This document shows, piece by piece, positions 1 to 64,000 of a stretch of DNA of 64,000 nucleotides. The notes beneath the pieces are model-generated. The model was not told the origin of the DNA and ran no database searches. It saw nothing but the letters and a program-made list of their open reading frames with translations. The stretch is from Brevibacterium sp. XM4083 (lineage in GTDB: Bacteria > Actinomycetota > Actinomycetes > Actinomycetales > Brevibacteriaceae). Positions within the stretch are counted from its first letter, which is position 1. Each line of letters begins with the position of its first letter. Position numbers and translations under genes: made by a program. The stretch lies in assembly GCF_006489205.2 (NCBI RefSeq), contig NZ_VFYR02000001.1:484563-548562 (forward strand), written 5' to 3'.

Positions 1-1193
1 GTGCCACGGTCCGCGACCTCCTCGACATGCGCTCGGGCGTGAAGTTCTCCGAGGAGTACCTGACGAAGGGCTCGGAGATCCGCGCACTGTTCGAGGCCGT
101 CGATTTCGCGCCGCGGACGCCCTCCTCGGCGAACGGCATCAAGGCCTTCCTCACCGGGCTGACGAAGGAGCGCGAACACGGCTCGTCCTTCGTCTACCGC
201 AGCTGTGAGACCGACGTGCTCGCCTGGATCTGCGAGAACGTCGTCGGCCGCCCCTTCGCCGTCGTGGCCAGCGAATTCGTGTGGTCGCGCGTCGGAGCGG
301 CCCACGCCGCCCAGGTCTGCCAGGACCGCTGGGGCGGGTCGATCGCCGACGGCGCGATCAGCACGACCCTGCGCGACCTCGCACGCTTCGGCGAGATGAT
401 CGCCCGCGGCGGGGTCACCGTCGACGGCACGCGCGTGGTCTCGCAGGCCTGGATCGACGACATCTTCTCAGGCGGCCCTGACTCGACGCAGGTCTTCGCG
501 GACTCCGCGTCCGCCCAGTCCTACCCCGGCGGGATGTATCGCAGCCAGTTCTGGGTTCCCTCGGCCAGCCGCGACGTCGTCATCGGCATCGGCATCCACG
601 GTCAGATGCTCTACATCGACCGGGCCACGCAGACCGTGGGCGTCAAGCTCGCCCACGACCCCGAACCGGTCAGCCTCGCCGCCCAGCACGGAACCTTGGC
701 GATGTTCGAGGCGATCACCGAGGCGGTGCCCCTCGACGTCGTCCCGCCGACGCCGACCGCGGCGACCGGCCAACCCGTCCACACCCGCCCGCTGACCGAC
801 GGGTTCGGTGCGGCGGTCGGTGGGGCCACAGTCGGTGCACCAGCCGCCGAGGCGGGTCCCGCAACGCCTCCGACTGCTCCCGGCAGTGCTCCCGCCGGCG
901 CACCGGCGACCTCGGTGCCGGGCGCCGATCCCGATGTGCCGGGTGGTGCGGCGGTACCGGCCGCGGAGGTCCACGCCGCCGAGGTCCCACGCCCGGCTGC
1001 GCCTGGGACTGCTGAGGGGACTCCGAAGCCCGGAACCGGCGGGCCGGCAGGCCCGGCGACCTCGGGTGCGCCTGCCGGCAACGGCGCGGCGGGAACGGCA
1101 GCGGGCCTGCTCGCCGGCAACGGCAATGCCGCTGCCGGAGGCGTCGGCGTCGCCGCCGTGCCGGGCATCATTCCCGGCGGTTACGCGTACTGA
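1..1193 (+). CDS. Serine hydrolase of the beta-lactamase/6-aminohexanoate-dimer hydrolase family, 5' end missing
   Basis: The frame is already open at base 3 (ATVRDLLDMRSG), so the N-terminus with the SxxK serine lies left of the window. The visible part matches NylB/EstB-type hydrolases: VRDLLDMRSG, then VYRSCETDVLAW, which holds the tyrosine of the class C YxN motif, and IHGQMLYID near the KTG-equivalent position. The family cleaves amides, esters or beta-lactams with a Ser/Lys/Tyr centre. The last 150 residues are low-complexity Ala/Pro/Gly/Thr and end in GGYAY; this tail is not part of the fold and may span the wall or act as a linker. The substrate cannot be told. The gene ends 141 bp before the next and looks like a separate unit. 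Family confident, function open. Confidence 0.8.
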   Translation, partial: ATVRDLLDMRSGVKFSEEYLTKGSEIRALFEAVDFAPRTPSSANGIKAFLTGLTKEREHGSSFVYRSCETDVLAWICENVVGRPFAVVASEFVWSRVGAAHAAQVCQDRWGGSIADGAISTTLRDLARFGEMIARGGVTVDGTRVVSQAWIDDIFSGGPDSTQVFADSASAQSYPGGMYRSQFWVPSASRDVVIGIGIHGQMLYIDRATQTVGVKLAHDPEPVSLAAQHGTLAMFEAITEAVPLDVVPPTPTAATGQPVHTRPLTDGFGAAVGGATVGAPAAEAGPATPPTAPGSAPAGAPATSVPGADPDVPGGAAVPAAEVHAAEVPRPAAPGTAEGTPKPGTGGPAGPATSGAPAGNGAAGTAAGLLAGNGNAAAGGVGVAAVPGIIPGGYAY

Positions 1194-1318
1194 CAGCCCT
1201 CACGGCGCAGTGCCGTCCGGACCCGAGCGAAGTCGGGCGCGACCCGACAGGGGCCGGAGGGATCCCGAGCGGAGTCGGGCGGCTCCCGCGCGAGACTATA
1301 CGAAGCCTCCCGCGTGCC

Positions 1319-1324
1319 TAGACT
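1319..1324 (+). promoter_or_regulatory. -10 box TAGACT for the GlxA-type regulator
   Basis: TAGACT fits the actinobacterial TANNNT -10 and ends 10 bp before the ATG at 1335, so the transcript would start at or within a few bases of the start codon. The GGGGGA at 1325-1330 could instead act as a ribosome site if transcription starts further upstream. No clear -35 is seen. Confidence 0.4.
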
Positions 1325-1334
1325 GGGGGACACG

Positions 1335-2366
1335 ATGACTGCCGACGCCCTCTCTTCTCCTCAGCGCCGCCCCAGTGCGGCCGCGCCCCACCGGATCGCG
1401 ATCCTCGCCCTCGAGGGGGTCTCCGCGATGGACCTCGGCGTGCCCGTGCAGGTCTTCGGTGCCGAGTCGAACACTCCGTCCACGGCGACCGGTCACGCGG
1501 CGACCATGGCAGGGGAGTGGCCGTACTCGGTGACCGTGTGCGGGGTCGACGACGGCACTGTCACCGGCGCCGATGGTCTGGCCTACGCGATCGATCGGGG
1601 GCTCGACGCGCTCACCGAGGCGGACACGATCCTCATCCCGGGCGCCGCCTCGGTGGTCGACGGGGAACCGCCCGCGGCCGTCGTCGGTGCCCTCCTGTCG
1701 GCGTTCGAACGCGGGGCCCGCATCGCCGCACTGTCGACGGGCACCTTCGTCCTCGCTCGCACCGGGCTGCTCTCCGGGCGGCGGGCGACGACGCACTGGT
1801 CGACGGCCCAGGCGCTCGCCCGCCGGTACCCGACGATCGACGTCGACGAGAATGTCCTCTTCATCGACGAAGGGCAGCTGCTCACCTCGGCGGGGGCCGC
1901 CTCGGCGATCGATCTGTGCCTCCACCTCATCCGACGTGATCACGGAGTCGGATTGTCGAACCAGGTGGCCAGGCGGCTCGTCGCGGCCGCGTACCGGAGT
2001 GCCGGCCAGGCGCAGTATGTGCCGCGCAGCGTTCCGGAACCGCTCGGCGATGTCTTCGCCGACACCCGGCAGTGGGCGCTCCAGCACATCGGAGAGGAGC
2101 TCACGCTCGCCCAGCTCGCAGCGAACGCCGGAGTGTCGGTGCGCACGTTCTCCCGGCGATTCGTCGAGGACACCGGGTACACGCCGATGCAGTGGGTGCT
2201 CCGAGCGCGGGTCGACCTGGCCCGTGAGCTGCTGGAGAACAGCGACCTCGGCATCGAGCAGATCGCCGACCAGGTGGGGCTGGGCACCGGGGCCAACCTC
2301 CGGATGCACTTCCAGCGGATCCTCTCGATCTCCCCGAACGAATACCGGCACACGTTCTCCGGGTGA
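1335..2366 (+). CDS. GlxA family transcriptional regulator (DJ-1/PfpI domain plus AraC-type HTH)
   Basis: This 343-residue protein has a DJ-1/PfpI-like domain in its first 190 residues (IAILALEGVSAMDLGVPVQVFG) and an AraC/XylS double HTH at the C-terminus (ELTLAQLAANAGVSVRTFSRRF, then IADQVGLGTGANLRMHFQR). GlxA-type proteins are DNA-binding regulators in which the DJ-1 domain is thought to sense a ligand and is not enzymatic. I chose the ATG at 1335 over a GTG at 1314 because the -10-like TAGACT lies between them. It stands alone between the hydrolase and gap, and its targets cannot be read from context. Confidence 0.85.
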   Translation: MTADALSSPQRRPSAAAPHRIAILALEGVSAMDLGVPVQVFGAESNTPSTATGHAATMAGEWPYSVTVCGVDDGTVTGADGLAYAIDRGLDALTEADTILIPGAASVVDGEPPAAVVGALLSAFERGARIAALSTGTFVLARTGLLSGRRATTHWSTAQALARRYPTIDVDENVLFIDEGQLLTSAGAASAIDLCLHLIRRDHGVGLSNQVARRLVAAAYRSAGQAQYVPRSVPEPLGDVFADTRQWALQHIGEELTLAQLAANAGVSVRTFSRRFVEDTGYTPMQWVLRARVDLARELLENSDLGIEQIADQVGLGTGANLRMHFQRILSISPNEYRHTFSG

Positions 2367-2404
2367 AGCACGAGGTGCCCTGGGTGCGCCGCGCGCACTG
2401 GCCG

Positions 2405-2453
2405 GATACTTTCGGTATCTGGCAATAAGTCTGGCAAGAACCTTTCGTAGACT
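2405..2453 (+). promoter_or_regulatory. Putative gap promoter region with small palindrome
   Basis: The 169-bp gap before gap holds an inverted repeat GATAC-TTTCG-GTATC (2405-2419) and a -10-like TAGACT (2448-2453), about 82 bp before the TTG start. A short palindrome TAACGGTTA lies further down near 2505. No regulator of the CggR type is seen nearby. Promoter use is inferred. Confidence 0.35.
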
Positions 2454-2535
2454 GTCGCTCTGGCCACTGTTGGGACGCGTGAGGAATCGCCATCATGGTG
2501 GTGTAACGGTTATCAGACCCTCCCAAGGAGTGACA

Positions 2536-3534
2536 TTGACTCGCATCGCCATCAACGGATTCGGTCGCATCGGTCGCGCCACGCTGCGCGCGCTCAGCGA
2601 GCGCAACAGCGAGATCGACGTCGTCGCGATCAACGATCTCGGTGACCTCGAGGAGCTGGCCCGCCTGCTCAAGTTCGACACCACGCTTGGCCGCTTCCCC
2701 GGCACCGTCGAGGTCTCCGGCGACAGCATCGTCGTCAACGGGCATTCGATCCGCGTCTTCGCGGAGAAGGACCCGACCAAGCTGCCGTGGGGCGACCTCG
2801 ACATCGACATCGTCCTCGAAGCCACCGGTCGGTTCACGAAGGCGGACAAGGCCCGTGCGCACCTCGACGCCGGAGCGAAGAAGGTCCTCGTCAGCGCCCC
2901 GTCGAAGGGTGCCGACGTGACCCTGGCCTACGGTGTGAACTCGGAGGCCTACTCGCCCGAGCACACGATCATCTCGAACGCCTCGTGCACGACGAACGCC
3001 CTGGCGCCGCTGGCGAAGGTCCTCGACGACCTCGCCGGCATCGAGCACGGCTTCATGACGACGGTACACGCGTACACCGGTGACCAGGTGCTCCAGGACG
3101 GCCCGCACAAGGATCCGCGCCGGGCGCGGGCGGCTGCGGCGAACATCATCCCGACCTCGACGGGCGCAGCGAAGGCGATCGGCCTCGTCCTCCCGCAGCT
3201 CGACGGGAAGCTCAGCGGTGACGCCATGCGCGTGCCGGTGCCCGTCGGCTCGATCGTCGAGCTCAACGCGACGGTGTCGAAGGACGTCACGCGCGACGAG
3301 GTGCTCGCCGCCTACCGTGCCGCCGCCGACGGTCCGCTCAACGGCATCCTCGACTACGAGGACGAGCCCGTCGTCTCGAGCGACATCGTCGGTCAGCCGG
3401 CGTCGTCGATCTTCGATGCCGAGCTCACCCGCGTCGACAACGGCCGCCAGGTCAAGGTCGTCGCGTGGTACGACAACGAGTGGGGATTCTCCAACCGCGT
3501 CGTCGACAACCTCGAGTTCATCGGCCGCGGCTGA
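2536..3534 (+). CDS. gap: Glyceraldehyde-3-phosphate dehydrogenase, type I
   Basis: This 332-residue enzyme oxidises glyceraldehyde 3-phosphate to 1,3-bisphosphoglycerate in cytosolic glycolysis. The N-terminal Rossmann motif NGFGRIGR is followed by Asp34 (AINDL), which favours NAD over NADP. The catalytic loop SNASCTTN places the nucleophile at Cys151 and the general base at His178 (TTVHAYTGD). The C-terminal WYDNEWGFSNR is typical. The start is TTG: it has AAGGAG at 2525-2530 with a 5-nt spacer, and the homologous N-terminus begins exactly there, although the frame is open far upstream. It is monocistronic, with no pgk or tpi beside it, so it may be one of two GAPDH paralogues in this genome. 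A strong hairpin follows. Confidence 0.97.
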   Translation: MTRIAINGFGRIGRATLRALSERNSEIDVVAINDLGDLEELARLLKFDTTLGRFPGTVEVSGDSIVVNGHSIRVFAEKDPTKLPWGDLDIDIVLEATGRFTKADKARAHLDAGAKKVLVSAPSKGADVTLAYGVNSEAYSPEHTIISNASCTTNALAPLAKVLDDLAGIEHGFMTTVHAYTGDQVLQDGPHKDPRRARAAAANIIPTSTGAAKAIGLVLPQLDGKLSGDAMRVPVPVGSIVELNATVSKDVTRDEVLAAYRAAADGPLNGILDYEDEPVVSSDIVGQPASSIFDAELTRVDNGRQVKVVAWYDNEWGFSNRVVDNLEFIGRG

Positions 3535-3564
3535 CTGAGGTCACCAGCCCAGGTCACCAGCGCA

Positions 3565-3602
3565 GAGTGGGGCGCTCCTCGATTCCGAGGGGCGCCCCAC
3601 TC
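3565..3602. terminator. Hairpin terminator after gap
   Basis: Near-perfect 17-bp stem (arms 3565-3581 and 3586-3602, loop ATTC, one G-U pair). It lies 31 bp after the gap stop and 55 bp past the end of the convergent HTH gene, so it could end transcription from both sides. No U-tract, as is common in actinobacteria. Confidence 0.75.
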
Positions 3603-3656
3603 CGTCTGTGTCTGTGTCTGCCGTCGGGCCGGCGGTGACCGGGCTCGTCTCCGGGC

Positions 3657-3974
3657 TCAGACGTCGTCGGCGCCGGGGGTTCCGCCTTCGTTCTCCCAGC
3701 GCTCGACGGCGCGGACCTTGAGGCGGTTGAACTTCAGGCGCACACCGTAGCCGCCGTCGCTGTCGTCGGGGATGAAGCGCGCGCCGTAGTGCTCGAGGGC
3801 GAGGATGAGTCGCCGTTCCTGTTCCGCGGTGAGATCGTCGCGGCACTTCTCGTAGTCCTTGAGATCGGCCTTCTCGATCTCGGCCTGATCGGCCACATCC
3901 GTCGCCGAGACCTGACAGAGGATGCGCGCGGCGCGGGCGAGGGGGCCGTCGATGATGATCTCTTCGCTGCTCAT
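3657..3974 (-). CDS. Small XRE-like helix-turn-helix protein
   Basis: This 105-residue protein resembles the short single-domain XRE regulators common in alpha-proteobacteria and actinobacteria. Residues 12-50 (ARAARILCQVSATDVADQ, then ADLKDYEKC) align with the RAARALLGWSQxxLA...xTIxxFE pattern, although the usual SQ of the first helices is replaced. Residues 60-80 (LILALEHYGARFIPDDSDG) match the ALExxGVxFIPE segment, and GVRLKF follows. The last 20 residues are acidic and look unstructured. No ribosome site is visible before the ATG. It is convergent with gap and has no operon partner. DNA binding is inferred from the pattern only. Confidence 0.65.
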   Translation of the reverse strand: MSSEEIIIDGPLARAARILCQVSATDVADQAEIEKADLKDYEKCRDDLTAEQERRLILALEHYGARFIPDDSDGGYGVRLKFNRLKVRAVERWENEGGTPGADDV

Positions 3975-4068
3975 GCCCTAACCCTGCCAGACGGATGCGG
4001 CGACTGCCAAGGCGACTGTCATCCCTGGTGAGACCGTCCGCGAGGCCATGAAGGCGCAGAAGCATCAT

Positions 4069-4197
4069 ACGCCAGTGAATTCATCACTCACTGGCGTTCG
4101 AATCATGCTGGATCATGTCGTGTCAGTGCCATCGCTTACCGTCGACGTCACCTTCCTGACCGCAGGGGTCAGGACCGACGCACCGCACCCGCGGTGC
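4069..4197. promoter_or_regulatory. Three short inverted repeats in the gap before the 4217 gene
   Basis: The 242-bp gap between the divergent HTH gene and the unknown at 4217 holds three perfect inverted repeats: ACGCCAGTGA/TCACTGGCGT (4069-4078, 4088-4097), TCCTGACC/GGTCAGGA (4154-4161, 4167-4174) and GCACCGC/GCGGTGC (4180-4186, 4191-4197). The first looks like an operator half-site pair; the other two sit just before the ribosome site and could fold in the leader RNA. Function unproven. Confidence 0.4.
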
Positions 4198-4216
4198 CTG
4201 ACGGAAGGTCAGACCA

Positions 4217-5062
4217 ATGGAGATCACGACCGACAGCGTCCGCCGACTGGTCGAGCACTGCCGACGGCTGGTCGATGCCGTGCCGGGGGAGAGACCGCCG
4301 ATCGGCTATCCCGCCAGCCTCGCCCTCTGTCTCATCGACGCGATCTATGCGACCGGGTCCCATCCCACGGCGGTCGCGCACATCATCGCCCGGTACGTCG
4401 CCCGGCACGGGTGCGTCGACGGCGCGAAGTCCCTGCGCTATTCGATCGCTGCCGCAGGCGGATCGCGCGCATGGGCGGAGACCGTTGCCCACAATCTCAA
4501 ACCCGCGAATACGCACCCCGGGGCACCGCTCAAGGCCGAGGTCGTCAACCGGGCGACCCGGCTCATGGCCGACCTCGACATCGAGACGGTCCCCGATCTG
4601 CTCTCCGCGGTCGCCGCGGATCCGACCGACAACGCCGTCATCAGGGCGTGGCGGACCCTGCCGAGCCAGAGCTCGGCCGTGACGTACTTCCACCTGCTCG
4701 CCCTGGCTGGGTCCGATCATCTCCAACCCGATCGCGCCGTCCTCCGGCACCTCACCGAGGTTGTCGCTGACGGTGATGCGCCCGATGTAGGCGATCTCGA
4801 GGCCTCCGGTGTCGGTGGCGGCGCTGTGCCTCCTGACGTCGGCGATTCTGTGGCACCCGATGGCGGCACTTCCCCGGTGGACGCGGAATCTCCGAACCGC
4901 GAGACCCTGCAGCCCGACGTGGCGCGAGAGCTCATCGCCGAGGCGGCGGGGCACCTCGGACTCGGCACCGGCGAGGTCGGGCGGCTCATCTGGCAGGTCG
5001 CGCACCGGAGGATCGTGTCGGTGACCGAGCCGCACGCGGTGCTCGCCGAGGCGAAGGCGTGA
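4217..5062 (+). CDS. Conserved hypothetical protein, possibly HhH-GPD (DNA glycosylase-like) fold
   Basis: This 281-residue soluble protein has no signal peptide. The pattern SLALCLIDAIYATGSHP near residue 40, the central LLSAV with a helix-rich stretch, and WRTLPSQSSAVTYFHLLALAG then LQPDRAVLRHL near residues 150-180 recall the helix-hairpin-helix region of base-excision glycosylases of the EndoIII superfamily. No iron-sulfur cysteines and no clear catalytic Lys/Asp pair are visible, so an enzyme activity should not be assumed. Residues 195-240 are a Gly/Asp/Pro-rich insert. The ATG at 4217 has GGAAGG eight bases upstream. It is convergent with qsuB, with only 3 bp between the stops. Confidence 0.5.
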   Translation: MEITTDSVRRLVEHCRRLVDAVPGERPPIGYPASLALCLIDAIYATGSHPTAVAHIIARYVARHGCVDGAKSLRYSIAAAGGSRAWAETVAHNLKPANTHPGAPLKAEVVNRATRLMADLDIETVPDLLSAVAADPTDNAVIRAWRTLPSQSSAVTYFHLLALAGSDHLQPDRAVLRHLTEVVADGDAPDVGDLEASGVGGGAVPPDVGDSVAPDGGTSPVDAESPNRETLQPDVARELIAEAAGHLGLGTGEVGRLIWQVAHRRIVSVTEPHAVLAEAKA

Positions 5063-5065
5063 GGG

Positions 5066-6997
5066 TCAGAAATGAGAACTGAGACGATGCTGTGCCGCCA
5101 GGCGCACAGGCGCATTCGGAGCACCGAACCCTGAGTACGCGCCTGTTCGCTGCACCATCTCGAAGAACACGGCGCCAGTCGTCGACGTGTAGAAGTGCAG
5201 AAACTCGCCGTGTGCGTCGCGATCGTAGAGGACGTGATGGTCGCGCAAACGCGCGAGCAGGTCCGCAGGCAGATCGAAGCGTGCGTCCAGGTCGTCATAG
5301 TAGTTGTCAGGGATGACGAGGAAGTCCAGGCCGCGTGCTCTCGCGGTCGAGGCAGCATCGAAGATGTCATCGCAGGTGATCGCGATGTGTTCGGGGTGTT
5401 GGGCGGTCACGGTCGGCGAGAGGTCGCCGAGCTTCGATCCGGTGGTTGCCTGGGGTGCCACATTGAGCGGCAAGCGCACTGAGCCGTCAGCGCTCGACAT
5501 GACCTGGGAGCGAACCAGGCCGGTGGGGCTCGGCACCTCCTGAGCGGTTTGGGCGCGGAGATCGAGGAGTGAGGAATAGAAGAGGACCGCCTCGTCGAAG
5601 TGCTGTGCGGGCTGCGAGAGGTTGATGTGATCGATCGCGGATCGGCGGTCGTCGAGCAGGGTGCCGAACTCTGCAGTCCACCCAGGGGTGTGTCCGCGGT
5701 CGGTCTGGAAGAAGACCTCAGACCCGTCGGGTGCGTAAACCCCGCGCAGGACGGCGTCATCGTGCGTCTGCTTCCTCGGCACTTCGGCGGCGAGCAGGAG
5801 AGCGGCGCGGTGCATGGCGGCTTCCGAATCACTGACGGAGAAGCCGATGCCGCGGAGGAACGTCGGCGCTTGACCGGTCGAGCTTCTGTCGATCTCGGAG
5901 ACGATGATGCGCGCACTCCCGCGCTGCCACAGCTGGATGTGCGGTTTGCTTCGGTGGTACCCGGTGAAGCGGAAATCGAGCTGATGAAGCTGACGGGCGA
6001 CCGCCCCGAGATCGGTCGTGGAGATCTCGGCGAAGTCCACTCCGTGCGGCTCGGCGACGTCGGGCAGCTGGCGCAGGTCAATCCGCTCGATCCGTCTCCG
6101 GTCCCGGGAGCAGTCGGCATCCTTGGGTCGGTATTGCTCCTCGACGGTCTCGGCTCCACGCGCTGGAGCGAAGGTGGCGGCGCGGATGTCCGCGGTCGTC
6201 GCTTCGAGCCACCGCAGCGAGCGCAGACCGTCGACGGCCGTGCGGTCGGTATCGGATTGCCGGAACGAATCATTGAACACCTCGAGCGACACCGGGCCGC
6301 GGTAACCGCTGTCGACCACCCGAGCGAGGAAGTCCGGGAGGTTCCAGGCACCTTCGCCGGGGAACACCCGGTGATGTCGTGACCAGCTGAGGACGTCCAT
6401 GGTGAGTGCGGGGGCGTCGGCAAGCTGCAGGAAGAAGATCTTCTCGCCGGGAATCTCCGAGATGAGATCGAGGTCCGTGCCACGGGAGAGGATGTGGAAG
6501 CTGTCGAGGCAGGTACCGATGTGGGGATGGTCCGTTCGCTCCACGATCTGCCAGGCGTGGTCGTACTCGGAGACGAATCGCCCCCACGCAAGCGCTTCGT
6601 AGGCGACGTCGATATCGAATTGCGCGGCGAGGTCACCGAGGCGGCGCAGATGCCCCGCTGCGACGGTGTCGTCTGAGATCGTCGCTGTGCCGACGTTCGA
6701 ACACAGCAGCATGGTGCCGATCCCCAAGCGTCGCATGAGCGTGAACTTCGCGTGTGCCCGGTCGAGATTGGCCGCGAACTGCTCCTCGTCGACGCCTTCG
6801 AAGTCTCGGAAGGGCTGGTAGAGGTCGAGGGAGATGCCGAGATCGCCGGCGAGTTCCCGGACCGCTTCCGGTGACAGGGGGCTGACGACGAGATCCTGTT
6901 CGAAGATCTCCACGCCGTCGAAACCTGCTCGACTCGCAGCCCGGAGCTTCTCCTCGAGAGTTCCGGACAGACAGACGGTGGCGATCGATGTTCTCAC
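5066..6997 (-). CDS. qsuB: 3-dehydroshikimate dehydratase with C-terminal HPPD-like (VOC) domain
   Basis: Converts 3-dehydroshikimate to protocatechuate, feeding quinate and shikimate into ring cleavage. The 643-residue, two-domain layout is that of QsuB/QuiC1. Residues 1-270 form an AP-endonuclease-2-type TIM barrel, and the four metal ligands fall where expected: Glu134 (AYEAL), Asp165 (CLDSF), Gln191 and Glu239 (SLEVF). Residues 315-620 resemble 4-hydroxyphenylpyruvate dioxygenase and keep its two-His/one-Glu set: His457 (IDHIN), His537 (EHIAI) and Glu613 (FFEMVQ). In characterised relatives this domain supports the dehydratase and has no known reaction. The GTG start overlaps the stop of the transporter gene by 4 bp, so both are one operon read from the divergent promoter at 8.4 kb. 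Confidence 0.93.
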   Translation of the reverse strand: MRTSIATVCLSGTLEEKLRAASRAGFDGVEIFEQDLVVSPLSPEAVRELAGDLGISLDLYQPFRDFEGVDEEQFAANLDRAHAKFTLMRRLGIGTMLLCSNVGTATISDDTVAAGHLRRLGDLAAQFDIDVAYEALAWGRFVSEYDHAWQIVERTDHPHIGTCLDSFHILSRGTDLDLISEIPGEKIFFLQLADAPALTMDVLSWSRHHRVFPGEGAWNLPDFLARVVDSGYRGPVSLEVFNDSFRQSDTDRTAVDGLRSLRWLEATTADIRAATFAPARGAETVEEQYRPKDADCSRDRRRIERIDLRQLPDVAEPHGVDFAEISTTDLGAVARQLHQLDFRFTGYHRSKPHIQLWQRGSARIIVSEIDRSSTGQAPTFLRGIGFSVSDSEAAMHRAALLLAAEVPRKQTHDDAVLRGVYAPDGSEVFFQTDRGHTPGWTAEFGTLLDDRRSAIDHINLSQPAQHFDEAVLFYSSLLDLRAQTAQEVPSPTGLVRSQVMSSADGSVRLPLNVAPQATTGSKLGDLSPTVTAQHPEHIAITCDDIFDAASTARARGLDFLVIPDNYYDDLDARFDLPADLLARLRDHHVLYDRDAHGEFLHFYTSTTGAVFFEMVQRTGAYSGFGAPNAPVRLAAQHRLSSHF

Positions 6998-8367
6998 TTC
7001 TCCTCCTTCGTCCGGAACGGCGGTTCTGCTGAGATCACGGCCCGCGCTTCGTGCAGTTCATCGATGTCGGTCAGCGAGAGGTTCTTGGTCTCGCCGGCAG
7101 TGAACGCGACCAGGGCGACGAGAAGGCACACACCGGCTGTGACTGCGGCGACGGACACCCAGTTCTCTCCCGACGCGCCGGCGACAGCCGAGGCCAGCGC
7201 CGGTGCCAGGCCACCCGAGACAGCGAATCCGATCTGAGTGCCGAGGGCGAGGCCGGTGACGCGGACGGATGTCGGGAACATCTCCGCGTAGAACGACGGC
7301 CAGATGCCGTTGGCCATCGAGTAGAACCCTCCGGCCATGAGCGCGCCGGTGACGAAGATGAGTGTCCAGTTGCCGGCTGAGACGGCCCCGAGGTAGGGGA
7401 ACATCATCAGCCCGGAGCACAGCGCACCGATGATGAACACAGGCTTGCGGCCGACGCGATCGGCGAGGGCAGACGCGACGGGAATCGCCAGGAGCGCGAC
7501 CGCGTTGGCCGTCACCGACACGAGGAGCATCGTCGAGCGCTCAAGTCCCACGATCGACGTGGCGAACGACAGCGACCAGACAGTGAAGACCATATTCACG
7601 GTATTGACCATCGCACACGCCGCGACGCGCAGGACTGCGGCTTTGTGCCACGTGAACACCGCGCGCAGCGGAGGGCTGCTGGGCCGTGTCGCCTTGAACG
7701 CAGGCGGTTCCTCGAGGCCCCGGCGGATCAGCCAGGCAGTGAGGACGACGACAGCCGACAACCAGAACGGCACCCTCCATCCCCAGCTGAAGAGCTGGTC
7801 GTCGGGAAGGAGAGCGGTGAAGGGAATGAAGACCGCGGTAGCGAGGAGAGTGCCGAACTGCGTCCCATGCAGTGTCCATGCCGTCGTCCACGACCGTTTG
7901 GCCTCTGTCGCGTGTTCGAGGGAGACGGAGATGGCGCTCGCCTGCTCGCCCGACGCGGACAGTCCCTGAATGATGCGGCAGAGGACGAGCAGGATGGGGG
8001 CGAGAATGCCGACCTGGTCATAGGTCGGCAGACAGCCGACGACGAAAGTCGAGATTCCCATCATGAACAGCGTGAGCATGAGAACGAACTTGCGTCCGTA
8101 GCGGTCGCCGAGCGGACCCATGATGAGGGCGCCGAGTGGGCGCACGACGTAGGCGACGCCGACGGTGGCCATGGCCAGGAGGATTCTGATTCCCGGTTCG
8201 GTCGACTCGGGGAAGAAGAGGACATTGAGGACGAGGGCCGCCGCGGTCCCGTAGACCGCGAAGTCGTAGTACTCGAGCGCTGAACCAGTCCAACTGGACA
8301 GTGCCGCTCGCAATGGAGTCTTTGTCGGGCGAGCTTCGTCGATCGCGTGTGCCATGCTTCCTCGCAT
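6994..8367 (-). CDS. MFS transporter, metabolite:H+ symporter type (probable quinate/shikimate uptake)
   Basis: A 457-residue 12-TM carrier of the MHS branch of the major facilitator superfamily (relatives: ShiA, KgtP, ProP). The loop 2-3 signature GPLGDRYGRKFVL and the second-half copy ALADRVGRKPV are present, as is the opening SWTGSALEYYDFAVYG typical of this branch. Operon position before qsuB and opposite an IclR/AroE pair suggests it imports shikimate, quinate or dehydroshikimate; that is inference. The first ATG (8367) has no ribosome site. A second ATG at 8355 has GAGGAA but only 2-3 nt spacing, so the exact start is open. The palindrome at 8376-8390 lies just upstream. Confidence 0.85.
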   Translation of the reverse strand: MRGSMAHAIDEARPTKTPLRAALSSWTGSALEYYDFAVYGTAAALVLNVLFFPESTEPGIRILLAMATVGVAYVVRPLGALIMGPLGDRYGRKFVLMLTLFMMGISTFVVGCLPTYDQVGILAPILLVLCRIIQGLSASGEQASAISVSLEHATEAKRSWTTAWTLHGTQFGTLLATAVFIPFTALLPDDQLFSWGWRVPFWLSAVVVLTAWLIRRGLEEPPAFKATRPSSPPLRAVFTWHKAAVLRVAACAMVNTVNMVFTVWSLSFATSIVGLERSTMLLVSVTANAVALLAIPVASALADRVGRKPVFIIGALCSGLMMFPYLGAVSAGNWTLIFVTGALMAGGFYSMANGIWPSFYAEMFPTSVRVTGLALGTQIGFAVSGGLAPALASAVAGASGENWVSVAAVTAGVCLLVALVAFTAGETKNLSLTDIDELHEARAVISAEPPFRTKEEK

Positions 8368-8375
8368 TGTTGTAT

Positions 8376-8390
8376 TGCCACAATATGGCA
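8376..8390. promoter_or_regulatory. 15-bp palindrome in the qsu divergent promoter, candidate IclR operator
   Basis: TGCCA-CAATA-TGGCA is a perfect 5-5-5 inverted repeat in the 116-bp region between the transporter (start 8367) and iclR gene (start 8484). The length and spacing fit IclR-family operators. It lies 9-23 bp upstream of the transporter start codon, where it would block that promoter. Confidence 0.5.
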
Positions 8391-8483
8391 GTTGCTGTTA
8401 CGTTGTGGATTACAGTGTGACCGAGGCGACACCGACTGTCAATGGCGCAGTCGTCAGCGCAGCAGACGAGGAGGGGCACGCCG

Positions 8484-9233
8484 ATGCCGGCCAAAGGATC
8501 GAACTCTGTGACGAAGACGTTCGAGATGCTCGAACTACTCGGCGATTACTCCGACGGGATCAGTGCTGCGCGGGCCGCGGAGATCACGGGTTATCCGTTC
8601 AGCACCGCCTATCGACTTCTCGGGGGCCTCGTCGAATCCGGATACGCGTCGTTCGATGCGCACTCAAAGCTCTACACGCTCGGTATGGAGGTCTTCAGGC
8701 TCAGTCAGAAGGTCGCGCACCGTCGTGGACTCGACGGTGCCACGAAGGACCTTCTCCGCGACCTCACCGGTTCGACGGGCGAATCGAGCATTCTGTCCGT
8801 GCGACGGGGTGATGCGGCACTGACTGTGGTGACCGTCGACGGTCCCCAGTTCCGCACGACGACCGATCCCGGCGATCATTCGCCACTGCACACCTCGTCC
8901 CTGGGGCAGATCATGCTCGCCTACGATTCCGACCGTGATGGGTCCCTCGAGCGACTCGACCTCAGTGCTCGGACCTCGCGATCGATCACCGACCCCGGCG
9001 AACTGCGCCAGCGGCTCGACGAAGTGCGCTCACGCGGTTGGGCCGGGCAATCGGAGGAGAACGACATCGGCATGAACGCTGTTGCCGTCCCCGTCCTCGA
9101 TCTCGACGGACGGCTGCTCGCGGCACTGGCGTTGGCCGCCCCGGTCTTTCGGCGCTCACTCGACGACCTTGTCGGGTTCACACCACAGCTCACGACCACT
9201 GCGGCTGCCATCGCCGCCCGACTCCCGAGGTGA
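8484..9233 (+). CDS. IclR family transcriptional regulator
   Basis: A 249-residue regulator: winged HTH at residues 5-60 (TKTFEMLELLGDYSDGISAARAAEITGYPFSTAYRLLGGL) and an effector domain from about 75 to the end with the IclR pattern SLGQIMLAY and GWAGQSEENDIGMNAVAVPVLD. I chose the ATG at 8484 because GAGGAGGGG lies 6 nt before it; an upstream ATG at 8442 has no ribosome site. Divergent from the transporter-qsuB operon and directly followed by the shikimate dehydrogenase gene, so it most likely controls quinate/shikimate genes. The known Corynebacterium QsuR is, as I recall, LysR-type, so regulator type differs here. Confidence 0.88.
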   Translation: MPAKGSNSVTKTFEMLELLGDYSDGISAARAAEITGYPFSTAYRLLGGLVESGYASFDAHSKLYTLGMEVFRLSQKVAHRRGLDGATKDLLRDLTGSTGESSILSVRRGDAALTVVTVDGPQFRTTTDPGDHSPLHTSSLGQIMLAYDSDRDGSLERLDLSARTSRSITDPGELRQRLDEVRSRGWAGQSEENDIGMNAVAVPVLDLDGRLLAALALAAPVFRRSLDDLVGFTPQLTTTAAAIAARLPR

Positions 9234-9235
9234 CC

Positions 9236-10099
9236 ATGTCCCTGCCTGCCGCAACCCCAGTCCGCTCCCTCCTGCTCGGCCTCATCGGCGACGGCATCAC
9301 CGCGTCGCGGACACCGCGCATGCACGAACTCGAAGGGGCTCGACTGGGGATTCCGACCATCTACCGTGCTATCGACACAGCCCAACCCGCCGTCGCCTCG
9401 GCGTCTCTCGAGGATCTCCTCACCGCGGCGATCCGCCTCGGATTCGACGGGCTCAACATCACCCACCCGTTCAAACAGGAGGTGATCAGTCTTCTCGATG
9501 AGGTGTCCGATGAGGCGCGGAGGATCGGGTCGGTCAACACCGTCGTCATCGACCGCGACCGTCGCACCCACGGCCACAACACCGATGTGACCGGTTTCGC
9601 CCGCGGATTCGATGCGGGCCTGGCGGGAGCCGACCGAAGGTGCGTCGTGCAGATCGGGGCCGGTGGTGCCGGGAGGGCGGTCGCCTTCGCGCTGGCAGCG
9701 GCGGGAGTCGGCGAACTCGTCATCGCCGATGTCAGCGAGGAGCGGGCGCGGGCTCTGGCCGCGGACATCGGCGACGCTGTGCGGGTCGTCGCCCTCGGTG
9801 AGATCGGGCCCGCTCTGTCGGACGCTGACGGACTGGTCAACGCCACCCCGGTGGGAATGCGAGCCCACCCAGGCAGTCCAGTGGACGCGGCACTGCTGCG
9901 GCCGGAGCTGTGGGTCGCCGATGTCGTCTACCTCCCGTTGGAGACTCAGCTCCTGAGGGACGCCCGGGCGATCGGCTGCCGCACTCTCGACGGGTCGGGC
10001 ATGGCGGTGAATCAGGCTGTCGACGCCTTCGCACTGTTCAGCGGCACGACCGCAGACCCGCAGCGAATGCGGGAGACGTTCCTCAGCCTCGGGCCGTGA
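9236..10099 (+). CDS. qsuD: Shikimate/quinate dehydrogenase, AroE family, NAD-type
   Basis: A 287-residue AroE-fold enzyme that oxidises shikimate to 3-dehydroshikimate and/or quinate to 3-dehydroquinate. The catalytic pair is Lys80 (NITHPFKQ) and Asp117 (GHNTDVTGF). The nucleotide site is GAGGAGRA at 141-148, followed at the end of the second strand by Asp165 (IADVSEER); an acidic residue there favours NAD, whereas biosynthetic AroE has the NADP-binding NRT. The substrate loop reads ITASRTP, not the SxS of biosynthetic AroE. These points and the qsu context make it the catabolic enzyme. It begins 2 bp after the iclR stop, with GAGG 5 nt upstream. No dehydroquinate dehydratase is in the cluster. 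Confidence 0.88.
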   Translation: MSLPAATPVRSLLLGLIGDGITASRTPRMHELEGARLGIPTIYRAIDTAQPAVASASLEDLLTAAIRLGFDGLNITHPFKQEVISLLDEVSDEARRIGSVNTVVIDRDRRTHGHNTDVTGFARGFDAGLAGADRRCVVQIGAGGAGRAVAFALAAAGVGELVIADVSEERARALAADIGDAVRVVALGEIGPALSDADGLVNATPVGMRAHPGSPVDAALLRPELWVADVVYLPLETQLLRDARAIGCRTLDGSGMAVNQAVDAFALFSGTTADPQRMRETFLSLGP

Positions 10100-10105
10100 G
10101 CCGGC

Positions 10106-10933
10106 TCAGTCCTGCGACTTCGCCTTGCGGTTCTCCTTGATGACGGCGAAGACGAAGATGCCGGCGATGAGCGCCAAGGTCACCCACAGTGAGTACTTGT
10201 CGATGACGGAGAGCACGGAGACGGCCGCCTCGCCGAGCTGATAGCCGAGGATCGTCCAGATGAGCGTGAAGATCAGGCACCCGAGGAAGTCGGCGATGAG
10301 GAACAGCGACAGCCGCATCCTCGTCCATCCGGCGACGATGTAGACGAGGGTGCCCGGCACGCCGGGGCAGCGGGCGATCATCGTCATGAGGAAGAGCGCC
10401 CAACTGGGAATCGAGCGCAGGCGCTCGATGCGGGCCAGCTGGCGATCGTTCTGTGCGAAGAGACGGAGCACGCCGTCGGCCCACCGACGACCGGCGAGCC
10501 AGAACGCCCAGTTGAACTTCACCATCCCGACGAACCCGGCGACGATGACGAGCCACAGCGGGATCTCCCCGACGGCGGCATAGGCTCCGGCGGCGACGAT
10601 CGCAGTCTTCGCGCCGTTGATGAACTCCTGGAGAACGGGTGCGTTGACGAGCATCCACGGCCGCAGCGGCAGCAGAGCGAGGTAGATGACGGGCACGCCG
10701 ATGATGATGAAGAGGAGGATCTTGTCGAGCGGCTTGGCCTTGCCCTGCCACGGTGTGATCGCCGCCCACGGGTTCTCCTTGCGGGCGTCCTCAGCGTCCG
10801 GGGCCTGCGCCTCAGAAGTCCGTGCCTCCGACTCCTGCGTCTCGGATTCGGGAGTCGCCGCTGCCTGGGACCCTGCGGCGGGGTCGGGATCCGGTCGGGC
10901 GAGTTCGTCGTCGGGACGGCGTTCTTCGCTGAT
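10106..10933 (-). CDS. DedA family membrane protein, apparent ATC start
   Basis: The core (LLPLRPWMLV, the VRRxxGx-like LAGRRWADG loop, ARCPGVPGTLVYIVAGWTRM and the C-terminal IWTILGYQLG) matches DedA/SNARE-associated membrane proteins, which move lipids such as undecaprenyl phosphate. The open frame continues 79 codons upstream of the first GTG (10696) through a Pro/Glu/Asp-rich hydrophilic segment and the first membrane helix (KILLFIIIGVPVIYLALLPL). Starting at 10696 would cut that helix in half. In this stretch there is no ATG, GTG, TTG or CTG codon, but an ATC codon at 10931-10933 sits 5 nt after AGGAG (10939-10943) and would give a 275-residue protein starting MSEERRP. The ATC may be a rare AUC start or a base error for ATG. 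Convergent with aroE. Confidence 0.75.
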   Translation of the reverse strand: MSEERRPDDELARPDPDPAAGSQAAATPESETQESEARTSEAQAPDAEDARKENPWAAITPWQGKAKPLDKILLFIIIGVPVIYLALLPLRPWMLVNAPVLQEFINGAKTAIVAAGAYAAVGEIPLWLVIVAGFVGMVKFNWAFWLAGRRWADGVLRLFAQNDRQLARIERLRSIPSWALFLMTMIARCPGVPGTLVYIVAGWTRMRLSLFLIADFLGCLIFTLIWTILGYQLGEAAVSVLSVIDKYSLWVTLALIAGIFVFAVIKENRKAKSQD

Positions 10934-11098
10934 GGGGACTCCTCGGTGAGGCTCGATTCGGGGCGTTCTCAGTATCGCACGCCCGTCAGCTGCGCGCCTA
11001 AGGCCTGCGCGCCTGAGACGATGAACTCGGGCTGACTAAGAAGACTCTCATTGCCGATCGCTCGACAAAGCGCGTGCGCCTTCGGCAGGGTTGATGGT

Positions 11099-11581
11099 GT
11101 GGGGAAGCAATCGAGTGTGCTCAGCGCGGTCGTCACCGGACTCGTCGTCGTCCTGGCCGGTCTCGCGTTCATCATCGTGCGCAGCACCGGCCAGTCCGAG
11201 ACCCCCGACCTCACCCCGATCCAGGTCTCGCCGAACTCTGCGGAGTCTGCTTCTCCCGGTGGTGCGGCAGCAGCCGAAGGCGACCCGGACACCTCCGCCG
11301 ATGACGGCACTGGATCCCGCGGAGGCGCCGACAACGGTGGGAGCACCGCAGCCGGTGGCGACAATGCCGACCGCAGCGGCGCCGACGGCGGGGGCGGCAG
11401 TTCGGGCAGCAGCGGCACCGGCAGCGGCTCCGGACAGATCGAGCATTCGTACGAACCCGCTCCCAACCCGCCGCGCGAAGTCCCCGCAGACGGCGACGAC
11501 GACGATGACGACGCCGGCGACGATGACGACGATGATGACGACGATGATGACGATGACGGCGGTGACGATGACGACGACTGA
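11099..11581 (+). CDS. Single-pass membrane protein with Gly/Ser-rich region and poly-aspartate tail
   Basis: A 160-residue protein of unknown function. After a short basic N-terminus, residues 6-30 (SVLSAVVTGLVVVLAGLAFIIV) form one membrane helix followed by Arg. The rest is disordered: Ser/Ala/Gly/Asp-rich to residue 115, GQIEHSYEP, a Pro turn, then about 30 residues that are almost only Asp with a few Gly and Ala. The likely topology puts this acidic tail outside, where it could bind Ca2+ or Mg2+ or contact the wall; that is inference. I chose the GTG at 11099 (AGGG eight bases upstream). The 3' end overlaps the sensor kinase gene, so it is probably co-transcribed and translationally coupled with the two-component system. 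Confidence 0.6.
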   Translation: MGKQSSVLSAVVTGLVVVLAGLAFIIVRSTGQSETPDLTPIQVSPNSAESASPGGAAAAEGDPDTSADDGTGSRGGADNGGSTAAGGDNADRSGADGGGGSSGSSGTGSGSGQIEHSYEPAPNPPREVPADGDDDDDDAGDDDDDDDDDDDDDGGDDDDD

Positions 11582-13010
11582 TCGTCGCATCCGACTCACC
11601 GTCGAGAACCGACTGACGATCGCCGTCTCCGTCCTCTCCGTCCTCGCCCTGACGATCGTCGGCGTGGTGCTCTACTCCGTCGAGTCGAACAACGTCTCGA
11701 ACCGGATCTCCGGGTCGATGAATCAGGAAGTCGCGGAGATGCGGTCGTTTGCGAAGACCGGCGTCGACCCCGAGACCGGTCAGCCGTTCACCTCGGTGGA
11801 CCAGATGCTCAGCCAGTTCCTCGCCCAGAACCAGCCGGACTCCTACGAATCGCTCTTCGCCTACCTCAGCGACGGTCGCGTCCTCTACCAGGGCGAACCG
11901 GACACCCTCCTCGGCGGCTCTCAGGCTCTCGAGGACGCGGTGGCACGCGTTGCGGCCGACGGTGGGGAGATCGAACTGCAGCTCGAGGGCAATGACTACG
12001 AAGGCTACGTCCTCCCCGTCTCAGCGGTCGCCTCGGCGAACGACGCAGCAGGTGCCACGCCGCCGCCGACGAGCGAACACGGCTCCTTCGTCGTCGTCCA
12101 CAACGTCACCGCCAGCCGCGCCGACCTCATCCAGTTCATGCAGATCTACGTCATCGTCGCGCTGCTGGCCGCCCTCATCATCTCCGGGATCTCCTCCGTG
12201 CTCGCCCGCCGCCTCCTCTCACCGGTGACCCAGCTGCGTCAGACCGCACAGTCGATCTCCGGCGGCGACCTGAGCAACCGGCTCGAGACGCGCGGCAGCG
12301 ACGACATCGCCGAACTCGGACGCACCTTCAACGCGATGCTCGATCGGCTCGAATCCGCCTTCGAGACCCAGCGCCGCTTCCTCGACGACGTCGGCCACGA
12401 ACTGCGCACCCCGCTGACGATCCTCAGCGGGCACCTCGAGACGATGAACTCCGAGGACGTCGCCGATGTCGACGAGACCCGTGCGCTCCTGCTCGATGAG
12501 ACCGACAGGATGACGCGCCTCGTCGAGGAGCTCCTCGTCCTCGCCCGGTCACGCCGTCCCGACTTCGTCCGCCCCGAATCCGTCGACGTCTCCGCGCTCC
12601 TCCACGGGGTGCTCGCGAAGGCGACCGGGCTCGGACCCCGGAACTGGCAGGTCGAGATCACCGACCTCCCGGTCCTCACCGCCGACCGCCAGCGCCTGAC
12701 CCAGGCGCTCCTCCAACTCGCCGCGAACGCCGTCGACCACACCGAGACCGGCCAGACGATCACGTTCGGTGCCTCCGAGGACGCCACCGCCGTCCACCTC
12801 TGGGTCCGCGACGACGGTGAGGGCGTGCCCGCCGAGATCGCCGACGAGATCTTCGACCGCTTCAACCGCGGCACCTCCGACGGCGACGGGTTCGGGCTCG
12901 GTCTCTCCATCGTCGAGGCGATAGCCCGCGCCCACGGTGGGACCGTCACCCTCGACCCCACCGAGGTGGGAGCCCAATTCCGTCTCACCCTGCCGAAAGG
13001 ACGCCAGTGA
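11568..13010 (+). CDS. Sensor histidine kinase (HAMP-HisKA-HATPase)
   Basis: A 480-residue kinase. TM1 is at about residues 15-38 (LTIAVSVLSVLALTIVGVVLY), an extracytoplasmic sensor region runs to about 185, TM2 at 188-208 (IYVIVALLAALIISGISSVL), then a HAMP domain. The phosphoacceptor is His277 in DDVGHELRTP. The ATPase domain shows an N-box (LAANAVDHT), G1 (DDGEGVP) and G2 (GFGLGLSIV). The ATG at 11568 lies inside the poly-Asp gene, 14 bp before its stop; an in-frame ATG at 11553 is the alternative. Gene order is kinase then regulator, with a 4-bp overlap. The signal is unknown; the co-transcribed acidic protein and the glycan genes downstream suggest cell-envelope or divalent-cation sensing. 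Confidence 0.88.
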   Translation: MTTTDRRIRLTVENRLTIAVSVLSVLALTIVGVVLYSVESNNVSNRISGSMNQEVAEMRSFAKTGVDPETGQPFTSVDQMLSQFLAQNQPDSYESLFAYLSDGRVLYQGEPDTLLGGSQALEDAVARVAADGGEIELQLEGNDYEGYVLPVSAVASANDAAGATPPPTSEHGSFVVVHNVTASRADLIQFMQIYVIVALLAALIISGISSVLARRLLSPVTQLRQTAQSISGGDLSNRLETRGSDDIAELGRTFNAMLDRLESAFETQRRFLDDVGHELRTPLTILSGHLETMNSEDVADVDETRALLLDETDRMTRLVEELLVLARSRRPDFVRPESVDVSALLHGVLAKATGLGPRNWQVEITDLPVLTADRQRLTQALLQLAANAVDHTETGQTITFGASEDATAVHLWVRDDGEGVPAEIADEIFDRFNRGTSDGDGFGLGLSIVEAIARAHGGTVTLDPTEVGAQFRLTLPKGRQ

Positions 13011-13666
13011 AGAGAATCCTCGTCGTCGAAGACGAAGCGCGCATCTCCTCCTTCATCGCCAAGGGGCTCGGCGCCGCCGGCTTCAGCACGGAGATCGCCG
13101 CCGACGGTCTCACCGGACGCGACCTCGCGATCACCGGGGACTTCGACCTCCTCGTCCTCGACATCGGCCTGCCCCGACTCGACGGCTTCAGCGTCCTCGA
13201 GCAGCTGCGCGACCAGCGCCCCACGCTGCCCGTCCTCGTCCTCACCGCCCGCGACAACGCCGAGGACACGATCTACGCCCTCGAATCCGGGGCGGTGGAC
13301 TACATGATCAAACCCTTCCGCTTCGGGGAGCTGCTCGCCCGGATCCGGCTGCGCCTCAAGGAGACCGTGCAGGAGGCGCCGACGACCGAGCTCGTGCGCG
13401 GGGACGTGCGCATCGACCTGCTCAGCCGGCAGGTCTGGGTGCGCGAGCGCGTCGTCGACCTCTCCGCCCGCGAACTCTCACTCGCGGAGATCCTGTTGAA
13501 GAACCGCGGCAACGTCCTCTCCCGCGAACAGCTCCTCTCCCATGTGTGGGGTTTCGACTTCGACCCCGGCTCCAACGTCGTCGACGTCTACGTCGGCTAC
13601 CTGCGCAAGAAGCTCGGCTCCGACTTCGTCACCACCGTCCGAGGTTTCGGCTACCGCGTCGACTGA
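13007..13666 (+). CDS. OmpR/PhoB family response regulator
   Basis: A 219-residue regulator. The receiver domain has the acidic pair Glu8/Asp9 (VVEDEARI), phospho-acceptor Asp52 (LVLDIGLP), Thr80 and Lys102 (MIKPF). The C-terminal winged HTH has RQVWVRERVVDLSARELSLAEILLKNRGNVLSREQLLSHVW and ends with the wing FVTTVRGFGYRVD. The GTG start overlaps the kinase stop (GTGA), so both proteins are made in step. It very likely controls its own promoter region or the operon beginning at 13818, where direct repeats of the right spacing occur. Confidence 0.93.
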   Translation: MKRILVVEDEARISSFIAKGLGAAGFSTEIAADGLTGRDLAITGDFDLLVLDIGLPRLDGFSVLEQLRDQRPTLPVLVLTARDNAEDTIYALESGAVDYMIKPFRFGELLARIRLRLKETVQEAPTTELVRGDVRIDLLSRQVWVRERVVDLSARELSLAEILLKNRGNVLSREQLLSHVWGFDFDPGSNVVDVYVGYLRKKLGSDFVTTVRGFGYRVD

Positions 13667-13766
13667 TCGGCACCGCGGCACCACGCCGTACGCCGGAAAC
13701 AAGGCACCTGACCTCAACGTTCGGCCTTTTCAGGCCTCCCACCTCGGCGAACGTTCCTAAGACGGT

Positions 13767-13795
13767 TCTCATCTGCATCTCATCTCGGCCTTAAT
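13767..13795 (+). promoter_or_regulatory. 11-bp-spaced direct repeats, candidate response-regulator site
   Basis: TCTCATC occurs at 13767-13773 and again at 13778-13784, exactly 11 bp apart, with a weaker third half-site (TTAATC) about one turn further. OmpR-family regulators bind tandem half-sites at this spacing. The block lies 33-51 bp before the first glycosyltransferase gene and 100 bp after the response regulator gene. The rest of the 151-bp gap shows nothing else. Confidence 0.4.
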
Positions 13796-13817
13796 CTCGG
13801 CGACGAAGCTGGGAACC

Positions 13818-15047
13818 ATGACAGACAACCTGAGAATCGCGCTCTTCTCCCATGACTCACTGGGACTCGGGCACCTCCGCCGCAATCGCGCGCTCGCCTT
13901 CGCGCTCGCCGCACAGCTGCCCGAGCGCACCGGGCGTCCCGTCAGCGGACTCCTCATCGCCGGCAGTCCGGAGGCCGCCCGCTTCGACCTGCCCACCGGC
14001 TGGGACTGGGTCATCCTCCCCGGCGTCACGCCGGCCCCCGGCGGCTATGCGCCGCGGGCGCTCGCGGCGACGATGGACGGCCTGCGCAGTCTGCGGTCGG
14101 CGGCGATCACCGCCGTCCTCGACCAGCAGCAGCCCGACCTCTTCATCGTCGACCGGCACCCCTTCGGCGTCGACGGGGAGCTCGCCGAGGTGATCGACCA
14201 TGTCCGCGCCCGCGGCACCCGCACCGTGCTCGGCCTCCGCGAGGTCCTCGACACCCCCTCCGTCATCGCCGCCGAGTGGGATCGAGTCGGCGGCCCCGGC
14301 AGCGTCGCCGCGGCCTTCGACGAAGTCTGGGTCTACGGCGACGCGGCCGTCTACGACCCCCGCGCCACCGGGGAGGTCCCCGCCGAACTCGCCGAGATCG
14401 CGACGCTCACCGGCTACCTCGCACTCGCCCGGCAGGAGGCCGCGGCACTCGCCGCACTGCCCGCCGCTGACGAGCCCTTCGTCCTCACCTGCCTCGGCGG
14501 AGGCTCCGACGGGGCGGCGCTCGCCGAACGCGCGATCGCCGCGACCCCGCCGCCCGGGCACACCCACCTCGTCGTCGTCGGTCCGCAGATGGACCTGCCC
14601 GAGGTCGAGCGACTGCGCGACCTCGCCCGCCCGGACACGCAGATCCTCCGGCACACCGCCGACATGCCCGGGCTCATCGCCCGCGCCGCGGCACTCGTGT
14701 GCATGGGCGGCTACAACACGCTCTCGGAGGTCATGGCCACCCGCACCCCCGCGCTCGTCGTCCCCCGGGTCGGCCACCGCGAGGAGCAGCCCCGGCGAGC
14801 CTCGGCGCTCGCCGCCGCCGGAGCCCTCGACACCTGCGGCCTGAGCGAGGCGACGCCGGAGTTCCTCACCTCATGGTTCGCCGGCCGCGCCGGGACGCAG
14901 TCGTCCCGGGACCACATCGACCGCGACGGCCTGCGCACCGTGGCCGCCCTCGCCGCCGAACTCATCGACGCCGCCGACGTGCCCGCCGTCTCCGCGCTCG
15001 CCCACTCCCGTCCGAGGCTGACCGAGGAGGTCCGCTGTGCCGTCTGA
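13818..15047 (+). CDS. MurG-like glycosyltransferase (GT-B fold, GT28 C-domain type)
   Basis: A 409-residue soluble protein with a GT-B fold. The N-terminal domain opens with ALFSHDSLGLGHLRRNRALA, matching the Gly-rich/His loop of MurG-type enzymes. The C-terminal nucleotide-sugar domain has VLTCLGGGSDG, ILRHTADMPGLIARAAALVCMGGYNTLSEVMA and the acceptor-side LVVPRVGHREEQPRRA, the typical GGxNTxxE site for a nucleotide sugar. Sugar and acceptor are unknown. First gene of a five-gene overlapping run that also includes two GT4 enzymes, an ABC exporter and a kinase-like protein. It is not murG itself, since no cell-division genes are near. The ATG follows GGGAA. Confidence 0.82.
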   Translation: MTDNLRIALFSHDSLGLGHLRRNRALAFALAAQLPERTGRPVSGLLIAGSPEAARFDLPTGWDWVILPGVTPAPGGYAPRALAATMDGLRSLRSAAITAVLDQQQPDLFIVDRHPFGVDGELAEVIDHVRARGTRTVLGLREVLDTPSVIAAEWDRVGGPGSVAAAFDEVWVYGDAAVYDPRATGEVPAELAEIATLTGYLALARQEAAALAALPAADEPFVLTCLGGGSDGAALAERAIAATPPPGHTHLVVVGPQMDLPEVERLRDLARPDTQILRHTADMPGLIARAAALVCMGGYNTLSEVMATRTPALVVPRVGHREEQPRRASALAAAGALDTCGLSEATPEFLTSWFAGRAGTQSSRDHIDRDGLRTVAALAAELIDAADVPAVSALAHSRPRLTEEVRCAV

Positions 15048-16371
15048 GACCGCCCTGTCCGTGGCGAGCCCCCGCAGGCGCGTGGGCTACGTCCTCAAGA
15101 TGTACCCCCGCTTCTCCGAGACGTTCATCGTCTCCGAGATCCTCGCCCGCGAGGCCGCCGGAGAGGACATCGTCATCTTCTCGCTGCGTCCCTGCACCGA
15201 TGCGCGCTTCCATCCGGAGCTCGCCCGCGTCAAGGCCCCCGTCATCCACGTCGGACGGTCCTCGAGCGCACGCGGCTTCTGGGAGGTCTGGCAGGAGGCG
15301 ACGACGGTTCCCGACATCGCCGCCGCTGCCGCCGACCACCTCGGCGAGCTCCTCGCCCTCGACCACGACGACGCGGGTCAGGCGCTCACTGTCGCCCGGC
15401 TCGCCCGCGAGCACGGGGTCACGCACCTGCACGCGCACTTCGCCTCGGTGTCGACGACGGTGGCCCGCGCCGCCTCCCAGCTCAGCGGCATCCCGTACTC
15501 GTTCACGACGCACGCGAAGGACATCTTCCACAACAGCGTCGAGGTCTCCGACCTCGCCCGCAAGACCGCGGCCGCCGACCACGTCATCGCGATCAGCGAC
15601 TTCAATCGGGACTATCTCGCCCGGACCCTCGGCCCCGAGCTCGCCGAGCGGATCACCGTCGTGCGCAACGGCCTCGAACTCGACCGCTTCCCGTACCGGC
15701 CGCACCGGGAGCCGGCGGAAGTCCCCGCGCTGCTCGCCGTCGGCCGCCTCGTCGAGAAGAAGGGCTTCGGCCATCTCCTCTCCGCGCTCGCCGTCCTCCG
15801 CGACACGGGGCTGCCGGTCCGGCTCGACCTCGTCGGCACCGGCCCGCTCGAGGCCGACCTCGCCGCTCAGGTGCGCACTCTCGGACTCGACGATGTCGTG
15901 ACCCTGCACGGAGCCCTGACCCAGCAGGAGGTGCGGGAGATGTTCGACACCCACGACGTCCTCGTCGCCCCCTTCGTCGACGGCTCCGACGGCAACGTCG
16001 ACGGGCTGCCGACCGTCCTCCTCGAGGGCATGGCCGCCGGCATCCCGTGTGTGGCCGGCACGGTCACCGCGGTGCCCGAGATCGTCATCGACGGACAGAC
16101 CGGGTGGCTCGTCGACGGGGCCGATCCGACAGCGATCGCCGCCGCCGTCGCCGAGGTGGTCCGGCGGGCCGTCGGCGACCCCGCCTCGCTGACCTCCGTC
16201 ACCGACGCCGCGCGGGCGCGCGTGTGCGCCCTCCACGACTCCCGTGTCCAGGCCGCCGAGCTGGCCGCCCTCATCGGCAGGGCCGAGGTGCCCGTCGCCG
16301 CGGCGTCGGCAGCCAGCAGCGGCGGTGCCCCCGACGGCGACACCCTCGATGCCTGGGAGCGTGCCTCATGA
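15037..16371 (+). CDS. GT4 family glycosyltransferase
   Basis: A 444-residue GT-B glycosyltransferase of the WsaF/ExoL-like GT4 group. N-terminal VGYVLKMYPRFSETFIVSEI is the usual opening for this subfamily (export-linked polysaccharide glycosyltransferases). The C-terminal domain has AVGRLVEKKGFGHLLSAL, VGTGP, VTLHGAL and the EX7E-type catalytic segment DGLPTVLLEGMAAGIPCVAGTV. The GTG start overlaps the previous gene by 11 bp, with GAGGAGG 6 nt upstream. The C-terminal 25 residues are Ala/Ser/Gly-rich. It should transfer a hexose from a nucleotide donor on the cytoplasmic side. Confidence 0.88.
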   Translation: MPSETALSVASPRRRVGYVLKMYPRFSETFIVSEILAREAAGEDIVIFSLRPCTDARFHPELARVKAPVIHVGRSSSARGFWEVWQEATTVPDIAAAAADHLGELLALDHDDAGQALTVARLAREHGVTHLHAHFASVSTTVARAASQLSGIPYSFTTHAKDIFHNSVEVSDLARKTAAADHVIAISDFNRDYLARTLGPELAERITVVRNGLELDRFPYRPHREPAEVPALLAVGRLVEKKGFGHLLSALAVLRDTGLPVRLDLVGTGPLEADLAAQVRTLGLDDVVTLHGALTQQEVREMFDTHDVLVAPFVDGSDGNVDGLPTVLLEGMAAGIPCVAGTVTAVPEIVIDGQTGWLVDGADPTAIAAAVAEVVRRAVGDPASLTSVTDAARARVCALHDSRVQAAELAALIGRAEVPVAAASAASSGGAPDGDTLDAWERAS

Positions 16372-17552
16372 GAATCGCCTACATCCTCCTCGACCCCGGC
16401 ATCGGGATCTTCGGCACGAAGGGCGCGAGCGTCCACGCCCAAGAGGTCATCCGCGCCTTCCGCAGCCTCGGGCACGAGGTCACGGTGTTCTGCACCCGCA
16501 CCGACGACGCGATGCCCGGCGACCTCGCCGACCTCGAGGTCGTCCGCCTCGACCTGCCCCCGGGTCTCGACCGGGGCTGCCGGGAGATCGCGCTGCTGCG
16601 GGTCTCCGACCTGCTCGCCGATCTCGTCGCGACCCGCGGGGGCTTCGACCTCGTCTACGAGCGGTACTCGCTCTTCTCCACCGCGGGTGCCACGATCAGC
16701 GACCGCCTCGGCGTTCCTCTCATCCTCGAGGTCAACGCGCCGCTCATCGAGGAGCAGCGCACCCACCGCGGACTCGTCCACACCGAGCATGCGCAGCGCT
16801 CGACCGCCGCGAGCTTCGGACAGGCCGCGCGGATCGTGTGCGTGAGCGACGCCGTGGCCGGCTGGGTGCGGCGCGACTATCCCGGACTCGCCGAGGTGGT
16901 CGTCGTCCCCAACGGGGTCAACACCGACCGCATCGCGCCCGGGTCCACCGACACCGCCGTCCACGACGCCGACGCAGCCGTCCACGGCACTGCCCCGAAA
17001 AGTTCGGCGCCGGTGCGCATCGGCTTCGTCGGCACCCTCAAACCGTGGCACGGCACCGACCGACTGCTCGCGGCGTGCGCGGACCTCGACGGACCGTTCC
17101 ACCTCGACATCGTCGGGCACGGACCTGAGGCCGAGGCGCTCGCCGCCCAGGCCGAACGCCTCCGCCTGGGAGCCCGCATCACCTTCCACGGTGCGCTCGC
17201 CCCGGCCGACGTGCCCGCCCAGCTGCGGCGCTTCGACATCGCCGTTGCCCCGTATCCGGCCGGCCCGAACTACTTCTCGCCGCTGAAGATCTACGAGTAC
17301 CTCGCCGCCGGGGTGCCCACCGTCGCATCGAGGGTCGGATCGATCCCCGAACTGCTCGCCGGCACGGACGCCGGAATCCTCGTCGCCCCCGACGACATCG
17401 CCGAGCTCACCGCCGCGCTGCAGACCCTCCTGAATGATCCCGCCCGGCGGACGCGGATGGGTCAGGCCGCCCGCGCCGAGGCGATCGCCCGCCATTCCTG
17501 GGAGAGCCGGTGCCGTGACATCCTCGCCCCCGTCCTCGTGGAGACCGCATGA
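16368..17552 (+). CDS. GT4 family glycosyltransferase (second)
   Basis: A 394-residue GT-B enzyme. N-terminus MRIAYILLDPGIGIFGTKGASVHAQEVI has the Gly-rich loop and conserved His of GT4 enzymes; VCVSDAVAGWV and VVPNGVNTDRI mark the domain junction; the donor site is FVGTLKPWHGTDRLL, VGHGPE and SPLKIYEYLAAGVPTVAS, with Glu in the EX7E position. A 25-residue Asp/Ala/Thr insert lies near residue 200. The ATG overlaps the stop of the previous gene (ATGA), and its own end overlaps the exporter the same way. Different in sequence from the preceding GT4, so it probably adds a different sugar. Confidence 0.88.
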   Translation: MRIAYILLDPGIGIFGTKGASVHAQEVIRAFRSLGHEVTVFCTRTDDAMPGDLADLEVVRLDLPPGLDRGCREIALLRVSDLLADLVATRGGFDLVYERYSLFSTAGATISDRLGVPLILEVNAPLIEEQRTHRGLVHTEHAQRSTAASFGQAARIVCVSDAVAGWVRRDYPGLAEVVVVPNGVNTDRIAPGSTDTAVHDADAAVHGTAPKSSAPVRIGFVGTLKPWHGTDRLLAACADLDGPFHLDIVGHGPEAEALAAQAERLRLGARITFHGALAPADVPAQLRRFDIAVAPYPAGPNYFSPLKIYEYLAAGVPTVASRVGSIPELLAGTDAGILVAPDDIAELTAALQTLLNDPARRTRMGQAARAEAIARHSWESRCRDILAPVLVETA

Positions 17553-19474
17553 CGCCGCGAACCGTGCCGAACGCCAGCGCCCTCAAGCGGACGCTGAGCA
17601 TCATCCGCCCCCACCTCGGCCGGCACAAGTGGCTCATCCTCGCCGGATTGGCCGCACTGCTCGCCGACGTCGTCTTCCGCATCCTCGAGCCGTGGCCGAT
17701 CAAGATCGCCGTCGACGCCGTCACCGCCGCCCTCGGCGCTGACATCGCCCCGAGCCTCGGCGTCGGCTCCGGGGTGGCAACGACTCTTGTGGCCGCGGCG
17801 CTCGGTCTCGCCGTCATCGTCGCCGGCCGCGCGGTGACGAACTACGCATCGACGATCTGCTTTGCCCTCGTCGGGGCACGGGTCGCCACACAGCTGCGCT
17901 CCCGGGTCTTCGACCATGTCCAGGCGCTGTCGCTGAAGTACCACTCGAAGGCGTCGATCGGAGACACCTCACAGCGCCTCGTCGGCGACATCGGCCGCCT
18001 CCAGGAGGTCGCCGTGACCGCGGGACTGCCGCTCGTCGGCAATGTCATCACCCTCGCCGTCCTCCTCGTCGTCATGGTCGTCCTCGACCCGGTGCTCTCG
18101 GCCATCGTCCTTGCCACCGCCGTCGTCTACGGTCTGCTCTCCCGGGTCGCGACCCCGAAGATCACCACCGCCTCCCGGTCGACGCGCAAAGGCGAGGGCC
18201 ACCTCGTCGGATCCGCCGCCGAGGCGCTGGGTGCGATCCGCGTCGTCCAGGCCTACGGACTCGAGGGGACGGTGGCCACCGAATTCGCCAACGGCAACGA
18301 ACGCGCGCTCAAGGCCGGGGTGCGCGCCCGCCGGCTGGCCGCGGGGCTCGAACGCTCCACGGACGTCCTCGTCGGCGTCTCGCAGGCCCTCGTCCTCGCG
18401 TTCGGCAGCTACCAGGTGCTGCGCGGAGCAATGACCCCGGGCGATCTCGTCCTCTTCCTCCTCTACCTCAAGATCGCGATGAAGCCGCTGCGCGACATGG
18501 CGAAGTACACGGGCCGCATCGCCCGGGCCACCGCCTCGGGGGAGCGCATCGCCGACCTCCTCGACGAACCCATCGAGATCGACGACCGCCCCGACGCGGT
18601 GACGATGGGACCCGTCGCCGGCGATGTCGTCTTCGACGGCGTGACCTCCCGCGACGGACACGGCCGTCGCCTCTTCGACGACCTCAGCCTGCTCATCCCC
18701 GCAGGGGAGAAGATCGGCATCCTCGGCGCCTCGGGGGCGGGCAAGTCGACGCTGACGAGCTACCTGCTCCGTCTCAGCCAGCCGGACGCCGGGCACATCT
18801 ACCTCGACGGCTACGACACGCGCAATGTCACGCGGGCGTCCCTGCGCGGCAACGTCTCCGTCCTCCTCCAGGAGTCGGTGCTCTTCGCGGTGAGCGTGCG
18901 GGAGAACATCCGCTACGGTCGCCTCGACGCCACCGACGCCGAGGTGGAGGCCGCGGCCCGTGCGGCCCGAGCCGATGAGTTCATCCGGGAGCTGCCCGAG
19001 GGCTATGACACGGTGCTCGGCAACCGCGGGGACACGCTCTCCGGCGGGCAGCGGCAGCGCCTGGCGATCGCGCGTGCTCTCGTCCGGTCTGCCCCGGTCG
19101 TCGTCTTCGATGAGGCGAGCACGGGGCTCGACCCGGCGACCCGGGCGCAGGTGACGGAGGCGCTGTGGGACCTCACCGAGGGGCGCACCGGCATCGTCAT
19201 CACCCATGATGCGGCGATGGTCCGCGGCCTCGACCGGGTGGTCTGGCTCGAGGACGGTCGCATCGTCGAGGACGGCTCACCGGCGGAGCTCGCCGCCGAT
19301 CCTTCGACGCGGGTGGCTGCGTGGCTGCGCGATCAGGCTGAGGAGTCGACACCGGAATGGGGCGCCGAGGCGGACGCCTCCGTTGCGTCGGGCACCGTGA
19401 CCGGGCCGCTGCCGCCCGCTCACCCCGCACCGCCCGAGCACCGTCCGGTCGTGGGAACCGGGGTCCGCCGATGA
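17549..19474 (+). CDS. ABC exporter, fused permease and ATPase (MsbA/multidrug type)
   Basis: A 641-residue half-transporter. Six membrane helices fall in residues 25-310, with the coupling segment SLKYHSKASIGDTSQRLVGDI. The nucleotide-binding domain has Walker A GASGAGKST, Q-loop LLQES, signature LSGGQRQR, Walker B VVVFDEAST and the switch His (ITHDA). The last 50 residues are disordered. It must act as a homodimer. Between two glycosyltransferases and a kinase-like gene, the likely cargo is a lipid-linked or free glycan made by the same operon; a drug is possible but the context argues against it. ATGA overlaps at both ends. Confidence 0.88.
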   Translation: MTPRTVPNASALKRTLSIIRPHLGRHKWLILAGLAALLADVVFRILEPWPIKIAVDAVTAALGADIAPSLGVGSGVATTLVAAALGLAVIVAGRAVTNYASTICFALVGARVATQLRSRVFDHVQALSLKYHSKASIGDTSQRLVGDIGRLQEVAVTAGLPLVGNVITLAVLLVVMVVLDPVLSAIVLATAVVYGLLSRVATPKITTASRSTRKGEGHLVGSAAEALGAIRVVQAYGLEGTVATEFANGNERALKAGVRARRLAAGLERSTDVLVGVSQALVLAFGSYQVLRGAMTPGDLVLFLLYLKIAMKPLRDMAKYTGRIARATASGERIADLLDEPIEIDDRPDAVTMGPVAGDVVFDGVTSRDGHGRRLFDDLSLLIPAGEKIGILGASGAGKSTLTSYLLRLSQPDAGHIYLDGYDTRNVTRASLRGNVSVLLQESVLFAVSVRENIRYGRLDATDAEVEAAARAARADEFIRELPEGYDTVLGNRGDTLSGGQRQRLAIARALVRSAPVVVFDEASTGLDPATRAQVTEALWDLTEGRTGIVITHDAAMVRGLDRVVWLEDGRIVEDGSPAELAADPSTRVAAWLRDQAEESTPEWGAEADASVASGTVTGPLPPAHPAPPEHRPVVGTGVRR

Positions 19475-22008
19475 CCGCGGTCGACGCGGCCTGCGCGGCC
19501 GCTGGTGCCGCGCCGCGGACGGTCCCTGCCGGCGGGGCAACCGCGTTCGTCGGTGCATCCTCCGGCATGGAGATCCCCTTCCTCGACGACCTGCGTGAGG
19601 CGGCGGCGCTCAGTCGACTTCTCGGGTTCGCCGCCCGGCCCGTGCGCCTCCGCGTCAAACCCGGTCGCAGCGCCATCGTCGCCTGGCGGCGCGACGGCGT
19701 GCCCGGTCTCGCCGGATGGGGCTGGACGACGGTGATGAGCGACGCCGACAAACTGGCGAACCTGCGGCGTCGAGCGGAGCGGCGCGGCCAGTCCCTGTAC
19801 GTCCACACCGTCGTCACGGACCCTGCCGCGTCGGCAGTTGACGATGCTGCGCCGGCAGCTCACGACACCGTGTCGGGTCGGGACCGGCCCGCGGGGGCCC
19901 GCGAGTTCACCCTCGTCAGCGGGGGAGTGCTCGCGGATCCGAAGCTCGGGGCATCGCTTGCGCGGGTGCGCGATGATCTCGACCTCGACGCGTGCACCGT
20001 CGTCGGCTACAACCCGGCCAGACGCATCCTCCTCGCACACGCCGGCGAATTCGTGCGGATCGGCACGGACCCCTACGACCGTCTCCTCGCCGCCGCCGAG
20101 GACTGGCAGCGGCACGGGCTGCCCACCCTGCCGGTCACCCGCCTCGGCGCGGATGCGACGGCAGTGCGCTCGCCGTGGTGGGGCACCGGTGACCTCGCCA
20201 CACACCCGGATGCGCAGATCGCCGAGGCGGTCGGCCGCACCATCGCCGCCCTCCACGGCCGCAGCGTCGCTGACTCTCACGACCGGCACGCTGTCGCCGA
20301 CGCCTGCGCGATGCTCGATGACACCGTGCGCACGCTGAGCCGGCTGCTCCCGGACGCAGAGGTCGCACGTGCGCGACGACTCGCCCGCACCATCGCCGCA
20401 GAGCTGAGCTCGACCGACCCGAGTCGGGCTCTGACTGAACTCTCCGACATCCACGGTGACCTCAGCCCCGACCAGATCCTCATCGACGGCGGGGACTTCC
20501 GGATCATCGACCTCGATCGAGCCGGTGTCGGCCCGGTCGGCATGGATCTCGGCCGGTGGATCGCGGCGTGCCGCCTCCGCGGTGACACCGCCGGACCGGG
20601 GCTGGAGATCGGATTCCTCCACGGATACAGCGCCGTCGCGTCGGATGCGGCCGCGGCCTCGGGCGTGGCAGCTCCCATGCCGGCGAGTCCGCCGCGGATC
20701 GACGGTCTCGACGTGTGGGCGGCCTGGGCGCTGCTCCTCACGGCTATCGAGCCCTGGCGCACCTGCCGTCCCGACTGGCGCGAGCGCACCGAACGGCACC
20801 TCGACCTTGCCGAGGAGGCCCTGCGCGATCGCCCCCACCTCACCGCCTGCGGCACTCGGCCCAGCTCCTCACCGATCCCCGCGCGCATCCGCATCGACGG
20901 GACCGATGTCGACATCCGCCGAGCGTGGCCGGCGAAGAAGGGCCGCATCGCCGTCGAGGCGACGACAGCCGACGGCATCCGGGCAGGCTTCCTCGATCCG
21001 ACCCCGCGGGACACACCGCATCCCGGCTCACGGGATACCCCGCACGGCGACACCCGCGAGGCATCGCACGGCGACACCCGCGAACCCTCACCTGTCGACC
21101 CCCGAACGGCCACACAGACCACCGCGGTCGCGACACTGCTGCCGGCCGGCGCCGACCCGGACCTCCCCGGCCTCGCGCGCCTCCTCGACGGTCCGGGCAC
21201 GCGCGGCAACCGGCTCGTCTCCCACCGGCCGGGACGACGCGCCGTCGTCGCTCTCGCCGACGGCACCTTCGCGAAATGCGTGCGCCGTGGCAAGGCAGCG
21301 GCGATCCTCGCCGGGCAGGACAGGGCGCTCGCCTTCGCCGCCGGATTCATCCTGCCCCGGGTGCTCGACGCCGATGACGCGACGGTCCTTCTCGCTCGGG
21401 TCCCCGGGGTCGAACTCCACGAGCCGAGGGCACTCGGCACGCACTGGGAGCGGGCCTGGACGGACTGCCTCGGCGCATGGGACCGCGCGGACGCACAGGC
21501 GCTGCCGGACTCGATGCCCACCCACACCGCTGAAGACGAAGCCGGTGTCCTCGAGGACTGGCGGGAGCGGGCCGATGGTCTGCTCGGCGACCGTGCCGCG
21601 CCCCTCGATGCGCTCCTCGACGAGGTGACCACGCAGCTGCGCGACTCCGCTCCGCCACTGCGCTGGGGCCCGGTGCACCGCGATCTCCACGACAAGCAGC
21701 TGATGTGGGATGAGGCCGCCGGTCCCGGACTCCTCGACGTCGACACGGCCTGCCGCGGTGAGCGCGAACTCGACCTCGGCAACCTGTCCGCCCACGCGAC
21801 GTGGCGGCGCGCTCAGGGAATCTGGTCGCCCGCCGAAGCGGAGGCCGTCACCCGTGCGATCGGCCGGGTCGCCTCGGCGGGAGGCTGCGACCGGTCACGA
21901 CTTCGACTCTACGAACGCGCGAGCCTCCTCCGGCTCGTCTGCGTCTACGCGTTTCGACCGCGATGGGCCGCACGAACGCACGCGCTGCTCGACGCGGCCG
22001 CAGAGTGA
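19471..22008 (+). CDS. Large protein with two aminoglycoside-phosphotransferase-like kinase domains
   Basis: An 845-residue protein with two copies of an APH/choline-kinase-like fold. Copy 1 has a Brenner motif HGDLSPDQ starting at His328 and the metal-binding IIDLDRAG. Copy 2, from about residue 580, has an N-lobe (RRAVVALADGTFAKCVRRGKA), HRDLHDKQ starting at His736 and LLDVDTACRGE. Asp330 and Asp738 are the presumed catalytic bases; the usual Asn of the motif is Gln in both, which still can bind metal in some relatives. The first 130 residues contain a further N-lobe-like stretch (RVKPGRSAIVAW). Such kinases phosphorylate sugars, lipids or small molecules; the substrate is unknown. Last gene of the operon; ATGA start overlap. 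A 200-residue linker holds short DTPHGDTRE-like repeats. Confidence 0.75.
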   Translation: MTAVDAACAAAGAAPRTVPAGGATAFVGASSGMEIPFLDDLREAAALSRLLGFAARPVRLRVKPGRSAIVAWRRDGVPGLAGWGWTTVMSDADKLANLRRRAERRGQSLYVHTVVTDPAASAVDDAAPAAHDTVSGRDRPAGAREFTLVSGGVLADPKLGASLARVRDDLDLDACTVVGYNPARRILLAHAGEFVRIGTDPYDRLLAAAEDWQRHGLPTLPVTRLGADATAVRSPWWGTGDLATHPDAQIAEAVGRTIAALHGRSVADSHDRHAVADACAMLDDTVRTLSRLLPDAEVARARRLARTIAAELSSTDPSRALTELSDIHGDLSPDQILIDGGDFRIIDLDRAGVGPVGMDLGRWIAACRLRGDTAGPGLEIGFLHGYSAVASDAAAASGVAAPMPASPPRIDGLDVWAAWALLLTAIEPWRTCRPDWRERTERHLDLAEEALRDRPHLTACGTRPSSSPIPARIRIDGTDVDIRRAWPAKKGRIAVEATTADGIRAGFLDPTPRDTPHPGSRDTPHGDTREASHGDTREPSPVDPRTATQTTAVATLLPAGADPDLPGLARLLDGPGTRGNRLVSHRPGRRAVVALADGTFAKCVRRGKAAAILAGQDRALAFAAGFILPRVLDADDATVLLARVPGVELHEPRALGTHWERAWTDCLGAWDRADAQALPDSMPTHTAEDEAGVLEDWRERADGLLGDRAAPLDALLDEVTTQLRDSAPPLRWGPVHRDLHDKQLMWDEAAGPGLLDVDTACRGERELDLGNLSAHATWRRAQGIWSPAEAEAVTRAIGRVASAGGCDRSRLRLYERASLLRLVCVYAFRPRWAARTHALLDAAAE

Positions 22009-22045
22009 ACCCGTCGGCCTTGAGCGGGGGCCGGGCCCGGGCCCA

Positions 22046-23086
22046 TCAGTCCTGTGTGCTGCGGCGGGCATCGCCCCAGATGTCGACGCCCGAGTCGACG
22101 GCGAAGGAGTCGATCGCGGCAAGCTCGTCATCGGTGAAGGGAGCGGCGCTCAGGGCGGCGACGTTGTTCTCGAGCTGATCGACGCGGCTGGCGCCGATGA
22201 CGAGGGAGGAGACACGGGGGTCGCGCAGCGCCCACGACAGGGCCATCTGCGCGAGCGACTGACCGCGCGCCTCGGCGATGTCGGCCAGTCCGCGGATCCG
22301 GTCGAGGTTGTCCGCGGACAGGAAGCCGTCCTTGAACGACGGGGTCTCCTTCCCGGCGCGCGAATCCGCGGGCACCCCGTCGAGGTACTTGCCGGTGAGC
22401 AGGCCCTGGGCGAGCGGGGAGAAGGCGATGACGCCGAGGCCCTCCTCGGCGGTGGTGTCGAGGAGGTGGTCGTCCTCGATCCAGCGGTTGAGCATCGAGT
22501 ACGAGGGCTGATGGATGAGCAGCGGCGTGCCGAGGTCGCGGGCGATCTGCGCCGCTCGGGCCGTGTCGGCGGCCGAATAGGAGGAGATGCCCGCGTAGAG
22601 GGCGCGACCCGAGCGCACCGCAGTGTCGAGTGCGCCGATCGTCTCCTCGAGCGGGGTCGTGGCATCGGGGCGGTGCGAGTAGAAGATGTCGACGTAATCG
22701 AGGCCGAGGCGACCCAGCGACGCATCGAGGCTCGAGAGCAGGTACTTGCGGCTGCCGCCCGGGCCGCCGTAGGGGCCGGGGTGCATGACCCAGCCGGCCT
22801 TCGTCGAGATGATGAGCTCATCGCGGTAGCGGCCGAGGTCCTCACGCAGCTGGCGACCGAAGTTGATCTCGGCCGACCCGGACGGCGGCCCGTAGTTGTT
22901 CGCGAGGTCGAAGTGCGTGACGCCGAGGTCGAAAGCGCGGCGGACCAGTGCGCGCTGTTCGTTGAACGCGACGTCGTCGCCGAAGTTGTGCCACATCCCC
23001 AGCGACAGGGCCGGCAGCACGAGTCCGGAGCTCCCGACTCGGCGATAGGTCATCGACTCGTAGCGGTCATCGGCAGCGGTGTACAC
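22046..23086 (-). CDS. Aldo/keto reductase, YghZ (AKR14) type
   Basis: A 346-residue NADPH-dependent TIM-barrel oxidoreductase. The catalytic tetrad is recognisable: Asp in HFDLANNYG, Tyr of the same segment, Lys in IISTKAGW and His in DIFYSHRPD. The cofactor loop near the C-terminus (SSLVIGASRVDQLENN) is standard. The length and the SLGMWHNFGDD opening place it with YghZ/L-glyceraldehyde-3-phosphate reductase, which detoxifies small aldehydes. The GTG start has GGGAG 7 nt upstream. Convergent with the kinase gene, with 37 bp between, and 47 bp before the pterin dehydratase gene. Confidence 0.9.
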   Translation of the reverse strand: MYTAADDRYESMTYRRVGSSGLVLPALSLGMWHNFGDDVAFNEQRALVRRAFDLGVTHFDLANNYGPPSGSAEINFGRQLREDLGRYRDELIISTKAGWVMHPGPYGGPGGSRKYLLSSLDASLGRLGLDYVDIFYSHRPDATTPLEETIGALDTAVRSGRALYAGISSYSAADTARAAQIARDLGTPLLIHQPSYSMLNRWIEDDHLLDTTAEEGLGVIAFSPLAQGLLTGKYLDGVPADSRAGKETPSFKDGFLSADNLDRIRGLADIAEARGQSLAQMALSWALRDPRVSSLVIGASRVDQLENNVAALSAAPFTDDELAAIDSFAVDSGVDIWGDARRSTQD

Positions 23087-23133
23087 GGATCGTCTCCCGG
23101 GAATTGGTGACAGGCGGTCGCGTTCAGCTTAGG

Positions 23134-23460
23134 TCACGAAGATTGTCCATTGCGATCGGCGGAGATGTCCGCACCTGCGGCGATGTCGCTGAACGTGGCG
23201 GCGAGCTGAAGATCCCGCTCCGTCACCGCGCCGGTGTCGTGGCTGGTGAGCACCACCTCGACGACGGGGTAGGTGAGAGTGATGTCGGGATGGTGGTTGG
23301 CCTCCTCAGCAGCGGCGCCGAGGCGGTTGACGAGGTCGAGTCCGGTCGCGAAGTCCCCGGTGAGGTACTTCGCGGTGATGCTGTCCGAGCCGCCCTTCCA
23401 ATCGCTCAGCCCCGCCTCGGCGAGCTTGTCCTGCAGTTCCTGTCCTCTGTATTCAGCCAT
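23134..23460 (-). CDS. phhB: Pterin-4a-carbinolamine dehydratase
   Basis: A 108-residue cytosolic protein of the PCD/DCoH family, which dehydrates 4a-hydroxytetrahydrobiopterin. The signature EEANHHPDITLTY, with the catalytic His pair, is at residues 54-66, and VVEVVLTSHDTGAVTERD follows as in the family. No phenylalanine hydroxylase is nearby; in many bacteria such proteins serve molybdopterin or folate-related roles instead. The ATG has no ribosome site but a TAGCAT box 6 nt upstream, so the message may be leaderless. The extra C-terminal 10 residues are not conserved. Confidence 0.9.
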   Translation of the reverse strand: MAEYRGQELQDKLAEAGLSDWKGGSDSITAKYLTGDFATGLDLVNRLGAAAEEANHHPDITLTYPVVEVVLTSHDTGAVTERDLQLAATFSDIAAGADISADRNGQSS

Positions 23461-23466
23461 GGCACC

Positions 23467-23472
23467 ATGCTA
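23467..23472 (-). promoter_or_regulatory. -10 box of a probable leaderless phhB transcript
   Basis: On the minus strand TAGCAT ends 6 nt before the phhB ATG (23460), matching the TANNNT-to-start spacing of leaderless actinobacterial genes. No Shine-Dalgarno sequence lies between them. Confidence 0.4.
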
Positions 23473-23499
23473 GAAAGACATCGCCGGGACGGGAACCCC

Positions 23500-24045
23500 T
23501 CAGGCGGAATTCCGTGCGCCCTTCGCGCGGTGGCGGCGGACGGCGTCGCGGTTGGCGCAGCGGACCGAGCAGTAGCGCTGGCGGCCGTTGCGGGTGACGT
23601 CGACGACGACGTTGTCGCACGGGTCGCCAGGTGTCAGGCCGGCCGCGCAGCGACCGAGGCGGTGCATGCCGCGGGTCGTCAGGTGCAGCGCCGTACCGAC
23701 GCAGATGACGGCGCGCAGCACATGGGCCAGCGACTGGTTCGAATCCCGGTAGTGGAGGTGCCAGCCCTCATCGTCGTGGTCGACGAGGCGCGGGTAGGCG
23801 GCGGCGTTCGCCATGATCGCGTTGAGGATCTCCGCCCGGTCCTGAGGGTCGTCGGCGTCGACGACCGCCAGCCACTCATCGATGACGGTGCGCGTGTCGT
23901 CGAGGTCGGTCGACGTCGGTTCGAAGCCCATCGTCATCCCGAACTCCCGGGTGCGGGCCTCGATCCCGTCGCGATCACTCGGCCAGTCATTGGCGAGCGA
24001 CGCCGCGAGCAGCACCGCGTACTCGCCGTAAGGGTTGAGTTGCAT
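23500..24045 (-). CDS. CGNR zinc-finger protein (ABATE domain), probable transcription regulator
   Basis: A 181-residue protein of the ABATE/CGNR family common in actinobacteria. Residues 1-125 form the ABATE-like stress/ligand domain (LNPYGEYAVLLAASLANDWP, then LAHVLRAVICVGTALHL). The C-terminal zinc finger is CAAGLTPGDPCDNVVVDVTRNGRQRYCSVRCANRDAVRRHR; the second pair reads YCSVRCANRDAV as in relatives, while the CGN triplet appears here as CDN. The basic tail fits DNA binding. Many longer in-frame starts upstream are unlikely, because the family begins at MQLNPYGEYAV. Role unknown. Confidence 0.85.
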   Translation of the reverse strand: MQLNPYGEYAVLLAASLANDWPSDRDGIEARTREFGMTMGFEPTSTDLDDTRTVIDEWLAVVDADDPQDRAEILNAIMANAAAYPRLVDHDDEGWHLHYRDSNQSLAHVLRAVICVGTALHLTTRGMHRLGRCAAGLTPGDPCDNVVVDVTRNGRQRYCSVRCANRDAVRRHRAKGARNSA

Positions 24046-24071
24046 AAGACCATTACAGCAGGGTGGACGGC

Positions 24072-24308
24072 ATGGACACCAGAGCAGGACGCGAGATGCG
24101 CGTGACTCGCGACAACAGCACCGCCGCTGGGGGACAGGCCTCCGGCGCCGGCTGTGAGCACGGCTGGCTGACCGAGTCGCGACACCGCATCTCGACCGGG
24201 CTGATCGTCTACCTCCGCTGTGCCAGCTGCGGGGCGCGTCGCGTCGACCACCTCGGTGCCGGTGCGCTGGTGCCGAGCGGGCTGAGTCGGGTCGTCGCGC
24301 CGAGGTGA
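24072..24308 (+). CDS. Small Zn-ribbon-like hypothetical protein
   Basis: A 78-residue protein with a compact metal-site pattern CEHGWLTESRHR, then VYLRCASCGARRVD: one Cys and one His in the first half and a CxxC in the second. This arrangement recurs in short actinobacterial proteins of unknown function. The first 20 residues are poorly conserved-looking, and starts at 24063 (GTG), 24072 (ATG) and 24096 (ATG) are all possible. Divergent from the CGNR gene, with only about 26 bp between them. I cannot suggest a role. Confidence 0.5.
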   Translation: MDTRAGREMRVTRDNSTAAGGQASGAGCEHGWLTESRHRISTGLIVYLRCASCGARRVDHLGAGALVPSGLSRVVAPR

Positions 24309-24510
24309 GGCGCCCCCGCGGGGCCGCCGTGGGGCGGACGCGCACCGGACTGCCCGCCGAAAGTCGATTCGGCCACGACTAGTCACCGTGCAGAATGACT
24401 TTTCGCCGTCATCCGGTCTGCGTGTCGCACTTTTCGCGAGCGTTCGTACTTTTCGCCGGCAGTGCGTCGGCGGCGCCGCGCCGGGTCCACGCCCCGCCGC
24501 ACCCCAAAGT
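24309..24510. repeat. Intergenic stretch with repeated ACTTTTCGC motif
   Basis: The 249-bp gap before the GntR gene holds ACTTTTCGC at 24398, 24429 and 24448, each followed by C or G, plus a near reverse copy (GCCGAAAGT) at about 24353-24361. Repeats are spaced 31 and 19 bp and share no longer flank. They may be binding sites or a remnant repeat; no ORF fits here. Confidence 0.4.
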
Positions 24511-24523
24511 AGACCAGTGGTCT
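24511..24523. promoter_or_regulatory. Palindrome AGACCA-G-TGGTCT, candidate GntR operator
   Basis: Perfect 13-bp palindrome 34 bp before the GntR start. The half-site AGACCA/TGGTCT is the same as in DasR/NagR-type (HutC subfamily) operators but in the opposite order around the centre. Autoregulation of the gntR-anmK-symporter-murQ operon is the natural reading. Confidence 0.5.
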
Positions 24524-24557
24524 TGATTTCGTGTGTGACCTGTGACTCAATGGGGGA

Positions 24558-25295
24558 GTGACGAAATTCCACTCGATTCGGGATCAGCTCCTCGATCGCC
24601 TCGACGGCATGGCCGCCGGAGAGCAGTTCCCGCCCGAGCGTCAGCTCGCTCAGCAGCTCGGCATCTCCCGGATGACGCTGCGCCGGGCCCTCGACGACCT
24701 CGTCGCGAAGGGCGTCGTCCGCCGCCGGCATGGGGCCGGCGTCTTCGCGCTCGGCCCGAAGTTCGATCAGCCGCTGGCCGCGAGTTCGTTCACCGAGGAC
24801 ATGCTCGCCCGCGGACTGCATCCCGGCTCCCGGGTGCTCTCCTTCGACCGCGGAGAGGCCGGGGCGCACATCGGACGCAAGCTCCACCTCGGCGAAGGGG
24901 ATGAGGTGCTGACGATCCTCCGCCTGCGACTCGCCGACGATGAGCCGATCGCCCTCGAGGAGCTCCACATTCCCGCCGCGCGCGTGCCCGGACTCGTCGC
25001 CGCCGACCTCGTCGACGCCTCGTTCTACGACCTCCTCCACACCCGCTTCGGCATCGACCTCGCCCACAGCGTGCAGACGATCGAACCGACGCTCCTCGAC
25101 GAGGAGGAAGCCGAGCACCTCGGCGCCCCGATCCAGGCCCCGGCCCTGCTCTTCGAGCGCACCTCGCGCAGCGCCGACGATGTGCCCTTCGAATTCGTCC
25201 GCTCGGTCTACCGCGGCGACCGCTACAAGGTCCGCACCGAACTCACCGTGCCCGTCCGCCCGGAGGGCAGCGCCGTCGAGGGGCCGCGACCATGA
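24558..25295 (+). CDS. GntR family regulator, HutC subfamily (UTRA domain)
   Basis: A 245-residue regulator: winged HTH at residues 5-68 (HSIRDQLLDRLDGM, LAQQLGISRMTLRRALDDLVAKGVVRRRHGAGVF) and a UTRA ligand-binding domain from about 85 (SFTEDMLARGLHPGSRVLSFDR) to the end (SVYRGDRYKVRTELTVP). HutC/NagR-type UTRA domains bind amino sugars or their phosphates, and the downstream genes process anhydroMurNAc and MurNAc-6-phosphate, so the effector is probably MurNAc-6P or GlcNAc-6P. GTG start; the GGGGGA abuts it too closely for a normal ribosome site. The stop overlaps anmK by 4 bp. Confidence 0.9.
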   Translation: MTKFHSIRDQLLDRLDGMAAGEQFPPERQLAQQLGISRMTLRRALDDLVAKGVVRRRHGAGVFALGPKFDQPLAASSFTEDMLARGLHPGSRVLSFDRGEAGAHIGRKLHLGEGDEVLTILRLRLADDEPIALEELHIPAARVPGLVAADLVDASFYDLLHTRFGIDLAHSVQTIEPTLLDEEEAEHLGAPIQAPALLFERTSRSADDVPFEFVRSVYRGDRYKVRTELTVPVRPEGSAVEGPRP

Positions 25296-26479
25296 TCATC
25301 GCCGGCCTGATGACGGGCACCTCGGCCGACGGACTCGACCTCGTCCTCGCCGACTTCGCCCATGACCCAGCAGCTCCCGACGACCTGTCGGTGCGTCTCC
25401 TCGCCGGTGTCGAGGTTCCCTTCGATGCGGACCTCCACGCCGACATCCTCCGTCTCCTCGAGCCCGGCGACATCCCGCTCGCCCTCGTCAGCGACGTCGA
25501 CGGTCGACTCGGAAGGATGGCCGCCGAGGCGCTCGCCGAGGTCTGCGCGAGAACCAGCGTCGTCCCCGACCTCGTCGTCTCCCACGGTCAGACCGTGCGC
25601 CACGACGTCACCGACGGCGAGGTCACATCGACCCTGCAGCTCGGCCAGCCCGCTTGGATCGCCGAGCGCCTCGGGGTCCCCGTGCTCTCCGATGTCCGCT
25701 CCGCCGACATCGCCGCCGGCGGGCAGGGCGCCCCGCTCGTCGGGATCCTCGACACGATGCTCCTCGGCGCGGTGGCAGCTCCGAGCGCGCTGCTCAACCT
25801 CGGTGGAATCGCGAACCTCACCGTCATCGCCCCCGATCGCGCGCCGCTCGCCTTCGACACGGGCCCGGCGAACGCGCTCATCGACATCCTCGCCCGCCGC
25901 ATCACCGACGGCGCGCAGTCCTGCGACGTCGACGGCGCCCTCGCCGCGAGCGGTCGGGCCGATGAGGCCCTGCTCGCCGACCTCCTCGACGACCCCTACT
26001 ACCGGCGCCCCGCCCCGAAGTCGACGGGCAAGGAGCTCTTCCACGCTGCCTACCTCGACCGACATCTCACAGCCCATCCCCACCTCGGCGGATTCGACGC
26101 CATTGCCACGGTCACGGAGCTCACCGCCCGCACCATCGCCGAGGCGGCCGGCCGTCACGGGGTCACCGCGGTCATCGCGTCCGGGGGTGGGACCCGGAAT
26201 CCGACGCTCATGGCCGCGCTCGACTCTGCGCTTGGCCCCGGTGTCGCGCTCGAGACGACCGATGCGGCGCTCGGCCTGCCCGAGGGCGCGAAGGAGGGAC
26301 TGCTCATGGCGCTCATCGGCTGGCTGAGCTGGCACGGCCTGCCGGCCACCGAACCGAGCCTGACCCGGGCGAGCCGACCGAGCATCGCCGGCCGACTCAC
26401 TCCCGGATGGCGTCCGCTTGAGCTGCCCGTACCGCTGCACCGAAGACCTCGTCGGATGCGCATCGACGACCGGACCTGA
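25292..26479 (+). CDS. anmK: Anhydro-N-acetylmuramic acid kinase
   Basis: Cleaves the 1,6-anhydro ring of anhydroMurNAc while phosphorylating it, giving MurNAc-6-phosphate for the etherase encoded two genes downstream. The 395-residue protein has the ASKHA-fold kinase pattern: MTGTSADGLDLVLADF at the N-terminus, SHGQTVRHD with the catalytic Asp, LNLGGIANLTVI, AFDTGPANALID and the late ASGGGTRNP. C-terminal NxxSxPEGAKE-type motif reads LGLPEGAKEG. The length is slightly above the 370 of E. coli AnmK because of a C-terminal extension. The ATG overlaps the gntR stop (ATGA). Actinobacteria do not use AmpG, so the substrate enters or forms by another route. Confidence 0.93.
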   Translation: MIIAGLMTGTSADGLDLVLADFAHDPAAPDDLSVRLLAGVEVPFDADLHADILRLLEPGDIPLALVSDVDGRLGRMAAEALAEVCARTSVVPDLVVSHGQTVRHDVTDGEVTSTLQLGQPAWIAERLGVPVLSDVRSADIAAGGQGAPLVGILDTMLLGAVAAPSALLNLGGIANLTVIAPDRAPLAFDTGPANALIDILARRITDGAQSCDVDGALAASGRADEALLADLLDDPYYRRPAPKSTGKELFHAAYLDRHLTAHPHLGGFDAIATVTELTARTIAEAAGRHGVTAVIASGGGTRNPTLMAALDSALGPGVALETTDAALGLPEGAKEGLLMALIGWLSWHGLPATEPSLTRASRPSIAGRLTPGWRPLELPVPLHRRPRRMRIDDRT

Positions 26480-26618
26480 GACAGACCCGGAAACGCCCGC
26501 CAACCGCTCCGACCCTGACCACCCCGACCGCCAACCACCCCACCGCAACCCCCGACGCGGCGCTCACCGGCAAGGACGCCGGCCGCCGAGACCGCCGCAC
26601 TGAGAAGGAGTCACGACC

Positions 26619-28121
26619 ATGCAGATCATCGACCTCCTGGTGATCGTCGTCTACCTCGTCGCCACCGCGTGGCTGGGCCTGAAGCTGAGCGGGCGACAGA
26701 CCGGGCTCAAGGACTACTTCCTCGGCGGGCGGGAGCTGCCCTGGTGGGCGGTGTGCCTGTCGGTCGTCGCGACCGAGACGAGCGCGCTCACCGTCATCGG
26801 CATCCCCGTGATGAGCTACCTCGGCGACATCTCCTACCTCCAGCTGGCGCTCGGCTACATCGTCGGCCGCATCCTCGTCGCGTTCTTCATGCTGCCGCGC
26901 TACTACGACGGGGAGATGATCACGGCGTACGCGTACCTCGGCAAGCGGTTCGGCCAGTCGACGCAGACGACCGCGGGCATCACGTTCCTCTTCACCCGCC
27001 TGCTCGCCGACGGCATCCGCGTGCTCGCCGCCGCGATCCCGCTCAAGGTCATCCTCGACGGGCTCGGCATCCACACGAACTACTTCATCATCATCGTCGT
27101 CCTCTCCCTCGTCACGATCGTCTACACGTTCATCGGCGGCATCAAGGCCGTCGTCTGGGTCGACGTCGCCCAGATGTTCCTCTACGTCCTCGGCGGGATC
27201 CTCGCGATCATCGTCATCACCGCCGGTGTCGGCGGGGGATGGCTCGCCGAGGCGGCCGCCGCCGGGAAGCTGCAGATGTTCGTCTTCGAGGGCAACCCGA
27301 TCAATGCCGCGGGATCCTTCATCCCCTCGTTCGTCGGCGGCGCGGTCTTCGCGATGGCCTCCCACGGGGCCGATCAGATCATCGTCCAGCGGCTGCTCGC
27401 CTGCCGGACGAAGGTCGATGCGCAGAAGGCGCTCATCTGGTCGGGCATCGTCGTCTTCGTCCAGTTCGCGATCTTCCTCGCCGTCGGCCTCGCCCTGTGG
27501 GCCTACTACGACCAGGCGCTGCCGGCCGATCTCGGGCTCACCCGCGACGATGAGATCTTCCCGCTCTTCATCATCGAGGGCCTGCCGCCCGGCATCTCCG
27601 GGCTGCTGCTCGCCGGCATCCTCGCCGCGGCGATGTCGACGCTGTCCTCGTCGCTCTCCGCCCTGTCCTCATCGACGGTCAACGATGTCGTCGCCCGTTT
27701 CCGCAGGACCCCGCTCACCGACGCCGAGGGACTCAGGGTCGGACGCTGGGCGACGATCGCGTGGGGTGTGGCGTTCATCCTCCCGGCCACGGTCTTCGAA
27801 TCCGACACCGGCAACATCGTCATCCTCGCCCTCGGCATCGCCGGCATCACCTACGGCGGACTGCTCGGCGCCTTCGTCTTCGGCATGGTCAACAAGCGTG
27901 CGACCGCGGCCGACGCGAACATCGCCTTCGTCCTCGCGATCGCCGTCAACGCGTTCTTCTTCGTCATGGAGAAGTACGTCACCGGTGAGGTCTGGGTGGC
28001 GTGGCAGTGGTATCCCCTCCTCGGCGTCATTGTCATGGTCTCCGTCGGCGGGCTGCTGTCCCTGCGCCACCCGGCCCCACCCGTGGCCGCCGTCGCCGAG
28101 GCGGAGGGCAGCCTGCGATGA
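26619..28121 (+). CDS. Sodium:solute symporter (SSS family), probable MurNAc/amino-sugar uptake
   Basis: A 500-residue carrier with 13 or so membrane helices. It has the SSS opening QIIDLLVIVVYLVATAWLGL, YFLGGRELPWWAVCLSVVATETSALTVIGIP near helix 2, GGIKAVVWVDVAQMF and GISGLLLAGILAAAMSTLSSSLSALSSSTVNDV, the conserved region with the Ser/Thr Na+ ligands. The sequence resembles the sugar/sialic-acid branch (NanT/SGLT-like). Its place between anmK and murQ suggests it takes up MurNAc, anhydroMurNAc or GlcNAc-MurNAc fragments. ATG with AGAAGGAG 9 nt upstream, after a 139-bp gap that holds nothing I can identify; the stop overlaps murQ. Confidence 0.88.
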   Translation: MQIIDLLVIVVYLVATAWLGLKLSGRQTGLKDYFLGGRELPWWAVCLSVVATETSALTVIGIPVMSYLGDISYLQLALGYIVGRILVAFFMLPRYYDGEMITAYAYLGKRFGQSTQTTAGITFLFTRLLADGIRVLAAAIPLKVILDGLGIHTNYFIIIVVLSLVTIVYTFIGGIKAVVWVDVAQMFLYVLGGILAIIVITAGVGGGWLAEAAAAGKLQMFVFEGNPINAAGSFIPSFVGGAVFAMASHGADQIIVQRLLACRTKVDAQKALIWSGIVVFVQFAIFLAVGLALWAYYDQALPADLGLTRDDEIFPLFIIEGLPPGISGLLLAGILAAAMSTLSSSLSALSSSTVNDVVARFRRTPLTDAEGLRVGRWATIAWGVAFILPATVFESDTGNIVILALGIAGITYGGLLGAFVFGMVNKRATAADANIAFVLAIAVNAFFFVMEKYVTGEVWVAWQWYPLLGVIVMVSVGGLLSLRHPAPPVAAVAEAEGSLR

Positions 28122-29161
28122 CCGAAGCGCAGTCCCAGCCTCCGGAGTCGAATCCCGTCGCACGTCCCTCGGGTGCGCACCCGCCGAGGCTCTCGCCGAC
28201 CGAGCGGCGCAATCCGCGCAGCGCGGGCCTCGACGATCTCGACAGCCTCGGCGTGCTCACCCTGCTCAATACCGAGGATCAGGCGGTGCTCGACGCGGTC
28301 TCCGCGGCCCTGCCGGACCTCGCCGCGCTCGTCGACCTCGCTGCGGAGCGGATGCGCGCGGGCGGCACCGTCCACTACTTCGGGGCCGGCACCTCCGGTC
28401 GCCTCGGGGTCCTCGACGCCAGTGAGCTCATGCCGACGTTCAACCTCGAGCCCGGCCGGGTCGTCGGACACATCGCCGGCGGGGAGCCGGCCCTCGTCAA
28501 CGCCGTCGAGAACGCCGAGGACTCGCTGGCCGACGGACGTCGCGACGGTGCCGGGCTGGGGGAGCGGGACGTCGCGATCGGGATCGCCGCAAGCGGGTCG
28601 ACCCCGTACGTCCGCGGGGCGCTCGAAGCCGCCGGGGAGGCCGGTGCCCACACCGTGCTCATCTCGAACAACCCGCAGGCTCCCGTCGCCGCGGCGGCCG
28701 CGGCCCACATCGTCCTCGACACCGGACCCGAGGTCGTCACCGGGTCGACCAGGCTCAAGGCCGGCACCGCGCAGAAGCTCACCCTCAACGGGTTCTCCAC
28801 CGCGCTCATGGTCGCCCTCGGGCGGACGTGGCAGAACCTCATGGTCTCCGTCGTCGCGACGAACGCGAAGCTGCGCGAACGCACCGTCCGCATCCTCCGG
28901 GAGGCCGCGGACCTCGACGACAAAGCTGCCCGTGAACTCCTCGCGCGGTGCGACGGTGACCTCAAGACGGCGCTCGTCGTCTCCTTCGCCGAGGTGGCCC
29001 CCACCGCTGCCGCCGAGCTGCTGGCCGGGCACGACGGCTCTGTGAGAGCGGCGATCGCCGCCGCGGCAGCCACCGGTGCCGGCGACGCGGCGAACGCCGG
29101 GAACACGGGAGCCGCGGGCGACGATGCGGATGACAGTCCCCGCCCCGGAGCCGGCGCATGA
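28118..29161 (+). CDS. murQ: N-acetylmuramic acid 6-phosphate etherase
   Basis: Removes the D-lactyl ether from MurNAc-6-phosphate, giving GlcNAc-6-phosphate and lactate. The 347-residue protein has the SIS-fold signature VHYFGAGTSGRLGVLDASELMPTF, with the catalytic Glu in DASELMP, and IAGGEPALVNAVENAEDS, IGIAASGSTPYV and TGSTRLKAGTAQKLTLNGFST, all hallmark segments of MurQ. The first 30 residues and the last 40 (Ala/Gly/Asp-rich) are extra. ATGA overlaps with both neighbours show tight coupling. Product GlcNAc-6P would be deacetylated by NagA encoded elsewhere. Confidence 0.95.
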   Translation: MTEAQSQPPESNPVARPSGAHPPRLSPTERRNPRSAGLDDLDSLGVLTLLNTEDQAVLDAVSAALPDLAALVDLAAERMRAGGTVHYFGAGTSGRLGVLDASELMPTFNLEPGRVVGHIAGGEPALVNAVENAEDSLADGRRDGAGLGERDVAIGIAASGSTPYVRGALEAAGEAGAHTVLISNNPQAPVAAAAAAHIVLDTGPEVVTGSTRLKAGTAQKLTLNGFSTALMVALGRTWQNLMVSVVATNAKLRERTVRILREAADLDDKAARELLARCDGDLKTALVVSFAEVAPTAAAELLAGHDGSVRAAIAAAAATGAGDAANAGNTGAAGDDADDSPRPGAGA

Positions 29162-30156
29162 TGCCCGGCTCTGCCGCCGGTGACCTCGTCCTCGGCATCG
29201 ACGTCGGCGGCACCGGCAGCCGTGTCGCACTCGCCGCGGTTTCGGTCGATCGCCTCGGCGACCAGGTCATCCTCGGCACGCTCACCGGCCCCCGCGTCGA
29301 GATCGGGGCCGAAGGCAGCAGCGCTCCCGTCGTCATCCGGCGGCTCGTCGCCGCGGCCCGGCAGGCCTGGCCGGAGCCCTTCTCCCGGGTGACCGGCATC
29401 GGGATCGGGGCCACCGGGATCGCGTCCCTGACCGCCGATCCCGCCGTGCTCGCGCAGGTCATCGCCGCCGAGGCGGACGCACGGACCGCGGTGACGATCG
29501 ACGCGGTCACCGCCCACCTCGGTGCGCTCGGCGGAGCCGGCGGGGCGATCGCCGTGCTCGGCACCGGGGCGATCGCGATCGCCCACCCGGGGGCCGACGA
29601 CGACGGGATCCTCGGTGCGCAGTGGTCGCGCGTCGACGGCTGGGGCCACCTCTTCGGCGACCGCGGGGGCGGTGCGTGGATCGGTCGGCATGCCCTCGAA
29701 GCCGCCCTGCGCGCGCACGACCGGGTCGACCGGCGCGGGGCCGCACTCCTCGCCGCGGCGACCGGACGCTTCGGGGATCCGAGCACGTGGCCGGCGACGT
29801 TCTACACCCGCAGCGACCGGGCGGGCCTCCTCGCGGAGTTCGCCGTCGACGTCGCGGCGCTCGCCCGTGTCGAGGACCCGGTGGCCGTGGCGCTCCTCGC
29901 CGAGGCGGGACAGGAGGCCGCTCGCAGCGCCGTCGCCGCCGCTGCGGCCTCGGGTGCCTCCCGCATCGCCCTGACCGGGGGCCTGACGAGGGCAGGAGAA
30001 TCCCTCCTTGAGGAGTTCGGTGCGGAGGCGACGCGGAGCGACCCCGACATCGCCGTCGTCGAACCCGACGGCGATCCGCTCACCGGTGCCCTCGTGCTCG
30101 CGAGCCTCATCGCCGCCGAGCGGATCCGTGCCCAGGAGGACGTTCTCTGGGTGTGA
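29158..30156 (+). CDS. BadF/BadG-type sugar kinase, probable N-acetylglucosamine/MurNAc kinase
   Basis: A 332-residue ASKHA kinase related to eukaryotic-type GlcNAc kinase and Clostridium MurK. The phosphate-1 loop is LGIDVGGTGSRVALA; the sugar-site Asp lies in TIDAVTAHLGAL; phosphate-2 is AVLGTGAIAIAH; GDRGGGAWIGRHAL and the adenosine loop IALTGGLTRAG follow. In this operon it would phosphorylate free MurNAc (giving the MurQ substrate) or GlcNAc. Which sugar is preferred cannot be told. Overlaps murQ by 4 bp; last gene of the operon. The 96-bp gap to the next gene shows no terminator hairpin that I can identify. Confidence 0.87.
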   Translation: MMPGSAAGDLVLGIDVGGTGSRVALAAVSVDRLGDQVILGTLTGPRVEIGAEGSSAPVVIRRLVAAARQAWPEPFSRVTGIGIGATGIASLTADPAVLAQVIAAEADARTAVTIDAVTAHLGALGGAGGAIAVLGTGAIAIAHPGADDDGILGAQWSRVDGWGHLFGDRGGGAWIGRHALEAALRAHDRVDRRGAALLAAATGRFGDPSTWPATFYTRSDRAGLLAEFAVDVAALARVEDPVAVALLAEAGQEAARSAVAAAAASGASRIALTGGLTRAGESLLEEFGAEATRSDPDIAVVEPDGDPLTGALVLASLIAAERIRAQEDVLWV

Positions 30157-30252
30157 CGGTCGTCTGCAAGTCAGCTTGCCGACGACAACTGTTCACCTGA
30201 CCGGCATCTGCGGATCAGCCCGTGGTCAGATGCCTTGCGCAGGATCGGCACT

Positions 30253-32037
30253 GTGAGAACCAGTCGCGAACCGTCATCCGGATTCGACCGCCGTCCGAGG
30301 TCGGAGCACCTGTTCCTCCGTCGGAGCCTTCCCGCACCGCAGGGGTCGCACCTGCCCGTCATCGACGTCGTCCCGCCTCGGCGCACTTCGCGTCGTGAGG
30401 CGCGGGGACTCGAGCTGCCGACGGGCCGGCGCACCCCGGTCTACCGCGTCTTCGAAGCACTGCCGGCGGTCATCAGCTATACCGCGATCGCGCTCGTCTT
30501 CATCCTGCCGTTCATCGATCCGATGCTCGGCGCGGTCTACGTCCTCACGATCGTCGGACTGACGTTCGTGCGGGCGCTGCGCGGAGCCGTCGATGTCGCC
30601 CGCGGCTTCACCCGGTACCGGCGCAGCGCGCGAGTTGATTGGAGCGCCCGCCTCGTCGATCTCGAACGAGCCATTGCCGGACTCCCCGCCCTGCCTTATC
30701 CGCAGTGCGGCTTCCGGGCCGCCGACCATGCGGCGATCGTCGCGCGGGTGCGCGAGGACTCGCAGGCGGTGATGCGTCCCTCCCAGCTGCTCCACGCCGT
30801 CGTCGTCGCCGCCTACAACGAGCCGTTCGACGTCATCGCCGGAACCATCCGCACCCTGCTGCACACCTCGACCTCGCCGCGGCAGATCGTCGTCTTCTTC
30901 GCGTTCGAGGAGCGAGGCGGACCGGTGATGGCGGAGACGGCGCGTCGCCTCGCCGCCGAGTACGGCGACGGCTTCTTCGCCTTCGTCCCGGTCCGGCACC
31001 CGGCCGGTGTGCCCGGCGAGATCGCCGGGAAGGGGGCGAACATCACCCACGCCGGGCGGAGGCTGGCGAGCTGGGTGCGGGAGCGCGGGATCGACCCGGA
31101 GCGGGTCATCGTCACGAGCCTCGACTGCGACAACACCCCGCACGAGTCGTACTTCGACTATGTGGCCTATGAGTACGCGACGGCGCCCGACCGGGCGCGG
31201 CTGTCGTTCCAGCCGATCAGCCTCTACATGACGAACATCTGGGACGCTCCGGCACCGTCGCGGGTCGTGGCGAGTGCCAACTGCTTCTGGAACCTCACGA
31301 CCACGGTGCGGCACTTCGCGCTGCGGAACTTCGCGTCGCATTCCCAGCCGCTGCCGGCGCTCATCGACATGGGGTTCTGGTCGAGGCGGACGATCGTCGA
31401 GGACGGTCACCAGTACTGGCGCAGCTGGTTCCACTTCGACGGCGACTACCGGGTCGTGCCCATCCACGTGCCGATCTATCAGGACGCTGTGCTCGCCGGG
31501 AGCTTCACGGAGACGATGGTCGCCCAGTTCAAGCAGCTCAGCCGCTGGTCGTACGGGGCCAGCGATGTCCCCTATGTCGGGGTGCGGGTCTTCGCCGGTG
31601 ACGCGAAGTCGCCGTTCTGGCCCGGGTTCCTGCGCTTCCTGTCCCTCCTCGAAGGGCACGTCAGCCTCGCGTCGATCTCCGTCATCATCGCCGTGGGCGG
31701 GTGGATCCCGTTCGTCGTCGCCTCGCACACCGGTCAGGCGAGCGAGTTCATCGAGGCGATGCCGATGACCGTGGGGCTCATCCAGCAGATCGGCATGGTC
31801 GCGCTCCTCGTCTCGGTGCTCGTCTTCCGTGCCCTCCTGCCGCCGCGGCCGGTGCACGTGCCGGTCTCGCGGAGCGTGACGATGTGGCTGCAGTGGCTGC
31901 TCTATCCGCTCACGCTCCTGATCTTCAACGCCGGCACCGCGCTGTACTCGCAATGGTGCCTGCTCACCGGCCGCTACCGCGAGCGCTTCGACGTCACGGA
32001 GAAGGTGTCGGGAGCGTCCCTGCGACGCGCCGCCTGA
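30253..32037 (+). CDS. Membrane GT2 family glycosyltransferase
   Basis: A 594-residue polytopic enzyme. Two N-terminal helices (SYTAIALVFILPFIDPMLGAVY..) precede a cytosolic GT-A domain with VVVAAYNEP, the DxD-like LDCDNTP, the catalytic (E/D)DG at IVEDGHQYWRSW and the QxxRW-type QFKQLSRWSYG, then at least four C-terminal helices. This is the layout of processive or lipid-linked GT2 synthases. Nothing around it indicates the glycan. I chose GTG at 30253 (AGGA 8 nt upstream); a TTG at 30235 is the alternative. The N-terminal 60 residues are basic and probably disordered. It stands alone between the MurNAc operon and the MarR gene. Confidence 0.82.
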   Translation: MRTSREPSSGFDRRPRSEHLFLRRSLPAPQGSHLPVIDVVPPRRTSRREARGLELPTGRRTPVYRVFEALPAVISYTAIALVFILPFIDPMLGAVYVLTIVGLTFVRALRGAVDVARGFTRYRRSARVDWSARLVDLERAIAGLPALPYPQCGFRAADHAAIVARVREDSQAVMRPSQLLHAVVVAAYNEPFDVIAGTIRTLLHTSTSPRQIVVFFAFEERGGPVMAETARRLAAEYGDGFFAFVPVRHPAGVPGEIAGKGANITHAGRRLASWVRERGIDPERVIVTSLDCDNTPHESYFDYVAYEYATAPDRARLSFQPISLYMTNIWDAPAPSRVVASANCFWNLTTTVRHFALRNFASHSQPLPALIDMGFWSRRTIVEDGHQYWRSWFHFDGDYRVVPIHVPIYQDAVLAGSFTETMVAQFKQLSRWSYGASDVPYVGVRVFAGDAKSPFWPGFLRFLSLLEGHVSLASISVIIAVGGWIPFVVASHTGQASEFIEAMPMTVGLIQQIGMVALLVSVLVFRALLPPRPVHVPVSRSVTMWLQWLLYPLTLLIFNAGTALYSQWCLLTGRYRERFDVTEKVSGASLRRAA

Positions 32038-32138
32038 CGAAGCCGGGGTCGACCACTGGGGGTCGGGGGCGACCGGTTCATCGCCGAGGTGGTGCGAAGA
32101 ATTTCCGCGCAACCTGGCCGATCTCGGTTCGGCCCTGC

Positions 32139-32166
32139 TAATCTAACTGTATGCGCACGCAAACAG
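32139..32166. promoter_or_regulatory. Leaderless promoter and overlapping palindromic operator of the MarR gene
   Basis: TAATCT (32139-32144) lies 6 nt before the ATG at 32151, with no ribosome site, so the message is probably leaderless. A 20-bp imperfect palindrome CTGTATGCG-CA-CGCAAACAG (32147-32166, one mismatched pair) spans the transcription start and initiation codon, a position where bound MarR would block initiation. A related 20-mer occurs before the SMR genes. Confidence 0.55.
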
Positions 32167-32615
32167 ATGGGTCCGCCGGCGTCGGCGAATCATGGTCGCA
32201 CGTGGCCGTCTTCGCCGCCGCGGTCGATGCGAACCTCGACAAGTGGCTGACGGAGACCTACCGGCTCGGGCTCACTGAGTATCGGGCCCTCGGCTTCCTC
32301 CGGGTCGCGTCCGACCGGGAGCTGCGGGTCAGCGAACTCGCCCGCAGGGTCGGACTCAATCCGAGTTCGGTGACGCGGCTCGTCAGCCGGCTCGAATCGA
32401 AGGGGCTGGCGGTCCGCGATGTCTGCGCCGATGACGGCCGCGGGGTCTATGCGGTGCTCAGCGACCGGGGCGAGGAGCTCGTCAAGGAGATCGACGAGCC
32501 CTACGGTGCCCGTCTCCGCGATGTGCTCAGCCGCCCCGGGGTGCATTTCCCGGACTTCGACGCCGAGGCGGTCCGATCGTCACTGGGCGAGGTTCGTCGG
32601 CTCATCGGCGAGTGA
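32151..32615 (+). CDS. MarR family transcriptional regulator
   Basis: A 154-residue regulator with the MarR winged HTH at residues 40-105: LTEYRALGFLRVASDRELRVSELARRVGLNPSSVTRLVSRLESKGLAVRDVCADDGRGVYAVLSDRGEEL, with the wing Asp/Arg pair (DDGRGVY). MarR proteins repress efflux or detoxification genes and release DNA on binding small aromatics or antiseptics. The next two genes encode a paired SMR pump, its likely target. Same strand, 77 bp before the first SMR gene, but with its own promoter. Palindromic sites at both promoters support auto- and cross-regulation. Confidence 0.9.
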   Translation: MRTQTDGSAGVGESWSHVAVFAAAVDANLDKWLTETYRLGLTEYRALGFLRVASDRELRVSELARRVGLNPSSVTRLVSRLESKGLAVRDVCADDGRGVYAVLSDRGEELVKEIDEPYGARLRDVLSRPGVHFPDFDAEAVRSSLGEVRRLIGE

Positions 32616-32654
32616 CGATGAGGCGGTCGCGCGGAATTTTTTCTGTCGTAATAC

Positions 32655-32674
32655 CTGCATGTACACACAAATAA
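32655..32674. promoter_or_regulatory. Second copy of the MarR-associated 20-mer, before the SMR pair
   Basis: CTGCATGTACACACAAATAA aligns without gaps to the marR site at 32147-32166: 14 of 20 positions are identical and all six differences are transitions. It lies 18 bp before the first SMR start. Its own dyad symmetry is weaker. Best read as the operator through which MarR controls the pump. Confidence 0.5.
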
Positions 32675-32692
32675 CATGAAAGGATGCACGTG

Positions 32693-33013
32693 ATGAGTTG
32701 GATCTATCTGGCGATCGCGGTGATCTTCGAGATCGCCGTCGGGATCGCTGCAGGCAAGGCTGCGGGATTCACGCGGCTGTGGTGGACGATCGCGACGCTG
32801 GTCGCCGGTGGCATCGCGACGTTCTTCCTCAGTTTGGCGCTGCTGACGTTCGACGTCGGAGTCGGGTACGCGCTGTGGACGTCGCTGGCCGGGGTGGGGA
32901 TCGTCATCCTCGGCGCGCTCTTCCTGTCCCAGCGCCTGACCTGGAAGAAGCTGCTCGGAATCGCCGTCGTCATCACCGGAGTCGTCGGCCTCAACCTGGC
33001 GGGGTCGGCATGA
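32693..33013 (+). CDS. Small multidrug resistance (SMR) efflux subunit 1
   Basis: A 106-residue, four-helix SMR protein. The essential membrane Glu is Glu13 in the first helix (IYLAIAVIFEIAVG), followed by WWTIATLVAGGIATFFLSLALLTFDVGVGYALWTSLAGVGIV, which contains the family pattern GxxYALW. SMR pumps export quaternary ammonium compounds or guanidinium by proton exchange. The start at 32693 has GAAAGG 9 nt upstream; the ATG at 32684 abuts the same sequence. The stop overlaps a possible ATG of the second SMR gene, so the two probably form an obligate heterodimer as in EbrAB or YkkCD. Confidence 0.92.
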   Translation: MSWIYLAIAVIFEIAVGIAAGKAAGFTRLWWTIATLVAGGIATFFLSLALLTFDVGVGYALWTSLAGVGIVILGALFLSQRLTWKKLLGIAVVITGVVGLNLAGSA

Positions 33014-33075
33014 TGGACGCCCGCGGAACAGGTCATCAGCCTCCACTCACCTCGAACCGGAAGGGACACCCGCTC

Positions 33076-33501
33076 ATGAGCGAACCGCACCGCAGCACCG
33101 ACCCTGCGACATCCTCGGCGAAGACGGGAGCGTGGCTCGCGCTCCTGCTGGCCGGCGGCTTCGAAGTCGGGTACGCGCTCAGCGTCAACGGCAGCGCCGG
33201 ATTCACGGAGCTCGGCTGGTCGCTGGTCGCCATCGTCTTCTTCCTCCTCACACTCTTCTTCCTCAGCGTCGCGCTCAAGCGCATCGACGTCGGCATCGGC
33301 TACGCGGTGTGGGCCGGCATCGGTGCGGTGGGCGCGGCGGTGCTCGGGCCGGTCTTCTTCGATGAGTCGCTCACCGCGGTGAAGGGATTCTGGCTCGCCG
33401 TCATCATCGCAGGCGTCGTGTGGCTCAAGCTCGCCGACAGTCCGACCCTCGAGGGCACGGCTCGGGATTCGGCACCCGGTCGGACGACGGAGGTCGAGTG
33501 A
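33076..33501 (+). CDS. Small multidrug resistance (SMR) efflux subunit 2
   Basis: A 141-residue SMR paralogue. Four helices: WLALLLAGGFEVGYALSV with the essential Glu, LVAIVFFLLTLFFLSVAL, VGIGYAVWAGIGAVGAAVLG and GFWLAVIIAGVVWLKLA. The 14-residue N-terminal and 20-residue C-terminal hydrophilic tails are longer than in subunit 1, a common asymmetry in paired SMR systems where the two chains insert with opposite topologies. The ATG at 33076 has GGAAGGG about 11 nt upstream. An ATG at 33010 overlapping the first gene's stop (ATGA) would add 22 residues and cannot be excluded. Confidence 0.9.
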   Translation: MSEPHRSTDPATSSAKTGAWLALLLAGGFEVGYALSVNGSAGFTELGWSLVAIVFFLLTLFFLSVALKRIDVGIGYAVWAGIGAVGAAVLGPVFFDESLTAVKGFWLAVIIAGVVWLKLADSPTLEGTARDSAPGRTTEVE

Positions 33502-33584
33502 TCCGCGGGTCGGGGGCGCGAGGATTATGGGTTTCCTCAGTCGAGTCTCAGGTCATCACCCTGTGGGGCCGCACGCCGGCGGCG

Positions 33585-33590
33585 TAGTGT
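33585..33590 (+). promoter_or_regulatory. -10 box of a probable leaderless pspC-like transcript
   Basis: TAGTGT ends 7 nt before the ATG at 33598, with CGAAGAC between and no ribosome site. Fits the TANNNT leaderless pattern. Confidence 0.45.
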
Positions 33591-33597
33591 CGAAGAC

Positions 33598-33855
33598 ATG
33601 AACTCACTCTTCGATTCCATTCGCAAGATCGGCTATCGCCGCGGCCCCGAGCGGATCGTCGGCGGCATCGCAGGAGGCCTCGCCAAGGTCACCGGACTCA
33701 ACGTCTGGATCGTCCGTCTCCTCGTGCTCGCCTCGTTCCTCCTGCCGGTCCTCGGCGTCGGCGCCTACCTCGTCGTCTGGGCGATCACCCCGTGGCAGGA
33801 CGGGAGCATCCCGCTCCAGCGTGCCTTCGGCGGTGGCGGCCGACTCGAGCGCTGA
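33598..33855 (+). CDS. PspC domain membrane protein
   Basis: An 85-residue protein that is a single PspC domain: RIVGGIAGGLAKVTGLNVWIVRLLVLASFLLPVLGVGAYLVVWAITP, with a re-entrant/amphipathic first helix and one membrane helix. PspC proteins sense envelope stress, either with PspA or as parts of LiaS/anti-sigma systems. No pspA or kinase is beside it; the protein stands alone, so it may act in trans. The last 15 residues are Gly/Arg-rich. Leaderless start. Two strong hairpins follow at once. Confidence 0.85.
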   Translation: MNSLFDSIRKIGYRRGPERIVGGIAGGLAKVTGLNVWIVRLLVLASFLLPVLGVGAYLVVWAITPWQDGSIPLQRAFGGGGRLER

Positions 33856-33865
33856 CCCCACAAGC

Positions 33866-33901
33866 TCGCGTGAGCGGTCCCGGGCAGGACCGCTCACGCG
33901 A
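33866..33901. terminator. Perfect 15-bp hairpin after the PspC gene
   Basis: Arms 33866-33880 and 33887-33901 with a 6-nt loop (CGGGCA), 10 bp after the pspC stop. First of two adjacent hairpins between convergent genes; acts most likely on the plus strand. Confidence 0.75.
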
Positions 33902-33945
33902 AGAGGCCCTGTGATCCCCTGTCAGGGAGGTATCACAGGGCCTCT
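33902..33945. terminator. Second hairpin, 14-bp perfect stem with nested mini-hairpin
   Basis: Arms AGAGGCCCTGTGAT (33902-33915) and its exact complement (33932-33945); the 16-nt loop contains CCCTG-T-CAGGG. It sits 67 bp from the end of the convergent LysR gene and starts at the very next base after the first hairpin, so each may serve one strand. Confidence 0.7.
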
Positions 33946-34012
33946 GTGCGTCTGAGCTGATGTCTCCTGACCGCTCGCCGAGGCGGCCCACCGTCATCCA
34001 GTCTCGCCGCCG

Positions 34013-34930
34013 TCATCCGGTCTCGCCGCCGGCCTCCGCCTCGGCGAAGGCGGCATCGACGACGTCGAGGAACACCTCGAGGGTCGGTCCCGGATCGAAG
34101 AGGGCCGAGCGCACCATGACGCCGTAGAGCGGGGGCAGCTCTCGCGGCACCGGGACCGTGTTGACCGCACCCCAGACGACACCGACGCCGTCGAGGGGCA
34201 TGAGCGCCACCGCCATGTCCGCCGCGACGAGGGGGAGGGCGGTCTGCAGAGTCGAGACCTGCTGCACGCTGCCCGGGGCGATGCCGAGCAGATCCCACAA
34301 CTGCTGTGAGATCTCCACGAGACCGGGAAACCCGGTGATCTGCGACGGGATGACCCAGTGCGCTGACTCGAGCTCCGCCCTGCCCATGTTCGCTCGGCCG
34401 GGCGGCACGGCGATCGCCAGCGGCATCGTCGCCACCCCGCGCATCGTCAGCGCCGGAAAGTTCGCGGTGAGCGTGTCGACATCGGAGGTCACGACGAAGC
34501 CGATGTCGGCGCGCCCGTCCGAGACGAGGTCGAGCACCCGTGCAGGGAACGGATCCGAGAGGTCGACGGCGACCCCGGGTGCGGTCTCACGGAACGTCCG
34601 CAGCAACGGCGGCAGCCGTGACCACGAGAACGTCGGCACCGACGCCACCCGCAGCACTCCGGCCGTCCCGGCCCCGAGCGCGCGAGTGCGCTCGGCGATC
34701 TCATCGCCCCACTGCATGAGCCGAGCCCCATCCCTGGCAAGCTGCCGACCTGCCGGAGTCGGTGCCACCCCACGGGGCAGCCGTTCGAGCAGCGTGACCC
34801 CCAGCTCCGCCTCGAACGCGCGGATCGCCTGACTCAGCGGGGGCTGCGTCATGTGCAGCTTCTGTGCCGCAGCCGAGATCGACCCCTCGTCGACGACGGT
34901 GAGGAAGTACTTGAGACGCGTGAGGTTCAT
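34013..34930 (-). CDS. LysR family transcriptional regulator
   Basis: A 305-residue LysR protein: HTH at residues 1-60 (MNLTRLKYFLTVVDEGSISAAAQKLHMTQPPLSQAIRAFEAELG) and a periplasmic-binding-protein-like effector domain from 90 (LRVASVPTFSWSRLPPLLRTF) to the end. Divergent from the SsuA-type ABC operon, 118 bp apart; LysR regulators normally activate the facing operon when bound to its substrate or product. The TQPPLSQAI recognition helix is the usual one for aromatic- or sulfur-compound regulators, but the ligand is unknown. No clear ribosome site before the ATG. Confidence 0.92.
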   Translation of the reverse strand: MNLTRLKYFLTVVDEGSISAAAQKLHMTQPPLSQAIRAFEAELGVTLLERLPRGVAPTPAGRQLARDGARLMQWGDEIAERTRALGAGTAGVLRVASVPTFSWSRLPPLLRTFRETAPGVAVDLSDPFPARVLDLVSDGRADIGFVVTSDVDTLTANFPALTMRGVATMPLAIAVPPGRANMGRAELESAHWVIPSQITGFPGLVEISQQLWDLLGIAPGSVQQVSTLQTALPLVAADMAVALMPLDGVGVVWGAVNTVPVPRELPPLYGVMVRSALFDPGPTLEVFLDVVDAAFAEAEAGGETG

Positions 34931-34957
34931 AGTCGCTCATTGTATGGGGTTAGCAGA

Positions 34958-34971
34958 ACAAAGATATTTGT
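34958..34971. promoter_or_regulatory. Palindrome ACAAA-GATA-TTTGT in the LysR/ABC divergent region
   Basis: Perfect 5-4-5 inverted repeat 28 bp upstream of the lysR start and 78 bp before the binding-protein gene, in an unusually AT-rich stretch. Position and symmetry suit a LysR recognition site, although the classic T-N11-A spacing is not exact. Confidence 0.4.
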
Positions 34972-35048
34972 CATCTATCAGGCGAGGGCTGAAGCTGGTG
35001 GGGAGCCGATCGACGTCGATCCCGGCTCGACCCCGTCCAGGAGGATCG

Positions 35049-36071
35049 ATGACGATCACCACCCGGCCCCCGTCCGCCCCGCTGACCGCCTTGCACCGCA
35101 CGACTGCTGCCCGCCGCCTCGGTGCCGCCGTCCTCACCGTTCTCCTCGCGCTCACCGCCTCCGGCTGCGGAGTCGGGATGGGCAGCGCCAAGACCATCGG
35201 CAAGGACGACACGATCACCGTCGGCGTCATTCCCGTCGGCGACTACGCGTCGATCTACATCGCCGCCGACGAAGGCTACTTCGCCGAGGAGGGGCTCAAC
35301 GTCGAGACCAAGGTGATGCAGTCGGCCTCCGCCATCGCTCCCTCGGTCATCAACGGTCAGCTCCAGTTCGGCACCTCCGCCACCCCACCGCTCGCCATCG
35401 CCTACGAGAAGGGTCTGCCGCTGGAGATCGTCGCCAACGCCGCGTCGAACGCCCCGACGGCCGAAGCCGATCCGACGGCGATCGTCGTCGGATCCGGCAG
35501 TCCCATCCAGCGCCCCCGCGACCTCGAGGGGAAGACGGTGGCGATCAACGCGCTCGGCGCGATCACACAGATCGGCTCCGCCGCCGCGGTGCGCGCCGAC
35601 GGCGGGGACCCGACGAAGGTCGACTACGTCGTCATGTCGCTTCCCGACGGCATCGCCGCCGTCGAGAGCGGCCGGGTCGATGCCGCCTCGACGGCCGAGC
35701 CCTTCCAGGGACAGGTCGTGGCCGCCGGCGGCCGGATCATCTCCCATCCGCTCTTCGAGACCTTCCCGCCCAAGGCCACGTTCGCCGTCGCCTTCACCGC
35801 GAAGCCCTTCGCCGAGGCCAACCCCGAGGTCGTCGACGCCTTCGTCCGCGCCGTGAACAGAGCCAACGAGAAGGCAGCCACGGACCCGGAAACGGTGCGG
35901 AAGGTCCTCACGAAGTACGGCAAACTCGCCCCCTCGGTCGCCGAGACGATGCTTTTGCCGAGCTATTCGACCCAGGTCGACGCCGACGCCGTGCAGACGA
36001 CCGCAGACCTCATGACCGACCTCGGGTTCCTCCCCGGCCCGGTCGACACGAAGGGGCTGATGCGCCCATGA
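35049..36071 (+). CDS. ABC transporter substrate-binding lipoprotein, SsuA/NMT1 family
   Basis: A 340-residue lipoprotein. The N-terminal region holds a twin-Arg-free signal with a hydrophobic core (LGAAVLTVLLALTASGC) and lipobox Cys40. The mature part begins TITVGVIPVGDYASIYIAADEGYFAEEGLNVE, the usual opening of NMT1/SsuA/TauA proteins, followed by GQLQFGTSATPPLAIAYEKG and SLPDGIAAVESGRVDA. Known ligands in this family are sulfonates, sulfate esters, nitrate, thiamine or riboflavin precursors. AGGAGG lies 4 nt before the ATG. First gene of a five-gene operon with two permeases, an ATPase and a metallo-beta-lactamase-fold hydrolase. Confidence 0.9.
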   Translation: MTITTRPPSAPLTALHRTTAARRLGAAVLTVLLALTASGCGVGMGSAKTIGKDDTITVGVIPVGDYASIYIAADEGYFAEEGLNVETKVMQSASAIAPSVINGQLQFGTSATPPLAIAYEKGLPLEIVANAASNAPTAEADPTAIVVGSGSPIQRPRDLEGKTVAINALGAITQIGSAAAVRADGGDPTKVDYVVMSLPDGIAAVESGRVDAASTAEPFQGQVVAAGGRIISHPLFETFPPKATFAVAFTAKPFAEANPEVVDAFVRAVNRANEKAATDPETVRKVLTKYGKLAPSVAETMLLPSYSTQVDADAVQTTADLMTDLGFLPGPVDTKGLMRP

Positions 36072-36928
36072 GCACGACCACCCTCCGACCGCGGACCACC
36101 CCGACCGGCAGACGGGCGACCGATCGCCTGACCCGCAGGATCAATCTCGCCGCCGAGACCCCGGCCGGCAGATTTCTCTTCGGCTTCGGCGCGGTCCTCG
36201 CAGTGTTCGTCGTCTGGCAGATCCTCTCCGTCAGCGGCATCCTCCCCTCGGCCGCCATCCCCTCGGCGCTCCAGACGCTGGCGGCCTTCGCCGCCCTGCT
36301 CGCATCCCCTGCGTTCTGGTCAGCCCTGTGGGCCACCGTCTCCGTGGTCCTCCTCGGCCTCGTCCTCATCGTCGTCATCGCCACCCCACTGGCGATCCTC
36401 CTCGGTCTGGTGCGGTTCGCCGAGGAATCGGCATGGTTCGTCATCGAATTCCTCAAACCGATCCCGCCGGTCGCCCTCATCCCGCTCGGCCTGCTGCTCT
36501 GGGGGCCGAGCCCGGGGATGAAGCTCTTCCTCATCATCCTCGGCGCCATCTGGCCCCTGCTCACCCAGCTCATCTACGGGGTCCGCGAGGTGGGCGGCAC
36601 CAGCGCGGACATGGCCCGCAGCTACCGGCTGGGGTGGTGGCTCACGACGAGCCGCCTCGTCGTTCCCTCGATGCTGCCGTTCGCGATGACCGGCCTGCGG
36701 ATCTCCGCGGCGATCGCGGTGATCGTCGCCGTGGTCACGGAGATGATCGGCGGGGCCGACGGCCTCGGCCAGGAGATCGTCGTCGCTCAGACCGCCGGTG
36801 CCCTGCCGCAGATGTACGCGCTCATCGTCGCCACCGGTCTCCTCGGCCTCGCCATCAACGGCATCTTCCGAATCGCCGAGGCGCCGCTGCTGTTCTGGCA
36901 TCCGTCCTACCGGAAGGAGGCGGCATGA
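36068..36928 (+). CDS. ABC transporter permease 1 (SsuC/TauC type)
   Basis: A 286-residue permease with six helices and the EAA cytoplasmic loop (GGTSADMARSYRLGWWLTTSRLVVPSMLPFAMTGL). The N-terminal 35 residues are basic and cytosolic. The PVALIPLGLLLWGPSPGMKLFLIILGAIWPLL segment is standard for the taurine/sulfonate branch. The start overlaps the binding-protein stop (ATGA). It shares only family-level similarity with the second permease, so the importer should be a heterodimer, unlike the homodimeric SsuC or TauC. Confidence 0.92.
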   Translation: MSTTTLRPRTTPTGRRATDRLTRRINLAAETPAGRFLFGFGAVLAVFVVWQILSVSGILPSAAIPSALQTLAAFAALLASPAFWSALWATVSVVLLGLVLIVVIATPLAILLGLVRFAEESAWFVIEFLKPIPPVALIPLGLLLWGPSPGMKLFLIILGAIWPLLTQLIYGVREVGGTSADMARSYRLGWWLTTSRLVVPSMLPFAMTGLRISAAIAVIVAVVTEMIGGADGLGQEIVVAQTAGALPQMYALIVATGLLGLAINGIFRIAEAPLLFWHPSYRKEAA

Positions 36929-37707
36929 GTGCGCAGAACCATCTCACCCTCTTCCTCACCCGCGCCTGGCTGCCCGTCGGTGCGGTCGTCATCTGGTGGT
37001 TCGCCTCGGCGAACAGCACCTCGCTCTACTTCCCGCCGCTGCAGACGATCCTGACAACGCTGTGGTCCGGCCTCCTCGTCGACGGTCTCGTCACCGATGT
37101 CCTGCCGAGTGTGGTGAAGTTCCTCATCGGCTTCGCCATCGCCGCTGTCCTCGGCATCGTGCTCGGCATCTGCATCGGCATGTCCTCCGCGCTGCGGGCG
37201 GCCACGGAGCCGATCGTCCAGTTCCTCCGCTCCCTGCCCCCGCCGGTCCTCCTGCCCATCGGGCTGCTCCTCTTCGGAATCGGGCCGTCGATGAGCGTGG
37301 CGATCATCGTCATCGGCGCGATCTGGCCGACCCTGCTCAACACCGTCGACGGTGTGCGCTCCCTCGACCCGCTCGTCAAGGACATGTCGCGGTCCTACCG
37401 GCTGACGATGCCGCAGTACATCCGGTTCGTTCTGCTGCCCAACGCCGGACCGCAGATCTTCGCCGGTCTGCGGACCACTCTGCAGATCTCCATCATCCTC
37501 ATCGTGGTCTCCGAGATGGTGGCCTCGACGAGCGGCATCGGCTTCTATCTCCTCAATTCCCAGCAGACCTTCGCCGTGGCCGAGACCTGGGCGGGCACCC
37601 TCCTGCTCGGCATCCTCGGCTACCTCGCCAACCTCGCCTTCCTCCGCCTCGAACGCTATGTCCTGCGCTGGCAGTACGGCATGCGGGCACTGACCAGCAA
37701 AGGATGA
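36925..37707 (+). CDS. ABC transporter permease 2 (SsuC/TauC type)
   Basis: A 260-residue permease. PPPVLLPIGLLLFGIGPSMSVAIIVIGAIWPTLLNTVDGVRSLDPLVKDMSRSYRLTMPQYIRFVLLPNAGPQIFAGL covers helix 3, the EAA loop and following helix. It lacks the long basic N-terminus of permease 1. ATGA overlap with permease 1 and AAGGAGG about 6 nt upstream. Two-permease SsuA-type importers are known for vitamin precursors (RibXY-like), so such a substrate is one possibility beside sulfonates. Confidence 0.92.
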   Translation: MSAQNHLTLFLTRAWLPVGAVVIWWFASANSTSLYFPPLQTILTTLWSGLLVDGLVTDVLPSVVKFLIGFAIAAVLGIVLGICIGMSSALRAATEPIVQFLRSLPPPVLLPIGLLLFGIGPSMSVAIIVIGAIWPTLLNTVDGVRSLDPLVKDMSRSYRLTMPQYIRFVLLPNAGPQIFAGLRTTLQISIILIVVSEMVASTSGIGFYLLNSQQTFAVAETWAGTLLLGILGYLANLAFLRLERYVLRWQYGMRALTSKG

Positions 37708-37709
37708 TC

Positions 37710-38522
37710 ATGACACTTCAGCCCGAACCGACCGCAGCCGCCATCGACGGCGAGGTCCTCCTCGAACTGCGCGGTCTGCGCAAATCGTACGGCGACGTCG
37801 AGATCCTCGCCGGCATCGACGTCGCCATCCGCCGCGGCGAGTTCGTCTGCATCGTCGGCCCCTCCGGGTCGGGGAAGACGACCCTCCTGCGGTGCATGGC
37901 CGGACTGCTCAACCCCTCGGGAGGGCAGACCGTCTTCGAAGGCACCGAGGTGACCGGACCGCCCGCCGCACTCGCCGTCGTCTTCCAGGACTACTCGCGA
38001 TCGTTGCTGCCGTGGCTGAGCACCGCGGACAACATCGCACTGCCTCTGCTCAAGACTGTCCCCGCAGCACAGCGGAAGGAACGGGTCACCTCGGTGCTCG
38101 ATGCTGTGGGGCTCACGGGCAAGGGGAACCTCTATCCGTGGCAGATGTCGGGCGGCATGCAGCAGAGAGCTGCGATCGCGCGGGGCCTCGCCTTCCAGCC
38201 CGACGTCCTGCTCATGGACGAGCCGTTCGCCGCCGTCGATGCGCAGACCCGGATCGAGCTCGAGGATCTCGTCCTCCAGGTGCGCACCGACTTCGACACG
38301 ACGATCGTCTTCGTCACCCATGACATCGACGAGGCGGTCTACCTCGGCGACACCGTCACCGTGCTCTCCGGCGCCCCGACGACCGTGACCCGCACCATCG
38401 ACATCGACCTGCCGCAGCCGCGGAGCCAGGTCGAGACGAAGATGCTACCCGCCTACGCGGAATACCGCACCGAAGTCTTCGAACTCATCCAAGCCGCGCA
38501 GTCGCACGCGAGCATCGGATGA
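37710..38522 (+). CDS. ABC transporter ATP-binding protein (SsuB/TauB type)
   Basis: A 270-residue ATPase: Walker A GPSGSGKTT, Q-loop VVFQDYSRSLLPW (the DYSRSLLPW form is typical of the nitrate/sulfonate/taurine branch), signature MSGGMQQR, Walker B VLLMDEPF and switch His (VTHDIDEAV). I chose the ATG at 37710, which has AAAGG 6 nt upstream; the ATG at 37704 is too close to it. It energises the two upstream permeases. The 60-bp gap to the hydrolase gene has no hairpin, so the hydrolase is likely co-transcribed. Confidence 0.93.
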   Translation: MTLQPEPTAAAIDGEVLLELRGLRKSYGDVEILAGIDVAIRRGEFVCIVGPSGSGKTTLLRCMAGLLNPSGGQTVFEGTEVTGPPAALAVVFQDYSRSLLPWLSTADNIALPLLKTVPAAQRKERVTSVLDAVGLTGKGNLYPWQMSGGMQQRAAIARGLAFQPDVLLMDEPFAAVDAQTRIELEDLVLQVRTDFDTTIVFVTHDIDEAVYLGDTVTVLSGAPTTVTRTIDIDLPQPRSQVETKMLPAYAEYRTEVFELIQAAQSHASIG

Positions 38523-38582
38523 GTCCGAAGCCCACGAATTCCCACCGTCCGCCTCGGCGGGCCCGCACAGAAAGCAGGAACC

Positions 38583-39659
38583 ATGCCCACTCATCGTCCA
38601 CTCACCGCTGACGAAGCCTCCGCCTACCGCACCAAAGTCACTCTTCTCGGGACCGCCGGCGGCCCGCCGTGGTGGGATGATTCGGATCGGAACGGGATCT
38701 CCACGGCGATCACGGTCGGTGACGCGGTCTACCTCATCGACTGCGGTGAGGGATGGGGGCCGCAGTTCCGGAAGGCGGGACTGGGGCCGACGGGGTTCCA
38801 GAAGGGCATCGACAATCTCCGCAGCGTCTTCATCACCCACCACCACTCCGACCACATGGTCGACTACCCGAACCTCCTCATCCTCGCATGGCACAACGGC
38901 TCCGACGGGCTCAAGCAGCCGGTGCAGATCTACGGTCCGGGCGACCGCGGGGTGCTGCCGCCGATCTTCGACGAGGACAACAGGGACCCCATCCCCGAGG
39001 TGTTCAATCCGGAGTCGCCGACGCCGGGTCTCGTCGAGTCCTCGCAGCGGCTGCTGCAGGGGTACGCTCTCGACATCAACGACCGGATGCGCGACAACGC
39101 GAAACAGGACCTGCGGGAGATCTTCGAGTTCCACGACATCGAGCTGCCGGGCACGACCGGCTCCGACCCCAACGGCGACCCGACGCCGGCGATGGAGCCG
39201 TTCGAGGTCTACACGGACGAGAACGTGCGGGTCACTGCGATCCTCGTCGACCACCGGCCGATCTTCCCGGCCTTCGCCTTCCGGTTCGACACCCCGGATG
39301 GGTCGATCGTCATCTCCGGGGACACGGGAGTCTGCGACAACCTCGTGACGATCGCCAAGGGTGCCGACATCCTCATCCACGAGGTCATCGACATGGAGTG
39401 GATCGACGGCCTCATCGGGTCGGCCTCGCCGAACCCCGATCACAACCTCATGCAGCACATGCTCGCCGCGCACACGTCGATCGAGCAGGTCGGGCCGCAG
39501 GCCGAGGCGGCCGGGGTGGATACCGTGGTGCTCACCCACATCGTCCCCGCCGACGGTCCGGTCGAGAAGTTCCAGCAGGCGCAGGAGGGCTTCTCCGGCA
39601 ACCTCGTCGTCGGTGAGGACCTCATGAACTTCGGTCTCGGGGAACCGCGCACCGACTGA
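38583..39659 (+). CDS. Metallo-beta-lactamase-fold hydrolase, RNase Z/arylsulfatase-like
   Basis: A 358-residue cytosolic protein. The two-metal site shows ITHHHSDHMVD (HxHxDH), a later His in DHRPIFPAFAFRFD, Asp in VISGDTGVCDN and His in VVLTHIVPADG; AFRFDTPDGSIVISGDT is the pattern of RNase Z-like and AtsA-like arylsulfatases. A 90-residue insertion between residues 130 and 220 distinguishes it from RNase Z. Because it follows a sulfonate/sulfate-ester-type importer, hydrolysis of an imported ester is a sensible guess; a lactonase role is also possible. No signal peptide, so it acts after uptake. A strong terminator follows. Confidence 0.82.
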   Translation: MPTHRPLTADEASAYRTKVTLLGTAGGPPWWDDSDRNGISTAITVGDAVYLIDCGEGWGPQFRKAGLGPTGFQKGIDNLRSVFITHHHSDHMVDYPNLLILAWHNGSDGLKQPVQIYGPGDRGVLPPIFDEDNRDPIPEVFNPESPTPGLVESSQRLLQGYALDINDRMRDNAKQDLREIFEFHDIELPGTTGSDPNGDPTPAMEPFEVYTDENVRVTAILVDHRPIFPAFAFRFDTPDGSIVISGDTGVCDNLVTIAKGADILIHEVIDMEWIDGLIGSASPNPDHNLMQHMLAAHTSIEQVGPQAEAAGVDTVVLTHIVPADGPVEKFQQAQEGFSGNLVVGEDLMNFGLGEPRTD

Positions 39660-39673
39660 GACCGCGTGACACC

Positions 39674-39709
39674 GCGGGCCCCGAGACCACCGCTGGTCTC
39701 GGGGCCCGC
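39674..39709. terminator. Bidirectional hairpin terminator
   Basis: Perfect 16-bp stem (39674-39689 with 39694-39709) and a CCGC loop, 14 bp after the hydrolase stop and 66 bp from the end of the convergent MFS gene. Likely stops both. Confidence 0.8.
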
Positions 39710-39775
39710 TGGCTTTCGCCTGGTCGGCTGCGGCCGCCTCGGCGCGCTGCGTCGGCTGGTCGGTTGCGACCGCGT

Positions 39776-41119
39776 CTAATCCGCAGTGACCGCCTCGGCG
39801 GCCTGTGTCGGCCGGCGGTTGGCTTCGACATCGACCCCGCGCATTCCCAGCAGGACGACGGCGGCGAGAAGGATCACGGCGCCCACGAAGACGTAGATCG
39901 CCTGAGGGCTCCACCCGCCGTCGAGCAGTGCCCCAGTCGCAATCGGTGCGATGATCGCGCCGATCCGACCGACTCCGATGCCCCAACCCGAGCCTGTCGA
40001 GCGCAGGCTTGAGGAGTACGACTGCGGAGTGAGGACGTAGAGGCCGGCGATGCAGCCGTTGATGAACATGCCGACAAGAACGCCGACGACGATGACGAGG
40101 GCAATCCACTGCGCGGTGAAGATGAAGATCGCCATTAGGATGGCGGCGATCACCGAGAATGTCGTGAGCACTTCGCGAGTCGACCACCGGGACGTGAAGA
40201 GTCCGAAGATGACCGACCCGATCGCGCCACCCAGGGTGAGGGCCACGGTGACGACGAGTGACAAGGTGGGGCTCAGGCCGGTTTCATTCATCAGTCGCGG
40301 CGTCCACGAGTTCACGAAGTAGAAGCCGAACATGATGATGAAGAACGCTGCCCACACGACGATCGTGACCCGGCGGTTGCGGGCGTTGAACAGCGCGGGA
40401 ATGCCGCTGTCGGTATGGACCGATTCGGGAATCGGTGTGAGCTCGACCGGGCCCGTCTGTCCGAGACGGCGGGCGATCGTGTCCAACCGTCGCTGCGCGC
40501 TCGCCGGCTGTCGATTGTAGAGGAAGGACGGTGACTCGGGGACGAGCACGATGACGAGGATGAGGGCGATGATCGTCAGCGCGCCGCCGAAGACGAACAC
40601 CGAACGCCAGCCGAAGCTGCTGATGAGCGAGACCATGATGGTTCCGCCCACTGCCGCGCCGACTCCGTAGCCGGCGGTGTAGATGCTGATGACGAGTCCG
40701 CGTCGTTTCCTCGACGCATACTCGGCGCAGATGACGTTGGTGCCGACGAGGATTCCTCCGATGCCGAGTCCGGTGACGACCCGCCAGATGCCGAGCTCCG
40801 TCGCCGAGGTGGCCGTGGCCGAGAGGAACAGACCGGCGCCGTTGACGATGAGGGCGATGATCGTCATCCGCCGGCGGCCGATGCGGTCGGCCACCGGGCC
40901 GAGAACAAGCGCTCCGACGGCCATGCCGAGCAGGGCCGCGCTCATAACCAGTCCCAGGGCGGTGCCCGAGAGTGAGAACTCCTCGGTCACCTGATTCGAT
41001 GAGAAGGAGATCGCCAGGACGTCATAGCCGTCGAGGGCATTGAGGAAGGTGCAGATGCCGACGATGAGCCATTGGTAGGGCGACATCCGAGAGGTGTCGA
41101 TGCGTTCGCGTAGATCCAC
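39776..41119 (-). CDS. MFS aromatic acid:H+ symporter (AAHS family, PcaK/VanK-like)
   Basis: A 447-residue 12-TM carrier. The AAHS hallmark LNALDGYDVLAISF in helix 1 (PcaK has the DGxD pattern), GPVADRIGRRRMTI in loop 2-3 and PESPSFLYNRQPASA are present. The family imports 4-hydroxybenzoate, protocatechuate or vanillate. It is divergent from the metF-purU-ligM operon, so vanillate, syringate or a related methoxylated acid is the likely cargo. The promoter side holds a CTAT-N4-ATAG dyad (41169-41180) 50 bp before its start codon, shared with the facing operon. Confidence 0.9.
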   Translation of the reverse strand: MDLRERIDTSRMSPYQWLIVGICTFLNALDGYDVLAISFSSNQVTEEFSLSGTALGLVMSAALLGMAVGALVLGPVADRIGRRRMTIIALIVNGAGLFLSATATSATELGIWRVVTGLGIGGILVGTNVICAEYASRKRRGLVISIYTAGYGVGAAVGGTIMVSLISSFGWRSVFVFGGALTIIALILVIVLVPESPSFLYNRQPASAQRRLDTIARRLGQTGPVELTPIPESVHTDSGIPALFNARNRRVTIVVWAAFFIIMFGFYFVNSWTPRLMNETGLSPTLSLVVTVALTLGGAIGSVIFGLFTSRWSTREVLTTFSVIAAILMAIFIFTAQWIALVIVVGVLVGMFINGCIAGLYVLTPQSYSSSLRSTGSGWGIGVGRIGAIIAPIATGALLDGGWSPQAIYVFVGAVILLAAVVLLGMRGVDVEANRRPTQAAEAVTAD

Positions 41120-41168
41120 GTTGGTCTCCGATTCTGCGAGCGGTTCATCTCGCGACGGTGCGAGATGG

Positions 41169-41180
41169 CTATAAGCATAG
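41169..41180. promoter_or_regulatory. Operator candidate A, CTAT-AAGC-ATAG
   Basis: 12-bp dyad 50 bp before the aromatic-acid carrier gene (minus strand). Same layout as site B at 41259-41270, and both continue as CATAGG.AAA. The core resembles the CTAA-N4-TTAG centre that I recall for the PadR-type VanR of Corynebacterium glutamicum. Confidence 0.5.
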
Positions 41181-41257
41181 GGAAAAATATTGTGATCTGC
41201 ATGACCGTCTCAGAACTTTGTCAGCAACTCAGAGGTGAAGTGCCCGTCTTCTGGATA

Positions 41258-41291
41258 CCTATGGACATAGGCAAATGGTTGTGCCTATAGT
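41258..41291 (+). promoter_or_regulatory. Operator candidate B (CTAT-GGAC-ATAG) and -10 box TATAGT of the metF-purU-ligM operon
   Basis: A 14-bp palindrome CCTATG-GA-CATAGG (41258-41271) is preceded by ATA to give ATACCTA, the same heptamer as in one arm of the C. glutamicum VanR site as I recall it. It ends 14 bp before the -10 candidate TATAGT (41286-41291), so a bound repressor would cover the -35 region. The rest of the 214-bp divergent gap holds site A and nothing else I recognise. Confidence 0.55.
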
Positions 41292-41333
41292 TCGAGGGAA
41301 CCCACGGCAGTGTTCACGAAAGGAACTGATCCC

Positions 41334-42185
41334 ATGGTTGAGTCAACGGCGGTCCGACTTCTCGAGGATTTCTCGCTCGAGATGACCGGCAAGGATGTCG
41401 ACGCACTCCGGGAGGCCGCCCCTGCCATCCCCGCCGGGACGAGGATCAACGTCACCTACCTCGGCAATGAGGATCTTCCGATGCGCGTGGCCGCTGCACA
41501 GGCGGTGCGCGAGCTCGGATTCACCCCGGTTCCCCACATCTCGGCCCGCCGTATCGCCTCCGAACAGAGTCTGCGGGAGTTCCTCGCCGCACTCCGGGAT
41601 GCCGGAGCCAGCCAGCACGTCTTCGTCGTCGGCGGAGACCCGGCCGTTCCCGAAGGGCCCTACCCCGATTCGCTGACGATCATCCGCTCCGGGATCCTCC
41701 AGGACTACGGAGTGCGCGAGGTGAGCATCGCCGGCTACCCCGAAGGGCACCCCGACATCGAGGAGGCGACGCTGTGGGAGCACCTGTCGGCGAAGACCGC
41801 AGCGCTGTCCGACCAAGACCTCGGACAGGTCGTGCTCAGCCAGTTCGCCTTCGACGCCGACCGGGTGACGGCCTGGATCGCACAGGTGCGGGCCGCCGGC
41901 ATCGACGCCGAGATCCGCGTGGGTGCGCCCGGGCCGGCCGGGGTCAAGCGGCTCATGGGCTACGCCCGGCGCTTCGGGGTCGGGGCGAGTGCGGGGATCG
42001 TGCGGAAGTACGGGTTCTCCCTGACCAACCTCGTCGGCACCGCCGGGCCGGATCGGCTGATCACCGATCTTGCCGCCGATCTCGCCGGCGCCGGTGAGGC
42101 CGCGGCGGTGAAGGCGCACTTCTACACCTTCGGCGGTCTGGCCGCGACGGCCGAATGGGTCCGCGACTTCGTCAAGGAGGCGTAG
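41334..42185 (+). CDS. Methylenetetrahydrofolate reductase (MetF-like) for methyl-THF oxidation
   Basis: A 283-residue TIM-barrel protein of the MetF family, shorter than classical MetF (about 296) and without a clear RDGG-type motif. Segments INVTYLGNEDLPMRVAAAQAVRELGFTPVPHISARRI, FVVGGDPAVPEGPYPDSL, VSIAGYPEGHPD and SQFAFDADRVTAWIAQVRAAGID are the FAD and folate regions of this group. Next to a THF-dependent O-demethylase it should run in the oxidative direction, turning 5-methyl-THF into 5,10-methylene-THF. ATG with AAAGGA 9 nt upstream. First gene of a three-gene operon. Confidence 0.88.
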   Translation: MVESTAVRLLEDFSLEMTGKDVDALREAAPAIPAGTRINVTYLGNEDLPMRVAAAQAVRELGFTPVPHISARRIASEQSLREFLAALRDAGASQHVFVVGGDPAVPEGPYPDSLTIIRSGILQDYGVREVSIAGYPEGHPDIEEATLWEHLSAKTAALSDQDLGQVVLSQFAFDADRVTAWIAQVRAAGIDAEIRVGAPGPAGVKRLMGYARRFGVGASAGIVRKYGFSLTNLVGTAGPDRLITDLAADLAGAGEAAAVKAHFYTFGGLAATAEWVRDFVKEA

Positions 42186-42188
42186 ACC

Positions 42189-44577
<2,389 letters not shown>

Positions 44578-44581
44578 CCGC

Positions 44582-44587
44582 TATAGT
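44582..44587 (+). promoter_or_regulatory. -10 box TATAGT before the PadR gene
   Basis: Five bases after the ligM stop lies CTATAGT, identical in core to the -10 candidate of the ligM operon. If used, the padR message has a leader of about 70 nt that starts with the hairpin at 44590-44622. Confidence 0.35.
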
Positions 44588-44589
44588 CT

Positions 44590-44622
44590 GGAAGGGCTCG
44601 GGCACACAGCCCGGGCCCTTCC
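44590..44622. terminator. Hairpin after ligM
   Basis: 14-bp stem (44590-44603 with 44609-44622, one G-U) around ACACA. It ends the ligM operon or sits in the padR leader. Confidence 0.65.
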
Positions 44623-44663
44623 GTCGTTGTCGAGTGGTCAGAGTCGAATCCTAGGAGCACGCC

Positions 44664-45272
44664 ATGAGTCTGCGGAACGCGATCCTCGCGCTCCTCCGCA
44701 TCGGTCCGATGTCGGGCTACGACCTGCAGAAGCAGTTCTCCCAGTCCGTCGGGCACGTCTGGCATGCTCCGGATTCCCAGATCTACCCGGAGCTGCGCAA
44801 AATGACCGACCAGGGTCTCCTCACCGCCGAAGAGCAGGCCCGGGGAGCGTCGGGAATGCGGAAGGTCTATCACGTCACCGAGGCGGGGGAGCGGGAGTTC
44901 CTCGAGTGGATGAATGCCCCGCTGAAGTACCAGCGCACGCGCGATGCCGCGCATCTGCGGGCGGCGTACCTCGAGGCCGCCGACCCCGAGGCGATCGAGG
45001 AGTTCCTCAACGGTCATATCCGCCATTGGCAGGTCGAGCTGGAGACCGTTGAGGAGGAGATCTGCAAGATCGACACCCTCACCTCGCCGATGCTCAATCG
45101 TCGTCTCGAGGTCACTGAGGAGGGGGACCGGGAGGCGACCATCGCCTTCAAGCGCTACTCGTACGAGGGTCTGGCTGCGCGTGCTCGCGGCGAGATCCGG
45201 TGGGCCCGGGAGGGCCTGGCGCTCATCCGCCAGCTCGGCATCGCCGACGGCGTCGAGGCGCAGAGTCCGTGA
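44664..45272 (+). CDS. PadR family transcriptional regulator (VanR-like)
   Basis: A 202-residue PadR-s2-type regulator. The N-terminal winged HTH (SLRNAILALLRIGPMSGYDLQKQFSQSVGHVWHAPDSQIYPELRKMTDQGLLT, then RKVYHVTEAGEREF) is followed by a long helical dimerisation arm (residues 100-190), the layout of phenolic-acid-responsive PadR and of C. glutamicum VanR. Directly downstream of the O-demethylase, and with dyads resembling VanR sites at the divergent promoters, it is the best candidate repressor for the methoxy-aromatic genes. AGGAG lies 7 nt before the ATG. Confidence 0.9.
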   Translation: MSLRNAILALLRIGPMSGYDLQKQFSQSVGHVWHAPDSQIYPELRKMTDQGLLTAEEQARGASGMRKVYHVTEAGEREFLEWMNAPLKYQRTRDAAHLRAAYLEAADPEAIEEFLNGHIRHWQVELETVEEEICKIDTLTSPMLNRRLEVTEEGDREATIAFKRYSYEGLAARARGEIRWAREGLALIRQLGIADGVEAQSP

Positions 45273-45343
45273 GATGCCACGAGAGAGTGCTGCTCATCGT
45301 GCAACAGTGTGCGGGGAAGCCATGCCGGTGAGGAAATGCGCGG

Positions 45344-45416
45344 TGGGCCCCGTGGGGATCGAACCCACGACCCGCGGATTAAAAGTCCGCTGCTCTACCA
45401 ACTGAGCTAGAGGCCC
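45344..45416 (-). tRNA. tRNA-Lys (anticodon TTT)
   Basis: A 73-nt cloverleaf: acceptor GGGCCTC pairs with GGGGCCC, D-arm has AGCTCAGTTGGTAGAGC, the anticodon loop is CTTTTAA with anticodon TTT, and the T-arm is GTGGGTTCGATCCCCAC. The CCA end is not encoded. On the minus strand a TAGTAT -10 candidate lies about 55 bp upstream (45472-45477). Confidence 0.96.
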
Positions 45417-45489
45417 GGCCTCCGTCGGATCGGCATGGGTGTGCACCCACAGCGACGATCGGAGACTCCCCAATACTAGGGCCAGCGCA

Positions 45490-45542
45490 CGCGTTTCCTC
45501 AAACGCGAACGGGTGCCCCGCGAGGTCCGCGAGGCACCCGTT
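45490..45542. terminator. Tandem hairpins downstream of the 45599 gene
   Basis: A 15-pair stem with one mismatch (45508-45522 with 45528-45542, loop AGGTC) is followed on the minus strand by CGCGTTT/AAACGCG (45490-45507, 4-nt loop). They lie between the minus-strand gene ending at 45599 and the tRNA on the same strand, so they separate the two transcripts. Confidence 0.7.
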
Positions 45543-45598
45543 GCATTCATCCGGCCATCCCCGAGTCCGCGGGCGGACTCAAGCGCCGGTGACGCAGG

Positions 45599-46552
45599 TC
45601 AGCGTCCGATCTGCTTCGATGATCCGTCTCCGCTCGACGACCCTGCCGAGTTGGCCGAATCCGCGTCGTACTTCGACGCGTCGACGCCGACACCGCTGCC
45701 GTCGTCGACGACCTCTCCGTCGACGTCCTTGTCCTTCTTCCGGCCCATCGACGTCAGGGCCTTGATCGTCCCGAGCAGCTTGTTGTCCTTCTTCTGGTCG
45801 ACGAACTGCGGATCGGTCTCCAGCGGGAACACCGTCGGGGCAGCGCCGAAGGCCGTCTTCGACTCGTTCGCGACCTTCCGCGCCATCTGCGCGTTGACAA
45901 CGCCGCCGATGACCGCGCCGATGCCGAAGGGCAGGAGGCGTCCGAAGAACGACCCACCCGCCCGCGCGGCGAACTTCTGGATGAAGGTCTTGCGCAGCTT
46001 CCGCAGCAGCATGTCGACGACGGGCGCCGGCAGCTGCTTCGTCACCGTCGCACCCCAGTCGCCGAGGAGGGCCTCAGGTCCCACGGACTTCTTCCCGAAC
46101 CGCTGAACGAGGTTCTTCCCGTCCTTGCCGAGCATGAGGCCGAGGACGAGGGCGTTCGCCCGCGCCGGGTCATTGACCGGCAGGCCGTGGATCTCCGCGA
46201 TCGACTGCGCGAAGAGCGCCGTCAGCTCGAGGAAGCCCGCGGTCTCCGCCGTCGCGAAGCCGACCGCGGCCATCGTGCCGATGCCGGGCACCGCCGCCGT
46301 CGCACCGACGGCAGCGCCGCCGGTCGTCGTCAGCGCGAGGTAGTGCTTGCGAATGATCTCGACGAGCTCCTCGGGAGTGGCATCCGGGTTCCGCCGGCGC
46401 AGCGACCGCACGTAGGCCAGGGCCACCGGACGCTGCACGGAGAGCAGCTTCGAGAGCACCGACTGCGTGCGCGGATTGATGGTTCCGTCCTCGTTGACCG
46501 CGAGTTTGGCCGCTCTGTCGAGGCCCTTCTGAACCATTGATGACTTCGCCAC
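45599..46552 (-). CDS. Conserved membrane-associated protein of unknown function (EcsC-like features)
   Basis: A 317-residue protein. Near residues 75-125 two Gly/Ala-rich hydrophobic stretches occur (TTGGAAVGATAAVPGIGTMAAVGFATAETAGFLELTALFAQSIAEIHG), and a further one at 215-235 (GRLLPFGIGAVIGGVVNAQMARKVANESKTAF); this pattern recalls EcsC-family proteins, which have no known activity. The C-terminal 70 residues are charged and disordered. GTG start at 46552 with AGGAGG 7 nt upstream. It stands alone. I cannot assign a role. Confidence 0.65.
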   Translation of the reverse strand: MAKSSMVQKGLDRAAKLAVNEDGTINPRTQSVLSKLLSVQRPVALAYVRSLRRRNPDATPEELVEIIRKHYLALTTTGGAAVGATAAVPGIGTMAAVGFATAETAGFLELTALFAQSIAEIHGLPVNDPARANALVLGLMLGKDGKNLVQRFGKKSVGPEALLGDWGATVTKQLPAPVVDMLLRKLRKTFIQKFAARAGGSFFGRLLPFGIGAVIGGVVNAQMARKVANESKTAFGAAPTVFPLETDPQFVDQKKDNKLLGTIKALTSMGRKKDKDVDGEVVDDGSGVGVDASKYDADSANSAGSSSGDGSSKQIGR

Positions 46553-46594
46553 GGGAGTTCCTCCTCGTTCACTGTCGATACAAGTCGTCTTCAC

Positions 46595-46893
46595 AAGATG
46601 TCTGATGAGACCGCCTGCTGCGGTGTCAGACCCGGATTCATTTTAGTAGGGGACACTGTGATTTTCGTAGGAGATTTGCCCGGAGATTCATGGGCGGTTC
46701 TTCTCGGAACTGTTGTCCACGACACATCCTATGTATACGATTCGGAGAAAAGCTATACGTTCCACCGCGTGCCGGCACCAGCACCTCCGGCAGCTCCCAA
46801 GGTCAGACCCAGCAGTGACCCGGCAGTGTCTCAACCATCAGCCATCACAGTGTCGTGAGGATCCCAACGGCGGGATTCGTCTGAGGAGAACAC
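46595..46893. promoter_or_regulatory. Upstream region of the TRAP operon, AT-richer than its surroundings
   Basis: About 300 bp between divergent genes, clearly lower in GC. It contains CTATGTATACGATT around a GTATAC core (46733-46738) and a second CTATACG half about 20 bp on. GTATAC-centred sites occur in UxuR/ExuR-type GntR-FCD operators, and a GntR-FCD gene is in this operon; the flanks are not symmetric, so the match is weak. An 86-codon ORF at 46598 has no ribosome site and I do not call it. Confidence 0.3.
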
Positions 46894-47943
46894 ATGAAGA
46901 AGCGCCTCGCCACCGCGATCACGGCCGCAGCCGCCGTGCTCGCCCTCTCCGGCTGCGCCATGTTCCAACCCGTCGACTTCGACCGGGCCGCGACCGACGC
47001 CGTCGACCCGAACGCGATCACCCTGCGCTTCGGCAACGTCTACGAAGCCACCCACCCGGTCAACTCCTGCGGCCTCGAGCCGATGAAGGAGGAACTCGCC
47101 GACCAGGGCTTCAACGTCCTCATCTACCCCGCCGCCCAGATCGGCAGCGAAGCGGAGATGGTCGAGCAGGTCGCCACGGGCGCCCTCGACTTCGTCAACA
47201 GCGGGCCCTCGTTCCTCGGCGCGTGGCACCCGGAGGCCGCCGTCCTCGACGGCGCGTTTCTCGCCGAGGATGCCGCTGAGCTCCAAGCCGCGACGACGGG
47301 ACCGATCATGACCGACGTCTTCGACGACATGGCCGCCGAGACCGACCTGCGGGTCGTCAGCAACTTCTACTACGGCGCCCGCCAGGTCACGGCGAACACC
47401 CCGGTGCGCACGCCTGAGGACCTCAACGGTCTGAAGATCCGCACCCCCGACGCCCCGCTCTACCTCACGACGCTCGACATCATGGGCGCGACAGCGACCC
47501 CGATGGCGCTCAGCGAGGTCTACCTCGGCCTCCAGCAGAACACGATCGACGCGCAGGAGAACCCGATCCCGACGATCGCCTCGGCGAAGTTCTACGAGGT
47601 CCAGGACTACATCAGCATCACCGAGCACATCGTCCAAGGCGTCTACCTCGTCGGCAACCAGCGCCTCCTCGACAGCATGGAGCCGGAGAAGCGGCGGACC
47701 CTCACCGAGGCGATCGACGCCGCCCGCGTCCGCGTCGAGGAGTGCACGGTCACTCAGGAGCGGGAGATCCTCGCCGAGTGGAAGGAGACCGGGGAGATCG
47801 AGGTCGTCGAGGACGTCGACATCCAAGCCTTCCGCGACCTCGTCGCCGCCGAGCTGCCGACCCGGGTGAGCTGGGGCGACACCTACCTCGCGGTGAAGAA
47901 GTCCCTCGAGGACGCGCGCACAGCGGCGGGAGAGGAGAACTGA
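46894..47943 (+). CDS. dctP: TRAP transporter substrate-binding lipoprotein (DctP family)
   Basis: A 349-residue lipoprotein: signal KKRLATAITAAAAVLALSGC with lipobox Cys21, then the DctP fold with ITLRFGNVYEATHPVNSCGLEPM, VYPAAQIGSEAEMVEQVATGALDF-type strand, FYYGARQVTANTPVRTPEDLNGLKIRTPDAPLY (the conserved Arg that binds the carboxylate) and GLQQNTIDAQENPI. TRAP systems import organic and sugar acids with Na+. The family membership and the downstream FAH and Ldh2 genes point to an aldonate or keto acid. GAGGAG before the ATG. Confidence 0.93.
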   Translation: MKKRLATAITAAAAVLALSGCAMFQPVDFDRAATDAVDPNAITLRFGNVYEATHPVNSCGLEPMKEELADQGFNVLIYPAAQIGSEAEMVEQVATGALDFVNSGPSFLGAWHPEAAVLDGAFLAEDAAELQAATTGPIMTDVFDDMAAETDLRVVSNFYYGARQVTANTPVRTPEDLNGLKIRTPDAPLYLTTLDIMGATATPMALSEVYLGLQQNTIDAQENPIPTIASAKFYEVQDYISITEHIVQGVYLVGNQRLLDSMEPEKRRTLTEAIDAARVRVEECTVTQEREILAEWKETGEIEVVEDVDIQAFRDLVAAELPTRVSWGDTYLAVKKSLEDARTAAGEEN

Positions 47944-48623
47944 TGAACCCGACGACCCCGAACCCCGACCCCAATTCCAAGACTCCCGACCCGAACCCGC
48001 AGACCCCTGACCCGACCGGCCCAAACGACCCCGGCCTCCAGTCTCCCGGCACCGACAACATCGCCGACGCCGAGGCGACCCAGGCCTTCGAGCAGGACTC
48101 CTTCGAACGCCGCAGCGGCCTCTACCGAGCGGCGATCACGCTCGAGCGCACGATCGGCATCCTCCTCATGGTCGGCGTCTTCGTCCTCGTCATGCTCCAG
48201 GTCATCACCCGCTACGTCTTCGATTCGCCGCTGTCGTGGACCGAGGAGGTCGCCCGCCTCACCCTCGTGTGGCTGACCTTCATCGCCGCCGCCTTCGTCT
48301 CCTCCCGGCGCTCCCACATCACCGTCGATCTCATCGCCACTGTCGTCCCCGCCGCCGTCGGCCGGGTGATCGGCACCTTCGCCCGCCTCGTCGTCCTCGC
48401 CGTGTCCGCGTTCATGGCGGTCTCCGGGATCATGATGGTCGACATCGTGGCAGCGATCGCGATGCCCGCCTCGGGGCTGCCCACCGCGCTGCTCTACCTC
48501 GCCGCGACCATCGGCTTCATCCTCATCTTCATCCACACGGTCATCGAGATCATCATGGTCGCGAGGTTCCCCGAGGAGAACCCCGACACCGTCGACTCCA
48601 CCGCCCAGCTGGAAGGCCTGTGA
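47943..48623 (+). CDS. dctQ: TRAP transporter small permease (DctQ family)
   Basis: A 226-residue protein with a 50-residue Pro/Asn/Asp-rich N-terminal extension, then four membrane helices: TIGILLMVGVFVLVMLQVITRYVF, SWTEEVARLTLVWLTFIAAAFVSSR with the conserved EE/R pattern, a third helix at RLVVLAVSAFMAVSGIMMV and a fourth near the C-terminus. The long disordered N-terminus is unusual for DctQ (normally about 160-180 residues). The start shares one base with the dctP stop (TGATG). Confidence 0.92.
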   Translation: MNPTTPNPDPNSKTPDPNPQTPDPTGPNDPGLQSPGTDNIADAEATQAFEQDSFERRSGLYRAAITLERTIGILLMVGVFVLVMLQVITRYVFDSPLSWTEEVARLTLVWLTFIAAAFVSSRRSHITVDLIATVVPAAVGRVIGTFARLVVLAVSAFMAVSGIMMVDIVAAIAMPASGLPTALLYLAATIGFILIFIHTVIEIIMVARFPEENPDTVDSTAQLEGL

Positions 48624-48624
48624 C

Positions 48625-49908
48625 ATGACCCTCATCCTCATGCTCGCCGCCCTCCTCCTGCTCCTCGCCCTGCGCGTGCCCGTCGGCATCGCCCTCCTCG
48701 TGCCCTCGCTCGTCTACATCGTCACCGACCCCTCCTCGAGTCCGGCTCTCGCCGTCCAACAGGCGACCTCCGGGGTCTTCGACTTCGCCATCCTCGCCGT
48801 GCCGATGTTCATCCTGCTCGGCAACCTCGCGAACATCTCCGGGGCCACCGACCGCCTCTACGACGCCGCCGTCGCCGCGATCGGCCACGTCCGCGGGTCG
48901 CTCGGCTACGTCAACATCCTCACGAGCTTCGGCTTCTCCTGGGTCTCCGGTGCCGCGATCTCCGACGCCGCCGCGATGGGCCGCATCCAGGTGCCGGCGA
49001 TGATCCGCCGCGGCTACCCCGTCGGCTTCTCCCTCGGCGTCACCGGCGCCTCCTCCCTCATCGCCCCGATGATGCCGCCGTCGATCCCGGCGATCATCTA
49101 CGCCGTCACCGCCGGGGTGTCCGTCGGCGCGCTCTTCATGGCCGGCATCGTCCCCGCCGTCCTCCTCGTCCTCACGCTCAGCGCCATGGTCTGGGTCCTC
49201 ACCCGCAAGCGCGACGACCTCCGCCTGCCCAAGGCTTCCCGCGCCGAACGTGTGAAGTCCGGCCTGCGCGCCCTGCCGCCGGTCGGTGCCGCCGTCGTCA
49301 TCCTCGGCGGCATCCTCTCCGGCATCTTCACCCCCACCGAGGCGAGTGCCGTGGGCGTGGCCTACATCGGCATCCTCGCGATCGTCTACGGCAACTTCAC
49401 GTGGGAGAAGGTCCGCCACGCCCTCGTCACCGCCGTCGAGACGACCGGCGGCATCCTCATCATCGTCGCCGGCGCCGCCCTCTTCGGCTGGGTCCTCGCC
49501 CGCGAACAGGCACCCCAGCTCGCCGCCGAGGTGCTCCTGTCGATCACCGACCGCCCGATCGTCTTCCTCATCCTCGTCAACCTCCTGCTCCTCCTCATCG
49601 GCTGCGTCCTCGAACCCACCTCGGCGATCCTCATCCTCGTCCCGGTCCTCCTCCCCGTCGCCGAGGTGTTCGGGCTCAGCCCCGTCCACTTCGGCATCAT
49701 GATCATCTTCAACCTCCTCATCGGCCTGCTCACCCCACCGGTCGGCCTCGTCCTCTTCGTCCTGTCCTCGGTGACGAAGTACCCGGTGACAACGGTGATC
49801 AGGGGAACGATGCCGTTCTTCATCCCGATGCTCATCACCCTCATCCTCATCTCCGTCGTCCCGTTCCTCAGCCTGTGGCTGCCGAGCCTCCTCGGCTACG
49901 CCGTCTGA
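48625..49908 (+). CDS. dctM: TRAP transporter large permease (DctM family)
   Basis: A 427-residue, 12-helix permease. LALRVPVGIALLVPSLVYI, FDFAILAVPMFILLGNLANISGATDRLYDAA, VTGASSLIAPMMPPSIPAIIYAV (the PPS pattern of the first re-entrant loop) and FGIMIIFNLLIGLLTPPVGLVLFV (second loop) are the standard landmarks. It forms the translocation path with DctQ. One base lies between the dctQ stop and this ATG. A 78-bp gap follows before the FAH gene, without a hairpin. Confidence 0.95.
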   Translation: MTLILMLAALLLLLALRVPVGIALLVPSLVYIVTDPSSSPALAVQQATSGVFDFAILAVPMFILLGNLANISGATDRLYDAAVAAIGHVRGSLGYVNILTSFGFSWVSGAAISDAAAMGRIQVPAMIRRGYPVGFSLGVTGASSLIAPMMPPSIPAIIYAVTAGVSVGALFMAGIVPAVLLVLTLSAMVWVLTRKRDDLRLPKASRAERVKSGLRALPPVGAAVVILGGILSGIFTPTEASAVGVAYIGILAIVYGNFTWEKVRHALVTAVETTGGILIIVAGAALFGWVLAREQAPQLAAEVLLSITDRPIVFLILVNLLLLLIGCVLEPTSAILILVPVLLPVAEVFGLSPVHFGIMIIFNLLIGLLTPPVGLVLFVLSSVTKYPVTTVIRGTMPFFIPMLITLILISVVPFLSLWLPSLLGYAV

Positions 49909-49986
49909 CCGTCCACCCCACCAGAGAGGTTCCCTTCCCGTGTCACTTCCCATCGCCGCCTCCGCTCGCCGAGGAGGTCATCCGTC

Positions 49987-51147
49987 GTGAGTCTCCGCGA
50001 CCTCCTTCCCGCCGAGGCGACCGGCACGTTCCTCGGTCGCCTGGCCGTCCCGTCCCGGCCCGCTCCCGTTCCCGTCCTCGTCACCGGCGACGAGGTCCGT
50101 GACGCCTCACGCGTCGACGTCACGGTCGCCGGGATCCTCGACCATCCGGAGGCGATCGACCGGCTGACCGCGCTGACCTCGCATCCGCCCGCCTGGTCGA
50201 TCGATGACATCGTCACCCCCGCCGAGGCGGTCGCCGGGGCCGCTGACCGCCCCGTCCTCCTCGCCCCGATCGATCTCCAAGTCATCAAGGCCTGCGGGGT
50301 GACGTTCGCCGGTTCGATGATCGAACGCCTCATCGAGGAGCGCTGCGACGGTGACCCGAACCGCGCCGAGGCGGTGCGGACCGAACTCGCCGCGGCCGTC
50401 ACCGCCGACCTCGCAGCGATCCGCCCCGGTTCGGCCGAGGCCGCCCGGCTGAAGGCCGCGCTCGTCGCGAAGGGCTGGTGGTCGCAGTACCTCGAGGTCG
50501 GTCTCGGCCCTGACCCCGAGGTGTTCACCAAAGGCCCCGTGCTCTCGGCCGTCGGCTCCGGCGACACCGTCGGGATCCCCGCCTTCTCCGCGTGGTCGAA
50601 CCCCGAACCCGAACTCGTCCTCGTCGCCGACTCCCACGGCCGGGTCCACGGGGTGACGATGGGCAACGACGTCAACCTCCGCGACGTCGAGGGCCGCAGC
50701 TCCCTGCTGCTCGGCATGGCCAAGGACAACAACCGTTCGACCGCGCTCGGCCCGCTCATCCGCCTCTTCGATGCGACCTTCGACCTCGATGACTCCCGCG
50801 GCCTCGACCTCACTCTCACCGTCACCGGCGACGACGGATACACACTGTCGGGCATCAACTCCGTGAGCGCGCTCAGCCGATCGTTCGAGGAGCTCCTCGC
50901 CGCCGCCCACGGACCCCACCACCAGTACCCCGACGGGTTCGTCCTCTACACCGGCACCCTCTTCGCCCCGACCGCGGACCGTGAGGAGGAGGGGCTGGGA
51001 TTCACCCACCGCCTCGGCGATGTCGTGACGATCACCGGCGATCGCCTGGGCACGCTGACGAACGTCGTCGGACGGTGCGAGGACCTTCCCACCTGGGACT
51101 ACGGCATTCGCTCCCTCCTTCGTGACCTCACCTCAGGACAGCGATAG
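49987..51147 (+). CDS. Fumarylacetoacetate hydrolase family protein, 2-keto-3-deoxy-sugar-acid dehydratase-like
   Basis: A 386-residue FAH-fold protein. The segment LLAPIDLQVIKACGVTFAGSMIERLIEE and GWWSQYLEVGLGPDPEVFTKGPVLSAVGSGDTVGIPAFSAWSNPEPELVLVADSHGRVHGVTMGNDVNLRDVEGRS closely follow the long FAH group that includes 2-keto-3-deoxy-pentonate dehydratases (XylX/AraD1-like); metal ligands are the Glu/Glu/Asp set in SNPEPE and GNDVNL. It would act on the acid imported by the TRAP system or its keto product. Fumarylacetoacetate hydrolysis itself is unlikely here. GTG start with GAGGAGG about 10 nt upstream; the stop overlaps a possible GTG of the GntR gene. Confidence 0.8.
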   Translation: MSLRDLLPAEATGTFLGRLAVPSRPAPVPVLVTGDEVRDASRVDVTVAGILDHPEAIDRLTALTSHPPAWSIDDIVTPAEAVAGAADRPVLLAPIDLQVIKACGVTFAGSMIERLIEERCDGDPNRAEAVRTELAAAVTADLAAIRPGSAEAARLKAALVAKGWWSQYLEVGLGPDPEVFTKGPVLSAVGSGDTVGIPAFSAWSNPEPELVLVADSHGRVHGVTMGNDVNLRDVEGRSSLLLGMAKDNNRSTALGPLIRLFDATFDLDDSRGLDLTLTVTGDDGYTLSGINSVSALSRSFEELLAAAHGPHHQYPDGFVLYTGTLFAPTADREEEGLGFTHRLGDVVTITGDRLGTLTNVVGRCEDLPTWDYGIRSLLRDLTSGQR

Positions 51148-51206
51148 TGTCGGTGTTGACAGGAGTGGGGGCGGATGTCGCCAGTGCGTCGGGGAAGGAT
51201 GTCGAG

Positions 51207-51995
51207 ATGACCGGACGGGACACGGCCGCGGAATCCACCGTCTACGCGAGGATCAGGTCGATGATCCTCGACGGCACCGTGCCGCCCGGTGAGCGGATCA
51301 CGATCGACCGCATGGCCCGTGAGCTCGGGGTGTCCCAGACGCCGGTGCGCGAGGCGATGCAGCGCCTCGAAGGCGACCGGCTCGTGCGCACCCGGCACCC
51401 GCGCGGCTACGCGACGACCCCGCTGCTCAGCCGCCGCGACCTCGAGATGATGATCGAGATGCGGCTGCTCCTCGAACCGTGGGCCGCGAAGGTCGTCGCC
51501 GCGGACCGGGGATCGAATCCGGGGCGCGCCCTGTGCGAGGAGATCAATGCCTTCCGCGACGGTCTCGGTGCCTCCGACGGGAAGGGTGCCTCCGACGGGA
51601 AGGGTGCCTCCGACTGGAAGCAGGAGCTCTCGCAGCACGACACGCGCTTCCACACCCGCATCCTCGAAGCGACCGGCAACAGCTTCCTCCTCGACGCGTA
51701 TCGGCAGATGCACCCGCACCTCCACCTCTTCCGTCTCTTCCCCGGCGACCCGCACGGCACCGACACCGTGTCCGAACATGCCGAGATCGCCCAGGCCATC
51801 GCCGACTGCGACCCGCAGGCGGCGGAGGCGGCGATGCGCACCCACATCCTCCGTGCGCTCGAGAGGTTCTCCGCGAGCACCGCGGACGCGGCTCCCGGGC
51901 AGGAGCCCGCAGACGGCGCCTCGGGACGGGAACCCGCAGCCGCGCGCTCCCACGTCCTGGGGGCCGGAGCCTGCGAACCGGACGGCGGCTCATGA
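51207..51995 (+). CDS. GntR family regulator, FCD (FadR-like) subfamily
   Basis: A 262-residue regulator: winged HTH at residues 8-75 (STVYARIRSMILDGTVPPGERITIDRMARELGVSQTPVREAMQRLEGDRLVRTRHPRGY) and an FCD domain from about 80 with metal-site residues in LSQHDTRFHTRIL, HPHLHLFR and SEHAEIAQAI. Between them lies GASDGK repeated three times, encoded by an 18-bp tandem repeat. I chose ATG 51207 (GGGGAAGG 8 nt upstream) over the GTG at 51147. The C-terminal 45 residues are disordered. It most likely regulates the surrounding TRAP operon in response to the imported acid. Stop overlaps the dehydrogenase gene (ATGA). Confidence 0.88.
   Translation: MTGRDTAAESTVYARIRSMILDGTVPPGERITIDRMARELGVSQTPVREAMQRLEGDRLVRTRHPRGYATTPLLSRRDLEMMIEMRLLLEPWAAKVVAADRGSNPGRALCEEINAFRDGLGASDGKGASDGKGASDWKQELSQHDTRFHTRILEATGNSFLLDAYRQMHPHLHLFRLFPGDPHGTDTVSEHAEIAQAIADCDPQAAEAAMRTHILRALERFSASTADAAPGQEPADGASGREPAAARSHVLGAGACEPDGGS
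51567..51620 (+). repeat. In-frame 18-bp tandem repeat (3 copies) inside the GntR gene
   Basis: Three consecutive 18-bp units (51567-51584, 51585-51602, 51603-51620) encode GASDGK, GASDGK and GASDWK. The first two are identical; the third differs by one base. Copy number may vary by slippage without breaking the frame. Confidence 0.9.
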
Positions 51996-53014
51996 GATTC
52001 CGAGTCGACTCCCTCACCGGCTTCGCCGCCTCCGCCCTGACCGCCTGCGGGGTGCCTGGCGCCGACGCCGCCCTGACCGCCCGCTCGCTCGTCCAGGCCG
52101 ATCAGCGCGGCATCCACTCCCACGGGCTGCTGCGCCTCCCGCTCTACGTCAGCGCGCTCACCGCCGGAGGCATCGCAGCACAGCCCCAGGTCGCCTTCGT
52201 GCGGGACAACGGCGCCTCCGCCGTCCTCAACGGCGGCAGCGGCCTCGGCCAGGTCGTCATGCAGACCGCCGTCGACTGGACCGTTCAACGGGCCCCGGAG
52301 TACGGGGTGAGCTGCGTGGCCGTGGAGAACTCGAGCCACTACGGGGCCGGCGCGTTCTGGACCGACCAGCTGGCCGCACGGGGCATTGTCAGTCTCCTCA
52401 CCTCGACGACCGGCCCCACCGTGGCCGTCCACGGCGGAAGCGCGAAGGTCATCGGAACGAACCCGCTCACCCTGGCCGCCCCGACCGCCGAGGGCGAGCC
52501 GCTCACCGTCGACATGGCCACCTCGGCGGGAGCCTTCGGCAAGGTCATCGCCGCCCGCAATGCCGGACGCGACCTCCCCGCCGGCTGGGCCGTCGACGCC
52601 GAAGGACGCCCGACGACGGACCCGGCCGCGGCCGCCGAGGGGGCGCTCGTGCCCTTCGGCGGCCACAAGGGGTCGGGACTCGCGGTGCTGCTCGAGGCGC
52701 TGAGCGCATCGCTGACCGCCGCGACGTTCGCCCACGAGACGCAGGACATCTGGGACAACCCCGCCTCGGCGATGAACAACGGACACCTCCTCATCGCGAT
52801 CGACCCCGCGGCGTTCAACGGCCGCGACACCGCCGAGGCGAAGGTGAGCGCCCTCGCCGCCGCCATCCGTGGCTCCGGCGCCGGCGTGCGCCTGCCCGGC
52901 GAGATCGAACACGAGACCGAGGCTGCCCATGCCGAGAGCCTCGACCTCGACGACTCCACTGCCGAGGCGCTCACCGCCCTCGCCGACCGGCTCGGCCTCA
53001 CGCGACCGCAGTGA
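51992..53014 (+). CDS. Malate/L-lactate dehydrogenase (Ldh2) family oxidoreductase
   Basis: A 340-residue NAD(P)-dependent enzyme of the Ldh2/YlbC/DlgD family, which has its own fold distinct from classical LDH. Family motifs: DQRGIHSHGLLRLPLYV with the catalytic His, VAVENSSHYGAGAFW, IGTNPLTLAAPT, VDMATSAGAFGKV and PFGGHKGSGLAVLLE. Members reduce 2-keto acids such as 2,3-diketogulonate, ureidoglycolate or piperideine carboxylate. In this operon it probably interconverts a hydroxy acid and keto acid. ATGA overlap with the GntR gene; last gene of the TRAP operon. No clear terminator in the 44 bp before the next gene. Confidence 0.9.
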   Translation: MRFRVDSLTGFAASALTACGVPGADAALTARSLVQADQRGIHSHGLLRLPLYVSALTAGGIAAQPQVAFVRDNGASAVLNGGSGLGQVVMQTAVDWTVQRAPEYGVSCVAVENSSHYGAGAFWTDQLAARGIVSLLTSTTGPTVAVHGGSAKVIGTNPLTLAAPTAEGEPLTVDMATSAGAFGKVIAARNAGRDLPAGWAVDAEGRPTTDPAAAAEGALVPFGGHKGSGLAVLLEALSASLTAATFAHETQDIWDNPASAMNNGHLLIAIDPAAFNGRDTAEAKVSALAAAIRGSGAGVRLPGEIEHETEAAHAESLDLDDSTAEALTALADRLGLTRPQ

Positions 53015-53043
53015 CGCCTCTACCCGTGCCCAGCCTCGGCGAC

Positions 53044-53049
53044 TAGACT
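53044..53049 (+). promoter_or_regulatory. -10 box of a probable leaderless transcript
   Basis: TAGACT ends 9 nt before the ATG at 53059 and no ribosome site lies between. Same hexamer as at 1319 and 2448. Confidence 0.45.
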
Positions 53050-53058
53050 GCACGCACG

Positions 53059-53646
53059 ATGAATGAACGCCCGTACCACCGCCCCGTGCCCCTCGCCGAT
53101 CTCGACGCCGTGAGCGACCCGAGCGATCCGGTCACCCGCTCGGAGACCTCGCATGCCACCGCCGCGCTGCTGCTCGGCGACTGCCGCGGTAACCGCGACG
53201 AAGCCGCGACGCGGCGGTTCATCGACCTCGCCGACGACATCGGTCTCGAAGTCATCGCCGAGATGTGGTCCGCGGCCCCCGCGGTCTCGGCCCCCGGGGC
53301 GCTGTGGCGCCTCTACGCCCTCCGGGAGTGGATCGTCACCGCACCCCGCGAGGTCGCCGACCTCTTCGACCTCGGCCTGCGCCGCACCACCGAGGGCATC
53401 GGCCTCACAGAGATCCTCGCCGGAGTCGAGGTGCCCGCCGGACCCGACGAGGTGGCGCGCGCGATCGACGAGATCCTCGCCGGCGCCTTCCGCGGCGACG
53501 TCGTCATCGCCCTTCTGCGGGCGGGCGCCTTCGTCGGCATCTGCGCGGCCGGTGCGAACGACCCGGACACCCGCACCCGCCTGCAGCAGCTGTCGAAGGA
53601 CCTCGGCGACGCGGGCATGGCCCGCCGTCACGGCGGACTCGAGTGA
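53059..53646 (+). CDS. Conserved hypothetical cytosolic protein
   Basis: A 195-residue protein with no signal peptide or membrane helix, mostly helical, rich in Ala, Asp and Arg. The middle (ALWRLYALREWIVTAPREVADLFDLGLR) looks like a conserved core, followed by VEVPAGPDEVARAIDEILAGAFRGDVVIALLRAGAFVGICAAGA. I do not recognise a family. Codon use and the leaderless start are like the neighbours, so it appears to be a real native gene. It precedes the phosphate-transport pair by 350 bp on the same strand, but the gap makes co-transcription unlikely. Confidence 0.65.
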   Translation: MNERPYHRPVPLADLDAVSDPSDPVTRSETSHATAALLLGDCRGNRDEAATRRFIDLADDIGLEVIAEMWSAAPAVSAPGALWRLYALREWIVTAPREVADLFDLGLRRTTEGIGLTEILAGVEVPAGPDEVARAIDEILAGAFRGDVVIALLRAGAFVGICAAGANDPDTRTRLQQLSKDLGDAGMARRHGGLE

Positions 53647-53994
53647 CGCCCGAGGTCACGGGCGCGCGGGACTGAGGGGCCGCCTCGGCGGGGGAGTTCT
53701 GGTACCTGCTCCGAATGACGATGCTCAGCCCCGAGATCAGCCGTTGGGGACTGTGAGATTTTTCAACGTCGTCCGAGCGTTCGCGGGGTAGACGCACGGC
53801 GAGGAAGCGGTATCGTGGGAAGCGGCCCTCGGGCCATCCGGACGTTGGATCGTTGAAGCCCCGGGCTCCAACCTCAGCCGCTTCGAGCGGCCTATCGCCG
53901 AGAGGCGCTCTCGGTTCAGCGTCCGGGTCATAACTTCACCACAGAGCATTGGCGCGACATGCACACCGTCCGGCGGCGGGGCAGGAGGAATCGC
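53647..53994. other. 348-bp gap before the Pit operon
   Basis: No gene. It contains TATCGT-type -10 candidates near 53811 and GGTTCA/GGTCA/CTTCACC half-sites around 53910-53940 that recall PHO-box halves but are not spaced 11 bp apart. The upper part holds only short GC-rich repeats. Confidence 0.3.
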
Positions 53995-54615
53995 ATGCGG
54001 CTGCGACGGGTACCGCAGGACACTGTGTTCTACGAGCGGATGGCCGATCTCGTCGGACAGATGCGACAGTGCAATCTCGTCCTCGCCGAACTCTCCGGCT
54101 CCGACGTCGGGCAGCGCCGTGAAGTCGCCGACCAGCTCCGGGAGATCGGCGATCGGGCCGATGAGGACATGGGTGCGGTGCTGCGGGCGCTGCGCGAGAA
54201 CTACATCACCCCGTTCGACCGCTACGATCTCTACCTCCTGTGCCACCACATGCGCGAGATCTGCCACCTCCTCCACGGGGCCGGATTCGTCCTCGCCTCC
54301 GAAGCCTTCGACACACTGCCCTCGGGGGTGCTCGAGACCCTGGCCGTCCTGTCGAACCAGACCGACCACACCTCGCGGATGGTGTCGAAGCTGCCGGGCA
54401 AACTCGACCAGTGGGACTACGTCGACGCGATCAACCGGCTCACACACCAGGTCGAGACCCTCCAGTGGCGGATGTCCGACGCCGTGCCGAACTCGAAGCG
54501 CGGACTCACCTACATGGCCGCGGTGTCCCAGCTCGGGCAGGCGTTCGTCCGCGCCGCCCACGGCTTCACCGAACTCGGCAAGGTCGTCGCCTCGATCGCG
54601 ATCAAGGAGTCCTGA
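53995..54615 (+). CDS. DUF47/PhoU-like protein, Pit accessory
   Basis: A 206-residue all-helical protein of the DUF47 (TIGR00153/YkaA) family, related to PhoU. It has the features RVPQDTVFYERMADLVGQM at the N-terminus, DRADEDMGAVLRALRENYITPFDRYDLYLLCHHMREICHLLHG (the ExxxD-type metal motif region with TPFDR as in the family) and VVASIAIKES at the end. DUF47 genes are almost always next to pit and are thought to control the transporter. I chose the ATG at 53995 with AGGAGGAA 4 nt upstream. It ends 3 bp before pit, so the two are one operon. Confidence 0.9.
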   Translation: MRLRRVPQDTVFYERMADLVGQMRQCNLVLAELSGSDVGQRREVADQLREIGDRADEDMGAVLRALRENYITPFDRYDLYLLCHHMREICHLLHGAGFVLASEAFDTLPSGVLETLAVLSNQTDHTSRMVSKLPGKLDQWDYVDAINRLTHQVETLQWRMSDAVPNSKRGLTYMAAVSQLGQAFVRAAHGFTELGKVVASIAIKES

Positions 54616-54618
54616 TCC

Positions 54619-55632
54619 GTGGAGCTGCTCTTGGCGGGAGTCATCGTCGCCGCGGTGATCTTCGCCGGGTCCAACGGGTTCCATGATGCGGCGCTGACGA
54701 TCGGCAACGCCGTCGTCGGACGCGCGCTCAGCCCGAAATGGGCACTCGGGCTCGCGGTCGTCTTCAACTTCATCGGCGCCCTCCTCGGTGAGGGAATCGC
54801 CATCGTCGTCGCCAACCAGATCGTCCAGTTCGCCGGTGCCGCCGACGCCATCCTCCTGTGCATCCTCATCGCCTTCGTCTCCGCGACGGCCTGGAGTCTC
54901 TTCACCTACTGGCTCGCCCTGCCGGTGTCCTCGACGCACTGCCTCATCGGCGGTCTGCTCGGCGCCGGCATCGTCTTGGGGTTCGCCCTCGACATGCGCG
55001 AGGCCTTCGACTCCGTCGTGCTCCCGCTGCTTCTCTCACCGATCCTCGGCTTCCTCCTCGCGTGGGCGCTCACCCTGCTGCTGTCGAAGATCTTCGCCTC
55101 GACCCCGTCGAAGCCGCTCTTCCGCAGCGCCCGGATGGTCGACTCGGTGCTCACCTGCTCGCTCTCGCTCGTCCACGGCGTGCAGGACGCACAGAAGACG
55201 GCGGCCCTCGTCATGGTCGCCATCGTCGCCGTCCAGACCGCACCGGGGGAGAGGGTCGACGTCATCGACATCTCGTGGCCGGTGCGCATCATCATCGCGC
55301 TCGCGCTGGCGCTCGGCACGGGACTGAGCGGCTGGCGGGTCGTGCGCACGCTCTCGGTGCGGATGGCGAAGCTCGATCCGGTCAAGTCCGTCGCCGCCGA
55401 CGGTGCCGCCGCCGTGCTCATGTACATTGCAGCCCTCATCATGCGGGTGCCGGTGTCGCTCACCTTCGTGCTCGGCTCGGCGATCCTCGGCACGCAGTAC
55501 GCGGGTCGGAAAGGGCATCCGCGCGCCCGCTACTTCGTCCCGATGTTCGGGGTGTGGCTGCTGACGATCCCCGCCGCGGCGCTGCTCGCGATCGTCATCG
55601 GGCTCATCGTCAGGGTCTCCGTCGGCACGTGA
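54619..55632 (+). CDS. pit: Low-affinity inorganic phosphate transporter (PiT family)
   Basis: A 337-residue membrane protein that carries metal-phosphate with H+ or Na+. The duplicated PiT signature is visible: IFAGSNGFHDAALTIGNAVVGRAL near residue 15 (GxNDxxx with N-G-F-H-D) and SLSLVHGVQDAQKTAALVM near 180 (GxQDAxKT). About ten helices follow the family layout; YWLALPVSSTHCLIGGLLGAGI holds the conserved PVSSTH. The GTG start follows the DUF47 stop by 3 bp. Works at high phosphate, while the pst system 1.3 kb away serves scarcity. Confidence 0.95.
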   Translation: MELLLAGVIVAAVIFAGSNGFHDAALTIGNAVVGRALSPKWALGLAVVFNFIGALLGEGIAIVVANQIVQFAGAADAILLCILIAFVSATAWSLFTYWLALPVSSTHCLIGGLLGAGIVLGFALDMREAFDSVVLPLLLSPILGFLLAWALTLLLSKIFASTPSKPLFRSARMVDSVLTCSLSLVHGVQDAQKTAALVMVAIVAVQTAPGERVDVIDISWPVRIIIALALALGTGLSGWRVVRTLSVRMAKLDPVKSVAADGAAAVLMYIAALIMRVPVSLTFVLGSAILGTQYAGRKGHPRARYFVPMFGVWLLTIPAAALLAIVIGLIVRVSVGT

Positions 55633-55639
55633 CCGGGCG

Positions 55640-55850
55640 GCGGCGTGCGGCTGACGGACGGCGGCGTGCGGCTGACGCCGCAGCGAATCCCCGTACCCAG
55701 CGGCGTGCCCGCAATGAGCGCGGTGCCCTGACGCCCGCAACGAGCGGCCTACCCGCGATCAGCGGCGTGCCCGCAACGAGCGGCGTGCCCTGACGCTCGC
55801 AACCCGCGGTGTGCCCGCAACGAGCGGCGTGTCCGCAACGAGCGGCTGAC
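55640..55850. repeat. Degenerate short tandem repeats after pit
   Basis: A 17-bp unit occurs twice with a 21-bp period (55640-55656, 55661-55677). From 55698 to 55850 about eight degenerate copies of an 18-nt unit of the form CGAGCGGCGTGCCCGCAA follow, some with a CTGACG insert. No plausible coding frame. Part of the 1.28-kb gap between pit and pstB. Confidence 0.75.
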
Positions 55851-55907
55851 GGAGCTCCGTCAGCCGCACTGTTGGGGATGGACTGCCGGAGCCCCGCTCG
55901 CCTCGTC

Positions 55908-55974
55908 AGCTGAGACGCAGCGGCTGAGACTCAGGAGCTGAGACGCAGCCACTTCGACTCAGGAGCTGAGGCGG
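55908..55974. repeat. 28-bp tandem repeat, 2.4 copies
   Basis: Units 55908-55935 and 55936-55963 begin AGCTGAGACGCAG and end ACTCAGG; they differ at a few central bases, and a partial third copy runs to 55974. Confidence 0.75.
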
Positions 55975-56057
55975 TCAGGCCGGCATGGGGAAGTCGAGGG
56001 GAAGTCGTACCGACAGCGCCACTGCCGATCCACCCGTCGACAGCGACACTGCCGGAA

Positions 56058-56201
56058 TCAGTGGGGTGTCGCGGTCCTCCGCCCGAGGACGAACACGGAG
56101 ACGGCCACCGTCGCCCCGACGACGGCTGCGGCACCGAGAACGCCGCCGACGAGCTCGACGAGGATCCGAGTCGGGCGGTTGAGTCCAGGAGCCGCGGTCA
56201 T
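56058..56201 (-). CDS. 47-residue single-helix membrane protein
   Basis: A short ORF in the repeat-rich gap. It encodes an N-terminal polar stretch (MTAAPGLNRPTRI), one membrane helix (LVGGVLGAAAVVGATVAVSVFVLG) and a basic end (RRTATPH). The ATG at 56201 has GGAGGG with a 6-nt spacer, which is the best evidence that it is translated. Third positions are GC-rich as in real genes here. It may be a small regulator or a stray remnant; its position near pst and pit does not prove a phosphate role. The nearest minus-strand gene upstream is pstB, which begins 1.5 kb away. Confidence 0.5.
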   Translation of the reverse strand: MTAAPGLNRPTRILVELVGGVLGAAAVVGATVAVSVFVLGRRTATPH

Positions 56202-56367
56202 GGTGTTCCCTCCGGTGGCGGTGCGATGGTGTCAGGGGTTCGGAGCCCCCGCCGATCCGGATGGGCCGACTTGGGAGGAAAACCTGTCGGACGCCGACTT
56301 GGATGCCTCGTTGGACGCACTCGATCGTCGTCTGGGCGTCCCGAGAGATGCCGTGCCGGACGCCTAG
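56200..56367 (+). CDS. Possible 55-residue acidic protein
   Basis: Starts at an ATG that shares bases with the start codon of the small minus-strand gene (CATG). CAGGAG lies about 9 nt upstream. The C-terminal part WEENLSDADLDASLDALDRRL is acidic and helix-like and looks protein-like, but the first 15 residues do not. Reported as possible only. Confidence 0.3.
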   Translation: MVFPPVAVRWCQGFGAPADPDGPTWEENLSDADLDASLDALDRRLGVPRDAVPDA

Positions 56368-56370
56368 AGG

Positions 56371-56406
56371 CGACGTCAGATCCGACGTCAGGTCCGACGT
56401 CCGGGC
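56371..56406. repeat. 12-bp tandem repeat, 3 copies
   Basis: CGACGTCAGATC, CGACGTCAGGTC and CGACGTCCGGGC stand head to tail right after the end of the small acidic ORF. Confidence 0.7.
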
Positions 56407-56410
56407 CTCT

Positions 56411-56464
56411 CCGAGGTGGATCCCGTTCGATTCTGCGCGCGAAATCGAGCGGGATCCACCTCGG
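56411..56464. repeat. Long inverted repeat, 22-bp arms
   Basis: Arms 56411-56432 and 56443-56464 pair along 22 positions with one mismatch; loop is 10 nt (CTGCGCGCGA). It is far from any gene end (450 bp from pstB) and could be a terminator for plus-strand transcription, a repeat element or a protein target. Confidence 0.8.
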
Positions 56465-56540
56465 GAACGTCGCTGCGTCGTCAGCCCGCCTCTGCCTCGG
56501 CGCCGCCCGCGGACCTCACCCCACCCCGGCGACGCCGGCG

Positions 56541-56629
56541 CCGAGACCGCCACTTGTCGCCGAGACCGACGGTTCTGGCTGGCAGTCTCAGTGACAAGTG
56601 GCGGTCTCAGTGACAAGTGGCGGTCTCGG
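56541..56629. repeat. 19-bp direct repeat pair and 18-bp inverted copy
   Basis: GTGACAAGTGGCGGTCTC occurs twice with a 19-bp period (from 56591 and 56610); an exact 18-bp reverse complement of the second copy lies at 56541-56558. The arrangement permits two alternative stems with the same left arm. Confidence 0.85.
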
Positions 56630-56737
56630 CGGAGGGGAGCGGCTCAGTCCACTGTCGAGGAAGCCGCCCGGGTCCCACGGCCGCAGGGCAGATGCGAAGA
56701 GCCGGACCGGGCACAATGCCCGATCCGGCTCTCTCAC

Positions 56738-56899
56738 TCAGCGGTGCGTCAGCGACGCCACCGCCACTGACGAGTGCGTCACCGACACCGCCACTGACGA
56801 GTGCGTCACCGACACCGCCACCGACGAGTGCGTCACCGACACCGCCACCGACGAATGCGTCACCGACACCGCCACCGACGAATGCGTCACCGACGCCAC
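56738..56899. repeat. 27-bp minisatellite, five full units
   Basis: Five head-to-tail 27-bp units (56765, 56792, 56819, 56846, 56873) plus a degenerate partial unit before them. Units 1-2 begin CACTGACGAG, unit 3 CACCGACGAG, units 4-5 CACCGACGAA; so point changes spread from left to right. The length is a multiple of three and one frame reads ATDECVTDT repeats, but that frame runs on antisense through pstB and has no start context. It ends 17 bp before the pstB stop. Confidence 0.9.
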
Positions 56900-56915
56900 C
56901 GCCAGCGGTGTGGGA

Positions 56916-57695
56916 TCATCCGAAGCGACCGGAGATGTAGTTCTCGGTCTCCTCCTTGTCCGGGTTGGAGAAGATCGTCGAGGTCTCGTTGAACTCGATG
57001 AGCTTGCCCGGCTTGCCGGTGCCGGCGATGTTGAAGAACGCCGTCTTGTCCGACACGCGAGCGGCCTGCTGCATGTTGTGGGTGACGATGACGACCGTGT
57101 ACTTGTCCTTGAGGTCGTTGATGAGGTCCTCGATCGCCAGCGTCGAGATCGGGTCGAGGGCCGAGCAGGGCTCGTCCATGAGGAGAACCTCGGGCTCGAC
57201 GGCGATCGCGCGGGCGATGCACAAACGCTGCTGCTGTCCGCCGGAGAGTCCCGAACCGGGCAGGTTGAGACGGTCCTTGACCTCGTTCCACAGGTTCGCG
57301 CCCTTGAGCGCGCGCTCGGTGAGGTCGTCGGCGTCGGTCTTCGACATGCGCTTGTTGTTCAGGCGCACCCCGGCGAGCACGTTCTCCTTGATGCTCATCG
57401 TCGGGAACGGGTTGGCCCGCTGGAAGACCATGCCGACTTCACGGCGGACGTTGACCGGGTCGACGCCGGCGCCGTAGATGTTGTTGCCGTCCATGAGGAC
57501 CTCGCCCTTGACGCTGGCGCCGGGGATGACCTCGTGCATGCGGTTGAGCGTGCGCAGCACGGTCGACTTGCCGCAGCCGGAGGGGCCGATGAACGCGGTC
57601 ACCGACCGCGGCTTGATGTGCATGGAGACATCGTCGACGGCCTGGAAGTCGCCGTAGTAGATGTCGAGATCCTTGATGTCGATCTGCTTGGACAT
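56916..57695 (-). CDS. pstB: Phosphate ABC transporter ATP-binding protein
   Basis: A 259-residue ATPase of the high-affinity phosphate importer. It begins [22 protein letters not shown], with Walker [11 protein letters not shown]-loop VFQRANPFP (PstB-specific QxPNPFP region), signature LSGGQQQR, Walker [14 protein letters not shown] and ITHN-type switch ([13 protein letters not shown]). The C-terminal [16 protein letters not shown] is the usual ending. The ATG has GAGAGG upstream. Last gene of pstSCAB; 109 bp separate it from pstA. No phoU follows: the repeat-rich gap lies downstream, and a PhoU-like protein is only found beside pit. Confidence 0.97.
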
Positions 57696-57804
57696 GTGGT
57701 GTCACCTCTCTGGAGACGTGTGAAGCGTGAAGCGTGTGGTGCGGGGATCCGCGCCGAGGCGGTCGGCGCCTGGCATCGCCCGCCGGGGCTGCGTGTCGGT
57801 CAGT

Positions 57805-58947
57805 TCATCGGCCGGCCTTGGGGGCGAGGACCTTGGCGATGAAGCGGGCCAGCAGGTTGAGGAGCATGACGAGGATGACGAGGACGAGGGCCGCGGCCCA
57901 TGCGCGCTCGGAGCTCGCCAGCGCCGCATCACCCGGAGACACCGGCCGCAGCTGCGAATCGTAGATGTAGGTCGGCAGCGTCGACATCCAGCCGGAGAAG
58001 AGGTTCCAGTTGAGCGTCTTCGCGAATCCGGCGGTGACCATGATCGGGGCGGTCTCGCCGATGACGCGGGCGATCGCGATCGTCACACCGGAGAGGATGC
58101 CGGAGACCGAGGTCGGGAGGACGACCTTGACGATCGTCTTCCACTTCGGCACACCGAGGGCGTACGACGCCTCACGGAGGTCCATCGGCACCAGGCGGAG
58201 GATCTCCTCGGTGTTGCGCACGACGATCGGGATCATCAGAACCGACAGCGCCACCGAGGCGGTGAAGCCCGTCTTCGCGCTGCCTGTCGCATCCGGCATG
58301 ACGAATCCGAGGATCGTCGAGAAGAGCGCGAAGGCGAAGAGACCGGCGACGATCGACGGGATGCCCGTCATGACGTCGACGAGGAAGGTGATGGCCTTGC
58401 CGAGGCGGTTCTTGCCCGCGTACTCGACGAGGTAGATCGCGGTGAGCACGCCGATCGGGATGGAGATCACGCAGGCGGCGAACGTGATGAGCACGGTGCC
58501 GACGATCGCGTGGTAGAAGCCGCCGGCCAGGGAGGCCTCACCGGCGACGTACTGCTGGTCGAGCACGCCCTTCATGCCGAGCATCGTGCGGGTGAGCAGA
58601 TCGAAGTTGATCGCCGCTCCGCCCTTCGACACGGTCAGCCACAGCAGCGACACGAGGGGCACGCACGCGAGGACGAAGGTCGAGGTGACGATCGTCGTGG
58701 CGACGCGGTCGACGGCTTTGCGCCGGCCTTCGTAGGCGCCGGAGATGATGAGCACTGCGGCGAGGTTGATGACGCCGGCGATGATCGCGGCGATGGCGAC
58801 GGAGAAGCCGCCGGTCGCCACGACGGTGATGCCGATGCCGACGATGATCGAGGCCACCGCGATGATCCAGGGGGTCGCCTTGGGCAGCTGCTTCGAGGTC
58901 AGCGTACGGGTCTTGGTTGTCGCATTGTCCGAGGTCGTCAACATCAT
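57805..58947 (-). CDS. pstA: Phosphate ABC transporter permease PstA
   Basis: A 380-residue permease; longer than E. coli PstA (296) because of two extra N-terminal helices (PWIIAVASIIVGIGITVVAT, IAAIIAGVINLAAVLIISG), which are common in actinobacteria. The transporter core has the EAA loop MDLREASYALGVPKWKTIVKVVLPTSVSGILSGVTIAIARVIGETAPIMVTAG and GVLTAIYLVEYAGKNRLGK. The ATG shares one base with the pstC stop (TGATG). Acts with PstC as the channel. Confidence 0.96.
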   Translation of the reverse strand: MMLTTSDNATTKTRTLTSKQLPKATPWIIAVASIIVGIGITVVATGGFSVAIAAIIAGVINLAAVLIISGAYEGRRKAVDRVATTIVTSTFVLACVPLVSLLWLTVSKGGAAINFDLLTRTMLGMKGVLDQQYVAGEASLAGGFYHAIVGTVLITFAACVISIPIGVLTAIYLVEYAGKNRLGKAITFLVDVMTGIPSIVAGLFAFALFSTILGFVMPDATGSAKTGFTASVALSVLMIPIVVRNTEEILRLVPMDLREASYALGVPKWKTIVKVVLPTSVSGILSGVTIAIARVIGETAPIMVTAGFAKTLNWNLFSGWMSTLPTYIYDSQLRPVSPGDAALASSERAWAAALVLVILVMLLNLLARFIAKVLAPKAGR

Positions 58948-59948
58948 CAACTGCCCTTCACGGAAGTCTTGGCAACGATTGCGCGAGCCGCCATGTTCAC
59001 CAGCAGGGTGATGACGAAGAGGACGAGGCCGATCGAGATGAGCTCGGACAGGCGCAGTCCTGCGGCCTCAGGGAAGTTCTGCGCGATCTCCGAGGCGATG
59101 GTCTGGTTGCCGCTGACGAGCAGCGACGCGGTGAGCAGGCCGGGGGAGAGGATCATCGCCACGGCCATGGTCTCGCCGAGGGCGCGGCCGAGTCCGAGCA
59201 TCGTCGCCGAGGCGATGCCCGACTTGCCGAACGGCAGCACGGCCATGCGGATCATCTCCCAGCGGGTCGCGCCGAGCGCGAGGGCCGCCTCCTCCTGCAG
59301 GCGCGGGGTCTGGAGGAAGATCTCCCGGGTCAGGGAGGTGATGATCGGCAGGATCATGATCGAGAGGACGAGCGAGGCGGTGAGCAGCGTGCGTCCCGTG
59401 CTCGAGATCGCCCCGTCGGCGTCGGGGGCGAAGATCGGAATCCACCCGAACCACGTCGCCAGCCACTGGTAGAAGCCGGTGAGGTTCCCGGCGAGCGTCA
59501 GCCCCCAGAGGCCGTAGACGACCGAGGGGATGGCGGCGAGCAGGTCGATGACGTAGCCGAGGGCCGGGGCGAGCCGACGCGGGGCCATGTGCGTCGTGAA
59601 GAGCGCGATGCCGAGCGCGAACGGGGTCGCGACGACCAGAGCGATGGCCGAGGACACGAGCGTGCCGATGACGAGCGGCCACACGTAGGCGAAGAAGCCG
59701 TTGCCGCCGGTGATCGCGCTCGGATCGGTGAGCTGGGCCTCGATCGTCTCACTCGACTGGGCGAGGAGGAAGAGGGCGACGCCGGCCAGGGTGAGAAGGA
59801 TGAGGATGCCGGCGGCGAGCGTCGCGCCGGAGAAGATGCGGTCGCCGGGCCGGACAACGGCCTTGGGCGCCTTGGCCGGGGCTGCCTGGGCGCTCGGCTG
59901 AGGAGCGCCGGCCGGGTCTGCCTCAGTGGTCTGTGTGCTGGTCGGCAC
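58947..59948 (-). CDS. pstC: Phosphate ABC transporter permease PstC
   Basis: A 333-residue permease with a Thr/Ala/Pro-rich cytosolic N-terminus of about 35 residues and six core helices. Characteristic stretches: TPFALGIALFTTHMAPRRLAPALGYVIDLLAAIPSVVYGLWGL, the EAA loop LQEEAALALGATRWEMIRMAVLPFGKSGIASATMLGLGRALGETMAVAMI. I chose the GTG at 59948 with GAGGAG 6 nt upstream; the frame is open further but without ribosome site. Separated from pstS by a strong hairpin. Confidence 0.96.
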   Translation of the reverse strand: MPTSTQTTEADPAGAPQPSAQAAPAKAPKAVVRPGDRIFSGATLAAGILILLTLAGVALFLLAQSSETIEAQLTDPSAITGGNGFFAYVWPLVIGTLVSSAIALVVATPFALGIALFTTHMAPRRLAPALGYVIDLLAAIPSVVYGLWGLTLAGNLTGFYQWLATWFGWIPIFAPDADGAISSTGRTLLTASLVLSIMILPIITSLTREIFLQTPRLQEEAALALGATRWEMIRMAVLPFGKSGIASATMLGLGRALGETMAVAMILSPGLLTASLLVSGNQTIASEIAQNFPEAAGLRLSELISIGLVLFVITLLVNMAARAIVAKTSVKGS

Positions 59949-59996
59949 AGCTGCTCCTCGTGTCGCAGGTGGGGATCCGCAGCGGATCGTGGGCAC

Positions 59997-60032
59997 CGAA
60001 GAGCGGCGTAGCGGGAGCTACGCCGCTCTTCG
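59997..60032. terminator. 16-bp perfect hairpin between pstS and pstC
   Basis: Arms 59997-60012 and 60017-60032 pair perfectly around a 4-nt loop. It lies 32 bp after the pstS stop and 48 bp before the pstC start, inside the operon, so it is more likely a partial terminator or RNA 3'-end stabiliser that lets PstS be made in excess over the membrane parts. Confidence 0.75.
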
Positions 60033-60064
60033 ACTGTACAGAATGGCAGGTCAAAGCGTCAGTT

Positions 60065-61168
60065 TCAGCCGGAGACCTGGATGGTGTCGAGGACGGTGTT
60101 GATCTGGTCGCGGAGGTCGCTCGAGAGCGGAGCCGAACCGGCCGACTCGGCAGCCGAGGCCTGTCCCTCTTCCGAGACGACGTACTTCTCCCACGCCTTG
60201 ACCATGTCGACGGTGTTCTGGTCCGAGTAGGACGAGCACACGATGTGGTAGGAGACGAGGACGATCGGGTAGGCGCCCGACTCGGTGGTGTCGCGAGCGA
60301 GGTCGAAGGCGAGGTCGCCTTCGCCGCGGCCGGCGACCTTCTCCGAGGCGTCGAGGACCTTCGAGGCGGCTTCCGGGGAGAGCTCGACGAATTCCTCGCC
60401 GACCTTGACCTTCGCCGAGGTGAGCGAACCGACGGCCGAGGCGTCGGCGTAGCCGATCGCACCGTTGGTGTCGGTCACGGTCTGGACGACGCCGTCGGTG
60501 CCCTGGGCGGCTTCGCCGCCGTACGCGCCGGGCCAGTTGCCGTCGGGATCCTGATCCCAGACGTCACCGGCGGTCGCCTTGAGGTACTCGGTGAAGTTCT
60601 CCGTCGTGCCCGAGTCGTCGGCGCGGTGCACAGCGGTGATGTTGAGGTCGGGCAGGTTCGCATCCGGGTTGTCGGCGGCGATGGCCGGATCGTTCCAGTT
60701 CGTGATGTCGCCCTTGAAGATGCCGGCGATCGTGGCGGGCGAGAGGTTGAGCGAGTCGACGCCCTCGACGTTGAACGCCACGGCGATCGGGGAGATGTAG
60801 ACGGGGAACTCGAAGGCTCCGTCGGGTCCGCAGACTTCCTGCGCCTGGGCGGCCTCTTCGTCGTCGAGGTAGGCGTCGGAACCGGCGAACTGAGCGTTGC
60901 CGGCGAGGAACTGCTCACGGCCGGCACCCGAGCCGTCGGGCGAGTAGTTGACCGTGACACCGGAGTTCTGGGAGGTGAAGTCGGCGGTCCACGCGTCCAT
61001 CGCCGCCTTCTGCGAGGAGGCGCCGATGCCGGTGAGGGTGCCCTGCAGGTCGCTTTCGCCGCCGCCGCTGGCGGATTCGCCGGTGGCAGAGGTTCCGCCA
61101 CACGCCGAGAGGGTGAGAGCGCCGACTGCGAGGAATGCAGCGGAGGGGGCAAGATGCTTCAGCTTCAC
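60065..61168 (-). CDS. pstS: Phosphate-binding lipoprotein PstS
   Basis: A 367-residue lipoprotein that captures phosphate outside the cell. Signal peptide residues 1-22 (LAPSAAFLAVGALTLSAC, lipobox Cys23), a Gly/Ser linker, then the PstS fold: LTGIGASSQKAAMDAWTADFTSQNSGVTVNYSPDGSGAGREQFL with the phosphate-binding SGAGR, FAGSDAYL, and HRADDSGTTENFTEYL. The GTG start has AAAGG about 6 nt upstream. A PHO-box-like repeat lies 92-113 bp upstream. First gene of pstSCAB. Confidence 0.97.
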   Translation of the reverse strand: MKLKHLAPSAAFLAVGALTLSACGGTSATGESASGGGESDLQGTLTGIGASSQKAAMDAWTADFTSQNSGVTVNYSPDGSGAGREQFLAGNAQFAGSDAYLDDEEAAQAQEVCGPDGAFEFPVYISPIAVAFNVEGVDSLNLSPATIAGIFKGDITNWNDPAIAADNPDANLPDLNITAVHRADDSGTTENFTEYLKATAGDVWDQDPDGNWPGAYGGEAAQGTDGVVQTVTDTNGAIGYADASAVGSLTSAKVKVGEEFVELSPEAASKVLDASEKVAGRGEGDLAFDLARDTTESGAYPIVLVSYHIVCSSYSDQNTVDMVKAWEKYVVSEEGQASAAESAGSAPLSSDLRDQINTVLDTIQVSG

Positions 61169-61259
61169 GAGTTGCCTTTCTGATTGAGCACACGTTTTCG
61201 AGCGATCCCGAACGTTCACCGACAACGCTAAGGATGATGTGTAAAGCGAGGGGAGTGGC

Positions 61260-61281
61260 TCAGTGAATGGAAGGTGAATGG
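61260..61281 (-). promoter_or_regulatory. PHO-box-like direct repeat before pstS
   Basis: On the minus strand CCATTCACCTT and CCATTCACTGA stand side by side, an 11-bp direct repeat of TTCAC, the half-site of actinobacterial PhoP boxes (GTTCACC type). It ends about 92 bp before the pstS start. A further GTTCACC lies closer at 61214-61220 on the plus strand. Confidence 0.6.
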
Positions 61282-61435
61282 GAGCTGAAGCATTGGAGCC
61301 GTGCTGAGTGCTCCATCACATGAGGGCGGGGATTCGTGAAAGACTCGTTGCCGAGTCCGCTGTGCCCACGCAGTGAGCGTGCCGTTGCCGGTGCTGTTGC
61401 GGTCGCAGTGCCCGCGAGTGCACCCGGCATACCGT

Positions 61436-62410
61436 TCACGCGTCGATGGGCCGGAAGCGCTCGACGTCGACGATGCGCGGCACCGTGCCGGGCCGGACGT
61501 AGGCGACGAGGATCTCCCCGGGTTTGAGGTAGGGGTCGTCGGTCGGCAGGGTCTGGGCGATGCGCTTGGGGGAGTGCCGGGCGAAGACCTCGAGGATCGT
61601 CGGCAGCACGGGTCGATGCGTGCAGAACGCCGTCGGTCGGCCCTTCTCGAGCAGCTTCTCGATGTAGCGCGCCGTCTTCTCCGGGTTCGCCGCGGTCGCC
61701 TTCTCGCTCAGTGTCGCGACCTTCTTGATCGACTTGCCGGTGGCCGCGGAGAACGGGGCGAGGGTCGCCACACACCGCTTCCACGGACTCGAGACGAGCT
61801 TCTTGACCTCCCACGCCGAGAGCAGGCCGGTCAGCGCCATCGCCTGCCTGGTGCCGAGGGCGAGCAGGGGGCGGACGTGCTCGGTCTCATACCACTTCGC
61901 TCGCGGGAACGCCTTGCCGTGGCGGACGAGGATGAGCGGCCACGCCCGCAGCGCATCCGTCTCGTCGTACTTCTCGAGGGCGTCGAGCTGATCGCGGTCG
62001 GCATACGAGGTCAGCTTCGTGCGCGCCTGCGCGATCGGCAGCCACACGGCCTCATCGACCTCCCGGCGGTTGAGCGGCGCGAACGTCGCCTCCCCCTTGA
62101 CCTGAGCCGACCAGTAGAAGACCTTCTTGAGGTTGCGCCCGCCGACCATGTATTCGGCCGTCGGCAGCGGGACCCCGAGCTGGATCTCGAAGCCCGTCTC
62201 CTCCCTGACCTCGCGGATCGCGGCCTCCGGCAGCGTCTCCCCGGGTTCGACCTTGCCCTTGGGCCACGACCAGTCGTTGTAGCGGGGCCGGTGGATGAGG
62301 GCGACCTCGATGCCCTCGGCGCCGTTGCGCCAGCACACCGCGCCGGCGGCGAGGATGTCGGCGGTGACCCGCGATGATGCCTGCGCGGAATCGACCGTCG
62401 AAGGGCTCAC
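61436..62410 (-). CDS. Nudix hydrolase fused to histidine phosphatase (MutT1-like)
   Basis: A 324-residue two-domain protein. Residues 15-150 form a Nudix domain with the box [25 protein letters not shown] (GX5EX7REUXEEXGU). Residues 175-324 form a histidine-phosphatase domain with the catalytic LILVRHGKA and late His in [10 protein letters not shown]. This is the layout of mycobacterial MutT1, which removes 8-oxo-dGTP and related diadenosine or nucleotide polyphosphates. GTG start at 62410 overlaps the ppk stop by 4 bp (GTGA), so it is translated together with polyphosphate kinase, an arrangement seen in mycobacteria as well. Confidence 0.92.
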
Positions 62411-64000
62411 GCGTCCTCTCCGATCAGACGGCGCTTGCGGTGTCGGCGGATGAGCTCCGTCTGGTAGTCGGTGAGCTCCGCACCGTCGGGAGCCTGCGTC
62501 GACCGCGTCCACACGCCGTCCCCGGCGAGTTCGAACGCCGAGGTGGTCGGGGCGAACGCGAGGTCGAAGAGTTCGATGATCTCCGCCTTGTGATTCGGGG
62601 CGACGAGTTCGATGAGCGTCTCGACGCGCCGGTCGAGGTTGCGGTGCATCATGTCCGCCGAGCCGATGTAGACGATCGGGTCGCCGCCGTTGCCGAAGAC
62701 GAACGCCCGCGAATGCTCGAGGAACCGGCCGAGAACGGAGCGGACGGTGATGTTCTCACTCAGTCCCGGGATACCCGGGCGCAGAGCGCAGATCCCGCGG
62801 ACGAAGACCTCGACCTTCACCCCGGCCCGCGAGGCCCGGTAGAGGGCGTCGATGATCGCCTCGTCGACGATCGAGTTCACCTTGATCCGCACACAGCCCT
62901 CACCGCCGGACTCCGCGATCCCGATCTCGGATTCGATGAGCTCGATGAGGCCGGCCCGGACGCGCGTGGGGGCGACGAGGAGACGGGAGTACTCGGCCCG
63001 CGGGGCGTAGCCGGAGAGCTGGTTGAACAGCTTCGTGAGGTCGTCGGCGACAGCCTTGTCCTTCGTCAGCAGGCCGAAGTCCTCGTAGAGGCGCGCGGTC
63101 TTCGGATGGTAGTTGCCGGTCCCGACGTGGCAGTAGCGGGCCAGCCCCTCGGCCTCCTGCCGGACGACGAGGGAGAGCTTCGCGTGGGTCTTGAGCCCGA
63201 CGATGCCGTAGACGACGTGGACGCCGGCGCGTTCGAGCTTGCGGGCCCACGTGATGTTGGCCTCCTCGTCGAACCGGGCCTTGATCTCGACGACGGCGAG
63301 GACCTGGATGCCCGACTGGGCGGCGTCGACGAGGGCGTCGATGATCGGCGAGTCCCCGGAGGTGCGGTAGAGCGTCTGCTTGATCGCGAGCACGTTCTTG
63401 TCTGCCGCCGCCTGCTCGAGGAACGCCTGGACGCTCGTGGAGAACGAGTCGTAGGGGTGGTGTAGGAGGATGTCCCGGCTCGACACGGCGGCGAACACGT
63501 CGACCTGGTCGCTCGATTCGCGCAGCGAGAGGTCCTTGTTCATCTGCGGGACCATCTTCGGGAAGTGGAGGTCGTCGCGCGGGACATCGGCGATGTCGGC
63601 CATCCCGGAGAGGTCGAGCGGGGTGGGCAGCTGGTAGATCTCGGACTCGTCGATGCCGAGTTCGTCCTTGAGCATCTCCCGCACCCGGGGGTGGATGTCC
63701 TCGGTGATCTCGACGCGCACCGCCGGACCGAAGCGACGGCGCAGCAGCTCCTTCTCGAGGGCCTTGAGGAGGTTCTCCGCGTCGTCCTCCTCGACCTCGA
63801 GGTCCTCGTTGCGAGTGACGCGGAACGTCGAGTGGTGGATGACCTCCATGCCCTCGAACAGGGCGTCGAGGTGGGCGGCGATGATGTCCTCGAGCGCGAC
63901 GAAGCGGGCGGGGACGTCGCGTCCGGCGGGTCGGTCGGTCGCCTCGGCGACATTGAAGAACCGGGGCAGACGCGGGGGCACCTTGACCCGGGCGAAGAGC
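62407..64000 (-). CDS. ppk: Polyphosphate kinase 1, N-terminus beyond the window
   Basis: Makes and degrades polyphosphate from ATP. About 530 C-terminal residues of the usual 700 or so are present; the frame runs off at base 64000 ([15 protein letters not shown]...). The PLD-like catalytic half is complete: [45 protein letters not shown], the phosphorylated His in [36 protein letters not shown] and the second His motif [18 protein letters not shown]. Upstream gene of mutT1-like, and adjacent to pst, so polyphosphate storage and phosphate uptake share a neighbourhood. Confidence 0.95.

Follow-up and report, generated by a model that had tools for sequence, protein, structure and literature searches.

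Eight genes lie on the forward strand of the window, by which is meant the whole 64,000-nucleotide stretch of DNA from Brevibacterium sp. XM4083 that was analyzed (Table 1). The first three, referred to here as the upstream operon, encode a membrane protein rich in aspartate (the poly-Asp protein), a sensor histidine kinase (HK), and a response regulator (RR). The remaining five, referred to as the cassette, encode three glycosyltransferases (GTs), an ABC exporter, and a protein with two kinase domains (the twin kinase). Neighboring genes overlap by 14 and 4 bp in the upstream operon and by 11, 4, 4, and 4 bp in the cassette. When the coordinates were rechecked, the gene order, gene sizes, 4- to 11-bp overlaps, 151-bp gap, and direct repeats were all as originally predicted. 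Pfam domains were confirmed for the HK, the RR, the GTs, and the exporter, and a sequence scan found a convincing transmembrane segment in none of the GTs and kinases. The next gene after the twin kinase encodes an aldo-keto reductase (22046-23086) and is convergent, so the operon ends with the twin kinase. On the other side, divergent from the upstream operon, is a multipass membrane protein gene, of the DedA/VTT type by eye (about 10108-10937, minus strand). Farther out are an IclR regulator followed by a shikimate/quinate dehydrogenase (8442-10099, upstream) and a GntR-UTRA regulator with AnmK (24558-26479, downstream).

Table 1. Features of the upstream operon and the cassette (positions in the window).
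Feature	Position	Strand	Basis or remark
Putative regulator site CTAAGAAGACTCTCATT before the upstream operon	11036..11052	+	Form CTAAGA-N4-TCTCATT
Poly-Asp membrane protein, 160 aa	11099-11581	+	Translation; no Pfam or NCBIfam match
Sensor histidine kinase (HK)	11568-13010	+	Pfam/NCBIfam domains
OmpR/PhoB-family response regulator (RR)	13007-13666	+	Pfam/NCBIfam
Gap of 151 bp between the RR and first GT genes	13667-13817		
Cassette promoter element CTAAGA-N4-TCTCATC-N4-TCTCATC-N5-CTTAATC	13757..13796	+	Repeat period of about 11 bp
GT-B glycosyltransferase, annotated family 28 (GT28-like)	13818-15047	+	Predicted fold nearest GT1
GT4 glycosyltransferase a (GT4a), EpsE/WcaL-like	15037-16371	+	Pfam/NCBIfam
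GT4 glycosyltransferase b (GT4b)	16368-17552	+	Pfam/NCBIfam
ABCB-type (MsbA-like) half-transporter, TMD fused to NBD	17549-19474	+	
Twin kinase, 845 aa	19471-22008	+	Motifs and predicted structure

The poly-Asp protein has a single transmembrane segment, carries 25 aspartates among its last 40 residues, and has a conserved SYEP.PNPPRE(V/I)P motif ahead of this acidic tail. It was seen in Brevibacterium loci only, and no such protein was recognized in three stretches inspected next to distant two-component pairs or cassettes. The other two products of the upstream operon form a two-component system of the OmpR family. The HK contains two transmembrane segments, a HAMP domain, a HisKA domain (HELRTP at residue 277), and an HATPase domain, while the RR joins a receiver to a winged helix, all of them above the Pfam cut-offs. 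They fall short of the models for the heavy-metal system CztS/CztR, which scored 197.3 and 197.7 bits against cut-offs of 292.55 and 279.2. At one Brevibacterium locus (G461:C1:3528199-3529696) the HK ortholog is split into two frames and may be broken; the cassette genes there are intact.

Does this two-component system act on the genes next to it? The 151-bp gap contains direct repeats, TCTCATC-TGCA-TCTCATC (13767-13784), followed by a TCGGC spacer and CTTAATC (13790-13796). The sequence TTCTCATCNNNNTCTYATC has a single mismatch-free occurrence in the 4.03-Mb genome, and the element is kept in five Brevibacterium loci; the core TAAGAAGACTCTCAT of the site before the upstream operon is likewise invariant across five loci. 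The common pattern, YTAAGANNNNTCTCATY (YTAAGA-N4-TCTCATY), has exactly two sites in the genome, one at the promoter of the upstream operon and one at that of the cassette, a count that is descriptive and partly circular since the pattern was drawn from these same two sites. A copy with one mismatch, at the start codon of an amine-oxidase-like gene, was left out of it. The spread of the pattern over genomes is stronger evidence. Among 57 Brevibacterium genomes, it is present in 28 of the 30 with an HK ortholog versus 2 of the 27 without (Fisher P of about 1e-11, relatedness ignored), and in 23 genomes it stands at both promoters of the locus. More distant actinobacterial cassettes often have a related ATGAGA-N4-TCTCA(T/C) element upstream. 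Judging from these sites, the adjacent two-component system probably controls the cassette. An additional copy is found in six Brevibacterium genomes beside a lipoprotein gene adjoined by a VOC-like gene; the lipoprotein resembles PepSY proteins, a family assigned by eye.

Within Brevibacterium, the cassette is inherited in an all-or-none fashion. Among the 57 genomes, 37 have the GT28-like gene, 34 the exporter (at a strict cut-off), and 30 the HK ortholog, the last being found in 30 of the 37 cassette-bearing genomes and in none of the 20 cassette-free ones. In 36 of the 37 genomes common to both searches, the GT28-like gene and the twin kinase are either both present (23) or both absent (13); the remaining genome has a weak kinase match alone. 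The two-component system is not obligate, and this regulation not universal, since an HK ortholog is missing from seven Brevibacterium genomes whose cassette is divergent. How is the unit lost? One cassette-free genome, L099, retains the flanking genes for the DedA/VTT-like membrane protein and the aldo-keto reductase, and between about positions 2620 and 2860 the promoter site of the poly-Asp gene runs directly into what is left of the final twin kinase codons. This genome, which is one of the two that have the site without the HK, appears to have lost all eight genes as one block. Co-occurrence and synteny together argue that the genes form a unit and are not neighbors by chance.

The unit is not confined to Brevibacterium. 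A gene neighborhood check across actinobacteria, covering 395 genomes of the class, found the first gene in 20, and the five genes do co-occur, with the complete order GT28-like, GT4a, GT4b, ABC, kinase, kinase in 14 of these 20 further loci and part of it in others. Brevibacterium and Tessaracoccus have this order in common; the more distant loci either run GT28, ABC, GT4, GT4 or show just some of the genes. The two kinases, both with the aminoglycoside phosphotransferase (APH) fold, are fused or split depending on the locus. Beyond the phylum, a plasmid search with the GT28-like protein as the query recovered further clusters; the same search with the twin kinase itself gave no match. On a Paracoccus aestuarii plasmid, the cassette has fused kinases, and a divergently oriented HK-RR pair accompanies it. 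In E. coli, the kinases are split and are followed by an alginate-export-type (AlgE-type) outer membrane channel and a UDP-glucose dehydrogenase-type gene. The E. coli version was found in 18 of 5,426 complete genomes and was plasmid borne every time, and its identity of at least 99% suggests recent spread. At two of these loci (L035 and L039) the plasmid is a large conjugative IncF plasmid, and in L039 fimbrial and S6-peptidase genes also adjoin. A UDP-glucose/nucleotide-sugar dehydrogenase gene follows the cassette in three actinobacterial loci as well as in E. coli, hinting at glucuronate; no other common partner emerged from the ten genes flanking distant cassettes. The Brevibacterium genome of the window has three members of this dehydrogenase family, located elsewhere than the cassette. 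Protein distances among cassette members correlate at 0.70 to 0.94, which shared ancestry alone may explain.

What might the cassette make? The first GT had been called MurG-like, a misleading label, since the resemblance is limited to the C-terminal Pfam domain. The MurG equivalog model (TIGR01133) scored 28.1 bits against a cut-off of 250.25, and then over the C-terminal part only. The predicted structure (pLDDT 79) is a GT-B fold closest to GT1 enzymes of antibiotic and natural product pathways, of the GtfD, OleD, and CalG1 types. MurG ranked lower in the structural search with this model and was absent among the 50 structures listed in a second comparison, though the two may still be related. 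The exporter is of the ABCB type (PF00664, 149.6 bits; PF00005, 109.9 bits), with the Walker A motif GASGAGKST and the LSGGQ signature intact. Its best NCBIfam matches are MsbA-related and glucan exporter models, all under the curated cut-offs; the MsbA lipid A exporter equivalog itself (TIGR02203) reached 335.8 bits against a cut-off of 602. Searches of the eight genes with Pfam and NCBIfam found no initiating transferase, polymerase, or synthase, nor did they place the locus among Wzx/Wzy, ABC-capsule, or synthase systems, and within the unit there is no gene for an initiating phosphoglycosyltransferase, a ligase, a lipid carrier, or a nucleotide sugar. The missing initiating transferase, polymerase, and ligase argue for a short product. 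They also mean that, while one co-inherited unit for glycan assembly and export with kinases stands as predicted, the "complete pathway" originally proposed is not yet borne out.

The twin kinase of the window fell into no usable Pfam or NCBIfam family, and a phmmer search of PDB sequences returned no significant match. Its Paracoccus and E. coli counterparts, on the other hand, match the APH family PF01636 (1.8e-30 and 9.9e-15), and its predicted structure (mean pLDDT 82) consists of two APH-like kinase domains, one at residues 160 to 459 (Z of about 19 to 8zic/2pup) and one at residues 568 to 845 (Z of about 19 to 3w0m). Both halves have the bilobal fold, HxD loop, and metal-binding D of the APH-like kinase superfamily. 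The catalytic motifs are HGDLSPDQ (residue 328) and IIDLD (345) in the N half and HRDLHDKQ (736) and LLDVD (754) in the C half. They are kept in both domains in all 22 listed loci, the N-half loop as HGD.S.DQ and the C-half loop as an H(R/G)D type ending in Q, with a D-x-D motif after each.

Can a substrate be named? In structural comparisons, the N half aligns with methylthioribose, choline, 4-hydroxytryptamine, and glucosamine kinases, and the C half with APH(4)-Ia and APH(3'')-Id (21 to 22% identity to the latter). The choline, methylthioribose, 4-hydroxytryptamine, glucosamine, and aminoglycoside kinases tie (Z within 1), so the fold forbids a substrate call. The prediction of a phosphorylated product draws on the two kinase domains with intact motifs, which may act on a precursor sugar just as well as on the glycan itself.

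How does the cassette compare with known systems? Aminoglycoside phosphotransferases usually have an N in the catalytic loop. The C half shares their fold and HxD catalytic loop, but the cassette kinases have Q at that N position and no known aminoglycoside context. The N half resembles the APH-like SjGlcNK glucosamine kinase/maltokinase family (Z 18.3 over 285 residues to 6hwl), in which a kinase paralogue sits in an operon devoted to activating and transferring sugars (PMC6520443). The cassette differs from that family in having two kinase domains, which are consistently accompanied by three GTs and an exporter, and in lacking the published actinobacterial glucosamine kinase signature, Q-x2-RE-x2-YA-x3-LP-x-W (PMC6520443), which was found in 0 of 49 sequences checked; the D-x-H of the glucosamine kinase catalytic loop is present in the C half only.

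ABC exporters of the MsbA, PglK, and NdvA types carry lipid-linked or cyclic glycans. Like those systems, the cassette has a TMD-NBD half-transporter adjoining GTs, but it lacks genes for lipid A, N-glycan, or cyclic glucan synthesis and has two kinases. Alphaproteobacterial GT28-GT4 clusters (Azospirillum, Sulfitobacter, Rhizobium, and Sinorhizobium meliloti pSymB) have homologous first GTs in the same order. Unlike in the cassette, no kinases were seen in these clusters; in their place, those of Azospirillum and Sulfitobacter have an additional GT along with a histidine phosphatase and a deacetylase, and a family-5 peptide-type ABC importer lies nearby. Open-license literature yielded no described pathway for the cassette or its E. 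coli version, no match among Brevibacterium exopolysaccharide clusters, and no report of the regulator motif, in keeping with the original view that no named pathway has this set.

Taken together, we lean toward reading the locus as a two-component-controlled cassette that assembles, phosphorylates (as the glycan or its precursor), and exports a short glycan or glycolipid. The sensor kinase, with its poly-Asp membrane partner, would read an envelope or ionic signal. The OmpR-type regulator, judging from site conservation, would then bind TAAGA-N4-TCTCATC before its own operon and before the cassette and turn both on. The three soluble GTs may attach about three sugars (in some hosts probably including a glucuronate) to an acceptor, most likely one bound to the membrane. 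The two kinase domains would phosphorylate the glycan or a sugar used for it, and the exporter, as its family suggests, would carry the product over the cytoplasmic membrane. A bolder version, offered tentatively and as the less probable of the two, is that of an undescribed pathway, spread horizontally across phyla, whose secreted product is a phosphorylated oligosaccharide: a trisaccharide, lipid linked or soluble, that the twin kinase phosphorylates doubly before ABC export, all under a dedicated two-component system.

Could the product instead be a glycosylated secondary metabolite? Aminoglycoside producers are known to mask their product with phosphate inside the cell and then export it. 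By analogy, the product of the GTs, whether a pseudo-oligosaccharide or a decorated small molecule, would be held inactive in the cell by the APH-like kinases and removed by the exporter. The likeness of the first GT to antibiotic GTs and of the kinase C half to APH(4)-Ia and APH(3'')-Id is what one would look for, but the unit has no aglycone or sugar-tailoring genes, and the same content recurs on the E. coli and Paracoccus plasmids, where the E. coli AlgE-type channel and UDP-glucose dehydrogenase-type gene better fit an envelope or secreted glycan; we regard this explanation as unlikely. It is just as doubtful that the cassette decorates the envelope or a wall polymer, with the MsbA-like pump flipping a lipid-linked trisaccharide that then stays in the membrane or wall, and with the kinases acting on a precursor sugar. 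The MsbA-related and glucan exporter matches, a control system of the envelope-sensing type, and the regulator site at the PepSY-resembling lipoprotein gene in six genomes are consistent with such a role; the E. coli channel suggests release over retention, however, and an acyl- or lipid-processing gene is absent from the unit. That separate small operons adjoin by accident is very improbable, for although the two-component system is partly a lineage add-on, with no ortholog in the seven divergent cassette genomes, the all-or-none presence, cross-phylum order, shared site, and whole-unit deletion contradict it.

Overall, a two-component-controlled cassette for a short exported glycan or glycolipid would add two kinase families to glycan biology. 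The gene set is kept in a fixed order in Actinomycetota and on plasmids of Alpha- and Gammaproteobacteria alike, which predicts a shared extracellular product, apparently one not yet described. The locus also offers a genetic handle for finding that product: one regulator (the cassette's own in Brevibacterium), one promoter element, and one deletable block.
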